A DNA stretch of 64,000 nucleotides from Owenia fusiformis (Eukaryota; Annelida; Polychaeta; Sabellida; Oweniidae): positions 7,958,571 through 8,022,570 of the forward strand of contig CAIIXF020000011.1 in NCBI GenBank assembly GCA_903813345.2, given 5' to 3'. Below the pieces are notes generated by a model. It made no database searches and had not been told where the DNA came from. It worked only from the letters and a program-made list of their open reading frames with translations. This document shows positions 1 through 64,000 of the stretch, piece by piece. The translations under genes were made by a program, and so were the position numbers. Within the stretch, counting starts at the first letter, position 1; each line of letters opens with the position of its first letter.

Positions 1-3000
1 ACACCTGAGGTAACACCAAAGAAAGAGGAACAAAATGAGCAGAAAGAATCGGGAACTTTACCTCCTTTATCAATGAGTCGGCCAGAGAGTTTAGACTTTG
101 GCAATGAGTCACCCAATGTTGGGTCACCACATGTGGATGCCAAACGGCGATTTTTCTGTGAAGCAGCCAAACCAGTGACCATCAATCCGCAAACATTATT
201 TGGTGATGAAATTAAGAAACCAGATGCTCATGATGCTAGATTTGATAAATATTTCAAAAAGGAGAGAACTAAACTAAGTGTTGATGAAAAACTGTTCAAT
301 GAGACTGATTCCAAAACAGACTCCACCCCTGAAGGGTCTTATAGTGTAGAAAAAAATAGAAAAAAGATTCCTGCAGATCCTCAATTAGCAAATGTACATA
401 GTCCTGAACCAAGTTGCAGTAATGATGTATTTTTCACCCCAAAAACCTCAATAAAATCTAAACCACCTAGGGTGCCATCTGTCGAGGACTCCCCGATGGA
501 ATTTAAAAAACCTCTTGATGTTAATACTAAAAAGCGTTCTTTACCCAGAACTCCAGCAGAGAGCTCACAAGTAGATGTGTCCAAGAAAATGCTTAGTAAA
601 GATGAAATTAAAATGCTTCGGGAGAATGAAAGGGAAAAGTTACGGTCTCAAGCTAGGCTAAGAGCGCGTCTGAAGAGTGATGAAGAGTTAGGAGTACAAC
701 AGACATTTACACCTCGTAAAGTGCGATCTTCAAGTAATGCAAGTAGTCTCTCAAGCACCTCAGAAGATTTAGTCAAGCGTATGCGGGATTTTAACTCTAA
801 TGAAAAAGATACTCCAACTGTATCAGGAAAAAGCTCAACAGTCAGTTTAGAAGACATCCACCTTGAAGAGTCCAATACAGATGACTTAAAGCAAGAAAAT
901 ATAGAGGCTCCAAAACCAAGTAATATTGCAGTGAAAAGTATTAAAGATGAATTAGCCAGTAGTTCTAAATCCAGTATTGACTCTGAAAGCCCCTCAATGG
1001 CTAAGAAATCTTCAAATCAAGTAGAGGAGAAAGAACCCACCCCGGGAACTTCAGGCTTATATAAGAAAAAGGAAGAAAAAGATTCTCCTAAAATAGAAGT
1101 TGGCAAAGGGAATACATCCACTGATGAAGTGTCACCAGCATTAACTAAGAAGTCAAAAGCTAAAGCCAAAAAGGAGAAAAAGAGTAAAAGTCCAAAAGTA
1201 AAAGGCAAAAGCCCAAAACATGACAAAGAAAGCTCAGAAGCAATCTCACCATCCACAGAAAAGAAAGAAAAACGGAAATCTTGGCTCGCGTTCCTCAGTC
1301 CTAAGGATAAGCGTGATAAATATATAAAAACATCATCTTCTGAGGATAAAGAAAGCAGTCCGGCCCCAGGCACAACATCCAATGAATCAACCCTAGAAAA
1401 GAAACAGAAAACACCCAAAGATAAATCCAAACCAAAAACACCCAAATCCAAAGAAAAGAAGAAAAAGAAGTCAAAGCGTACTAAAGAGGAAGATTACGAT
1501 AGTGAGCCTTTAGAGGGAGCCACAGGTCTTAGTGAGAGGGTCAAGGCTGCAAAGTTGAAAGAGAGGCTAGAGAAGGACCCTGTGTTTGATACAGAAGAGT
1601 GTAGAGCACGTGTTGAGAAAGTTGTAGCTCCTAAAGCCAGAGGTTTGTTTTCATTGTTTTAATAAAATATCATTAATTCATAAACTGATATTCTAAATTT
1701 CTATATTATTCTGTTTAAAAAAAATATTGAAATTTTCTAAAGTGATTTCTGCTAGTGTGGATAGCATTATTGAAGAATGTACATTATCTGTGTATATTTC
1801 AGAGGAGGAGATCTACTCAGATCCAGATAGTGATGTATATGACACACTTAGTAGGAGCACTAAGAGTGATGACAGACTATCAACTGTAAGTGAAGTGAGC
1901 TATGTGACTCTATGACATAAATAGTTTTCACCTTTCATAGGTTTTCTCATAGTCAAACCTCCTTTCAAAAATATCTTCATTTTTATCCCATCGGTGTTAT
2001 ATAGTCATCTTGTTGGTAACATGATCATGATAGTTATTGTGAGACATCCCACTTTTTATTAGCCAATTCTAGAGCTACCTTTAAGTTTAAATGGCCACCT
2101 TTTTTCTTGCAGCTATTTTGAAAGGACTTTATAATGTGTTGATATATGAACTACTTGTGATGAATGCCCTGTCTTTTGTAATCACTGAAGTTATTCTTGC
2201 AGGGGAAAAGGTCCATGATGAGTGAGGATGAACTGACCAATGAGAAAATAGCCCGAAAGGCGCAGAGGTCTGCGATGAAGCAGCAACGCCAAAAGGAGTT
2301 GAAGCGCTTGAGGATGGCCCAGGAGCTCCAGAGACAGTTGGAAGAAGTGGAGGTGAAACAACGGGAGCTGGAGGAGAGGGGTATCATTGTGGAGAGGGCA
2401 CTGCGTGGAGATGGGCCAGGTATGGAAAACACAATTTGAACATTGCATGTTTTGGCCAAACAAATAATAATTTGAATCAAATTTCTATTTTAATGTTTTT
2501 CTTCAATTGAAGTAATGGCATCAGCAATAATTAGTTAGATGATAGAAAATATGAAAATGGGGGCTTGTATTATTGTCAGAACCAAAACGAGTTATGAGTG
2601 CCTCCTTCTGTCTAATGTCTGTCCAGGTGAAATCATTTTGTTTAAAAACTTTATATCCAATGTTCAGATGTAATGAGATTTGCTACATCCTGGCATTTCT
2701 GTTGTTTATGTAAATGATGCCTTTCTTTACTGCAGAATCTGACCGTGATGAGGCTGATCTGATGCAAGAATGGTTCAGTTTGGTGCATGAGAAAAACACA
2801 ATGTTCCGCTATGAGTCTGAGCTCATGTGTCAGTAAGTAAAAATTAAGTACAAAAATGTGCAAAAAAAATGTAGATAAACAGGACAGTGCAAGTGAGTGC
2901 ATGTTTGAAACATTATAAAACCTGTATACTGAAAATTGTACAATAATTATTAGACAATAATACTTAACAATTTGAGCAGATTTCAATATGTAGCTTTGAA

Positions 3001-6000
3001 ATGACAAAAATTCAACATATACAATTGCACACATGGAAATCTTTTAAAGTGATATTAATTCTGATGTTTTAGTGCCAAAGAGCTTGAACTTGAAGATCGG
3101 CAATCAAGATTGGAGCAGAAACTCCGGGACCAGATGCTTGTTGATGGTGAGTAACACTTCGATTCTTCGAATCTTAGAATTGTATCAGTGGCTCATCTTC
3201 ATTCTGTACATTGGATGTTATAACATCAGCAGTATAACATACAACAGGGTCATCGGGATAATATTGGAATGTTAAATACTTTTGCTGCTAGCGCTTTAAC
3301 TGCACGCTACATAATATCCTTGACTAATTCAATGTTCAACATTTGTTCACATTTGGTCTGGTAGTTTTTCTGGAACTCTCAGCTTATGCAATTTTTCAAT
3401 TCATTGTACAGATTTATTGTATCATTTTGTGTGTACTGTTTTTCAACTATTTGTCAGTTCATTGTATGATGTCATCTCATTGTACCATGTCTACTCATTG
3501 TACCATACCATTTCAATTCATTGTACTAATCTTTCAGATGGGGCTGACTGTGGAGGTAGTAGTTTAACATATCTGCACTAGCTAGTCACAGCTTTCTTCC
3601 TTTCTACTTTCCCATAATGCAACTGGACAAGTCAGTCAGACGGATGGAAAACAAAGCTCACAAGAGCCTATCCATCAATGCTTTGCTTTTTGATAGTATG
3701 AAATAAATTGGCTTGTCCAAAGTTGCATCAATATTTTCTGAGTGTAATCTCAATATTGTTTGATTCTACTTGTTGTGATCTATGTTGTTTTTGAGTAAAA
3801 ATGTCTATTAAATGTCTATATATCTTTAGTTTCAATACATCATATTCTTTAGTAGAAGTGAAACATTTCAAATGTAGGTTTAGAGTTAGTCATTTAGCTA
3901 TTTTCTATTATCATCATGTTGTTCTGTAAAATGGTGTACCCTGGGAGAAAGTTGAGAAATACAATGTCATTCTGGTCAATGTTTGAAATGAAAAATATCA
4001 GCAATTTTAATTGTTAAAACAGGTCAAGAAATTCCCAGAACATAAATGAAATGAGACCTTACCATTTTACATTCTGCCAAAGTATAAAAAAAATGAAAGT
4101 GAAAAAAAAATTATAGGGGCAGATACAGGATACCTATATTAAAAGTAAGGTTTCATTAAAAAAGTAAATATACAATGTAATATCAAAACCAGAGTGACAT
4201 TAATACATGCATGACTTAAAGCCATGAATTAAAGTCCATACATATCTGTTATTTGGCAGATCAAGAATTCATCACTCAAAAATCAAAATGTTGGTTTTAA
4301 TTTATTCAAATGAAAACTAAGTATTTCTTCACATCTATGTTTTAGATACATCTTCTATAATGTCACTTGATGAGCTAATAGATAAGATAAACTCTGAAGA
4401 AGGTACACAGTAATACTGCATTCCAAGAGTTTATTATGAGCATGTGAAATACAACATTGTGCTTTGGTCAAAATGGAGCTGTATTTGACCAGGGTGGATT
4501 ATGTATTTCATTTTTCATAGTATAGAGTGCTAGGTAGAATGTTTCCATTAATAAATCACAGGACTCCAGATAATATAGGAAGGAAATAACTTTGACATTT
4601 TCGAAGGACACCATGCTTTGATTGAAGGGTCTATTTAATTTAATAATAGCATATGGGATTTTTCACGTTTCCCTCCATATTGATTTGGAGTTTGTATTAA
4701 AATCTGCATGCTTTTATTTAAGAACTTAACAAGAATTTTGATGAAAATTAAGCATTTGGGATGATGTTTGAAATAATACGCATGGAAAGTTGTTCCGTTA
4801 TTGTTAAGAATATGACTCATATTTGCTTAACCCACAACAAACTAGACACACAAATTTATTGATTAAATTTGTTTTATTACTTTTTTACATCATACGTCAT
4901 GCTTGAATGTAGTAAAACAACAAACAATGTTATTTCTGAGGTACTATAACACAATCAAAATATCTCATTAAAATGTCAAAATCAATTCTTCTATTACTAT
5001 GTTTTCAATAAGATCTCCAATGTCTTTATATTAAAGCATCAAACAGCAAAATTATCAAACATAGGTAAATGAATCTTTTTGTGACTGTTCACTTTTTCAT
5101 TGGGATATCTACATTTTCCTTCAGCTCGAACCCCAACCAAGTGCCCCTTCTTGCTGCCTGGGGGGAAATACATGCACTGCAGACCTGCCATACATCTGAA
5201 AAAGAGATTTAGATCAGATCAAAAGGCTATCCTGATTTAAAATTGTGTCATTTTTTCCTGTCATATCTTAATAAGATCTCTTTATTTGGGTCATTCGCTT
5301 TATATACATGTACAATGTGTATGTACAAAATATTGTTGATAAATAGGATTTTATTGATGCAAGAATTGCACCCAAACCTCATCCCCTCAAAAAGAGGATA
5401 TTTTAGTGAAAAAATCCTATAATTTAGCTTTTATTTATGTAATATTGATACGGTCTTTGACTCATTAGTATGAACATACAAGTATGTATGTAACTTGTGT
5501 ATGTAGTTATGAGTTTGAATTTGTCAATTGAAGTGAGCATTGTGTGCCACCTTCTTTCCTTTATAGAACTTATAGGAGAGGTGCCTATAAGACAAAGGCA
5601 GGTTCTCTTGAGAAGGTATGACCGGTTTACCCAACCCTTGGAGAATTCATTGATTTTAAGCCAAATGGAATTGACATAATCAGAAATTATTGGCAGAGTA
5701 TTGCTAAAATTGTGTAGTTGACAATTCACTGACATATTTGGCAAAAAGTATCCCCTATCCCTAAAATAAAACCTGGTTTTGGATATTTCACCTTCACAAA
5801 AAATATTGATGAAAATAACAAGTTTCACTTACGGTAAGCCTAAATAAGAGCAGGTCTCCCCTTGTTTCAAGGCACATTTGTCCTTACAGCACCCACATCC
5901 CCTTGTGGCAGGCTCACAGTTAGGGGTCTTCCTCTGGGGGACACACTTGGCCAACTCTTGCTTGGAACATGGGGGACAATCCAGCACAGCCTGTGCCCCC

Positions 6001-8393
6001 AACCCAAATGAAATCACCATTAAAAGCACATTTGATATCCCTAGCATGATGCTATTGTTCTGAGCCCTTTGCTTAGTCTCCCAGTTAATACATTTATGGA
6101 TTTATCCTATTTTCATTTAAATTAATGATTTGTAACATAACTGCTAAATTGTTATCTTTGAAAATGAAATTGTCAGAAAAACTCCAAAACTAAAACATTC
6201 TTTTCATGATAAACTCAACAAAACTTGTATGTGAAATATTTATCATTACTGAAAATCTATGGGCCATGTCATAGGCTATAACAAACTCGACTCTAAAATA
6301 AATGAATACATATGAGTCTCAATGTTCCAATGAAATCAGATGATTTAATATAATATAGTTTTTAAAACCCAACCATGTAAAAAGGATAAAAATAAATAAG
6401 ATAGATCTTAAATAATTTTACTGGGAGGATGTTTATATTGAAAATGACTCCTCCACTAATGATAATGGTATTGGAATATTGATAAAAGTTATTAAATGTT
6501 GAAATATGTTATGTTCCCAAGACATCTTCATGAATTGGAATAAAATTAAAAATCATGGTTCTAACAATTTTAATTTGCATTGAAAACTAGTGTTTCGATT
6601 TTCATTGTTTCCTTTGTAACTTCGAACAGTCGTAGATCTCAAACTGAAATTATGTTTTTAAAGATGAATGCTTAGTTAGACATGGCAAAGTGGGATAGTT
6701 AGGGGGGATTGAAGTGATTAAAGAATTACTCATTTAATGAAATAAACAATATTTTCAAAACATTATAATGTAGGGGTGCCTCTGTAGATAGAAAGGAAAA
6801 TGTATAGTTTAATTAATTATAAAGTTATATAATTATATAATACAAGTATTAGATAGAAGAGGCTTGTAAGTATTGCCTATTTGTGTAGAGTGGAATTGAT
6901 TACTAGAACTCAGATATAGACTAGGCATGGTGTATTTCATATTCCCTGAATATTTTTTTGTTTTTGTTTTTTTAATTGTTTATTAACTGTCAGCTATTCT
7001 AGCAGCATCTTTGAGCTTGAGATAATTCATCAGTATTGGAGTGTGCCATATCTTTTGTTTTGTAATTGTTAATTAACTGTCAGCTATTCTAGCAGCATCT
7101 TTGAGCTTGAGATAATTCATCAGTATTGGAGTGTGCCATATTTTTGTTTTGTTGTTTTTGATGCATGAAACGAGTGTTAAGTTAACCCATAAGTTAATCT
7201 ATGTATATTTAAAAAGCACTTGTATATTTGACTTTTAAATAAAATGCACACACCAACAGCAAATACTATTATAGTGGCCTGGACTAAATATATTGAATAA
7301 TTTTATTCATTATACAACCTTGTTTTAATCATACAAATATCTACAAGAAAATGTTCAAAGTATCAGGCATGTAGCCAGGGGGGGGGGTTCGCAGGGTTCG
7401 GGCAAACGTGATTTTAGCCATATTTGGGCCAAAATTGTCAAATGTGAACCTCCCCTGGAAATCTTTGAAAACTGAACCCCCCTTGACAAATCCTGGCTAC
7501 GGGCCTGAGTATCGTATTGTTTACGCTGTGTAACATTACAACTAGGAAATCACTAATGATCGAACTTATAATTTTTTGCAAGGCAAGGTTAACATTAGCA
7601 TTATTAAAACACTGTCAATCTATTTTAGATTCAAAGAAGTCGACAACTCAGATTGAGGAGGAGAAGCGAGTGTTGGAAGAGCTAATGGAAGTGGTGGAAC
7701 AGAGGGATCAGTTAGTGGCCATGTTGGATGAGGACAGACTCAGGTATACTCCCTTGGATATATCAGATTTTGAAGTAAAATATTAAGTGAAGGAATAATG
7801 TAACTACAAATACATATATAGTATTATGTAGTAATATTCAGATATCTCAAATTGAGGTTGTGTCATTGCAAAACATGCTTTGTTGCTTACTCTTAAACTG
7901 CTGAAAGAAACTTTGTCTTATTAAAAACTTTAAAAAGTAGCATTAAAATATATGGTATGTACATTTTGATGAATAGTGTGAGATTTCCCCAAAATATATA
8001 TAGAATATACATGTAGATTCAATCAACATTTTGTGAATATTGCCCAGGACGTACTAAATGCCTGTATTGCTATCATTGCTGTGGCAAATAATGTTTACAA
8101 GATTGTAAGTCATGTTGTTTCACAATGTTTACAAGATTGTAAGTCATGTTGTTTCACAATGTTTACAAGATTGTAAGTCATGTTGTTTCACAATGTTTAC
8201 AAGATTGTAAGTCATGTTGTTTCACAATGTTTACAAGATTGTAAGTCATGTTGTTTCACAATGTTTACAAGATTGTAAGTCATGTTGTTTCAGGGAGCAA
8301 CAGGAAGACAATGATCTGGAGGCTGTCATGTTGAAGAAAGGATTCCAACTCTCACCAGTAGTCTACTCCAACACAAAGCCAAGGCTTATATAA
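1..8393 (+). CDS. MICAL: MICAL-family protein, C-terminal part (linker and bMERB domain), 5' partial
   Basis: Exons 1-1642, 1803-1885, 2203-2419, 2736-2832, 3073-3146, 4346-4402, 7629-7743 and 8294-8393 join in one frame, open from base 1, with GT-AG sites at every junction (794 visible residues). Residues 1-547 are a Ser/Lys/Glu-rich disordered linker from one large exon. From about residue 576 a charged coiled coil with KRLRMAQELQRQLEE, VKQRELEERG, YESELM, ELELEDRQSRL and VVEQRDQLVAMLDEDRLRE matches the bMERB (DUF3585) domain of MICAL and MICAL-like proteins, which binds Rab8-family GTPases. The monooxygenase, CH and LIM domains would lie upstream of the window, so MICAL versus MICAL-like is not proven. 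Wording of the domain and the neighbouring SMPD2 favour MICAL. The stop lies inside the first unit of a minisatellite. Confidence 0.85.
4346..4402 (+). other. 57-nt phase-1/phase-1 cassette-type exon inside the MICAL bMERB domain
   Basis: A short open segment between a TTTTAG acceptor and an AAG|GTACAC donor encodes about 19 residues (SSIMSLDELIDKINSEE and flanks). Both neighbouring junctions are phase 1, and including or skipping it both give an Asp codon and keep the frame. It falls between the second and third predicted helices of bMERB, where family members differ in length. It may be alternatively spliced. Confidence 0.6.
5039..6047 (-). CDS. Secreted single-IGFBP-domain protein, nested in a MICAL intron
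   Basis: Exon 1 is 6047-5833 and exon 2 is 5195-5039, joined at phase 2 across GTAAGT and TTTTCAG sites; the product is 123 residues. Residues 1-20 form a hydrophobic signal peptide ending AQA. The mature part carries the IGFBP N-terminal fingerprint: CPPC, a GCGCC motif, CALKQGETC, then a PCMAGLQC segment and a last Cys. That makes twelve cysteines, the full set of an IGFBP N-domain. There is no thyroglobulin, Kazal or Ig domain, so it belongs with the one-domain IGFBP-like proteins (single insulin-binding-domain proteins) known from invertebrates. Ligand binding to insulin-like peptides is inferred from the family only. The gene lies wholly within the MICAL intron 4403-7628 on the opposite strand, so it must have its own promoter. 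Confidence 0.85.
6974..7152. repeat. 90-bp direct tandem duplication in a MICAL intron
   Basis: Two adjacent copies starting with AATTGTT at 6974 and 7064 are almost identical through AACTGTCAGCTATTC and GGAGTGTGCCATAT. The low divergence suggests a recent duplication. No coding content. Confidence 0.85.
7364..7507. mobile_element. 144-bp MITE with GTAGCCAGG-type terminal inverted repeats
   Basis: The ends read CAGGCATGTAGCCAGG and, inverted, CAGGCCCGTAGCCAGG. The element is flanked by a 5-bp target duplication AGTAT at 7359-7363 and 7508-7512. It contains G- and C-rich runs near the ends. Relatives sit at 13092-13222 and around 55590-56270. Confidence 0.8.
8090..8293 (+). repeat. Six exact-length 34-bp tandem copies ending at the last MICAL 3' splice site
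   Basis: The array is 204 bp, exactly six units of 34 bp, each containing GTTTACAAGATTGTAAGTCA and ending TTGTTTCAC. Only the last copy ends TTGTTTCAG, which is the acceptor of the final MICAL exon at 8294. Every unit also holds a GTAAGT donor-like word. Confidence 0.95.
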
Positions 8394-8970
8394 TATAGAT
8401 GTTACCACATGGATTATTCTCCAACACAAAGCCAAGGCTTATATAATACAAACATTACCGCATGGATTATTCTTAAATGCAAAGCCAAGGCTTATATAAC
8501 CCAAATGTTACCACGTGGATTATTCTCCAGCACAGAGCCAAGGCTTATATAACCCAAATGTTACCACGTGGATTATTCTCCAGCACAGAGCCAAGGCTTA
8601 TATAATACAGATGTTACCACATGGATTATTCTCTTATGCAAAGCCAAGGCTTATATAATACAAAAGTTAACACTTGGATTATTCTCCAACACAAAGCGGT
8701 ATTTCAAACAATTTCACACGGATTATTCCTCAACACAAGGCTGAAGCTGACATGATACATATGGTTACCACATGGATTATTCTCCAACATTAAACTACAG
8801 CTTAATGTTACCACATGGATTATTCCTCAACACAAGGCTGAAACTGACATGATACATATGGTTAACACATGGATTAATCTCCAACTCAAAACTGAGTTAC
8901 ATTTTTGTATATTACCAAAACACAAAGTCTGGATTATTTAAACATATATGTTAAGACATGGATTATTCTT
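8367..8970 (+). repeat. Approx. 53-bp minisatellite starting in the last MICAL codons and filling its 3'UTR
   Basis: Units carry CCAAGGCTTATATAA and ACCACATGGATTATTC. The first unit encodes the last residues (SNTKPRLI) and the stop codon at 8391-8393. Later units are progressively diverged, and the farther copies have lost the GGCTTATATAA part. Confidence 0.9.
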
Positions 8971-8986
8971 TGAGACGAAGCCTTTC

Positions 8987-9030
8987 TAGAAAGGCATGAA
9001 CTTTAAAGCTTTAAAGTTCATGCCTTTCTA
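8987..9030. other. 44-bp perfect palindrome in the MICAL 3'UTR/flank
   Basis: Two 22-base arms (GAAAGGCATGAACTTTAAAG and its complement) meet with no spacer. In RNA this would fold into a long hairpin just 3' of the minisatellite. It could be a foldback remnant or an RNA-stability element; nothing in the sequence decides. Confidence 0.85.
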
Positions 9031-9332
9031 TCTAAAGTCTAGACCTTCCTGATGAGGTCAAGCCTTTCAATGTAAGGAGGCAGTAAGCAATTGTTATTAG
9101 TAAGTATCAATCACATAGAAATCTCTATTACTGACAACCAGTGTACATAGTATGAACCTACCACAAGAACTATTTATACAAAACTTTCACATACAAACAC
9201 TGTAATGTATTGTAAAACACAATCTTGAATGCAAATATGATGTAATATTTATTTTAGATGTTTACCTGATGTTCAAGTCATATTGTTGAATGAGGTCACA
9301 ATTTACCATGCTCATCTGCTAAGTCATGAACA

Positions 9333-9406
9333 CAGGGTGGCCCAAAACTAAGAGTTACAGTTTACAGATTTTGGAATAACTGTAAACCTTCTTTTGGGGC
9401 ACCCTG
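9333..9406. mobile_element. Short MITE with CAGGGTG ends
   Basis: Starts CAGGGTGGCCCAAAA and ends TTTTGGGGCACCCTG, an inverted repeat with one indel. Total 74 bp. A related 71-bp element is at 60198-60268. No clear target duplication here. Confidence 0.6.
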
Positions 9407-11364
9407 TATATAGGGCCTTTGAACTTTGTGGGTCCCACAGTAATGTTACAATATGAGGCATGTGTTTATTGTGTGAATCTATGGTGATCACAGTAGCACG
9501 TGGTTGAACTGGACCAGGATATGTCAAAGTGTATTATTGTATTATTCTCATGTATTTTCACTCTCAGTGAATTGCATGGGAATTATGTGATGGATATGCC
9601 AAGCTTTAAATAACCACCTGACATGTGTCTCTGTGACCAATATCTTAATTAGTATGAAATGAAATGAGACACCAAATGAACAAAGGGGATTTTAAAATAA
9701 AGCGTCTTCATATATTTATCACATGCAATGTACTCAAAGGCCAGTTCTTTTAATAATTGGAACTTGATAGATGGATCATAAAAATGGAATGTGATTTAAA
9801 TGTTCATTAAAAAGCTACACATCAATAGTACATGTAAATGAAGGAATGGCAGATGCAATGCAGAAAATTATTTATGGAATGTTCACACATGCGATTGGTC
9901 ACATCTGTGTCACATGACATGAGAAAATTCTCAGGCGCAGTTTTCACTAGATATTTGTGATATGGGATTTCCCGAATTAAATATTAAATTAGGTAAACAA
10001 TTTCTGATATAGACTCCACACTGTTGCCGCTCTTTCTTAGAACTCATGATTAAGTAAAAGCATGTTTACGTAGATGACATGCTAAACCTAAACCTAACTT
10101 TTTGTTTAAGTTTTAACAATTTCTGTGACAAACACTGACCAGCCTGCTATTATATGCTACAAAATGTAATATGTCATCATTGAGACAATTGTAATATATT
10201 ATAGCAAGTAAAGAATTCAAGTAAATGTTGTTTTTGCTGATGTATATTATTCAAGCTACTGTTTGTGCATAATGTCTTGATATTTATAACTGTTTTTCAT
10301 AATATATTATTTAGAAATGTATAATAATGACCATAATAAACACAAAATAACATAATTCAATTTATTTGTTCTTTGTATATTAATAATTTATTGAATATCG
10401 TATTTATTCCATTTCTAATCCATTGCAACTACGTGTAGTAACAAACAAATATCTGGGTTTACATTTATTGAACATTTTGGCCACATAGGCAAAAGTGGGA
10501 CATACATGAATGATAACTACTTTTAGAAAAAAATATGTGCCATTTTGTCATGTTCATGCTTTGTTATTTCTAATATTCACACTACCCCTCATGTACACAG
10601 GAGTAACAATATATACTTTCACTAAATACTCTTATATTACAATATCTAAGTTTATTCACTACCGACTGTATGTCCCGACATAACATTAATTTAGGTTTGA
10701 AAAATATTCAGATCTTTCAATTGAAAATTATTAAACATAGTCTACATTAATATTGTGTATTGCACAAAGTATATATACGTTTACATAATAATGGCAAGCT
10801 CAAGTCTATAGTTTATTTATTTTCTAGTCATATTATAATTGGCAAGCAGTGATATGTTATGATTATCATCTTGAGAGAAGTACATGTACAATTAATAGCA
10901 CCAAAATTAGTATGGAGTCATTTACAGTGCAGATATATTTGGAGATACATATACAAATACATTTTCACATTTATCTCCAAACAGAAATTGCTTTCTTTCC
11001 TCAACAGTATTCTGGGAAAAGCATGCATGGCGCTCATGGCTTAAAGGAAACTGAACAATAAACACTACAACCATATCATGTATTATCCCATGATTAATGT
11101 GTTATCTGTACAATAACAGCTATTGATATTTCTTATATTATTGCAATCCGTGTGATATTTTCCAGAAAATTGTTTATCAAACTCATATGCGTGTGATATC
11201 GTTTATCTCACGCATATCCGTGTGATATCACATTTGCATTTCGCGCCACAATATTGTTGGAAAATAGGTCAGATAATTTATTCTCTTTGAGAAAATAGGT
11301 CTGCCAGTGTCCTGGAAATTGGATCAGAACATCACAAGGTGATTGTAATCATGGGATAAACCCA
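9407..11364. other. Intergenic stretch between convergent MICAL and SMPD2, no gene seen
   Basis: AT-rich sequence probably containing the distal MICAL 3'UTR, with AATAAA words near 9696 and 10331. I see no open frame with coding character and no RNA gene. Confidence 0.5.
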
Positions 11365-11502
11365 ATATCACATAATTTCTCGTGATATCATTTTATCGCC
11401 TCGTAGATATCAAATATCAACACTCATTCGCTTCGCTCACTCGTGTTGATATTTGATATCAACTTGGCGATGAAAATGATATCACTCAAAATGATGTGAT
11501 AT
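11365..11502. repeat. 138-bp hairpin repeat downstream of SMPD2
   Basis: Imperfect arms of about 59 bp built on ATATCACATNATTT, TGATATCATTTT and ATATCAAATATCAACAC are separated by a loop with CATTCGCTTCGCTCAC. Both outer ends are ATATCACAT. It is a foldback-type repeat; similar GATATC-rich sequence begins near 11150. Confidence 0.7.
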
Positions 11503-11732
11503 TCTGTATGTATTATAAATAAAGGGTCTTCAGATTTGGTGTTTATTTACATTTTGCAAGTGAAGAAATAGTAACCCTGTGGGAGCTGCTGAAGTACATT
11601 TGACAAAGCGAGCTTGCGAGCGGCAAAAATTGACCCAAAAATCATGCAAGTGAAGCGAGTGACAAAACTTAAAAAATCCCCCCTATGAAAAAATCCTGGG
11701 GAGATCACTGATAGTAAATCAGTTTTGGCAAA

Positions 11733-14700
11733 TTATTTTATCTTATCACTATTGAGAATAATCAGCATGTCCTTCTGTGCTGCAATGCAGGCGTTCTCCT
11801 CAACAGGGCACATGACAACACTCATCCATATAGAGAACACGACACCCAGTACAAGCGTATACTCTACACACGACAGGACCCATCCTAATCCATATGGCAT
11901 GGGGATACAGTCCAAGAAAAAGAAAGCTACTAGTCCTAGAATGAGTGCAGCTATATAGACATTGCGGTCGAATTGGGCCTTTTTGATGCCCTTCTGTAAG
12001 ACTGGAACAGCTTCCTCAAAGTTTTTATTGCGGCTTGGGATATCTAGTTGTTTTGTCATGGCTGTAAATATAAGAGAATGTCTGAGTATAAACATGTAGT
12101 AATATGTGAGTACAAAGAAATATGTGAGGCCAGGAGAATGTGAAAGAACAAATGATCTGAGACATTTGAAAAAAAATAATAAAAAAGAGAATATGATGCA
12201 CACTAAATGCATCCAGATAATCATTTAAATATTATAAATACAAGAATCATGAATGGAGTATTATATCAAGTAATAGCCATCATACAGTATATGAGATGGA
12301 CTGAACACTATAAGTGGGCCAAATATAAATGTGCATGTGTATGTGATACACAAGTTGGGTCCCCTGATTCTCAAATAAGAGCAAATCCCAGGTAGGGTTG
12401 GAACATTTATTACCTGTAATGTTCTTGCGTATTGTGAATATGGCTGCAACTGCTTCATGGTCTGAATAACTATACGTCTGATCTGGTACCTTGTCTAGGG
12501 GCAGATAACACTTTTCACACTCCATTGTGAAACCTGCATAGAGAAAGAAGATTCTGAACTGGTATGAATAACAATCAAATAACACTTTATAATGACTTAA
12601 ATGTCTATAGGGATGAACTGGAATTCCGGATATGAAAGACGCCATGTTCTCGTTACAAATTGACGAAGCATTAACATGCAAAATGTCACCACCTGCCATT
12701 TGTTACAGAAGCTGGACGTCGAACACCAACCACTTTTGGTGGTGACATAATAAAGCTGATGATGCCTTAAACTTTTGGCTTGCAAGGACTTGCTATTCTC
12801 ATTCTCAAATGATCACAAGTGATTGCACTGAAACATCCATAACATACAGTGAAAGCTAATGAAGAAAATTGCAATATAACATGATTCAACTTGATTCAAA
12901 TTACAGAATATCTAATCAAAAAAGAGACAAACCTCCATTGCTTCTGAACATAAGGAAATCAATACGTTCTCCATGTGGTTGGATCTTCAACTTCTTGGGG
13001 TTTGTGAAACTGTTCCTAGGAGTTTCACTTGTCATTCCTGTGTTAGTAACTGGTGCTTCTTTCTGAATAGAAAGAATTAACTATCAGTATGCTTGCCCGT
13101 AGCCAGCTTTTACCAGGGAGGAGCTTTTTCACAATTTTGGCTAAAAATCATGCGAAAAATTCTCAGAATGGTGAAAAACTGCATGATTTTGAAAGAATTT
13201 CTGGCCAGGGGGGAGCGGGCCTAGTATGTGTACTTCTTCGTATAAATGTACATGCATGTACTTAGTGAAAACGTAGTTGACAGAGAAGGGGAACTTAGAG
13301 GCTTAAAAAGAAAACAACTTTTATTTATCATCTTCAATATGTTATCTTACATGAGATCTTTTTAGAAAGTACGGGCTGGGCCACTAAATAACAAGGCATT
13401 AACATGACAAAATGTCACCACCTAGTTGCTCACAATTTTATGAATCTATTTGACCTTGAGAAGGTCATTAAAGGTCAACATCTCAAATCTATAGTCAAAT
13501 TAGAACTTTTGAGAACTTGTAGATGATTTTGAAAAAAACATTTGGTCAATTTGAAGCAAGTTGAAAAAATACCTTTTTGACATTTTTCAACCTATTATTG
13601 ATCTTGAAAGGGTCATTGAAGGTCAAATCTTAAATCTTAAGTCAGATTTGAACTTCAGAAAACTTGTAGATGGTTATTGAAAGTTCTAAGAATTTGTTAC
13701 AGACGCCGATCGCCAACCGCCAACTGCCAACCACCAACCGCTGTCACAAAAAATGAAGACCATAACAATATGTCACCACTTTTTGGTGTTGACATAAAAA
13801 TAGATATATTGATCAAAATCTGTTGTGACTGGTCACAAGCCCCTCTCTTTCGTTACAAAGTTTTGAACACCCTCTATAATGATATTGAAATACCTGTTTA
13901 AGCCAAGCATCCTCTAAGTTGCCATTTGTTGTGATCACCCTGTAGCCTAGCTCTTCAGCCCTCATGTTGAAATCTCCACCTACAATGTTGATGTCACTAG
14001 TCTCCCCAGTGTGCTTCACAAACTGACTCAGTTCATAGGCCTGTACCATTCTCTGAGCAATGTACTCATCATTCTCAATGTTATACTCAGCAAGTGCCTG
14101 TAATGTGTACATATATTATAGGATTAAAAAATTAATTTGATTTAAGCCTAAATCGCTTATTACCAGACCCCTCTTATCTTTGCTTACTTGCCTGTCTATG
14201 AAGTTCAAGATGGGTATGGGACGTTTTAGGATACATATCGCTGATAGTCAATAATATAGTACAGTCAAATGTATATGGCTAAGTATTGAACAACTGATGC
14301 TACAGCTGGGTAATGACAGATGACTGAGTCAAATGTCCAAAAACTTCTAGATCAATATAAGAAAGCATGTACTCACATGGGTAATGTAAAGATTGATTTT
14401 GAGTCCTTTATACTCTATTTTAGCCAAACCAACTGCTTTATTCCCAAACCAGTCGCCGTGGTGGATCTTATGTGCATAGCCATTGATGGAATACCTCATG
14501 GTGAATATCTCTATGATGGGTGACTTAGAGAATACACACAGCCCACTGCCAAACATACCACTGCAAGTGATTGAAAATACAAAATAGATGGCCATAGTCA
14601 TTCTGATACTCAGACCATCTCTGGCAATGCACAAGGACGTTCTAGAAAGGAAACTGAGAGAAGGCTGTGATATCTCACGATGGGCCATAATACATGTAGT

Positions 14701-17700
14701 ATATCACGCTCTAAATGCAATTGAAAATTAGAAATTGTATTTTGCAAAGAAATTTTATTTCAGTTGGTGTTTTGATTGTATACTTATTGTACTTTGTGTA
14801 GTTTATGAATATCAACATGGTATTTCCACAATTCAATTGATGGATTTATAGCTAGATAAAGGGCTTCACTCAATCTTTACTAAACTGTAATTGTTAGGAA
14901 AACAAAGAGCAGTACCTGTGAAAGTAATGATGGTGAGGGAATACTGAGGCAACTTTGTTGGAGAGGATCACATAATCTGCTTGGGTCCAGATCTAAAATA
15001 AACAAGGCATTAAAGGTTGTATATAAGTATTGACATGTTTTTCACTCATTTTCAAAGCCTTAACTCTAATGTCTGCAACCTTTTCTTATAGCACTAACAC
15101 TAATCCTCAATTTTGCTGTTTTCAACAGGATGAAGGATAGACGTGCACGTTATGGAACAATGCAACAACTTCTGACTGTGATGGCCCGCCTTCAAACAAG
15201 TTTTCCCAATGCCTTTAGAGCACAGTTTCAACAATACATTGAATGCCAGCGACTTTGCATTAAACATGAGACAATAGTTGTGATTAAAGTTATTTCATGT
15301 ACACATGTACAAGCGGAGAAGAGGAATGTATATGATTCATTCATAAGCTTGCCTACTATTCTGTTTTTTTCATTAAATGATGTGACGTAAAAAGTGCCCC
15401 GCCTATCCAGGAGTCAAGTTACCACAGTAACCATTATTTTTGACCAATCAAATGAGAGATGCTGATATTTTATGAATCAATTACATATGTAGAAAGTATT
15501 TTAACACCTTATGTAAAATTTTCATGAGAAAATATCAAAAATCTTTGAAATGAGAGCATTTTTCCGAGAACTTATTGAACGACCTGGTATGGGGTTATTG
15601 GAATTAAAGTCAAGTTACATCTCTTATCATATGTCTCATAGACACATTAATTTTAAAGAGATCGGGTCTCCTAAAAACACAATTAGAGTAACCCCCTGAT
15701 TTTTCGTGTTATTTGATGTAAAACAAGTTTGTTTATCAACTTATCAATTCTGAGGCTTGAATTAATTCGTTAACAATATCAATACGATGATTGTTCCTAG
15801 CCATGAATTTCCACTTACATCAATAGAAATTCAAATTAAGATTTAAAAAGCCCGCTCAAATTTGTCTGATTGGCTTTTTCCTTCAGATTATTTTGGCTAA
15901 GAGAAGCCATATTTATTACTTCTAAGGGGTTACAATATAGATAAATCCCCAAAAAACATTCCATTCTGTTTTCAACTTATTGTGTTCAATTCTGACAGTT
16001 GGTTGTTCTTTTGGTTGTTCTGTTGATATCCTCAATATATTGTCGATATCGTGCTTATGATTTGGTCTCAAGATATATCTAAGGTATATATGATGTTTTA
16101 TGAGCAATTATATTGGGACATTACTGATTCTCCAGAATAGAAATCTGGATGACTTGATCTCTTTAATAATTTTACATTATTTTTTATATAACGTATGGTA
16201 ACATGTTTTACAAAACCCAACAATGACAAAAGTTTATGCTAATAACTTCACTTACAAGTATTTATTACAGGTTGTGAAGACCCTTGTTGCTTGATTTTCA
16301 TTTTACCACCAATATGTGTATATTCATACAAACAGTATTCAATTCCCCTGATATTAGTATGTATATACCTCTTGCAACATGACAATGTCGTATTCACCCT
16401 TTGCGAGTTCATCTCCTATTGCCATGATTCGTTTGTTTCTGTAGTCACATGCTAGTGGCGTAAATACACCCCTGAAATGAGATAAAGAAGGGAGATTACG
16501 AAAAATACAATGTATTTGAAAAGTTAAAATATTTCAATAGATGGAACATGCAGTTTTATTTGGGTTGGTGCAAAGGCATACCCTATTGCCCCTATAATCC
16601 GTGCCAGTGCCATAGGCTCTTGGACACAATTTTGAGTCAAATTCTAGCAAACTGCAGATGAAATCTTTATTGCCGAATCAGAGAAAACACTTCCAGTTTT
16701 ATAACCGTTTTTCATTGATCAAAAAATGTGTTATTTATTTGCCTGCATGCTTAACATAATTTCTACATTTGTGTTGATTGTTAAATCAAAAATAGCTAGG
16801 GTGGAGGTCAAGGCCCTTTTGACTCATAAACTAAAATCATATGGTTTTGGTGCTGACACTTTGAATCTCATAAGCTCATATCTTCAGGCCTGTCAACTGT
16901 CCCGCAATTTGCGTATTTGTCACGCATTTGCTGAAGAATTTGAAGTCACGCCAGTTTTTTTTGCGTGACAGAAAATGTCACGCAAATACGCATTTTACCT
17001 GGTAATTGTCACGCAAAAATATTTCTGTAGAAAATTTTTCAAAATATGTTGACGAAACGGTAAAAATACGAACGTCGGAAAAAACCGAACGCAATTTGTT
17101 CGGATTTGTCACGCGAATCCCGTATGTGTCACGCATGTTAATTGGAAATTTTCGTACCTACCCCCCCCCCCCCCCACCCCCCCCCCCCCCCCCCCCCCCC
17201 CCGTTGATGATATCGCGAGCGTAGCGAGCGCGAAAAATTGAGGTGTCCAAAATTTGATTAAATGCAATAAAATTGAAAACAAGGTGCTCAAATTGTGGCC
17301 AAGATGTTCAGATTTGGACCAAGGTGTCCAAAATTTGAACAAAGGTGTTCAACATTTGCAAGTCACTCATGTTAGGTGTCCCCAAGTTGACAGGCCTGTA
17401 TCTTAAAAATCGAAAAGTTCAAACTAGAGTAAACGGAATCTTATCAAATTTATCAGAAGATAATTACATAAACAGCGGGGTGCCTCAAGGGAGCCAAATT
17501 GGGCCGATCCTTTTCTTATTATACATAAATGATTTACCGGAAGTAATTGACTCAACATCTTACATCTATGCAGACGACACCTCCATTTATTTACCTGTAC
17601 CTAGAGATCATCCAATTCAGAACACTCACGAAATCCTCCAAAAAGATCTTGATAATATTTTTAAATGGTCACAAACTTGGAAAATGAACTTCAAGCCTTC

Positions 17701-20700
17701 AAAATCAAAAGAAATAATATTTTGTAAAGAAACCGTCTTTGATAGGCCATATCCAATTTTGACACTTAATAACAATTCAATTGACCGAGTCGATTCACAT
17801 AAACATTTAGGCGTAACTCTTGATAAAAACTTAAACTTTAAAACTCATATAAACGAAGTCCGAGCAAAAATTGACAAACTACTAAATCCCCTATCAGCAT
17901 TGAAAATGAGAGTAAACTCAAAACATCTTGAAACAATGTACACTTCTTTCATCCTCTCTAAAATCGAATACGGCTCTTTAATCTATGGTTCGGCGTCACA
18001 AGGTGCTCTGGAACAACTAGACAAACTCCATTACAGAGCAGCCCTGATAGTTTCCGGGGCGATTTATGGTACGTGCAAGCAAAAATTATATAAATGTTTA
18101 AACTGGAAAACCCTAGCGGAGAGAAGAGAAGAAAAACAAAGTATTCACATGTTCAAAGTCCGATCAAATTTGACCCCCTCTTATGTAGTCTCTATATATG
18201 AAAAACTGTCCAATCCTGGTGCCGAAAGGGAGCTCCGCTCCAGAAGAGAATATGTTTTACCAGTGAGAGCGTCTGTGAAATACCTAAATTCACCAGCCAT
18301 AAAGCCTATCTCCATTTGGAAAAATCTTTCAACTGAAATAAAAACATCGCCAACCCTAGCAATCTTCAAGAAAAACTATAATAAGAAATATACATTTCAT
18401 AAAAAGAATATTTTAACAAAAAATCTTAATTTGAAAAGGTCTTCTGAAACTAAACTTAATAAAATAAGAAGCGACCTTGCCCTTAAAAGTGACTTTTTTA
18501 GACATAATTTCAACAACATCATAGATCCTTCTTGCCCCTGCGGCCACCGAAATCAAGATAAGATTCATCTTTTACTCGACTGCCCTCTAACCGCCATACA
18601 TAGAAATGATTACATACAGAACATCCTAAAGTTAGACAATCTTGATATTATGTGCTATTTTGGAAAAACCAGAAAGCAAAAAATAGAATTTATACTTTAT
18701 GGAGATGAAAATTTAAATAGTGAACTGAATACAAAATGCCTTCAACTATCTTCAAATTATATCGATAACATCTTAGAATGACCATCCTCAGGGCTGTCAA
18801 CTTGGGACCACCTAATATGAGTGACTTCAAAATGTTGGACACCTAAGTCCAAATCTGAACACTTTTGTTCAAATTTTGAACACCTTTGGCCAACTTTTAA
18901 ACACCTTTGGCCAAAGTTTGAGCACCTTTGCCAAACTTTGAACACCTCAAATTTTTCGCGCTCGCTACGCTCGCGATGTTGTCAACGGGGGGGGGTAGAC
19001 CTGGTGGACGACCGTCTGTCCGTTGCAATCCTACACACTCCAGTGATTTATTATATGTTTTTAACTTTCTAGAGGGGGGCCAATAATGCTATGTAGCCTC
19101 GGCCCCTCACAATCTATGTAAATAATTATGTTGAATATTATAGAAATAAATAACAATAACCTAAAAAAAAAAAAAAAAAAAAACGCGTCCCAGAGAAAAA
19201 TTAATCTCCTGTCATTTCTATCACTCAGAATTTGTTTAACTTTGAAAATATGTTAGCTCACTTTAAATCTTTCTTAAAATAGTATAACAGAAAAGCGTAT
19301 AAAAATACCTCAAAATGGTATACAAAGTACACATTAATTTTTGAATAAGGCAAGGACTTAAAGGCCCCGTTAGCGTCTCCGCATATAAAAAAATAAAGAA
19401 AGGGGAAGAAAGGGGTGTGGCCTATTGTAATGAACAAGTAAGGGGTGTGGCCTATTATAAAAACATAGAAAGGGGGATGGCCTTTTATAAAAAACGAGAA
19501 ATGGACATGGCCTATAAGAACAAAAAAAAAATTGCCATGACTTATTATAAAAACCAAGAAAGAGGCACGGCCTTTTATGAAAATGAATAAAGGAGCTTGG
19601 CCTCTTATAAAAAAAAAACGAGAAAGGGTGGTGGCTTATTATAAAAACCGAGAAAGAGGCATGACCTATATAAAAAACATCAAAAGGGGAGTGGCCTATT
19701 ATAAAAAATGAGAAAATAAAAAAAGAGGAAAGGGGCATGGCTTAAAACAAAAAATGTCTACCAAAAGTGCCATTAGACAGTGTGCCGTGCTTATAGTATT
19801 TACATACCAAATATAAACAAAATCGCTCCACTACTATTCGAATTAGAGTAAGATACGTTAAAATGGCGGCCATTTTGAAAATTGACCGCCTTCTACCAAA
19901 AGTGTCATTTGACAGTGTGCCATGCTTACAGTATTCACATACCAAATATGAACAAAATCGCTTCACTACTTTTGGAGTTATAGTAAAATACGTTGAAATG
20001 GCGGCCATTTTTCAAATTTTTTTTCAAAATGACCACTTCTACAAAAAGTGTCATAGGACAATGTGTCATGCTTATAGTATTCACATACCAAATATGAACA
20101 AAATCGCTCCACTACTTTAAAATATGTTAAAATAGACAGTGTGTCATGCTTATAGTATTCACATACCAAATATGAACAAAATCGCTTCACTACTTTTCGA
20201 GTTATAGTAAAATACGTTAAAATGGCAGCCATTTTTCAAAATTATTTTCAAAATGGCCGCTTTCTACCAAAAGTGTCATAGGACAGTGTGTCATGCTTAT
20301 AGTATTCACATACCAAATATGAACAAAATCGCTCCACTACTTTTTGAGTTTTAGTAAAATATGTTAAAATGGTGGCCATTTTTCAAAATGGCGGCCATTT
20401 TTCAAAATGGTCGCCTTCTACCAAAAGTGTCTTTAGACAGTGTGCAATGTTTATAGTATTCACATACCAAATATTAACAAAATCACTCCATTACTTTTCG
20501 AGTTACAGCAAAAATCGTAAAATAATGAGTAAAGGCCGCCATTTTTCAAGATGGCTGCCATGTGCTTCTTTAATATCTACATTTCTAGCTTTATTAATGT
20601 CCTAATGTCCTTTAACATCTAAAACATATTGCTATTACAGTTTTACATATTGCACCTAAATTACTGTAAATTAGGCACTAAAATGGCCGCCATTTTGAAA

Positions 20701-23700
20701 TGAGCAGTCATTTTGAAAATCGGCTTTCTAGCAGAACTTCTACCCCCATAGGGTATATGTGTACAAAATGTGAACAAAATCGGGCCAACGGTATTTGAGT
20801 TATTGCCGGACCAAAACGGAGAAAGGGGCGTGGCTTATCATAAAATCCGAGAAAAGAGGCGTTGCCTTTTATAAAAAACGAAGAAAGGGGCGTGACTTAT
20901 CATAAAAACCGAGAAAAGAAGCGTGGCCTATTATAAAAAACGAAGAAAGGGGCGTGGCTTATCATAAAAACCGAGAAAAGAGGCGTGGCCTATTATAAAA
21001 ATGAAGAAAGGGGCAAAGCCTATTATAAAAACGAAGAAAGGGGCGGGGCTTATCATAAAAACTGAGAAAAGAGGTGTGGCCTATTATAAAAACGAAGAAA
21101 TGGGCGTGGCCTATTATAAAAACGAAGAAAGGGGCGGGGCTTATCATAAAAACCGAGAAAAGAGGCGTGGCCTATTATAAAAAACGAAGAAAGGGGCGTT
21201 GCTTATCATAAAAACTGAGAAAAGAGGCGTGGCCTATTATAAAAACGAAGAAAGGAGCGTGGCTTATCATAAAAATCGAGAAAAGAGGCGTGGCCTATTA
21301 TAAAAAACGAAGAAAGGGGCGTGGCTTATCAAAAAAAACGAAGAAAGAGGCGTGGCCTATTATTAAAAACGAAGAAAGGGCGTGGCTTATCATAAAAACG
21401 AAGAAATAGGCGTGGCCTATTATAAAAATCGCTAAATTTGGTGCCCCATGTCATGTCAATGAGAAAAAAGATTTTTTTGAAGTGTAAAATACCAAATATA
21501 GACTGAGTACAGCTTAACATTTTGAAAGCCTATGAAAGAAAGAGACCTCGAAGGCTATCTAGCTTTAAAATTTGGACACCAAAATGCCTAGTTCAAAATT
21601 TATGTCAAATTTTTTAGTTTTTCCTTATTTTTGCGATTCTGACATTACACTTTAATGATTTGCTTTGAAATTTTGTTAACAGGTAGCGAAGAGTGTGCTA
21701 ATAGTGTTAGCCTTTGCCATCAGAAAGTGTTTTGACCCACTTTTGAGATATGGTGTCTGAAAAGTATGTCAAAATAAAAAGTTCTCCAAATTTAACGTAT
21801 GAGTTATGAATTAAGGGTAGAATTTCCTAAGGAATCCGAATCTTTAAACCAAATTTCAATCCAACTTCTTGTTAGATAGTTATAGCGGTTTGAAGTCTCG
21901 AAAAGTTGATATGATGATATCCCCATGTTAAGCCAATGGAGTCGAAGATAACTTTCTTAAGAGTCGTCTAAATGTCTATATTCTAGCTGACTCAGCTTAT
22001 TATGGATGACTCAGCTTACAAGTATTCTGGATGACTCAGCTTAAAAAAAGTTTGAAATCTGGAGTCTTAATTGAACTTGTTCAATTTACATGTCTAGTTA
22101 TAATTGTATTACAATATCAAACAAAGCTTGAAGTTCTCTTTAGAAAACAATTTAAAGCCATTTAAGCTGCCATCTTTTGTCATTCATGTCATTCATGTAC
22201 ATTATGAATATACTTTTCCATATATTATTGCACAATGGTCTCCCAATTTCTTATTTTGGCCGTTCTACTGACGAAATGAAGCAGTGAAATGGACTCTAAT
22301 GCGTGAGGGTTGACACTAAAAAAAAGTCCATTTCACTGCTTCATTTCGTCAGTAGAACGGCAAATATAAGGAGACCATTGTGCAATAATATGTGGAAAAG
22401 TATATTCATAATGTACATGAATGACATTTGTTTATCTTGGATTGCTTCTAGTTTGGCTTATAAAGTGTGTGGCCTCTTATATTTGGATGTTTCTCTGCCA
22501 TGTTATTTTCAATAAGATTAACATGGCTGAAATTCTTCAAATTACAAGACGGCACAGGCTTATTGCACAAAAAACTAAAAAATCTGAAATATACAAATGT
22601 CATTCATGTACATTATGAAAATACTTTTCCATATATAATTGCACAATGGTATTAGACTTTTCCAAAGCGTTTGACACGGTGGCTCACGAACGCCTCTTGC
22701 TCAAACTCGACTATTATGGAATTCGCAATAATAACTTGAACTGGTTCAGATCCTGGCTTGTGGGAAGATCACAACAGGTAGTGCTCGATGGTGAATCAAG
22801 TTCAAAAACTCCAGTAAAATCAGGAGTTCCTCAAGGAACAGTTCTTGGACCACTCTGTTTCCTTGTTTATATCAATGATATGGGCAATAACCTATCATCC
22901 TCAGCCAGTCTTAAGCTTTTTGCCGACGACAGCCTTTTATTCATGACAGTCGAAAGCAAGCAAGATGCATTAACACTACAGGAGAATCTTGATAAACTGG
23001 TCTCCTGGGCATCAACATGGCAAATGAAATTCCATCCATCAAAATGCTATGTGCTAAATATTCACAAAGGTAAATCTCCTATCATGCACAATTACACCAT
23101 GCTAGGGGAAAACCTTAAGTCGGTAACACACATCCCATACCTAGGAATTGACATCACAAATAACTTACGCTGGACTACACATATTCAAACTATTGTATCC
23201 AAAGCCAATAAGGTGCTTGGATCTCTCAGGCGCAACCTCCATCAATGCCCTGAAAAAGTGAAGGCTCAGGCGTATAAGTCACTAGTCCGGCCTAATTTAG
23301 AGTATGCCAGCTCGGCATGGGATCCATACCGACAAAAAGATATTGATATGTTGGAACAGGTACAGAGAAGAGCAGCCAGGTTTGTAACCAAATGTCACTC
23401 AAGGGAACCAGGCTGCGTCACCAAAGCTCTTCAAGACCTACAGTGGGAGCCACTGAAGGAGCGTCGAGAGGCTGCTAGAGTTTTCCTTTTCTACAAAGGA
23501 AAGCAGAACCTAGCAGCCATCGACGTGCCTCCATACTTCCGCCAACAGATCAATACCAACACTAGGTTGTATCATCCTTCTAAGTTCATACAACCATCAA
23601 CTAGAACGGATGCATACAAATTTAGCTATTTCCCTAGGACAATAGCTAAATGGAACACTCTACCTGGTGACATCTTAGACTGTGACAGTCTAAGTAGTTT

Positions 23701-24006
23701 TAAATCATCATACTATGCCTATGTCAATAACTGCAATTAAATAGGTGTGTTTTTAATATAGATCTATGTTTTAATGTAAAGGGTCCCCAGTGCACAGCAA
23801 CAAGCCTGCACTACTGGTAAAGAGGGGTGATGTCAACGCGGTAGCCTGACAGTCTCCCCAGGTAAAATGGACTCTAGGGCATAACCATAATCGTCTATTC
23901 AAAAGATACATGTAAGAAGAAGATGCCAAGCATCAGGATAACTAATCTCTACGAAACTGATCACTTACCAACAGTTTAAAGTTAAAACCTTTAGTGTAAT
24001 TGCCAT
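11733..24006 (-). CDS. SMPD2: Neutral sphingomyelinase (SMPD2/nSMase1 type), complete
   Basis: Eight exons: 24006-23969, 16471-16369, 14992-14916, 14560-14377, 14097-13894, 13062-12933, 12533-12414 and 12061-11733. All junctions are GT-AG, phases agree, and the product is 394 residues, close to vertebrate SMPD2. It starts MAITLKVLTLNCW, the conserved first strand of the endonuclease/exonuclease/phosphatase fold. Expected active-site residues are present: Glu47 (MLQE), the IHHGDWF segment, His134 (YITH), Asp176 and Asn178 (GGDFNMR), and Asp270-His271 (SDHE). Two hydrophobic segments in the last exon (IAALILGLVAFFFL and CVEYTLVLGVVFSIW) match the membrane anchors near the family's C-terminus. 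The reaction is Mg-dependent hydrolysis of sphingomyelin to ceramide and phosphocholine. Intron 1 is 7.5 kb and transposon-filled. The gene is divergent from the gene at 24331 and convergent with MICAL. Confidence 0.93.
12666..12769. mobile_element. MITE of the TGTCACCACC family, short copy
   Basis: Left end AAGCATTAACATGCAAAATG then TCACCACC; right end GGTGGTGACATAATAAAG then GATGATGCCTT, its imperfect inverse. It lies in an SMPD2 intron. Other copies are at 13391-13797 and 47258-48385. Confidence 0.6.
13092..13222. mobile_element. 131-bp MITE of the GTAGCCAGG family
   Basis: Begins CTTGCCCGTAGCCAG and ends GGCCAGGGGGGAGCGGGCCT. A 6-bp duplication AGTATG flanks it at 13086-13091 and 13223-13228. 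Located in an SMPD2 intron. Confidence 0.65.
13391..13797. mobile_element. TGTCACCACC-family element with internal AGGTCA-rich repeats
   Basis: Starts with GCATTAACATGACAAAATGT followed by CACCACC and ends near GGTGTTGACATAA. The body has two copies of a block containing GACCTTGA, GGTCATTRAAGGTCAA and AACTTGTAGATG. A larger inverted relative is at 47258-48385. Confidence 0.6.
16885..17398. mobile_element. 514-bp MITE with 14-bp perfect TIRs, inserted in the LINE
   Basis: Ends are CAGGCCTGTCAACT and AGTTGACAGGCCTG. A 6-bp target duplication TATCTT flanks it (16879-16884 and 17399-17404). Element plus one duplication is 520 bp, which accounts exactly for the shift from frame 1 to frame 2 of the interrupted RT. 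Inside are a CACGCAAAT-rich part, poly-C runs (17161-17202), a TATCGCGAGCGTAGCGAGCG palindrome and AGGTGTCCAAA-type short repeats. Confidence 0.92.
18789..18997. mobile_element. Second, truncated copy of the CAGGCCTGTCAACT MITE
   Basis: Begins CAGGGCTGTCAACTTGGGAC, carries the same AACACCTTTGGCCAAA short repeats and the TCGCGCTCGCTACGCTCGCG palindrome, and stops at the G-run where the other copy has its C-run. It is inverted relative to the copy at 16885 and lies 8 bp past the LINE stop codon. Confidence 0.75.
19385..21430. repeat. Composite satellite: short GGCGTGGC-type array flanking a roughly 130-bp array
   Basis: Array A (about 19385-19745 and 20815-21430) has units of about 31 bp alternating between GGGGCGTGGCTTATCATAAA and AGGCGTGGCCTATTATAAAA forms, giving a roughly 63-bp higher-order unit in the right block. 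Array B (about 19755-20540) has about six units near 130 bp with CAGTGTGTCATGCTTATAGT, ACAAAATCGCTCCACTACTT and AAAATGGCGGCCATTTT. Hydrophobic open frames here are by-products of the repeat. The whole lies in SMPD2 intron 1. Confidence 0.85.
21431..22187. other. Intronic stretch without recognisable gene
   Basis: SMPD2 intron 1, opposite strand. AT-rich, with a short repeat of GGATGACTCAGCTTA around 21985-22045. I see no coding signal. Confidence 0.4.
22188..22647. mobile_element. Two partial copies of a long-TIR MITE abutting a LINE
   Basis: 22188-22296 is the right arm of one copy, ending in AAATGGACTC followed by TA. From about 22325 a second copy starts with GTCCATTTCACTGCTTCATT and runs to 22647, where it joins the LINE. 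The intact relative is at 44049-44432. Confidence 0.75.
22648..23870 (+). mobile_element. 5'-truncated CR1-like LINE reverse transcriptase
   Basis: An open frame to 23740 begins in the fingers of a reverse transcriptase (LDFSKAFDTVAHERLL) and carries SGVPQGTVLGP, the catalytic FADDSLLF, and the thumb and C-terminal part (VQRRAARFV, YFPRTIAKWN). The style is that of CR1/Rex/L2-type LINEs. The endonuclease and N-terminal RT are absent. The 5' edge abuts a MITE; the 3' edge is not sharply defined and no poly(A) is seen. It is open throughout, so it is probably young. It ends about 100 bp from SMPD2 exon 1. Confidence 0.85.
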
Positions 24007-24330
24007 TTCAAACATGAAAATCTGCTATTTTATTCCTCAATTATAAATTCAACATCCACCATGTTGGGATATCCCAATGACGTCATAACTTTTTCAATGA
24101 TTTCCCTTTGAATAGCTTGATTTATTCATGTAGACGATATCTATGTTACGCTTTATCGCCGAATTGATTTAAATATAATTTATTCTCATGATATTTATCA
24201 AAATATTGTACATAATAATGACTTAAACAACATGGAAATAAGAAGTGAAATTCTCATTTGACCTAATTTGACGCCATATTGAAAACAAAACCAGGTGCTC
24301 GAAAAGCCGACAAATGATTTGTTTACTTTT
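24007..24330. promoter_or_regulatory. Bidirectional promoter between SMPD2 and the 18-exon gene
   Basis: The two start codons are 324 bp apart on opposite strands. The interval holds a perfect palindromic CRE, TGACGTCA (24078-24085), immediately preceded by a 14-bp palindrome TTGGGATATCCCAA (24064-24077). No TATA box at a convincing distance is evident. Confidence 0.6.
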
Positions 24331-24334
24331 ATGA
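24314..24334 (+). promoter_or_regulatory. Six-codon uORF overlapping the start codon of the 18-exon gene
   Basis: ATG at 24314 opens MICLLL and its TGA (24332-24334) overlaps the main ATG (24331-24333) as ATGA. If transcription starts upstream, this could reduce or couple initiation. Confidence 0.4.
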
Positions 24335-27300
24335 GTTGTGCTTATCGACCAGTGTTTCCATCGAGCAAGCCAGAAGCTGAACCATCTGTTCCAGGGATGG
24401 AGTATAATCAACCAGGGAGAAGATTTGGAATCCCTCCCAGGAGTACAGGAAGAGGTAAGACATTTGACTGTCTGCAACTGCAAGCAAGTGAATGCAACAC
24501 ATTTTCTCAAGTTTCTGGAGGAAGCCAGTGAGCAAAATGATCCACAAGGTTGATCAAGTTTATAAATATTTTCTTATATCTTAGTACCTTGGTCAGATTC
24601 CTCCCATTGGTCTCAAGGCTCAATGAATTTATTAGGATCAGACATGAAATCTTATCGTACCTACCGACCACTTGTGGTCGTACGCCCGTATTATTAGTAA
24701 GCCTGTCTTTCTACAATGTCGGAGAATGAACTACGCATTGCACTATTAAATGACCTACCTCGATACATTCCAGCGTATTTTAGAATTCTTTTTATGTTGT
24801 TAGATCGCCAATTGTATGGGTTTATCGGCAGAACGAAGAGATTTTAGTTTTTACATCGGAAATATATCAGCAATTTTCAAAATGTCGGAAGGGGAATTCC
24901 CCAGGGATTTCCCTTATGACTGGTGCATGCCGGGAACTGAATGGAGGAATTTGACGGTTGAAATAAGTTAAATATTACACGCAAATATTGCTATCAAAAA
25001 CGAAAATATCTTCGTTCTGCCGATAAACCCATACAATTGGTGATCTAACAACATAAAAAGAATTCTAAAATACTCTGGAATGTATCAAGGTAGGTCATTT
25101 AATAGTGCAATGCGTAGTTCATTCTCCGACATTGTAGAAAGACAGGCTTACAAATAATACGGGCGTACGACCACAATCTAAAGGGGTCGTAGGATGCGAT
25201 AAATGAAATCTTCTTAAAATTTGAGGCGAACCATGACGAGTGCGCGCAACGAAATGAGGGCCAGAATTCTGAGCAATTTCAGAGCACATTATCCCACACT
25301 TAAAATCATTTTTCAAGACATTGGTTAAGAGAGAAGGAGGAGCTCGACCCGAGTGCTCCCCCTGAATCTACCATTGGGTACCAAAATAAATAAATAATAT
25401 CCCTGGCCATCACTTATTATTGACCTGTGCTTGTTAATGGATACTTACCTAATAAAACATTCCATTTCTCTGCTGTTCAGTGCTATTGCTATATGCAATA
25501 TTGTTCTGTTTTAAACTATGGATTTATTTTTAAATTTTTTAGTCCAATAGATCTACCACAAAAATGTTATTTTGCAAATACAATTTAAAAAGAAGGCTTA
25601 TATGTTGATTTCTCTGAACATATTTCTTTCAAATGATTTCTGGAAAAATTAGATGGATGGCTGTCAATTTATTTCAAATGAATGCTCCTCTGATGTGCTG
25701 TGAGCATGGCGAGCGCATTGCCAGTTAAGGTAATACGAAAAAAGTTCACAGACTACCAAATTAAACCAAATTTTGAATGAAAATACATGTACTCGCTTAC
25801 TAGAATTACAAAAAAAGGTTACTTTAGTGGAGCAACGATTGACTCGTTGACTCGAATACTACTCGCCAAACCCTGTAAATACGATTCATCGATTGGTAAA
25901 TTCTGACTCGAATTGAAAAATTGATGAAGAAAATGTGATCTACCCACCTTTCAACCACAATTTACGTAAAAAAACACATCCAATGTACAACATTTCTGTA
26001 AAATGTTTAGCAATGATGCCTTCCTTAATATATAGCATTGTAGTATGATACCTTAGTTTGGAATAATAAATCAAATACAATTAAAGCTTTCTCGTGTTTG
26101 TTTTTATTTATTACATCCGGTTGCGCATGTGCAATGCAATGTTTAAGTAGGTCAAACCAATTAGCGTAAATTGCTAAATTTTTTACTTTTCAATGCAAAA
26201 CAATAACAGATAAAGTGTATTGAGTTATTCTATTTGAATAATTTGATAAGTATGTTGGAGTTATTCAAGGTCGGTTGAGCCAAGAACACTTGAAAACATT
26301 GCTACCGGAAGTGAAAGTTTGTAACTTTCCGAAGAAAGTTTTTCGCAAATAAATCGAGTGTTCAAGAGCCTCTACTCGAGTAGGATAATTCACACGAGTC
26401 CCACTACTAGTTTACATGAATTGATTATTTTAATGTTCATTGTTAAAGAATGTACATACATAAAACATGTTTAATATGTCTCTGGTTATGGCTTTTTTCT
26501 TAATGGATACACGACTAAGGTGTGAGATCTATTGAAAGGGCACAACGTCAACAACATGCAAAAGTTAATGTTTTTTGCATGATATCAAAACTTAAAATAC
26601 ATAGAGACAACAGGCCTATAGAGAACTGAAGTCTGCACAGTATTTGACAAAGAAAGCAGGTGGTGTTTTCCATAGATGGCTAGGAAAGCGATGGCGTGAA
26701 AGAAGGTTGCACATCTGGGGGTGCAAGGGCATGCTCCCCGTAGAAAATTTTTGTCATTGAAGACGTTATTTGGTGCAATCTGAGCATTTTTAAGGACCAT
26801 AAATAGTTGTTTCTGATGTAAAATAGCATGAAGTTTCACCGAGGAATCTTGTTTTAGGCAGTTTCAGAGTTCGCACCCAATGGTGCCAATGATTCTGGAG
26901 TCAATTTATCAATATAACACGTCATATCCCATATGACACGTACTGTTGTCAGCTTTATCTCCCAATCACTTTAACCACTAAGCAGGGGTTTCATTAGCAG
27001 TAGGCAACAGGCGAATTATGTGGAACCCCTGTATTGACATCAGGGTCTGGTGCTTGCAAAGCATTAGATGAAGAAATTTAACAGTTCAAATAAGTTAGAT
27101 AACAGGCATATTGTTATGGTCTCCGTTTTTTTGTGACGGTGGTTAGTGGTTGGCAGGCCATTTTGGAATGAATTATATATTTTAAGCCTCATCGAGGATA
27201 AGTTTATTTATTTCCGTAGATCTACATTATTTTATAGGATCATTTAAACTTTACCTTATCTTTTATCTAATGAATTAGTTTGGGAAGTATTGGTGCAGTT

Positions 27301-30300
27301 GAGCTGGCCCCTCAAAACTAGAGTTAAACTTATTCAACTACATGTAATGAATATTAAGAAATCATCATGGTTATGTCAGGAGACAAATGTTTAAAACAAG
27401 CCACTTTTTGGTCTATTGGTGCCGTGCATGTTAATCATATCATTGCTTTATTTCTGTATTTATAACAGTAATTCAAGAGTTCTGATTTTAATATTTTATA
27501 TTGCAGATGATGATCGCCTGCCATTTCCAAGAAGTAAGTTCCCAAGTACAATCATTCTTATGGATTATAAAAATGAATTTCCTAAAATAAAACACAATGA
27601 TATGGCATTTGATTCCGACCTTATCCTTAATAGTTTTTGTTTAATTAGAGGACCTAGGGACTTGTATGGGCATTCTCAGACAAACCCTTGGTACCAGGTG
27701 AAAATCTGGGGTATTTTTAGACCCTTTACAATATATATCACCGTATCAATAAAATGTTATGTCTAATTTGAAATTTCAATAAAGAAATATATAAAACAAA
27801 AATTATTTAAGATTGTCAGACAATGCCCCATGTCCCACTTTACCCCTATGTACTCTAAACTAAACATTTCTCAGATGTTGATATGCTAAATATTATTAAG
27901 ACCAATCATAATTTTTAATGTCCCATGGATCTACTCATATTACATGGGGAAGAGGAATGAAATATATAATTCCATATATTACACAACTCAAACTTGCATA
28001 TACTATTATGTTCTTTTAATTTCTTAAAGGAGGACCATCATTTGATCCCTATCAGAAAGGTAATCTTGTTTGCTTTTAAACCATCTAAATATAGATTGCT
28101 TTTAATATGTGCATTTCGTTGAAATGCTGTGAATATGTATGGCACTAAGGCTGGCAAAGGCCTAAGAGCATTACAAAACACAAGAAACACCTAAGGGGCA
28201 GAATAGCCTTGCCTAAGTCGGTGTCTTTTTTATTAAAAAATTTTACTGTTACTCCACTGCCTTGTTCCAATCACAGAGACACATGCTTTCCCAACTATAT
28301 GTTATTGTCGGTTCAGTTTTGACTAATAGCATGCAGCCTTATAAGTTTGTAAAATGCTTTGCAGTAAGCCAATCAGTGACTGCGTTAGCTCATTATTATG
28401 CTCAATCGAAGACTTTTCAAAAACCAATTAGATCTTGTACAATTGCAAATATCCAAATATTTTATCAAATTGATATCAGTCATAGTATAGTGGATGCAGG
28501 AGCATCAATGAGATGCATGGAATTGCAAGGAATTAAAAAAGATTGCCAAAGATAACTGAAAATGTTTTTTGACCAGTACCAGGGAAATTTGTTTTCTGTT
28601 GCCAAGTAACTGGTTCATACGGGATGGTTGACACATAAATTATCATAAAACATCAGAGATAACCTGGATGGTACCAAGACGAGTAAAAGAAAAAAATATC
28701 GACTTTGGCAAGGCTAAGAGTATAACAAATAAAACAAATCCAAACATCCATTAAAAATGTGGTAATTCACATGCATTTTGTTTCATGTAATTTTGTAATA
28801 TACTTGTGTTTGCAGTGTTGTTTTGGGAATGTGGTTATGGTTTAATTTACTGCAAGATTCAACTACAGTTTATTAGCATACTGATATCTTGACTCTTTTT
28901 CACAATGCCATTATTAAGAAAAAGTAGTGCCATAAATTCTTCTCACAAGGCATTCCTATTTATGATTGACTTCAAGAAACAGAACCCTGACAAATGCATA
29001 CAGTTATACAAAGAAACGTGGTAAATATACTTAAATGTATTTGAATGTCTATTATAAGTGAAAAGTGAATGATAGTAAGTATGAATGTTGCAGAGAAGAG
29101 AGGTGGTGAAGATCCTAACCAGGGATGGCTAAAGATGATTGAGAAATTCAACAGAGGTGAGGATCCAGAAGACACTACTGAGGAGGATATAGAGGAACAG
29201 ATCAGGGTCTTCAAGGGTAGTAGAGGTATGTGCAGCTGCTGATGGGTAAATTTCAGTTTCATTATTTTAATTTCATTGTTATTGACAAACTGGCTGGATG
29301 GCTAGCTAAAACCAAAAGATAATACTTCGTAATTGTTCTTGTTGGAAGAATTTTTTTTGTATCAAGATTTTCATTCTTTAACATGCCATAATTTTAAAAA
29401 TCCAAACCTTGTTTTAAGGATATCACAGACAGATTATTTTTGCATTCATACAGATATTATCCAGCTTATTGTTCTGAAGCATATGCAATTGTAATCACTG
29501 AAAGATAAATACACGGGGGTAAAGCAGACCCGATGATACAATGAGCTTGCTCGGTGGTATCATGACTGTGTTATGGGTCTTGATGTATAAGTGAGCTCGG
29601 CGGTAGGTTCAAACAACGCGGATCCTCATAGCATGTGCTCATGGTATCATCGTGGCTTAACACCCGTGTAAAGAGGTGAAAAAAATAAAATGTCAGAAAT
29701 AAGTTTTTACAGAAAAGAATGTAAGATACAATACAATACAATACAATACAATACAATACAATACAATACAATACAATACAATTCAAAACAATATAATACA
29801 ATACAATTCAGTACAATACATTAATACAAATACCAATACAAGATATGAGAAAATAGAAAAGGGATAAACATTTAATTTTTTTATTACATGTAATTGTAGA
29901 TTTTAAGTCCAAATTGAATGAGCACTCACTCCAGAGTGGCTTTGGTGTGGCGGCATATGAAACAAGACCAGCAGGTCGAATGCAGAATGATGGATTCGTT
30001 AGCTGTTGCATTGTTGGGGGAAGAAATTACCAGTGTAAAAGTAAGATGCCATCCCTGTATTCTTTAGTCTGCACAAATGGCTGTCACTGGAAGTATCATT
30101 GCCTTACTATTTCATACTGTAACTTGTTTCGTACAGAAGTCTATGAAATGCTCTGTAACTGTAGTTATTAAAAAGTCATGTTGATGATTTGGGGCATATT
30201 TAACAATTTAGTGCTTTCGTGGATTATGTCACATATTTTAATTATTACATCCTAAGTGACTTATTATTTAGTTTTGTATTGCTGTACATTTCAGTGAGTT

Positions 30301-33300
30301 TCCGTGCAAAGAAAGATGCAGAGCAAGCTGCTGCTAGGATGGCTTTAGTAGACTGGGGAATCATAAGTCAAGGTGAGACTGGGGGATCATAAGTCAAGGT
30401 GAGACTGGGGGATCATAAGTCAAGGTGAGACTGGGGGATCATAAGTCAAGGTGAGACTGGGGGATCATAAGTCAAAGTGGGATTGGTGGAGCATAAGGTT
30501 TAAAAATGAGGATTATAAGTAAAGGTCTATCTGGGGGATAACATCCAAAAGTGAGACTGGGGGAGGATAAGTAAAGATGAGACTAGGGGATCATGAATAA
30601 AGATGAGACTAGAGGATAATGAATAAAGATGAGACTAGGGGATCATAAATAAAAGTGATTTATTGATTTAGTTTATAAATTTCAACGGGAGTGTAAATGG
30701 ATTAATGTGGTGTAGCTTCTTGGTGTCACACCATTTTTGTGATTGTGTTTCCAGATGCCAAGTTACCTAATGCAGATAGGATCATAAACAAAAATGTTGA
30801 TCTCTCTATAAGTCCTGCAGAAACCTTTGACCCCAACTACCCCAAAGGCAGAGGCAGAAACTTTGATAATAGATACAATAATGATAACTCTGGCAATGAT
30901 GATCCATGTAAAACCTCCTTTAGTTCACAAGAAGTAAGTTAAACTTTGCATGAGTATAAATGTCAATAGGTTATTCAGGATTTTAAGCGAAGCTTTCAAA
31001 AATGTTTGACATAAAAGAAAATAATTTCAATTTCTCCTCTGACCCCCCACATCTCTTTCCCTGAAAATTATTATGTTGTTGTTTTCAGAATGTGGATGAT
31101 GATTTTGAAAAGAAAGACTTAATAAGGAGTGAAATAGAGAGGTTTAGAAGCAAACACAAGGGTGAAGTGGTGAGTTTGTTTGTTTGTTTGCTTATTTGTT
31201 CATTTTCTTGTAAGGTAGCCAATGTCAGACTATGTTATGTCACAATATAGATAATATGATGCCATCTGCCATCTGTGTATCCCATGGACACAATTTTGAT
31301 AAGACTAGGTATATCTTGAGGAATTTAAGTTGCAAAATTATTAACTCATCTACAGTTAAAAATCTATAAGTGCTTATCCATGAATTAATATGAACAAAAA
31401 GTGGAGAAAAGAAATGGTCATTTCAAGTCATTTGTTTTTATTAATTTGTATAGGTGTCAAATGCTAGACTTTTGGATAAACCAAGTTTTGATCATGAAGA
31501 TTGGCCCCCTCGTGGAGGAGAGCAGAGATACCCTAGAAATGAACATGGATACCCTCCACACTTTCCCAGAGGCCCCCCACGAGGTGGATACAATGGCCCA
31601 GGTCCAAGGCCTTGTGGTGGTGTGCCTCCATTAATGAATCCTCAGTTTAATCCGCCACCACGACACCGCCACCCTATCCCTAGAATGATGTTAAACTACC
31701 CTGAGGATCCTCAGTGGGAGAATGAGGCTTGGGAGGAAGATATGGGGCCAAGGAGACATAGGGATAGATCGCCAATTGCCAGGGCACCTCCGCCACCACC
31801 TAACTCTCTACAGTCAATACTTGAGTAAGTCTTCTAAGTCATTACTGTCAATACTTGAGTAAGTCTAACTCAATACAGTCAATACTTGAGTAAGTCTATG
31901 TCATTTCAGCCAATACTTGAGTAATTCTAACTCACTAGTCAATACTTGAGGAACTTTATGTCGTTACGTTCAGTACTTGAGTAATTCTAACTCACTATAG
32001 TCAACACTTGAGTAATTATATGTCATTTCAGTCAATACTTGAGTAAGTCTATGTTGTTACAGTCAATACTTGAGTAAGTCTCTGTTTTTACAGTCAATAC
32101 TTGAGTAATTCTAACTCACTACAGTCAATACTTGAGTAATTCTATGTCATTTCAGCCAATACTTGAGTAAGTCCATGTTGTTAACAGTCAATACTTGAGT
32201 AATTCTAACTCACTAATCAATACTTGAGGAACTTTATGTCGTTACACTCAGTACTTGAATAATAGTACTTGAAAGTCTATTTCATTACAGTCAATACTTG
32301 AGTAAATCTATGTCATAACAGTCAATACTTGAGTAAGTCTATGTCATAACAGTCAATACTTGAGTAAGGCTATGTCATTAAAGCCAATACTTGAGTAAGT
32401 TTTAGTCAGTAGTCAATACTTGAATAAGTCAAAACCTGTTAGTCTCACAAACTGCAATCAATTCTTGAATAAGTCTAACTGGCTACAATCAATTCTTGAG
32501 TAAGTCTAACTGGCTACAATCAATTCTTGAGGAAGTCTAACTGGCTACAATCAATTCTTGAGTAAGTCTAACTGGCTACAATCAATTCTCGAGTAAGTCT
32601 AACTGGCTACAATCAATTCTTGAGTAAGTCTTACTGGCTACAATCAATTCTTGAGGAAGTCTAACTGGCTACAATCAATTCTTGAGTAAGTCTAACTGGC
32701 TACAATCAATTCTTGAGTAAGTCTAACTGGCTGCAATCAATTCTTTAGTAAGTCTAACTGGCTACAATCAATTCTTGAGTAAGTCTAACTGGCTACAATC
32801 AATTCTTGAGTAAGTCTAACTGGCTACAATCAATTCTTGAGTAAGTCTAACTGGCTACAATCAATTCTTGAGGAAGTCTAACTGGCTACAATCAATTCTT
32901 GAGTAAGTCTAACTGGCTACAATCAATTCTTGAGGAAGTCTAACTGGCTGCAATCAATTCTTGAGGAAGTCTAACTGGCTACAATCAATTCTTGAGGAAG
33001 TCTAACTGGCTACAATCAATTCTTGAGTAAGTCTAACTGGCTGCAATCAATTCTTTAGTAAGTCTAACTGGCTACAATCAATTCTTGAGTAAGTCTAACT
33101 GGCTACAATCAATTCTTGAGTAAGTCTAACTGGCTACAATCAATTCTTGAGGAAGTCTAACTGGCTACAATCAATTCTTGAGTAAGTCTAACTGGCTACA
33201 ATCAATTCTTGAGGAAGTCTAACTGGCTGCAATCAATTCTTGAGGAAGTCTAACTGGCTACAATCAATTCTTGAGGAAGTCTAACTGGCTACAATCAATT

Positions 33301-36300
33301 CTTGAGTTAATCTGACTTACAAGAAATCAATGCTCAAGTATTTAACTCTCATAATTATGACACACCTATTGTGGATGTAGCACATGTAATTTGAACATAG
33401 CACACATTGTGCTGATTCAGCACACATATCCTGGATTTAGCACACATACTGTTGATGTAGCCCACATAATGAAAGCTACTCTTGTTGTTTTAGTCACACA
33501 AATGCAAAGATCAAAGTAGCGGCAGTTGGCCATGGTTACATGTGGTCAATCTTTGGGTCCATGAAAGCAAACAATCCTAAAACACCACGTGATTTTGGCA
33601 TTAAAGAACTGGCAGTACAAATGCTTTGTCCTGAATGGGGCTATACAATCAAAGATATTCTAAGAAGCCGTCCTTCATTGGTCTATATACAGGTAATACG
33701 CATTGTTATTTAATAAATATAGAATTTCCCTTACAACCCTGACCACGTTTTGCTGCACCAAACAAAACAGGGTATGATGATTCCTCAAAACATTGAAATA
33801 TTTGTACATTGTATTGTTGAATAGTTTGTTAGAAAGTCTAATATTTTGTATCTTTGTACATCATTTATGCATTATGGGAAGTAATATGACCTTATAAAGA
33901 AACAGCATTTCTCCTCCAAATTGGAGAGCTCTAACTAGTCTTGCTTCAAGTCTATACCCCCCCCCCTCCTTTACGTGCTTCACCACCAATGAGTGTGAGA
34001 ATATTTTAACTTTTTTCAATTTTCAGGTTGAAGATAAGGACATAATGGGTCAGCGTCCTGAACATGGACCACATCCAATCATCAGCCTGGCAGAAAATCT
34101 CATAGAAATGTCCCGTGGCCATATCAAGAAGGTATGTTTTACATGGAAACTTGACACATTGAGAATTTGCTCAATATGATAGCCATTTTAGAAAGTAATG
34201 GTTGAATATAGCAGTTCCCATCAAAGTGACTCCCAGACAATTATCTGCTTCTTGACAAGATGTTTGGTGGAAATTACTTTCCCCTGGCACTGCCAATGAC
34301 TAGTTATTTTACTTTTACATCTTTAATTTATTAGTAATTCTTCAGTGATTTGTTGTTGAAGGAATTATTAACTGGTAGTTTGCCACCAGGCTAATAAATG
34401 AATAATGAAGAACAATAGTTGAGATATATAACGCATTACATGTCTTCAATTCTTTATAAACATTTTACATAATTTCTTGAAGGTGATCATAGGGAAGGCG
34501 TTTGCAAGATTCCACACTCTCTCCTCAGAGTCTTCAGCCGTGGCCTATTTCAATGACAGATGTGCCAAGCTGAATCAAGAGCTGAAGTCAAGCATTGCCA
34601 AGCGTGATTTCCTGCTATGGTGGAATCACAAAGATGTTGGAATGTCAGACAGGAAGAATGTAAAGGATGATGGGTTTAATTTAAGCGACCTTGGTGTCTT
34701 CAGACTATGGAAGTCAATTAGAGCCTCACTGATGAGGTTCAAAGAGGAGTTCTCTTTAATGGGGTATGTAGCTATCTTTGATGGGGTGTTTAGCTCTCAT
34801 TGTAGCTTTCTTTAATGGTGTGTGTAGCTCTCATTGTATCTTTCTTTAATGGTGTGTGTAGCTCTCATTGTAGCTTTCTTTAATTGGGTGTGTAGCTCTC
34901 ATTGTAGCTTTCTTTAATTGGGTGTGTAGCTCTCATTGTAGCTTTCTTTAATGGGATGTGTAGCTCTCATTGTAGCTTTCTTTAATGGGGTATGTAGCTA
35001 TCTTTGATGGGGTGTTTAGCTCTCATTGTAGCTTTCTTTAATGGTGTGTGTAGCTCTCATTGTAGCTTCTTTAATGGTGTGTGTAGCTCTCATTGTAGCT
35101 TTCTTTAATTACTCAGATGCGAGTAGGTAGTTACCAGTTTCGCCACCAGGTGGCTGATTCGGGGGAATTAACGTGGCAGGGTATTACACAATTCCCTTAA
35201 ACTTGAATATGCATGAGTTTTAATGGTTCACTTTTCATATTACCTTTATGTATCTGATAGTTATATAAATTAAAATATGTCCAGTAAAAGAAAATGTTAT
35301 CTGCCCAACACAAGAAAAGATATTTCACTTTTTGTGGTTTTACAACATGGGCTCTATGGGGAATCTCCCCGACCCAGAAGTCAGATTTTCAAAGAAAATT
35401 AAATTTTCAAAGTTGATAAACTCTTTCCAAAACCACATTTCTAAATGTAATTTTACATGTAGATTCCAAATATGACATCAGTTTGACTGAATTGTGAATT
35501 CTTAATGACGTAAATCAAGATTATTTCTACTCGCATCTGGGATATTGGGTGTGTAGCTCTCATTGTAGCTTTCTTTAATGGGGTGTGTAGCTCTCATTGT
35601 AGCTTTCTTTAATGGGGTATGTAGTGATGGGATATGTAGCTCTATTTATTGAGGTATGTAACTCTTCAATGGGGTATGTAGCTCTCTTTATTGAGGTATG
35701 TAGCTCTCTTTATAGTGGCATGTAGCTCCCTTAGCTATGATCTGTGGCTTTTACCATATGAGTAATGTAGCTCTGGTCAATGGGGTATGTACTTGATAAC
35801 ATTGCAATGAATTGTTCCCATACTGGAAGTTAGTAAATATTTTGTTGGGGACCAGTAACTTAACTAATGGCAAATGTTCAGCTAATTTCATATATTTAAA
35901 ACATATGTGTGATTGAGTTGGTTTTTCAGACATTACAATTTTCAATATTTTCTTAGTCGATATTCTGACTCATTCCTGAACTTATCCTTTACAAACTTCT
36001 TCAATATTTTCAGAGGCAAAACAGCTGTGATTGACTATGGACACACATCTGCTGGTCAAGCTGAGTTGTCACCTACAGCTGTGTTGCAGGAAGCCATATC
36101 AAATGCTACAATGATTAAACAGCACATGATGCATCAAAATGTCATGCAGAAAACTGCACAGGTACAGTGGCCTTTAAAGTATCTTGTGACATGATTTTCT
36201 TATTGATATTTTTATTGTCAGGGCTCATCAAAAGTGGAAATTATTGCACAGGTACAAATTATCTAGTTCCAGGGTTCTCACTAGGCTTTTAGACTCAGGA

Positions 36301-39300
36301 GATTCTCCGGAGTCTAATGTATTAAAACCCTTTTGCTCCAGAGTCTAATAGCTTTTCCGAAGTCTAAAGTGTTTTTCCGGAGTTTAATTTTACATTTTTG
36401 TCACATTATTTGCAGTAAAACTCTTCAAAAAATACATAAAACTGGATACAAACAAGGAATAGGAATTCAGAAACCTTTTAGAAATTAATATTGGGATTGA
36501 AATAGCAAAATAATCTTAAGAAGTATGTTGAAAAGTATACTAATAGGATATCTCTGATCTCACATGGGGGTGAAGTAGTCGCGAAACCGCTAAAAAAAGT
36601 AGTCAAAATACCGCTAAAAATCTGGGGTCTAAAAATTTCCTGGTGAGAACCCTGAGTTCACATTAATCAGAGGCATAAAGTGGATAACAAGCTCAAAAAA
36701 AACTGTCCAATGTATCAAGTTAATTCATATTTCAAAACTGTTCATGAAACCTTTATGAACTTCATATTCCTTGAATGGTTCTAGGTAAAACATGAAGAGT
36801 ACATGAGGCACTGGGAAAGGAATCGCTACTCTGATCAACATCAGTCACGTCGTAGATCCCATGATGACAAACCCAAGGATCGTCACACATTAGTTGTAGA
36901 GGAGGAAGACTATGAAGAAGCTGATGCTGATATTGTTGAGGCTAATAAACGTCTCATTGAGGTATGTTCATGATTTGTCATCTAAATTAAGCAACAGTCT
37001 TATCTTATGTAACTATCATGGTATCAGTGACATGAGGCTGGTGATGAGATGGAACAACCCAAGGCACAGTCTAATAAGTTGCATACTTTTATGATGTATT
37101 CTCTATGCTTCTGAATGTTATATTTAGAAGTGTACAGTGATATAACTTTACTTCTGGTCATCTTCATTTGCTGTTTACTAAATATTAATATAAACTAATT
37201 TAAAAGCTGCAAAATTTGAGTAGTTTCAAATTTACAAAATATACTTGTTGCAACAAATGTTAAAAAAATGAAAATAAATTGCAGTGAAATTTCAAAATCA
37301 CAAAATGCAATGTATAATACCATCCATAAATAGGTCTGTATTTTTAATATTGGAAACACGGACTGGAGTCATCGTTAACAGGAATTCAAAAAATGAAGTA
37401 AACCTTTTTATTTCCGGATTCTCGCCTAAATTAGCTCATCTTGGTGACTGGAACTTGCACAGCTGTATTAACCATAGTCTTATAGTATCACATCCCTAAA
37501 TTGTAAAGTAGAAATGCATTTTTAACCTGATTTCACTGTTTTTTTGTCGACTGGTAAGATACCGCCATAAAGCGACATAAAATGTAATATTGGAATGACT
37601 AATTTATATACATACATATTTAAAAGCTAATCGTCATCCTTGAAAAATGTTGCTGAACTTTGTTGCCGATTTCCATCATGTATTGCAAATTTTACTTTTT
37701 TGTTTTTTTTTTCATTTCAATTCTCTGACCCGATTTTCTATATAAGGGTGGATGTCCAACTTAATATAAGTTGGCAGATGGATGACTCTTGACCTTGAGT
37801 GACCATGTGACAAATGTTATCTAGACATTGATTGGTTGAAATTCAATGGTTCAATTGCCGATAATGTTGTCCTGTCAACAATGGCAATTTGTACGTAACC
37901 AATTGATTTATTGAAATAAATGTGAAGTGTGTAAAAAATGGTTGAAATTTAAATTGGTCAGGAAATTTGATACTCCCGCTCGAGAACAAGAATTGGTCAT
38001 GTGATCACCCAAGGTCAAGGTCAGGTCAAGAGTTATCTATCTGCCAAAACTCTGGCAGTATCTTACCAGTCAACCAGAAACAGTGTAATTAGTCTTAAAA
38101 ATACATTTATACTTGAAAATGGACACTTTTAAGCTGCAGTTAATACAGCTGTGCAAGTTTCAGTCACCAAGGTGAGCTAATTAGGCGAAAATCGGGAAAC
38201 AAAAAATGTAACTTCATTGAATGCTTCTTGTTTCCAATCCTCAGTTTAAATTATGTTTGAGTTTCGAAAGAATGTCAGACCTGTCCATGATTGGAAAAGG
38301 CAAATTGTAAGTACATTTCCAAATTACAGGACAAGGCAAATATGTCAATGAAGCAGTTTACTGATGTTTATGGTAGAGGACGTGCTGAAAACATTAAGTA
38401 TAGACATAAACGCTATCAGCAAGAGCAGATCCTGCGCCACAGATATAAACTCTACATCTCTGACAAGGCGACACTAGGACTCATGGAAATGGAAGAAAAG
38501 TAAGAAACTGACTAGCTCTCAGTTTTTGTTTGTCAAAAGGTGTACGGCATTTCTTTGACTCAAAATTGTTGAAAATCCAAATGCTCATGAATAATCTGAA
38601 TGTGCCAGTTAGTAGCTGATAGTTTCACCACCAGGTGGCTAACCTGAGTCGGATTACATGGCTGGTATACATTAATTTTCATCTAACCTTTTTGAGTATG
38701 ACAGTTATACCATTTAAAATGTATTATTTGTTCAATACAAGCAAATGTAGGAAAGCTTTATATATTGTTTTTAATATGTTCATTGATAATGTAGATATGG
38801 TGGCAGCAAAAGCTGCAATGATCTGGAGCAGGAATACAAGGAGATGAAGGATGCGGAGGAGCTTGAAGAGCGCTACAAGACCTACCTTAAAGACAAAGAC
38901 ACCCTGACAGCTCTTGAGTGGGAGGAGAAATATGGCGGGACTGGCGGTGAAGAAATTGAGGAGAAATTCAAAACATTCAAAAGACGTCAGTACCTTATTG
39001 ACGCTCAACATCGCTGTACTTATGATAAGCAAAATTTGTCAAAATCTGACTTCAACAGCAAATATTACAAGAAGTACCTGGATGTGTTAAAAGAGGCCTT
39101 TAATCGCCAAAAAGAGCAGAAGACTCTTTCAAAAGAAGACCAGGAACTAGTGGCTAAATATAAGGCGTGGGAATATGACAAGAAATCAATGTCAATGGTT
39201 GAATACGAGAAGAAATACCCAGATGATGTGACGGATGAACTAGAAACAGAGTATAAGGTGTTCAAAGAGAAAAATCAGGGTTCACTCGAATCTTCTGAGG

Positions 39301-42300
39301 TGGATGAATTCTTCTATATTCTACATAAGTTCCTTTATGAAAAAGCATTCAAATCAAAAACCAAAGTGAAATTGAACTATACAAGAGAGTTTCTAGATCT
39401 CCTTTTCTCCGTCTGGGACAAACACAAAAATGGGAAATCAGAACAGGTGGATTACGAAGAGGTAATATTTGAAGAAGGTTACACGAGATACATGATGGAT
39501 AAAGAACAATTGACCCCCAGTGTGTTCATGATGAAATATACACCTAAGATCATTACTGATTTTGAGACAAGACGCGAAGAGCTTGCACAAAGGAAGAAAG
39601 GGGACATGACTGCCAGTACAGATAATCAGCTGCTAGAGGCGGAGTATCAGACATACATGGCAGACAAACAACAACTCAGTATGATGGCCTTTACTGAGAA
39701 ATACAACCCAGTTTATATAAAAGGTGAAACATCTTGTATTTATATGTAAGATCATGCTTGTAAGGTTTCACAATTACTACTTTATAAATACAAATATCAA
39801 TAATCATTTTCAGCATTACAGACATTTACATCTGCATTCTTATGATAAAATAACTTGTATGAAAAAATATGTATAATGTATGTCTAATTGAATGTTGTTT
39901 TACAAATGAACACAAAACGTTGTTTTTTTCTAATGTGTAATCAACCTTCCAGTAAGTCTAGTAAAATTGTGAAATATAAATTTGTCTTCAGATCTGGAGG
40001 ATCGTTACGCTGCACTTAAAGGGACTAAGCCTGATGTAACAACTGACGCAATGCAAGCTCATCTGATGCAGCAACAACAATTGATGATGTCACAATACGG
40101 GATGATGGGTCAAGGAATGATGCCTGGAATGATGAACCAGTTCTATCAACCTGGTTCTATGTTCCCAGCTGCTGAGACTGCAACTGGTGAGGAAGATAAG
40201 GCTGATGACATCACAGAGGTTGAAATGGAGCTGAGTGATAATGAAGGTGACTCAAGTGAGGCAAAAGCAGAGGAGCCCATTGTGAAGCCTCACCCAATGG
40301 GCCAGTACCCACCCCTCAAGCCAGCAGAGCCTGGACCCACAGGGCTCGAAGAGAAACAAGAGCCAGTGACCCAATCTTTCAGTGATTTCTTAAAGGTAAA
40401 TTATGACTCATTGGAAGTTGCATTTGAAATATAACCCAACTTTTGAAAAATAATTTCCCAAACTCCATGCTGAAATGTAAGTTAGCTTGAGCCATACTAT
40501 GTTATTGTTGGGCTGTTTTACAATTTGGAGAGATGAGCAGGCATACATTGCTCTGTGATGTCATCAGAATCAATACAATATTCCATCGTCTCAATTTCTG
40601 AATATTCTCCATTGCACCTGATTACAAGCAAGCCCTGTACAACACTTTTGGAACATTATATAGCAGATAAGGTGAGAGTTCATATGAGAATAGTGCATCC
40701 TTTGAACAGTTTATTGGATGGACTATTCTTGCTTTTGCTACATTAAAGTATTGCACTTCTTGTGATTTGCACCTTGTGGTCTTATTTTTCAGAAACAAAT
40801 GTAAAACAGAACCCCAGCGGCAAATAGTGACATCTATAAACCAAAGATTGGAAATACCATATATGGGCATATTGGTAACTCCAATCTTTCTGCGGATCCG
40901 GAAGGACATTAGAGTTGAAAATAAACATTGAGTAGATAGACCATGAGTCTACATTATTCCATATACTTCGGAATATATTAGCGCCAGTGAACTTTATAAA
41001 TACCTGTATTTCATATTAAAATACTTGTATTTAAATGAATGATATTTCAAAGAGACAAATTTGAACATATCTGAGGAAAAGTAGTTTTGTCATTATAACA
41101 CGTATACAATATAAAATAGGGTAAGTGATTATGAAAACAAATAGTGACATCATCTTCAGGAAAAGACTTTTGAAATGAGAAATATTTGTATTTCTGAAAT
41201 ACCTGTATTTATCATGTGAATAATTTCATGAAAATGTGTAATAATCGAAGTAAGGGACTTGGAACTTTTAAACAACAAACAACTTCCATATCTTGAAAAA
41301 CTGTTCCATGAGCATCTAAAGAGGTAAGATCACATGACTTGGTTGATTTTGTTGAATGAAACACCTCAGCCGCATATTCATACTTCCCAATTGTCCAGTA
41401 CTTAGTCTCTGTCAACTATAAAATTGGAGAAGGATCGTTGAACTGAAAACAGTTTTTGGAGATATGGATGTTAGAGATATCTTTAATTTACATTGAGTTA
41501 CTATATAGGAGACAATTTGATGCATCTTTATGTACATGTACATGCCAGATTATGTTTTAATAATCTTTTGGATGTTTCGTTGAAAAATGTGCAAGTGATT
41601 TTTGTGTATTTTCTCTATATTGGTGACAGACACACAGGAAAAATAAAACTTCTCAAAGTATGTAAGTAACATCAATTTAGCGTTTGTCCTATTCAATGAA
41701 ATTATTTCACCATGAAAAACATTTAAAGTGTGTCTGAAGTTTAGTGATGTTGACCAAAGTAGGATGGAACAAATGTAATAAAAATGTGATTAAATTGTTT
41801 ATGGGAAGGATTGATTTGAAATTTCTAGATATGCTTATTGGTCAAAGATCTTGAAATTTTGGTCATGTTGGGTGAATTTTGAGTTGGTTTTTATTAGATT
41901 TGCCATCCCGATATTTAGTCTGTAAAGTCTTGTCCTTTGCAAAACTGTGACTAACTTAAATTAAACTTAATGTTTATATAATGCAATGCATTACGTGATG
42001 TACTTTAAGGGGGCACTCATGTGTCTTGATAAATTTAATTGTCCATCCAGATGCCTATCACATGGTGCTATTTGTGTTATAAATACAACTGAACATATTT
42101 TTCGCCCACCCTGTAAGGTAACAAACTGGGGTTGTTTCAAGATAGGCCCTTAGTTTGAATTCTGTGAATGTTACAAGCCTACTCTCAAAGGTAAGTAAAA
42201 ATCTACTCTTGCTCATATTACAAACGGTTGTTGTCTGAAAATAGATCTTCTAATTTAGCGGAAACAGGTAGAAAGAATTGTCTGATTTTGATACCTGTAT

Positions 42301-43815
42301 CAATTTCAAACAATCTGTCCCTAAACCTCTCTGATCATGTTATTCTGGATAATTATGGAATTATTAAACATGACTGTTATGTATGTGACTAAAAATTAAT
42401 TCGAGGACTTTAGCAATGCGTGTATATCAGTCTCTGCCACAGCCTTTCAAATCGATCGGTGATATTTTCTTTATATGTTTTCCTGGAATCTGCTCTATAC
42501 TGTTAACTGTAGCTTATTACAATTTTTTTATACTTTTATTCTTAGAATGGCTAACAGTGCCCTGCAAAGCAGACTCTCGTCTTACTTTGCCTGATTACTG
42601 GTGAAGATGAACTGTAATGGTGACACTGGTAATCTGTGGATGCTATTAATCAGTACCTGTTGATCTACCTCATCTATGGTTGCTATGGAAACAAAGCATC
42701 ACCTGGGGTCGCTATGGAAACAAAGGATCATCAGTTGTTGAAATATCTCAATGTAGCTATGGTGAGTGATATGTAGAGATAAAATAAAAAGGAGGAGATT
42801 CACAAGAGCTCATAGTGTTTTTATTATAAAATTTTAATCTGCCATTTTGTTTTCCTTAGCCACCTATTAATCAATTGACCATCAATTGACCATCAGGGAG
42901 GATGCTATGGCGTTACATATGTCAGTCAAAGACCAAAAAAGAGGTTATCTTGACATGGTTCATTTTGATTTGTTTGATGAAATCATTTTTTTTACAAAAT
43001 GACATTCGCAGAATTTGTCAGAATTCTTTGTGAAGATTTAGGTTTTCATTTTAAATAAATAATACATGTGCTGCATAAAAATCATCTTACATGTATATGA
43101 AGTTTTTGTTTTACATGTGGTTTTAGTCATTGTCATCTTAAATCTCTTGTTTTATATGTGATTCCACATATTCTGAGAGATTGATGAATGTCTTGCAGGT
43201 TTGACTGTCTCAAGCCACATGCAACAAAAATGATCTGCTATGGAAACAAGTCATTCAGAGCTGCTAGAAACAATGTACTTGTTTTGGAAAACACTACAAC
43301 TGGACTCAATGGTTAGGTGAGGTATATGTTCTAAGTAGAACTTTAATCTAACAATTTATGAAAATATATTTATTTAGTCCTTGTATGGCTAGTCTCGAAT
43401 ATAAATAGATATTTTGTACTTGGCTGTTTCAAGAGGCTTTCACAAAATCTTCACAAAGTTTCTAATATCCAGAAAATGTTAACGCTTAATTTTTTATTCC
43501 AGTCAGAGTATTCCCTGGAATTGAGGTTTTGGTTGGGTCCGAATACATAGAGGTTATTTAATGCATGTAATGGGAGGGATGGAATATGAATTTTATTATG
43601 AGGGAAAATATGATATTACATGGAAAATATCATATTGACTGAGGGCGACAGCCCGAGTGTAAATATAAATAAAAATCTTATTTCTAGTATTGTTGTGATT
43701 ACAGATGAAGAGCAGATTTGAGCTAGGAAGTCTACTTGACAATCCTGCCATGCAGCTACTCGGTGAAATGACCACTGACCACTGGACAATAGGGCTTAGT
43801 TCATCAGTGAAATGA
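24331..43815 (+). CDS. Unrecognised 1228-residue protein: dsRBD, SGNH-like region, seven DK repeats
   Basis: Eighteen exons: 24331-24454, 27507-27533, 28030-28059, 29094-29225, 29900-30040, 30295-30372, 30755-30933, 31089-31169, 31454-31824, 33494-33692, 34027-34131, 34483-34763, 36014-36161, 36785-36961, 38330-38499, 38795-39723, 39992-40395, 43705-43815. Every junction is GT-AG and phase-consistent (3687 nt). In order: a short N-terminus with PGRRFGIPPRSTGRG; a dsRNA-binding domain (105-177); an acidic/Arg-rich part; a Pro/Arg/Gly-rich stretch ending in PPPPP (about 265-385); an SGNH-like region (388-582); an RS/acidic patch (633-691); seven DK repeats (692 to about 1070); a Met/Gln-rich then acidic, Pro-rich tail. 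This suggests a nuclear RNA-associated protein, by inference only. The last exon is the least certain: it fits by phase and a TTACAG acceptor. Spliced-looking noncoding segments near 42100-43310 leave room for other 3' ends. Confidence 0.85.
24652..25202. mobile_element. 551-bp foldback MITE with arms of about 190 bp
   Basis: Arms share TTATCG at the tips and long near-identical blocks such as ACAATGTCGGAGAATGAACT and its complement. An 8-bp duplication ATGAAATC flanks it (24644-24651, 25203-25210), as for hAT- or P-type insertion. It lies in intron 1 of the 18-exon gene and encodes nothing. Confidence 0.8.
25203..27506. other. Rest of intron 1 of the 18-exon gene
   Basis: AT-rich intron. 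A CAAGGGCATGCTCCCCGTAG-type repeat lies near 26720 and a piece of the TGTCACCACC family near 27115-27170 (GTTATGGTCTCCG, GTGACGGTGGTTAG). No exon is required by phase and none seen. Confidence 0.4.
29511..29669. mobile_element. 159-bp MITE with ACACGGG ends
   Basis: Starts ACACGGGGGTAAAGCAGACC and ends CGTGGCTTAACACCCGTGT, with GATGATAC/GTATCATC further in. Located in the intron before the dsRBD exons. No target duplication seen. Confidence 0.6.
29727..29819. repeat. (ATACA)n microsatellite
   Basis: About 18 units of a 5-bp ATACA repeat, slightly degenerate at the right end. Intronic. Confidence 0.9.
29900..30372 (+). other. dsRNA-binding domain exons of the 18-exon gene
   Basis: Exons 29900-30040 and 30295-30372 encode residues 105-177. 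Helix 1 is KSKLNEHSLQSG, strand 1 has VAAYETRPAG, strands 2-3 have FVSCCIVGGRNYQC, and helix 2 has the diagnostic AKKDAEQAAARMAL. The KKxAxxxAA pattern that contacts dsRNA phosphates is intact, so RNA binding is plausible. Confidence 0.85.
30353..30655 (+). repeat. 26-bp minisatellite copying the 5' splice site of the dsRBD exon
   Basis: Starts inside the exon end (GACTGGGGAATCATAAGTCA, then AG|GTGAGA) and continues as four near-perfect copies of GGGGGATCATAAGTCAAGGT plus GAGACT, then degenerate copies. Each good unit repeats the CAAG|GTGAGA junction. Confidence 0.9.
31808..33310 (+). repeat. 1.5-kb 31-bp minisatellite copying a 5' splice site about 48 times
   Basis: The first unit is the end of exon 31454-31824 (CTACAGTCAATACTTGA) plus its GTAAGTCT donor. 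Units then repeat; early ones look like CAGTCAATACTTGAGTAAGT and later ones like CAATCAATTCTTGAGTAAGT with CTAACTGGCTA between. Many keep GA|GTAAGT; a subset has GAGGAAGT, which destroys the donor. Early units also end a pyrimidine-poor ACAG or TCAG before an 11-nt pseudo-exon. Confidence 0.95.
33494..34763 (+). other. Degenerate SGNH-hydrolase-like region of the 18-exon gene
   Basis: Exons 33494-33692, 34027-34131 and 34483-34763 encode residues 388-582. The order of elements follows SGNH/GDSL folds: a first strand with KVAAVGHGYMWSIFGSM where GDS is expected, VYIQVEDKDI where the GxND block is expected, KKVIIGKAFARF, then FNDRCAKLNQELK and DGFNLSDLGVFRLWKSI where the DxxH block is expected. 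The catalytic Ser and His are replaced by Gly402 or neighbours and Asn555. It would therefore be a catalytically dead domain. Fold assignment is by eye and uncertain. Confidence 0.5.
34752..35790 (+). repeat. 34-bp minisatellite copying the donor of exon 12
   Basis: The exon end TCTCTTTAATGG with donor GTATGTAGCT is the first unit. Copies with CTTTCTTTAATGGGGTATGT and AGCTCTCATTGTAG run to about 35108 and again from 35541. The array is interrupted by an insertion at 35114-35539. Confidence 0.9.
35114..35539. mobile_element. MITE with 13-bp perfect TIRs inserted in a minisatellite
   Basis: Ends are CAGATGCGAGTAG and CTACTCGCATCTG. Flanking ATT triplets may be a 3-bp target duplication. Internal GCCACCAGGTGGCTGA recurs at about 38625 in the next part of the gene, where only a fragment is present. 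Confidence 0.75.
36270..36654. mobile_element. 385-bp MITE with CAGGGTTCTCAC ends
   Basis: Ends CAGGGTTCTCACTAGG and CCTGGTGAGAACCCTG are near-perfect inverses. A 5-bp duplication AGTTC flanks it (36265-36269, 36655-36659). Intronic. Confidence 0.85.
36785..40030 (+). other. Seven-copy DK repeat region of the 18-exon gene
   Basis: Units have a core DKxx[LM][ST]xxx[FWYM]xx[KV]Y, usually preceded by YxxY or similar and followed after about 15 residues by a helix like DLExxYxxxK. The DK pairs are at residues 692, 736, 781, 825, 876, 983 and 1038. Spacing is 44-55 residues except for a 107-residue gap holding an inserted helical segment. Exon borders at 38330 and 39992 fall at equivalent places relative to the units. 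Repeat family not recognised; predicted alpha-helical. Confidence 0.8.
37380..38220. mobile_element. Foldback repeat with diverged arms of about 180 bp
   Basis: Left arm TTGGTGACTGGAACTTGCAC and CAGCTGTATTAACC is matched in inverse at 38115-38190 (GTGCAAGTTTCAGTCACCAA). Arms differ at many positions, so it is an old copy. Intronic. Confidence 0.65.
40396..43704. other. Last intron of the 18-exon gene, or alternative noncoding 3' exons
   Basis: No phase-compatible coding exon seen. Possible spliced noncoding pieces: donors CAAAG|GTAAGT at about 42192 and CTATG|GTGAGT at about 42760, and an acceptor TCTTGCAG at about 43198. Repeated GCTATGGAAACAAAG words lie at 42680-42725. Confidence 0.4.
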
Positions 43816-44560
43816 ATGGGGAATTCTCACTGGACAATAGGGCTTAGTTCATCAGTGAAATGAATGGGGAATTCTCACTGGACAATAGGGCTTAGTTCAT
43901 CAGTGAAATGAACTGGGAATACTCACCAGACATTGGCGGACAATAGTGCTTAGCTCATCAGTAAAATGAACTGGAAATACTCACTGAACGGTAGTGCTCA
44001 TCTCATCAGGGAAATAAACTGGAAATACTCACTGAACAATAGTGCTTAGAGTCCATTTCACTGCTTCATTTCGTCAGTAGAACGGCAAAAATAAGAAAGT
44101 GGGAGACCATTGTGCAATATGGAAAAGTATAATCATAATGTACATGAATGACATTTGTATATCTTGGATTGCTTCTAGTTTGGCTTATAAAGTGTGTGGC
44201 CTCATATTTGGATGTTTCTCTGCCATGTTATTTTCAATAAGATTAACATGGCTGAAATTCTTCAAATTACAAGACGGCACAGGCTTATTGCACAAAAAAC
44301 TAAAAAATCTGGAATATACAAATGTCATTCATGTACATTATGAATATACTTTTCCATATATTATTGCACAATGGTCTCCCAATTTCTTATTTTTGCCATT
44401 CTACTGACGAAATGAAGCTGTGAAATGGACTCTAGCTAGGCCTAATCAATGAAAAGAAATGGAAATACTCCCAGAACAATAGTAAAGCATATCAGTGAAA
44501 TGAACTGGAAATACAGAACAATAGTGCTTAGCTCATCAGTGAATTGAACTGGAAATACTC
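43781..44560 (+). repeat. 48-bp minisatellite starting at the stop codon of the 18-exon gene
   Basis: The first unit encodes the last residues and TGA (ACTGGACAATAGGGCTTAGT, TCATCAGTGAAATGAA). Two near-identical copies follow, then diverged ones. A MITE at 44049-44432 splits the array. Confidence 0.88.
44049..44432. mobile_element. 384-bp long-TIR MITE with TA duplication
   Basis: Arms of about 110 bp: GAGTCCATTTCACTGCTTCA at one end and its near-inverse at the other, continuing through GGAGACCATTGTGCAAT. TA flanks both ends, typical of Tc1/mariner-type insertion. Partial copies are at 22188-22647. Confidence 0.88.
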
Positions 44561-46408
44561 TTTAAAATACTAGCTTTATACATAGCTTGAAACCTCCTAT
44601 AATGCCACAGGCACTAGACAGCATATTTTTATGTAATGTAATGTTTCTAGAAAGTACATTTACAATAAATGAAACTAAAACATAAAAATCTGTTGATTGT
44701 CATGAGCCTGGAATTCTCTTTGTGGATAGTCCCTAGCTAAAGTAGCCCCTGAGTGAGTTAATGAATAGAAATGATTTGATTTTGGGAATGCCGGATAAAT
44801 TTTAAAGCAGTCATTTTGGATTTTTCGTTACAAAATCATGTTTGTGCATGGCAAAATGTATGTGGGATGTTTCTTGGTGTATTTTGAACTGATTATTTTT
44901 TAGACATGCTGGGTATTTTAATTTAGCCATTTTGTATTTAGCCTACTATATTTGTCATTAATTTGGCGAGTGTTTTAAATTGGCGAACTTTGGCAAATTA
45001 AAAAAATCACCAAATTAAACAGTCGCCAAATTTCCCAGTAATATGACATGTTTTTCGTTTGTTGCATTTCCTGTTATAAGATAACAAGATGATAAGATGG
45101 CTGGGCTGTTTAAATTGATAGAAACAACAAGCAATATTGAAGAAATCACAATTCTTGTCTGCATAAATTGCATTATGGATTCACTTGAAAATTTCAGAGA
45201 TGTTTCTTGATGCAATAGCGAGAACTGATCATTTTTGCAGAATTATGGGTATTAGGGTATACATGGTTAATTTTAAAGTGACCATATCATATGTATCAAG
45301 CGTTTCCATTGTAAAACCTTGTGTGCGTTTTACCAGGCAAACCATTTGAAAAATAGAAATCATTGACGTTTCTTGGTCTGAAAATCTAGAACAGTTTTAG
45401 AGATCACTTTACATATGTCTTGTCTGCATTTTCAGACAAACTACCCTTCATGTATTTTAATTTTTACATATCTACCCCTGTGGCAAAAAATGGAGGAATT
45501 TCTTTTATCTCTACTACATAGCAGATTTTGATACAAAAGTTATGATAATTTCATCTTGAACTAAAATAGAATAGGCTGAAGTATTTTGAACCAAAAACCA
45601 CCACCCATTCAACTTAATTCAAGGTGAAAATCTGGGTAATTTGTTCACAAAATTCTTCCATTTTGTTGTGGCAGGGAGCTCTGTGAAACAAACTAGGTGC
45701 TCAGTATTAGAGAAAACTGGACAAGTGTATACATTCGAACAATATTTACATCTCATTTTTTATTTTTAACTTCATATACATTCACACTTAATATATACAT
45801 CATTTTCTATCAGTGTTTTGATTATTGCATTTTGGCATTGCATAATTGACAGCCATGCACTCAACTCAAAGTGCAGAACGATAGCCTTGATTTAAGTACA
45901 CCCTATTGCATGAGCTCAGGACTCCATGAGTTGCTGGTTGATTTGTGGCCTGTGTACAATGAAATTAAAATTCTGTACATTATGTAGTTTTGACAGCTCA
46001 CTTGACTATATGTATGGATTCTAGATTGTGAAGATGAGAATTTTTAATTTCCAGTATTTTATTTATTCCAATATAGACTAATTTACTATTGATGAGGTAA
46101 ATTGTTTGTGCTTAGTATTTTTAATATCAGCCGACTTTCTGGAAATTGCACAATTTTAAAGATATATTTATGTAATATATAAACATTTTAAAAACTCTAG
46201 TTCATGATCTCTCAGTACTAGTATAACAGCAAATATACGATTTCACATCATGATCTTCAAAAATATTTACAGTCTCAATTTCTGACATTTCAGTACAGTT
46301 CAGAGATGATAATGCTTAGTAGCCCATATAGCTCTCTATAACCTGCTAAATTTCTATTCTGATCACTCATTAAAATATGATTTTCTCAATTCTTTAATGT
46401 TTCAATCC
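44561..46408. other. Intergenic region between convergent genes, no gene seen
   Basis: AT-rich; probably contains the 3'UTR of the gene at 46409-52352. A TTGGCGA/TCGCCAA inverted patch lies around 44960-45030. No coding frame with support. Confidence 0.45.
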
Positions 46409-49400
46409 TTATCCAACTTTCTGTATGATTTCCTCCAACTCTTCGATCTCCTTCAATCTCTGTGGGTCATGTTCGTCAAGACTGCTAACCCCCGAACTGC
46501 TCTCGTAGCTCCGTCTACTACCACTGCTCCTATGAAGCTCACTCAGGTACATATCAAATGGCTGAATCTCAGCTTCAAGGTTTATTCTGTTCAGTTGTGA
46601 CTGGCTTTCGGCTGTAGTGATATCATGCATGCTTGGCATGTCATTGTTGCTGGCTTCTGATTGGTTGTCGTTAGATGTAAATGAATTTGATTGGCTGGAG
46701 TTGTATGTTACATTTGCATAGGGATGAACTTGTTGATTTTGGCGCATGGATTTTGATTGAAAATAAGTTGAACTGGCTGTAAGTTGAGTTATCCCATAAT
46801 GCATCACTCCACAAGCAGATGGTATACTCGATTGTAGAGTGGTTAGTGTAGACCTCTGGGATAAATCCAATGGGGAATTCTGAATGTTAACATCCACTGT
46901 AGGGGGCACATAAGGAAACTGTCCATTTTCATATCCACTCCAGAACATGTAGTCAATGGGGGTAAAAGAGTTTGATGCAGGTATGGGCCATGAATTCTGA
47001 ATTGTGTCAGGTTGACCTATCTGTTCAAGTTTAGCTTTGGGCATTGGGAATGGGTCTTTCAAAGTGTTTTCTATATTTGGTGATACGACCGGAGACATTG
47101 TACATCCTCTATTCAGCACAGTTGGAGTTGTTATGGGCAGATTCCTGAGACTATAATACTGCCACGATCCTGTGTTGCAAGGCTCACTGTAAAGAAAATG
47201 GAACTTTCAATCATCTTTAAAGAACAATTGTTAACAACTTACAAGAATTAACAGTGGATTTTTATGTCACCACCAAAGGTTGTGTCATATTGTAATAAGA
47301 GGTGTCATGGGTCAGTTATTTTTGGGTGTGTGTGTCAGGTAATTTTTGGTCGGGTCAGAAGAAAACAAAAAAGAATTTAGTACTAGCAACCAAAACGACT
47401 GAATGAATACAAGACACATTATAAGACTGTTTACACCTGCATTACAGCATATTATGCTTTGAGGAAGGAAAGGAAAATGATTGGATTGTTGGAGAAAAAC
47501 CTTAAATTATTTTCCATTCGTAATTTATGCATATATAGTAAATAATCCAGCAAGAAGTTTGAATTTTTCTGGGAATGTAAAGCATTTTACGATAATTTAC
47601 GATGTTTCCGAGTGTTCTGACCCGACCCGAAATTGGTAAGTACATGTAGTTGTACTTGTTCATTACCCAACCCGAGCCTTCCGACCCGAGATTCGGGTCG
47701 ACTTCTGGTCGGTGTGACACCTCTAATTGTTATGGTCTCAGTTTTTTTGTGACTGTGGTTGGTGGGTGGAAGATGGTGTCTGACCTCTGTAACCAATTCT
47801 TACAACAAATACTGTTTAGACTGACTTTTTTTCAAAATCATCTACAAGTTCTCAGAAGATCAAATCTGACTTTAGATTTAAGATTTGTATGACCTTCAAT
47901 GACCTTCTCAATGTCAAAAATGTCTCTTTTCAACTTGCTTCAAACTGACCAAATTTTTGTTCTCTGAACTGAAGTTCTAATCTGACAAATCTGACTTAAG
48001 CTTTCAAATATGACTTTAGATTTAAGATTTGACCTTCAATGACCTTCTCAATGTCAAAAATGTATCTTTTTAACTTGCTTCAAACTGACCAAATTTTTGT
48101 TCTCTGAAGTTCAAATCTGACTTAAGCTTAGCCTTTCAAATATGACTTTAGATTTAAGATTTGACCTTCAATGACCTTCTCAATGTCAAAAATGTATCTT
48201 TTCAACTTGCTAAACTTGGTAAAAAATGTTAAAAAGGTGTTTTTCATTATTTTCAACTTGCCTCAAGCTCAAATTTCATAATCATCTACAAGTTTTCAGA
48301 AATTTAAATCTGACTTATGATTGTACTCATAATATTGTGCACAACTAGGTGGTGACATTTTGTAATGTTAATGCCTTGTTTCAACTTGCAGAGAAACTAT
48401 TTTACCAATTGTACCTTGGACTTTGTGTCCAGAACCTTTGCCCCCAAAATAATTCATGTTTCCATGATGTAAACATAGTGTATATTATCATAACCATAAC
48501 GTAATTTTTGGAACCTTAACTGAGCTGAAATTAAGGTGAGAAAAATAGTTGGAAAGGATGACTGATAAATACCTTGCTTTAGTTGACAAGAAGTTTGTTG
48601 CTGCAGCTGCAAGTTGTTCTTCCTGTGCTTGTCTGCTCTGTTCTTGTCTGCAATTATGATGAAGTACATTATAAATGTATGCAGTATGTGACATGATTTA
48701 GATCTGATTCCACATCAATACAAAAGAATATGCTATTTGTTTGCTATTATTGTTCTATGGTTGTCATTTGATTGTGCTCTGAATGCTATCTGATTGTTGT
48801 GATTTTGTCACATGATTGTGCTCTGAATGTAGTCTGATGATTGTGATTTTGTCACATGATTTTGCTGTACTCTGATGTTGTTATATGATTGTGCTCTGAA
48901 TGTAGTCTGATCATTGTGATTTTGTCACATGATTTTGCTGTACTCTGAATCTCTGATCATTGTGATGTTGTTATATGATTGTGCTCTGAATGCAGTCTGA
49001 TCATTGTGATGTTGTCACATGATTGTGCTCTGAATGCAGTCTGATCATTGTGATTTTGTCACATGATTTTGCTGTACTCTGATCATTGTGGTGTTGTTAT
49101 ATGATTGTGCTCTGAATGTAGTCTGATCATTGTGATTTTGTCACATGATTTTGCTCTTAATGTACTCTGATCATTGTGATGTTATTATATGATTGTGCTC
49201 TGAATGCAGTCTGATCATTGTGATTTTGTCACATGATTTTGCTGTACTCTGATCATTGTGATTTTGTCACATGATTTTGCTCTTAATGTACTCTGATCAT
49301 TGTGATGTTATTATATGATTGTGCTCTGAATGCAGTCTGATCATTGTGATTTTGTCACATGATTTTGCTGTACTCTGATCATTGTGATGTTGTCACGTGA

Positions 49401-52352
49401 TTTTGCTCTTAATGTACTCTGATCATTGTGATGTTGTTAGCCTATATGATTGTGCTCTGAATGCAGTCTGATCATTGTGATGTTGTCACATGATTGTGCT
49501 CTGAATGTAGTCTGATCATTGTGATTTTGTCACATGATTTTGTTCTTAATGTACTCTGATCATTGTGATGTTGTTATATGATTGTGCTCTGAATGCAGTC
49601 TGATCATTGTGATGTTGTCACATGATTGTGCTCTGAATGCAGTCTGATCATTGTGATTTTGTCATATGATTTTGCTCTTAATGTACTCTGATCATTGTGA
49701 TGTTGTCACATGATTGTACTCTGAATGCAGTCTGATCATTGTGATTTTGTCACATGATTTTGCTCTTAATGTACTCTGGTCATTGTGATTTTGTCACATG
49801 ATTTTCCTCTTAATGTAGTCTGATCATTGTGATGTTGTTATATGATTGTGCTCTGAATGTAGTATGATCATTGTGACTTTGTCACATGATTTTGCTCTTA
49901 ATGTACTCTGATCATTGTGGTGTTGTTATATGATTGTGCTCTGAATGTAGTCTGATGATTGTGATTTTGTCACATGATTTTGCTCTTAATGTACTCTGAT
50001 CATTGTGGTGTTGTTATATGATTGTGCTCTGAATGTAGTCTGATGATTGTGATTTTTGTCACATGATTTTGCTCTTAATGTACTCTGATCATTGTGGTGT
50101 TGTTATATGATTGTGCTCTGAATGTGCTCTGAATGCTCTGATCATTGTGATTTTGTCATATGATTGTGCAAAAATTTGTTATTTTCCTGTAACAGCATGA
50201 TATTTTAACAGCTAATAAAGAGGTTGAGTTACAATCTGGCATTTGGCTCAAAGATATTGAGCTACTGTATTAAATATTGCATGTTTTGAGTGAAATCACT
50301 TATTTGTTTTCATGATGAGGTAAAACAAGTTGTAAACTTTGGAATATACTTAAACCAAACAGCACTGTATGCACCTTAAGGTAATATTAAAATTGAAATT
50401 GAAAAATCTGCAACTGGAAGCTCCACCATACTGTTAAAGGAACAGCTCACACTTGTAACTAGAGGGAGACTATTTGAGTGACCTGACTTACTGCATGACA
50501 CAAGCTACCAAATCTTCTCCATTGAGACCTGAGCTGAATGGCATTTGTTCACTAAAGTCATCCAAATCATCCAAGACATCTGCGGATACACTCTGGGCCA
50601 CTACTTGGTTCACCTGAAATATTAGATTCAATTTTAAAAATTGATGAAGTTATGGTTATATTGAGTTACCACTTTATTTCATATACAAACATTTGATTTG
50701 CATTTTGATTTTTGATTTAGCAGTTGTGGAAAATCGAAGTAAATTTTTTCATGGTTTGCCCCCCTCGCCTCATCTATGCAATTTTAAAATGTTGATTTCT
50801 CTTTCACTTGAATATCAAAAAAATCAACACTATTCGCCAATGAAACTATCATTTACCCCCCCCCCCAAACTTAACTAACTTTGTTATTCCACAACTGTTG
50901 ACAATTGGGCAGTGGACACCATCCCTAACTTGGGTTATTTTGATACTATTTAATGTAAGAATCCTTTTTAATTTGATAGAGTCGGCTAAGATTGATTTCT
51001 ATTTTTTGTCACCCGAAATTCCTATCATCTTTAAAGGCTGAAGTTGAGGTTACATTTAACAGATTAAACTCAAGCACATATTCAGATTTAACATGCTGAA
51101 GTTGAGGTTACATTTAACAGGTTAAATTAAGCCCATATTTGGATTGAACATGCTGAAGTTTAGGTTACATTTAAAAGGTTAAATTAAGCCCATATTTGGA
51201 TTGAACATGCTGAAGTTTGGGTTACATTTAACAGTTGAAACTCAAGCCCATATTCAGATTTAACATGAAGTTAGGTTACATTTAACAGATTAAACTCAAG
51301 CCAGTATTCATATTGAATATGTTCAAGTTGAGGTTACATTTAACAGATTAAACTCAAGCCAGTATTCATATATTGAATATGTTCAAGTTGAGGTTACATT
51401 TAACAGATTAAACTCAAGTCCATATTCGAATTTAACTTGTTGAAGATGAGGTTACATTAAACAGATTAAACTCAAGCCCATATTCATATTTAACATGCTG
51501 AAGTTGAGGTTACATTCAACAGATTAAACTCTGAATATGTTCAAGTCTAGGTTACAATTAATAGGTTGAGTGTGAACCAATATCCATATTTAATGTGCTA
51601 AAGTTGAAGTAGCATGAACTGCAAACCCATATCCAATATTTAAATTTAACATGTTGAATTTTGAGGTTCAATTTAACATGTTCAACTCACATATCAAAAT
51701 CAATAATGCCGATGTTGAAATTACAAGTTGAATCCAAAGAACTATTTAACATGCTGATTTACAAGATGATGTCCACGGATGTCATTATTAACATGCTGAG
51801 GTTAAAATTAATAAAATTAATAATTAAATAAGCTTAATCATATACCTTTTCAGTTGTTCCAGGCATAAGAATTTTCATAACTTCAGAATGTTGAAGGAAA
51901 TAGCCCTTCCCATTTTCCTTGTTCTTCTTCTCCAGTTCAGCATGTTCTTCCTTCAGAAATTCAAAGAATTCTTGCAGCCTCTGAAAATGGAGTAGTCTAG
52001 CATCTGGATTCTGGAAGCTGACAAGGAAGGGTGTGGCAGAGGGGAAGGGGGGAATAAAAATTATTTTGAAAATCTATTTTATTTTATGTTATTTTTTGAT
52101 ATGGGATTCACTTTTATCAGTTATCTCGACCACTGGTCTTTTTGCGCTGCCCTTCAAAAATGTGTGGTCATTCCAGGACCTGGGACAAAGAACGGAATTC
52201 GAGCAGATCGACATCGGACATGGGAAATGTTCACTTACTTTGCAATGTTGCGCAACTGCATCATAGAACTCAGGTGTCTCCCCCATCTCTGCAAACTCAC
52301 CCGGAAGGAGATCAAGAAGTTTATTCCTTATTTCAACCCCATTTCCAGACAT
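46409..52352 (-). CDS. Unrecognised 407-residue protein with LxxLL and PLDLS motifs
   Basis: Five exons: 52352-52239, 51980-51846, 50613-50492, 48647-48573, 47186-46409. Junctions are GT-AG and phases agree (1224 nt). The N-terminal part is helical: NKLLDLLPGEF contains LLDLL, an LxxLL nuclear-receptor box; a charged helix follows (FLKEEHAELEKKNKENGKG). Next comes an acidic patch VLDDLDDFSEQ, a Q/A-rich helix and a long Ser/Asn/Gln-rich tail. The tail contains NSPLDLSQRS, a classical CtBP-binding PxDLS motif, and ends with a short charged helix. Motifs of this kind suggest a transcriptional cofactor, but this is inference; I do not recognise the family. Confidence 0.85.
47258..48385. mobile_element. 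Expanded TGTCACCACC-family element with about 130-bp internal repeats
   Basis: Begins TTTTTATGTCACCACCAAAG and ends GGTGGTGACATTTTGTAATG. Inside, a block with TTTAGATTTAAGATTTGACC and TTCAATGACCTTCTCAATGT is repeated about three times. It is inverted relative to 13391-13797. It lies in the last intron of the 407-residue gene. Confidence 0.65.
48760..50165. repeat. 1.4-kb minisatellite of TCTGATCATTGTGAT units
   Basis: Units of about 20-50 bp alternate between GATTTTGTCACATGATTTTG, GATGTTGTTATATGATTGTG, TGTACTCTGATCATTGTGAT and CTCTGAATGCAGTCTGATCA forms, giving a higher-order pattern. Intronic in the 407-residue gene and not attached to a splice site. Confidence 0.9.
51035..51700. repeat. 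Minisatellite of about 58 bp (GAGGTTACATTTAACAG)
   Basis: About ten units containing GAAGTTGAGGTTACATTTAA and CTCAAGCCCATATTC, increasingly diverged toward 51700. Intronic in the 407-residue gene. Confidence 0.85.
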
Positions 52353-52788
52353 TTTCTTCGTTTCACTGGAAGCTTGTGACCCGGACTTGTGACCTGGATG
52401 AAGTCAAAGAATCTAGAAAATGTCAATTTCTAAATCCCATGTGTTTATATTGTGTGATACGCCCATAAATAGAAACAATGTAGCAATCCCATATTTGGTT
52501 AATAACGTCACATGTCATATCGTGGCTAGCGAATAACAAGTATGGAAAAGTAGGGTATATTAGCTACATTTTGCTACAATGTAGACCGTACGATTACGTC
52601 ATGTACGCTGCCACATATAGTTGAGCAAGTTTTTGGCACGTTATCAAATTGTGTTTTGAAGTTGGCGCCATAAAAACTTAGCACAACTTAGCAACCAATT
52701 TGTTGTGACGATCTCCTTATGGCAATTTAAAACATTGATCAATGATCAATGATCCAAGGGGTACATAACAAATGTTGGATCATTTAAA
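52353..52788. promoter_or_regulatory. Putative divergent promoter region
   Basis: The interval separates the start of the 407-residue protein from an ORF on the other strand. It is richer in CG dinucleotides than its surroundings and has an E2F-like TTGGCGCC near 52663. Promoter role is inferred from the arrangement. Confidence 0.35.
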
Positions 52789-53232
52789 ATGGAAACAAAA
52801 CAATTTAGAAATAAATGTCAAACATTTCTAAAACCACAAAATAAACGGATATTTACGATACTAACGATATCATTATCTATGGGTACAAAACGGTTCATAA
52901 TCGAATTCACGGAATCACTGGGGAGTATCGTGATGCAAAAACACCGTGTTTTGCATCAAGATGGCCATACTTCCGGTGATGGATTTTCGAAAGATATTTT
53001 ATTTTCCCCTTTAACCCATTTCTTGGACGAGTTTCTCAAAATTCGTAAACGTGACGACACTAAGACACGATCTATAATTTTAAAAAATGTTCTTAATTCA
53101 TCTAGCATCATCAAGAAGCGAGAAATTCACGGTTTTAGTTTCCCGCTTTTGATGCAAAAACACCACACCGAAGCTGCAAAAACACTGTTCTATGTTATGT
53201 CCAGTGTTGAACCATATTATGGGCGTTCATAG
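52789..53232 (+). CDS. Hypothetical single-exon protein, 147 residues
   Basis: An uninterrupted frame from ATG to TAG, longer than expected by chance here, with varied residue composition and no repeat structure (for example IIEFTESLGSIVMQKHR, FLDEFLKIRKRDDTK). It reads head to head with the 407-residue gene. No signal peptide, membrane segment or known motif is evident. It may be a small orphan gene, a retrocopy or the first exon of a larger transcript. Confidence 0.4.
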   Translation: METKQFRNKCQTFLKPQNKRIFTILTISLSMGTKRFIIEFTESLGSIVMQKHRVLHQDGHTSGDGFSKDILFSPLTHFLDEFLKIRKRDDTKTRSIILKNVLNSSSIIKKREIHGFSFPLLMQKHHTEAAKTLFYVMSSVEPYYGRS

Positions 53233-53460
53233 ACTAAATCAATCAATCGTATAATTTCAAACGATCAAAATCCCTCTAGAGAGGAATAGATTTTAAATTA
53301 CTGTAAACTGGGGCAACTGAGCCAATGGAATCTTCATTAACCGCCATTTTATTTTGCTCCGGAGCGTTTCCGTAAATGTAAATGACCGTCGTACATGTAA
53401 GAGCGTTTGGGTTGGACACCGTGACATACGTACATCTTTGGTACGTATGAAAGTTTGGAA

Positions 53461-54293
53461 TATGGCTGGCCATCTGGACCAATGTATCGTCATACTTTTA
53501 ACGCCGTCAAAACTGATTTTTTTTACGCTGTTAAAAATTAATTTGTACGGCGTCAAAATTGAATTTTTACGCCGTTCAAAGATTATTTTGAACGGCGTAA
53601 AAAACGATTTTGCACAACCAATTAAAACAATCTTTCCAAACAGCCAGCTGGATGACACCAAGTACGTTGTTTACCGTTGCCCCATTCCCGGGACAGTTTT
53701 TATGTCTTCCATACAACCAAATGCGTCTCGCAAATAAAAATGCCAATATAAATGATGAATGTGACATACATTAACAGAAAAATAGGATTTTGGATTTATT
53801 TCAATCAGTCCGTAAGTCGAACATACACGTTCGTTTGTTCAATGGATACACAGATTGTAACGCTGGTTTTAATTGGCTGCCAGCTAAGACGTAATTTACG
53901 TGTCACATTACAATTTTTGACGCGTTCAAAATCATTTTTTACGCCGTTCAAAATGCTTTTTTACGCGTGGTCAACAGTAAGGACGATTGTAACGCTGGTT
54001 TTAATTGGCTGCTAGCTAAGACGTTATTTACGTGTCACATTACAATTCTTGACGCGTTCAAAATCGTTTTTGACGCCATTCAAAATGAATTTTTGACGGC
54101 GTTAAAAGTTATTTTTAACGGCGTATAAAATCGTTTTTGACGGCGTTAAAAGTAATTTTTAACGACGTATGAAATCGTTTTTGACGGCGTATAAAATCGT
54201 TTTTGACGGCGCGTTAAAAGTATTTATTACGGCGTTAAAAGATTTTATGGCGTTAAAAGTATGACGATACATTGGTCCAGACGGCCAGCCATA
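53461..54293. mobile_element. 833-bp foldback element full of ACGCCGT/ACGGCGT words
   Basis: Ends TATGGCTGGCC and GGCCAGCCATA are exact inverses, continuing through GACCAATGTATCGTCATACT and its complement. A 5-bp duplication TGGAA flanks it (53456-53460, 54294-54298). The interior alternates TTTTTACGCCGTTCAAAA-like words in both orientations about twenty times and holds a direct duplication with TTTTAATTGGCTGC. Confidence 0.88.
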
Positions 54294-54542
54294 TGGAACA
54301 AACTCAGATTCACGCGTGAATATTGAATTTCAAAGTACCCTGTCGTGTACCGTGAGACTCACAATCATTGATTTTCCAAAGAAAGGGTAGGTTTAAAATT
54401 CAAATTAAGGTTTTGCGGGGCGTTTTGGTTTCGATACGCCCCGGTGAGTTAGTACCGCGTGAGATTGTATTGTGTGATATTTTGGAAATATTGTACCGCT
54501 AAACCTCAGTCACCTATTGATCTACGGCGACCGTCCGTACGT

Positions 54543-54797
54543 CAGGCCTGTTAACTTGGGAACACCTAACATGAGTGACTTGGAAATGTTGAACACCTCC
54601 CTTCAAAATGTGGACACTTTGGTTCAAATCTGAACACCTTGATTCAAATTTTGAATACCTTGGTTTAAATTTTATTGCATTTTGCCAAATTTTGAACACC
54701 TCAAATTTTTCTGCCACGCAAAAAAAACTGGCGTGACTTCAAATTATTCAGCAAATGCGTGACAAATACGCAAATTACGGGACAGTTGACAGGTCTG
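54543..54797. mobile_element. 255-bp MITE, third copy of the CAGGCCTG family
   Basis: Ends CAGGCCTGTTAACTT and ACAGTTGACAGGTCTG. A 6-bp duplication GTACGT flanks it (54537-54542, 54798-54803). It is inverted relative to 16885-17398 and keeps both the AACACCT repeats and the CACGCA part. Confidence 0.9.
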
Positions 54798-54803
54798 GTA
54801 CGT

Positions 54804-55590
54804 CTGGTAGTTCATTAGAATCGACATATTTCTATGGTAATCGTAGAAAATCTACGGCAGGCATACGGTCTCTGTACGGCATATCCAGTTTCCTACAGCC
54901 ATAGAATCGCCGTAGAAATCATAATTTCTACAGCACCGTAGAAGTTAACAAGCTGTACATAGCCAAATAGAAAGTCGAAAATGTCCCCATTGGCCGTCCA
55001 GCATACGATCAGCTTGCAGCTATCCTTAAGTTTTATGGGTTATAGTTGACCTTTGACTTTGTAAATCGCAAAGCGACCGTAGGATCGCCGCACATGCCCC
55101 CGTGGCCGCCTTGTGTCTGCCGGCATATTTGTCAAAAGAAAAACGACATACAGCTACCGTAACAAATGTAACTGCTAATTAAAGAATTTCCACGTGAGCC
55201 GTAGAAACGCTATTGGGGCTACAAATAATAATAATAGACCGTACGGTCGACACAGGACCCCTTGCGGCAGGCTTGCTGGCTTTTGTCAAGGGTTTTCCCG
55301 CCGTAGGGCGCCCTAAATTATCGTGCGTCATCATTTAAAGGCCCTACGACAACCGTAGTTTTCATGTCTCCTCAAAATCAAAATCATCCGCACGGCTGCC
55401 GTAGCATATGTGACTGCTTATGACCACAGAAATGCGACCGTAAGAATTTTACTGGTCGCATTGTTTTTGGTCGTATTTACTCTTTCTATTCTATGTTTTG
55501 TTTGTCGTGCCTCTACAAGTTTACCGCGAGTGTCAATTCAAACTGCACAGCTGAATAACGATCAACCAGATTTCCGATATACATTGCCCC
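54804..55590. other. Intergenic block dense in CCGTA/TACGG words
   Basis: CCGTA or TACGG occurs many times in 600 bp, in both orientations, in a window where CG is otherwise scarce. No gene seen. Probably an old element interior. Confidence 0.4.
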
Positions 55591-56270
55591 GTAGCTAGGA
55601 TTTACCAGGGAGGGGCACTGGCGGATCCAGAAGCTAGCAAAGGGGGCAAATTTCAAGTCAGGAAAAAAATGTTGGGGTCCTAAAACCAAAAGTTTGAAAA
55701 TTAAAGGCCCATATTTTGAAAATTTAGCCTAGAAGGCACATAGAGGCCAAGTGATGCCCAAAATGACCCATTTTTGAGGCCCTTCAACATTTTTGTTCCC
55801 TAAAAAATGCCACCACCTCAGTCCCTGGATCCGCCAGTGGGAAGGAGTGAGCTTTTGCCAGCAGGGAGCTTGGCTCAGTGCTCGGAATGGTTTCAAACTG
55901 CATGATTTAAGAATTTCTGGCCAGGGAGCGAGCTTCCGCTCCCCAAGCCCACTGGCAGGGGTCCACCCCCCCCCCCACTTGAGTGGCTTGAGTGGGCCTA
56001 GAAAAAAAATTGGGCCCCAAAAAATGTTGAGCCAAAAAAGGCCTTAAGGGTCCAAAAAGTGAGCCTCTTTGCCAGAAATGAGCCTTTTAAGGCCTCATTT
56101 TTTAATTTTAGGCCAAAGTTTGAAGAAAATGAGCCTCAAAATTTCAAAATTTGGGCCCACTCTTTGGTTTAAGGGGCCCAAAAGTTTTTTCTCAGACCAG
56201 AAGGGCCCCCCTCCCTTGTTGGTTCCCAGATTCGCCCCTGAAGCCCCCCCCCCTGGCTACGGGCCTGACA
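55591..56270. mobile_element. Large GTAGCCAGG-family element with a nested MITE
   Basis: Begins CCCCGTAGCTAGGATTTACC and ends CCTGGCTACGGGCCTGACAT. Within it, 55616-55839 is a second element with exact 15-bp inverted ends CACTGGCGGATCCAG and CTGGATCCGCCAGTG. The open frames over it follow G- and C-rich repeats and are not genes. Confidence 0.7.
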
Positions 56271-57201
56271 TATTTAGGACAATCAACAATAACTCTAGAA
56301 ACTGCATGAGTAAATCTTAAAGATCTACACCACATAGTCGAAACCAACATGTACTGATCCGTCATAACGTCAGGTGATGTTGATGAGTGTGCAACGAAAG
56401 TGAAACCCTGTAAAAGAGAATTGAAAATGATATAAGGAACACTCCCGAAAATTATGATTCCGTTTGTGGAAATTTGAATTGTCTATTTAGCTTCAACCTA
56501 AGTTAGGGTAATCCAGTAGATTTTTTACATAAACAAAGCAATAAACCTCAAAATATTACTTAGTTTGATGAATTGCAAAAGATACATTAATGAATTAGAG
56601 GTACATATTTTTGGGGCGATACAATAAGCTGGAGGTATTTCAAAAGTGATCGATAAATACTCCAAAATCAAAATTTGAAGTTTTGGTTTGATTTCGTTCC
56701 GTATTATATTCCTCCATTTATACATAGTTTATCAATTTTGACATGTGCATTTTTACAAATTTTACAAGCGTCTCAACGTCCGAATAGAGACTATAAATAT
56801 GTAAGCTATACTTCAAATTGATATTTTGACTATTACAAAGGCGAATAGGTCCATGTTCCACCGAAAGAGGCCGCATTTCCGCATAATTAATGAGCATTGT
56901 GGCGGGGCGTAGTTACACATTTTCCCGCTAGGTGTAAGGTATGTCAAATTGCGACAGTCAACAACATCTAATATTCTTGAATACAGATCAAAAAATTAGT
57001 TAAACATACGTTTCAGAAGGATAATGTTACAGGAACTTTAACAATGTGCAATTCGTAATTTAGTTTTATTTAATTAAGACAAAATTAGGAATAGTATTTA
57101 TCATTTTACGACAACGGTTGTGCTGAAAAATCCAAGATGCTCGACAACGAAAATACGTGTGCTATATTACACTGATTTATCGTTAAAACAGCGATTCCGG
57201 T

Positions 57202-60200
57202 ATGTCATCTGACTTTCTCGATGGTATGTTATATATCTTAAAATGTTTTTACATTGATTTCAATATAGGAAATAGTCTATTTGAGCAGAATATTGAAGTT
57301 TCCTTGAAGTGAAAAATGTAAAAATGGCGTCCTCGGTTTTCATTTTTGTGCCTTGGTATGATTTCCATCATATTAGGCCAAGGGAAAAGTAATAAGTAAG
57401 CTGAGACAATTCGAATAATTTATTTTATATAATACTTCAGTGTACATTCTTGTTGCTGATATCCTTATGGTGCTCTTATGTCACCTATTAGTCTCTCTGT
57501 GCTGGTTTGTCACCAGATTGCGGGCCAGATTGCTCATACTTTCATACTCACTCGGGTTTAGGCTACCTTCTTCTAAGGCCATATCGTGGCCTCCGTCCAA
57601 AGACAAATTCCTGCATGTTTTTTGTTGCTGTATACGGGTCATGTCATATTCATAAAATTTGAAATCAAATGTTCGCCATTTTTCCACATCACAATTTGAA
57701 TTGCAAGTTTTGGTCTTATTACCTCACCAAAAATTCCAAAACACATGAAGTGATCGATGTATTAGTTCACATCTTCTGGATCGTTAACTTAGAATTTACA
57801 GCCAGTTACTAATGTCGGACGTTAAGGACAGGGTGCATGTTGGGAAATTTTCTGCATTCCTCAATTGAGTCACATGTTATTTTTCAAACAAGAATAACTC
57901 CTTCCCCATATTGTCTACATGTTCCAAGTTTGCACAAAGAGTGCACTTGTGTGCCTAGAAAAGCCTTGTGAGAAGGTTTGTTTTGTAAAATGTACGAAAA
58001 ATGAGAAAATTAGGTGAAAAAAAATTTTGAAAATTTTCTGATTTTTTTCACTGAATTTTCTTGTTTTTTATACTCTTTATCAAAACATTCTTCTCACAAG
58101 TCTTTTCTAGGCACATAAGTGCACTCTTTGTGCAAAACTGGAAGATATAGGCAATGTGGGGAAGGAGTGATTCTTGTTTGAAAAATAACATGTGACTCAA
58201 TTGAGGGATGCAGAAAATTTCCCATCATGCACCCTGACCTTAACGACATTTTGTCCAGTTTTCGAATATCGCCATTTTTCTAGGAGCGGTTTAGACATGC
58301 ATTATCTCATCAAGGAGCCCAGCCAGTTCCATTTCAATTCATACGTGACGGTTTTAAGAATATTACTTAAATTTATTGAACCCCGACTAGAAATTTTACA
58401 ATAGTTCACAGTGTTCCAGATGGAATTATTTCTAGCACGGGCTTTCAATTATTCTAGTTGAAAGTCCATGCTTCTATCCAAGAATTGGCTTGAGACTCGA
58501 GTAAGCTCAAATAGGCCTATGCAGCTGCTAGATCTAGATCTTACAGAGCACAGCTTGCTCAAAAGCTAACCAAACCAAGGGCGAACATAATACCCTGAAC
58601 GTTCACAAATTGCTGTTCAAACTAATCTCGTAGAATACGGAGAAGTATCTGCTGCTTATTCCATTCGTTCAAAAAAATTATTGTGTCAAACTTGTATTAT
58701 AAGGCAAGAATAAAGATGAAAATTAACGAAATATTGTGCACTTTTGGACATCAATATAACAAACAAAACACAACATTTACATCTAAGTTCTACACTCTTT
58801 ATTTCAAATAAGTATTTTACATAGTTTACATGGAAATCATTATTTTGATTGGGCAGCTAATATGGAATGAGTGATGATTCAGCAACATGTTTTTAAGAGT
58901 AAATACCATACTTTTTGCCCTGGAGCTTGTCTGGCCCAGATCTACAACGTAAGGGAGTAGATAACTGGGCCAGATGGGTTTGCTTAGCTCAAAAGCCAAC
59001 TGAGGGACCGTATGGATACACTGTGCAAGGTTGAGAGTAAGATAACAGACTATGTCTTACCCTTCTTCGGAGCCATTTGTGCTGAAGTGCTGTATGTGAT
59101 GAGTTATTTGTTGTTAATAAATTCACAACTGTACTTAAGTCAATATTCTAATGACCTTAACCGGCTTCATCGATGCATACATTGAAAATTTTTAAAAATA
59201 TTATAACTTACTTCAAATTCATAATCAGCAATCCAAAAGAGTTGAACTAATATCCTGATCTCTTTTTGCGCATTTTGAAATTTTTTGTTGGCAAATAAGA
59301 TGCAATTCAAATTTTAAAGTGAAAAAATGATGACTATTTGATATTGAATTTTACGACAATAAAATCAGCCCTAAAGATCTGAATTTATTCTTTTTATGGC
59401 GATCCCAAAAGAACAAATGCATAATACTGTTTCTTCTGTAAGCCAGGCTTAACTCACTAGGCTATTTAAACAGGCAATGTGCCTATTTTTGAAAGAAAAG
59501 GAACAAAAAATTATTTGAGACATGTCACTCACACAGTCAATCAAATATGATAAAAACTTTAATTTGGGATAATACTGAAGTGAAAAAAAAATTACTCGCA
59601 CAGAAAACGGCATTTGAAGTTTAGAGATTGAAAAAAGTGAATTACCACTTTTCAGAAAGTGTATGTTTTAAATAACTCTTGGATTAAACGATGGCGTATG
59701 CTTGAAAATCCTATCAAAAATGAATGGATAATCAATGCAAACAACAATGCCATCTTTCTATGGCATTGCTAAGAAATTGACACATATAAATTAATAGATC
59801 AAAAATATTTTTTCATGATCTAGTGTCAACTCTGATGTGGTCTGTTTGAGCTGTTTTTGGTGTCAAATGAAAGATCAGGTACTTATTAATCCATTGGAAA
59901 TACTATGAAGATCAAAAGAGAGACTTCATTTACGCACTTTGTCCCTTAATTTAATGAACCTCCCTCGTCACGAAAAAATCCATTTAGAATTCTGTCCAAT
60001 TGCATATGTCAACATTTCTTCCTTGTTTTTCTCATTTTTATTTGCTAAGCAATTCATATCTCTTGTTGAACAGATAGATATATTCATGTATACCCAAGGC
60101 AAAACATTTGGTGAAATTGTAAAAGTTCAGTATGTTATGCTAAATGCATCAGTTCAAAAAAACAAATCATTCATTTCTTGAACTCAGAATGAATACACAG

Positions 60201-63111
60201 GGTGTCTCTTTACAGTTACAATACAAAGTCTGTGTAAAGTGTAAAGATACTAAAATATGGACACCCTGTACATACTCAAACATTGCTTGTTGTAGCGTTA
60301 GATGAATCTGAATCAAAGAGTGACCAAGGATTCAGCCAGGCCAACATGTTTAGCCAATATAACCAGTCCCAGAGTGGTGCCAGCTCACAGCAACAGCAGT
60401 CTGAGGCAGCAAAGTGGCAACAGCAGTCATCACAGCTGCAACAGCAGCAGTATCAACAGCAGTATGATCAAGGTAACTACATGATCCAAAGATGAATTTT
60501 GAAGTACATTGTTGCTATAAAATCATCAGATTGAGGTTCCTTGGTCAAAAATGTATATTAATTGTTTATTATGCAAATATGGTATTTTGAGATATATATT
60601 CCATATGGACAATGAAAGGTACACTTAATGAATTCAATATTTAATATAAAAATGTAACCAGATATTAAAGATATTTTTATTTTTACTTTCAGTGGATTTT
60701 CTTGTCTCTACTTTCTTGAAATTTGATGATATGTTTGTGTTTATAGAAGACTATGAAGAAGGAGAAGACTATGAAGAAGGTCAGGAGTATGAAAGTCAAG
60801 GCTATCAGAGTGAAGGTCAAGGATACCAAGGTCAACAAGGCTACACTGAAGAGGACTATGAGGGCCAGGAAGGCTATGATGAAGGTTAGCTAATAAACAT
60901 TTGTTTTTGGTACTTAAGCATTCATCTCAATAAATTATGAAATAAATAAATAATTACAAGATAACTGAGTTACCATTTTCATAAGTTGATATAATTCTCC
61001 ATTTCGCTGTTCGCTCTTTGAATCAGGACGTTCGCATATATGGTGCATATATGTACTCAAAAAGGACAAAATTTGATTGGTCAATATTTTTCAACGATGC
61101 ATTTCGTGTAGCTATTTGTGAGACCCGAAAGTTCTAAATCAAATTAATTACGCAATTTTGTTTTTACACCCGCAAGCTAAATAAAAAAAATGACACCATC
61201 GGAATTCTTCTTCTTTGTCATTGAATTAATAGTCAGTATACCAGATTTAATCAATAAAAGATTATACAATTAACAACAAAATTCGGAAACGAGTATGTAA
61301 GATTTGCTTTCGAACCACTAAACTTGACCTAGATAATAGCGACGTGTCTTCTTTGGTCAAATGCTCAGTTGTTTGTGGGTTTTCAACGTAACTCTATAAT
61401 GTAATATGAAGATGAGTACTTTTATTCAGTTGTTGCATCGATGTTACAGTTTGTAGTGCGGTAATATTGGCATGAACGTGTTGAAAGTCGAATGGAATTG
61501 CTTTTTCCAATATGGCGACTAGTCACGTGACTTCTTCTCTTCCGGAATATACTCCCATTTTCAATCATTGTTTTCACCCCGTTAGGAGCCAATAAAATGA
61601 AAAAAAATATATGTTATATAAAGATTATTAAAAGACTAATTGTTTCTGATAGTTTGTTTTCTCCGATCGCATGGAGATTCGATCGAAAATATCGCTTGAA
61701 AAATGGGTATGAAAATCCCCATGTTAAACCAACGGGGAAAAACAAGGTAGAAAAATTTTGTTCCCCCGCGAACTGCATCATGGGAAATATTTTGACCTTA
61801 TAAGGAAAAACTTTCGCGCCATCTTTATTAGAGATTCAATACTACCGAATCCGCGATTTTAAGAATTGGGTTGTGCTAATTTAATTTACTGGATTTTTGA
61901 AGTGTGTACATGTAGATATTGTTCTTCCTCATAAATTGTAGACTTAGCCTTTCTTATTTTATAATGTAACTTTGCTCAATTTTGAACTGAAATGATTCAG
62001 AAACCTTCCATTTAGGGCATGTACAGTACGACAGGTTTTCATTCCAATGAGTGTTTCTGTGCATCAATGCAATGAAATGATCATTGGAATTACAATTACA
62101 AATTCCCCGTCTGTCTATTTTACAGCTTGGTTGGGGTAACTTGATAGATGATTTTGTAATGAGTGCTTAATCATGGAACTTTCTGAAATATGAACTTAAA
62201 CCTATACTCACACCTGAATACTCTGACAATGGTAAAGTCAGATATTGTTGTCTCAAAAGGCAAACGTAACCATCACTTCAACTCTTTAATCACTTCGTTC
62301 TCATTTCATGGGACCTTATCGTCGCTGATTCTGTGCATGTATTACGCTCTTGTGATAATGTATTATATGAAATCCCAATTTTGATCAAATGTGGCCCTGA
62401 ATCACCACAAATACCATCTTCCGTATCGTCAATGACAGCGGAATCTGAATTTCAAATGATTAACAGAGAAAGGATAGATCTGAAATATTGTATCTGTTGT
62501 CCCATGTCATATTTTGATTGAAGTAAAAAGGCGTTATTTCGATGGTAGAACATATTTATTTAAGTATACAATGAGTAGAAAGACACTTTGATTGATCATT
62601 CTACCAAAGGAATTTAATCTAGGTGCTCTATTAAAAATACAGTTAATAAAAATCAAATCGAATAGGAACCCATGGCCACAATTTGTGACAGTGGTATCTG
62701 ACTTTACCGTTATCAGGATATTCTGGTGTGATGCTAAAGATTTCAATATTCATTAACTAAACCTGTCATAAAGTAATTGCACCTTTGATTACAGAGTATG
62801 AAGATGGAGAAATGGTTCCATACAATCAACAGTTTAACAATGGCAACTATCCCCATGGCAACCAGAATAACCAAGGTAACTACACCCAGGGTAACCAAGG
62901 CAACTATAATCAAGGTAACCCGGGCAATTACAGCCAAGATGGTCAACAGATGTATGAGGGACAAGAATATGACCAGGGAACAGAGACCTACCAGGGGGAA
63001 GCAGCACAGTTTCCAATGCAAGGGTCAGGGGACCATGAATACTCGGATGATTATAACCAGGACCAACAGTATGGGGACAATTACCAACAACCTGGCTTTT
63101 CCAATGAGTAA
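57202..63111 (+). CDS. Q/Y/G/E-rich prion-like low-complexity protein, N-terminal or complete
   Basis: Exons 57202-57223, 60296-60472, 60747-60884 and 62795-63107 (or to 63111), the first three junctions all at phase 1. Exon 1 encodes only MSSDFLD and is followed by ALDESESKS. Then come a Gln/Ser-rich segment with WQQQSSQLQQQQ, an acidic Tyr/Gly segment (DYEEGEDYEEGQEYE) and an Asn/Gln/Gly/Tyr segment with GNYTQGNQGNYNQGN repeats. This resembles prion-like activation or phase-separating domains of RNA-binding proteins. Either the frame stops at TAA 63109-63111 (217 residues), or it splices at AATGA|GTAAGT after 63107 into exons outside the window. Exon 1 is assigned by phase and consensus only. 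Family not recognised. Confidence 0.7.
57811..58250. mobile_element. 440-bp foldback MITE with arms of about 170 bp
   Basis: Arms match over AGGGTGCATG, TTGAGTCACATGTTATTTTT, CAAACAAGAAT and GCACAAAGAGTGCACTT. Ends are AATGTCG and CGACATT. It lies in intron 1 of the prion-like gene. Confidence 0.85.
58251..60197. other. Intron of the prion-like gene, no feature seen
   Basis: AT-rich intron. GGCCCAGATCTACAACGTAA/ACTGGGCCAGAT near 58930-58980 forms a small inverted patch. No exon required by phase. Confidence 0.4.
60198..60268. mobile_element. 71-bp CAGGGTG MITE just upstream of an exon
   Basis: Ends CAGGGTGTC and GACACCCTG are exact inverses; TACA flanks both sides. It ends 27 bp before the acceptor of exon 60296, inside the region where the branch point would lie. 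Confidence 0.7.
62209..62730. mobile_element. 522-bp inverted-repeat element in an intron
   Basis: Left end CACACCTGAATACTCTGACA with GGTAAAGTCAGATA; right end TATCTGACTTTACCGTTATC with TATTCTGGTGTG. Arms are about 36 bp and imperfect. No coding content. Confidence 0.65.
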
Positions 63112-63254
63112 GTGTCTATTTTGGTTTTTTTAGAATGAACTAACTCATGTTGTTGTTACAATATTTCATGTTTTTTATTACTCATTTTTGTCTTGAATGT
63201 TTATTCATTTTTATGAATGGTTTTCTCATTTCCATTGAATTGACTTTTATATTT

Positions 63255-64000
63255 CTATACCACTGTTTGAAATGTGACATCATTGTGTTTCAAATAGTTA
63301 TGGAGTGTCAAAGCCACCCATTTCCTTGCTTTGATTTCATCTGTATTCAACATCACAACATATATTCCTGGTGATAGTTCATACTCTCTCTGGTAGTTGA
63401 ATGTCTTCTGTAGGTTACTTGGTTGTTCAGTTGGTTTCACTAACAGGCCTTTCGGGTAGACTCGATCTAGGGGAAAATCAGAGGCTTTTTTGATGGCATA
63501 CACATGGAATCCTAGCACAATTTGAGGTTTAACAGTCTCCTGTGTTAAGGCGAGTCGTATTGGTATACTTGAGCCTCTCTTCACTTTGATAATGTACTGA
63601 TGGCTGCGTATATGGCTCCCCTTGCCTGGTTTATCAGGTTCCATCTCAAGGTAGACCCCACGCACTGAGCTTACTTTGTTATCAACATCGCTGGTTGGTT
63701 CTTTGTCAGTTTTCAATGGACTGCGTATGAACAGTTGAGTTGGTTCTCTTATTTCACTATATGGGACCATAATATCACTGAATAGACGAATGTAGAATCT
63801 GATGTCCTTTGTGCCACTTATACGTCGTGGAATAAGAATATAGTCCCCTGAAATAGGATAAGGAAATTAAATAGACAAGTGAAAACACATGTCATGGTAA
63901 GCCTGGTCTACAAACCGGGTAAACATGTTTAATGGCATTATAAAACATGGTTGGCATGGTAACTACTGTCTACATACCTGATGTTAATGTGTAATTGTAT
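63255..64000 (-). CDS. Calpain-like protein, C-terminal part with tandem C2-like (domain III) modules
   Basis: Last exon 63847-63255 and part of the preceding exon (64000-63978), joined at phase 1. The junction reads YTLTSGDYILIPRR then IRFYIRLFSD, the signature end of a calpain domain III (L..G.Y.I.P, F..R.FS). A second similar module follows: QYIIKVKRGSSIPIRLALT, IVLGFHVYAIKK, and YELSPGIYVVMLNTD with WVALTLHN at the end. Two C2-like modules in tandem occur in CAPN7/PalB-type calpains, but the protease core lies outside the window, so the subtype is open. It is convergent with the prion-like gene; the gap between stop codons is under 150 bp. Confidence 0.75.

Follow-up and report, generated by a model that had tools for sequence, protein, structure and literature searches.

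In a 64,000-nucleotide stretch of Owenia fusiformis DNA (the window, C11:7958571-8022570), the plus-strand gene at 24331-40804, of 18 exons and 1195 aa, appears to join three modules: a divergent double-stranded RNA-binding domain (dsRBD), an SGNH-type domain probably captured from a retrotransposon and an array of repeats marked by DK dipeptides. On balance, a host gene of this composition, viewed as encoding an RNP adaptor, is the favoured reading, and the three modules are placed on one predicted transcript.

The gene model was rebuilt by hand, and own-genome searches were made over 498 Mb. All 17 junctions are GT/AG, and the 1195 codons form a single open frame without a stop. For 17 of 17 scored exons (1-17; the 12-nt exon 18 was left out), nine of them absent from the training set, codon usage gives a positive score in the modelled frame and lower scores in the other two. 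Scores as high as an exon's were reached by a share of at most 0.0097 of 3000 null stretches, that maximum belonging to the 27-nt exon 3. As far as sequence tells, the gene is real. The 18-exon, phase-consistent frame of the original prediction was thus reproduced with identical residue borders (105-177, 388-582 and 692 onward), and its order of dsRBD, degenerate SGNH region and helical repeats in one frame is borne out by the model and the coding scores. Upstream of the ATG the frame is open back to a stop at 24280, without a further ATG, and there may be an extra 5′ exon before 24331. At the other end exon 17 has two splice choices, either to 40793 for a 12-nt exon 18 (40793-40804, K-Q-M-stop) or to 43705 for an alternative last exon of 36 codons and a stop (43705-43815), which is also coding by score (share of null 0.003). 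The end at 43815 that had been predicted fits the second choice, but the first ends at 40804.

The phases of the modules form a pattern, noticed after the fact, that may be read as gene assembly from modules: the dsRBD cassette (exons 5-6) is phase 1-1, the SGNH cassette (exons 10-12) phase 2-2 and exons 15-17 phase 0-0. Between them lie a P/R-rich linker encoded by exons 7-9 (30755-31824, plus strand, residues 178-387) and a second linker encoded by exons 13-14 (36014-36961, plus strand, residues 583-691). The predicted links between dsRBD and SGNH parts (introns 6-9) and between SGNH and DK parts (introns 12-14) depend on phase and coding score, and it is here that a misreading of at least two same-strand neighbours as one gene, for instance one with the dsRBD (and perhaps the SGNH part) and another with the DK repeats, has to be weighed. 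Homology spans introns 5 (dsRBD), 10 and 11 (SGNH) and 15 and 16 (repeats) only, with none over 6-9 or 12-14, a pattern counted in favour of two genes. A genome search with the dsRBD family also found no place on C11, the contig of the DK paralogs, a weak point in that the window's own split dsRBD was missed too. Against the split, exons 7-9, 13 and 14, all held out of training, score as coding in the phase needed to connect the modules and have canonical splice sites, and the two-gene reading is judged unlikely.

The main result concerns the SGNH-like domain, encoded on the plus strand by exons 10-12 (33494-33692, 34027-34131 and 34483-34763; overall 33494-34763, residues 388-582). Separate searches of the three regions, proposed in the original prediction, gave a Pfam dsrm match for the first, no match for the SGNH part in Pfam or PDB sequence searches, and no significant match for the DK array in Pfam, PDB or Foldseek. 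The SGNH part was reached by way of its relatives. A protein search of the animal's own genome with the domain returned 27 places, four of them being exons of the gene itself and 23 lying elsewhere (E 6.5e-6 to 0.58, frames of 150-298 aa; the four weakest, at E 0.058-0.58, are insignificant alone). Several of the 23 are near-copies, and three have stops inside the match. Ten of the 23, with frames of 199-246 aa stop to stop, were fetched and made into a profile, which scores 73.6 bits against the window protein; the highest score among 2000 shuffles of the domain is 7.3. Lipase_GDSL or Lipase_GDSL_2 is above the Pfam cut-off in four of seven ORFs scanned, and an eight-ORF profile finds a solved PAF-AH-like structure at E 1.1e-7, together with GDSL proteins, in the PDB. 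The claim of a degenerate SGNH region holds, but only through these relatives, and the kinship with SGNH ORFs of tyrosine-recombinase retrotransposons in the same genome, to which the comparison points, had been missed.

Twelve columns are invariant in the ten profile ORFs. Six of them are retained in the window domain (G400, Q454, N513, N520, D552, G560), five differ there (S to G402, L to I453, G to E456, N to K458, H to N555), and opposite the remaining one the domain is gapped; the block-II Gly falls in an alignment gap. Because of the exchanges at 402, 458 and 555, the nucleophile Ser, the block-III Asn and the catalytic His are replaced with several structural positions kept, as the earlier claim of lost active-site residues had it, and the SGNH part is very probably a pseudo-enzyme, to judge by these residues, its hydrolase activity lost. 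When exon 12 was modelled together with eight retroelement rows, the best predicted model had a pLDDT of 84.9 (the other four, 54.5-67.7). Its top PDB match in Foldseek is the zebrafish ZfL2-1 retrotransposon esterase, followed by PAF-AH-like and GDSL proteins; the best match, at E 0.15 (probability 0.97), stays short of E 0.001, as do all the others.

The relatives were set against other SGNH proteins of the genome. Pfam Lipase_GDSL_2 matches 95 places, of which 20 were fetched; six more were already among the loci of the ten ORFs. The ten-ORF profile gives 121-198 bits for four of the 20 and at most 49.7 for the other 16. Length does not separate high from low scorers, since the low scorers L021 and L035 are short frames too, of about 220 aa. 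A tree was built from 28 rows: the window domain, 12 high-scoring ORFs and 15 other SGNH ORFs (left out were L028 and a second L018 frame, at less than 7 bits, and L005 and L012 as near-copies). The window domain groups with the 12 high scorers against the 15 others with support of 98/97, the groups being labelled by profile score (above or below 100 bits), so that labels and tree are not independent. It also falls within the part of that group without L009, at a lower support of 92/87. Its branch is long (2.06), its best identity is 24%, and the tree does not fix its exact sister.

Flanks were followed at four of the 12 grouped tree rows. At three of these four loci an RVT_1 match above cut-off and a Phage_integrase match lie downstream of the SGNH ORF, the latter above cut-off in two and at 22.2 against 27.1 bits in the third; at the fourth, L015, the followed flank has no frame of 140 aa or more. 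Around L005, L007 and L009-L012 the sequence covered was that of their 4.5-kb loci, and around L032-L036 it was 1.3 kb. The frame between SGNH ORF and RT is taken as gag, without Pfam support, and an NCBIfam scan of four retroelement frames gave no match. By RT and tyrosine recombinase, the source loci would be of Ngaro/DIRS-type make-up, either Ngaro or another DIRS-type element. At the pairs L004/L013, L008/L014 and L006/L016 the SGNH ORF precedes the gag-like frame and the RT, an order that differs from the one given for Xenopus in PMC9210276.

Taken with the profile and the tree, these loci point to a retroelement origin of the domain, which is very probable. The reverse derivation, in which the host inherited an SGNH esterase domain and retrotransposons acquired theirs from such a host gene, draws on the direction of transfer being unobserved and on the unfixed sister of the window row. 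Mobile elements can take host SGNH genes: a title in reference lists names a platyfish SGNH gene mobilised by a Helitron. The window row is nonetheless nested within the retroelement-type clade, and the active site kept in ten of ten profile ORFs, near-copies included, is lost in the window gene. Ngaro-like elements of amphibians, moreover, have an SGNH ORF on record, after the recombinase (PMC9210276). The host-esterase derivation is quite improbable. Scarcely more credible, and if anything less so, is a CR1/L2-type LINE ORF1 esterase as donor instead of a tyrosine-recombinase element. It would accord with the ZfL2-1 LINE esterase being the best Foldseek match of exon 12 and with LINE esterases having been found in several clades (PMC3905857). 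Against it, the other fetched SGNH ORFs, some of which may be LINE ORF1s, are those that score at most 49.7 bits and stand on the opposite side of the tree.

For a domain of tyrosine-recombinase element descent, the closest known counterpart is the Ngaro-like SGNH ORF. The two are related over residues ~390-580, and the element ORFs, of about 200-250 aa, stand beside RT and tyrosine recombinase, whereas the window domain sits in a multi-exon host gene, has its Ser, Asn and His replaced and has no RT or recombinase attached. ZfL2-1 ORF1 (PDB 4c1b) is alike in the SGNH half-domain resemblance of exon 12 and in being a retrotransposon protein, but is an active esterase of another element class, according to PMC3905857.

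The dsRBD is encoded by exons 5-6 (29900-30040 and 30295-30372; overall 29900-30372, plus strand, residues 105-177). Pfam dsrm (PF00035) matches at 107-169 with E 4.5e-6 and 27.6 bits against a cut-off of 23, and the best PDB sequence match has E 0.002. The RNA-contact motifs of such domains are a GPxH loop and a second-helix KKxAK. In both the sequence and the PDB alignments KKDAE stands in place of KKxAK, and no GPxH loop is seen. The domain is divergent by sequence, and the contacts called intact in the original prediction are only partly so; the domain itself stands, above the Pfam cut-off. RNA binding is put no higher than likely, as the second helix retains only part of its lysines and has no GPxH loop beside it.

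The third module (38330-40395, plus strand) comprises the DK array of exons 15-16 and the start of exon 17 (residues 692-1070), followed in the rest of exon 17 by an acidic M/E/Q/P-rich tail. Seven DK dipeptides are in register by eye (692, 736, 781, 825, 876, 983 and 1038), six units being in the alignment; the seven DK repeats announced earlier are accordingly there, but one unit has EK instead of DK, and the DK at 956 is out of register. The array is modelled as about eight units of 45 residues, probably helical. A helical array, as had been suggested, is predicted, but with low confidence: an AlphaFold model of exon 16, aligned with two rows from paralogs, was of poor quality (pLDDT 59.2, pTM 0.26). 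Its three Foldseek matches (best E 9.3) were discarded as meaningless, and no fold is claimed beyond probable helix. Overlooked in the original prediction were apparent relatives of the array at two loci of the same contig, one of them weak. The clear one, at C11:8.639 Mb (L001:3247-8778, minus strand), is a frame of 1844 aa with E 2.5e-8, which has one match among PDB sequences, at E 0.1. The weaker one, at C11:8.677 Mb (L002:2124-3305, plus strand), has E 0.29 from the window protein and 0.0034 to the L001 relative. Own-genome searches can miss weak matches. A Suf match in one L002 frame (18.3 against 24.7 bits) and a Pfam EF-hand match were both below cut-off and set aside. [Both relatives have RS-rich and N/Q/G-repeat flanks and lie less than 0.7 Mb from the window gene. 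Within the window, plus-strand frames at 60238-63111 are rich in Q/N/G and EDYEEG repeats and perhaps belong to a prion-like gene; the N/Q/G recalls L002.]

Three introns of the gene carry minisatellites, on the plus strand, in which the unit repeats the gene's own 5′ splice site. A 26-bp minisatellite at 30350-30658 repeats the exon 6 donor, a 31-bp one at 31800-33307 repeats the exon 9 donor and occupies most of intron 9, and 22- and 34-bp ones at 34753-35732 (blocks 34753-35109 and 35547-35732) repeat the exon 12 donor. Counted at up to 3 mismatches in 20 bases, introns 6, 9 and 12 hold 5, 26 and 14 copies of the splice site, and the other 14 introns of the gene none. Across the window a 14-base donor pattern is found 44 times, where 0.58 would be expected, always in intron 9 and its donor. 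A donor-motif test on 27 tandem arrays from window and loci is weak: three (35633, 30350 and 8090) beat 95% of shuffles, against an expectation of about one. Intron 9's three arrays fall short (0.09-0.14), and copy count is the better evidence. Of the minisatellite introns, two border the SGNH cassette and one ends the dsRBD cassette, a position that, with so few introns, may be chance. Such repeats are already known as the 'mirage' minisatellites of amphioxus, where the tandem units likewise include an exon-intron boundary (PMC3087553); the window gene differs in that three of its introns show such repeats, each at the 5′ splice site. [Elsewhere in the window, six 34-bp copies at 8090-8292 match at 100%, contain GTAAGT and are possibly another donor-seeded array. 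Inverted repeats, fold-back or MITE-like, lie in intron 1 (24672-24852 and 24996-25176; 181 nt, 97%) and intron 14 (37429-37489 and 38122-38182; 61 nt, 84%).] Minisatellites and fold-back repeats in introns would suit a gene that is decaying or unexpressed, but 1195 codons without a stop, canonical splice sites and in-frame codon bias in 17 of 17 scored exons speak against decay, which is highly improbable.

For the favoured host gene of three modules the following course may be proposed. The SGNH domain would have been captured long ago from an Ngaro/DIRS-type (tyrosine-recombinase) element and is now cut by two introns. In the protein the dsRBD would dock on structured RNA, the dead SGNH fold would offer a surface for binding or self-association, and the repeat array with its low-complexity flanks would act as spacer or scaffold. 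That the protein so works as an RNP adaptor is conceivable from its domains, at somewhat less than an even chance. The ZfL2-1 esterase bound phospholipids and not oligo-(A) RNA (PMC3905857), which speaks against RNA binding by the SGNH fold.

The OSK domain of Oskar, of the insect germ line, is a non-catalytic SGNH relative of proposed bacterial origin (PMC7250577). Oskar resembles the window protein in combining a non-catalytic SGNH-type domain, for which a foreign source has been proposed, with a further domain in the same chain. Unlike it, Oskar has LOTUS and neither dsRBD nor DK repeats, and the donor differs. Pfam finds no LOTUS or OSK in the whole window protein at E 1 or less and none in the SGNH part at E 10 or less. 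The parallel is one of kind, not of membership. A likeness between ZfL2-1 ORF1p and Oskar in RNP assembly has already been drawn in a review (PMC4754038).

The SGNH cassette, at 585 nt, is 195 codons long, close to the retroelement frame lengths of 199-246 aa. A more daring and rather unlikely proposal is that a retrotransposon's SGNH ORF was taken up whole, as a symmetric cassette, and became a non-catalytic module for RNP assembly that parallels Oskar independently, with OSK itself perhaps derived from an element and not from bacteria. Two Pfam OSK matches among the seven retroelement ORFs (E 0.0022 and 0.039), both below cut-off, were counted for an element origin of OSK, and the absence of any chain named Oskar among the 25 PDB matches listed for the retroelement profile was counted against it.

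The known domesticated retroelement genes derive mainly from gag, integrase, transposase and recombinase sequences. No report of a gene like the one described here was found in the open-licence PMC literature, among the matches listed. A retroelement SGNH ORF that has been disarmed and joined to a dsRBD would add a new kind of donor part for domestication. It would also be a further reuse of the esterase fold in an RNA-related protein, and the fold's use to RNPs would become testable outside insects.
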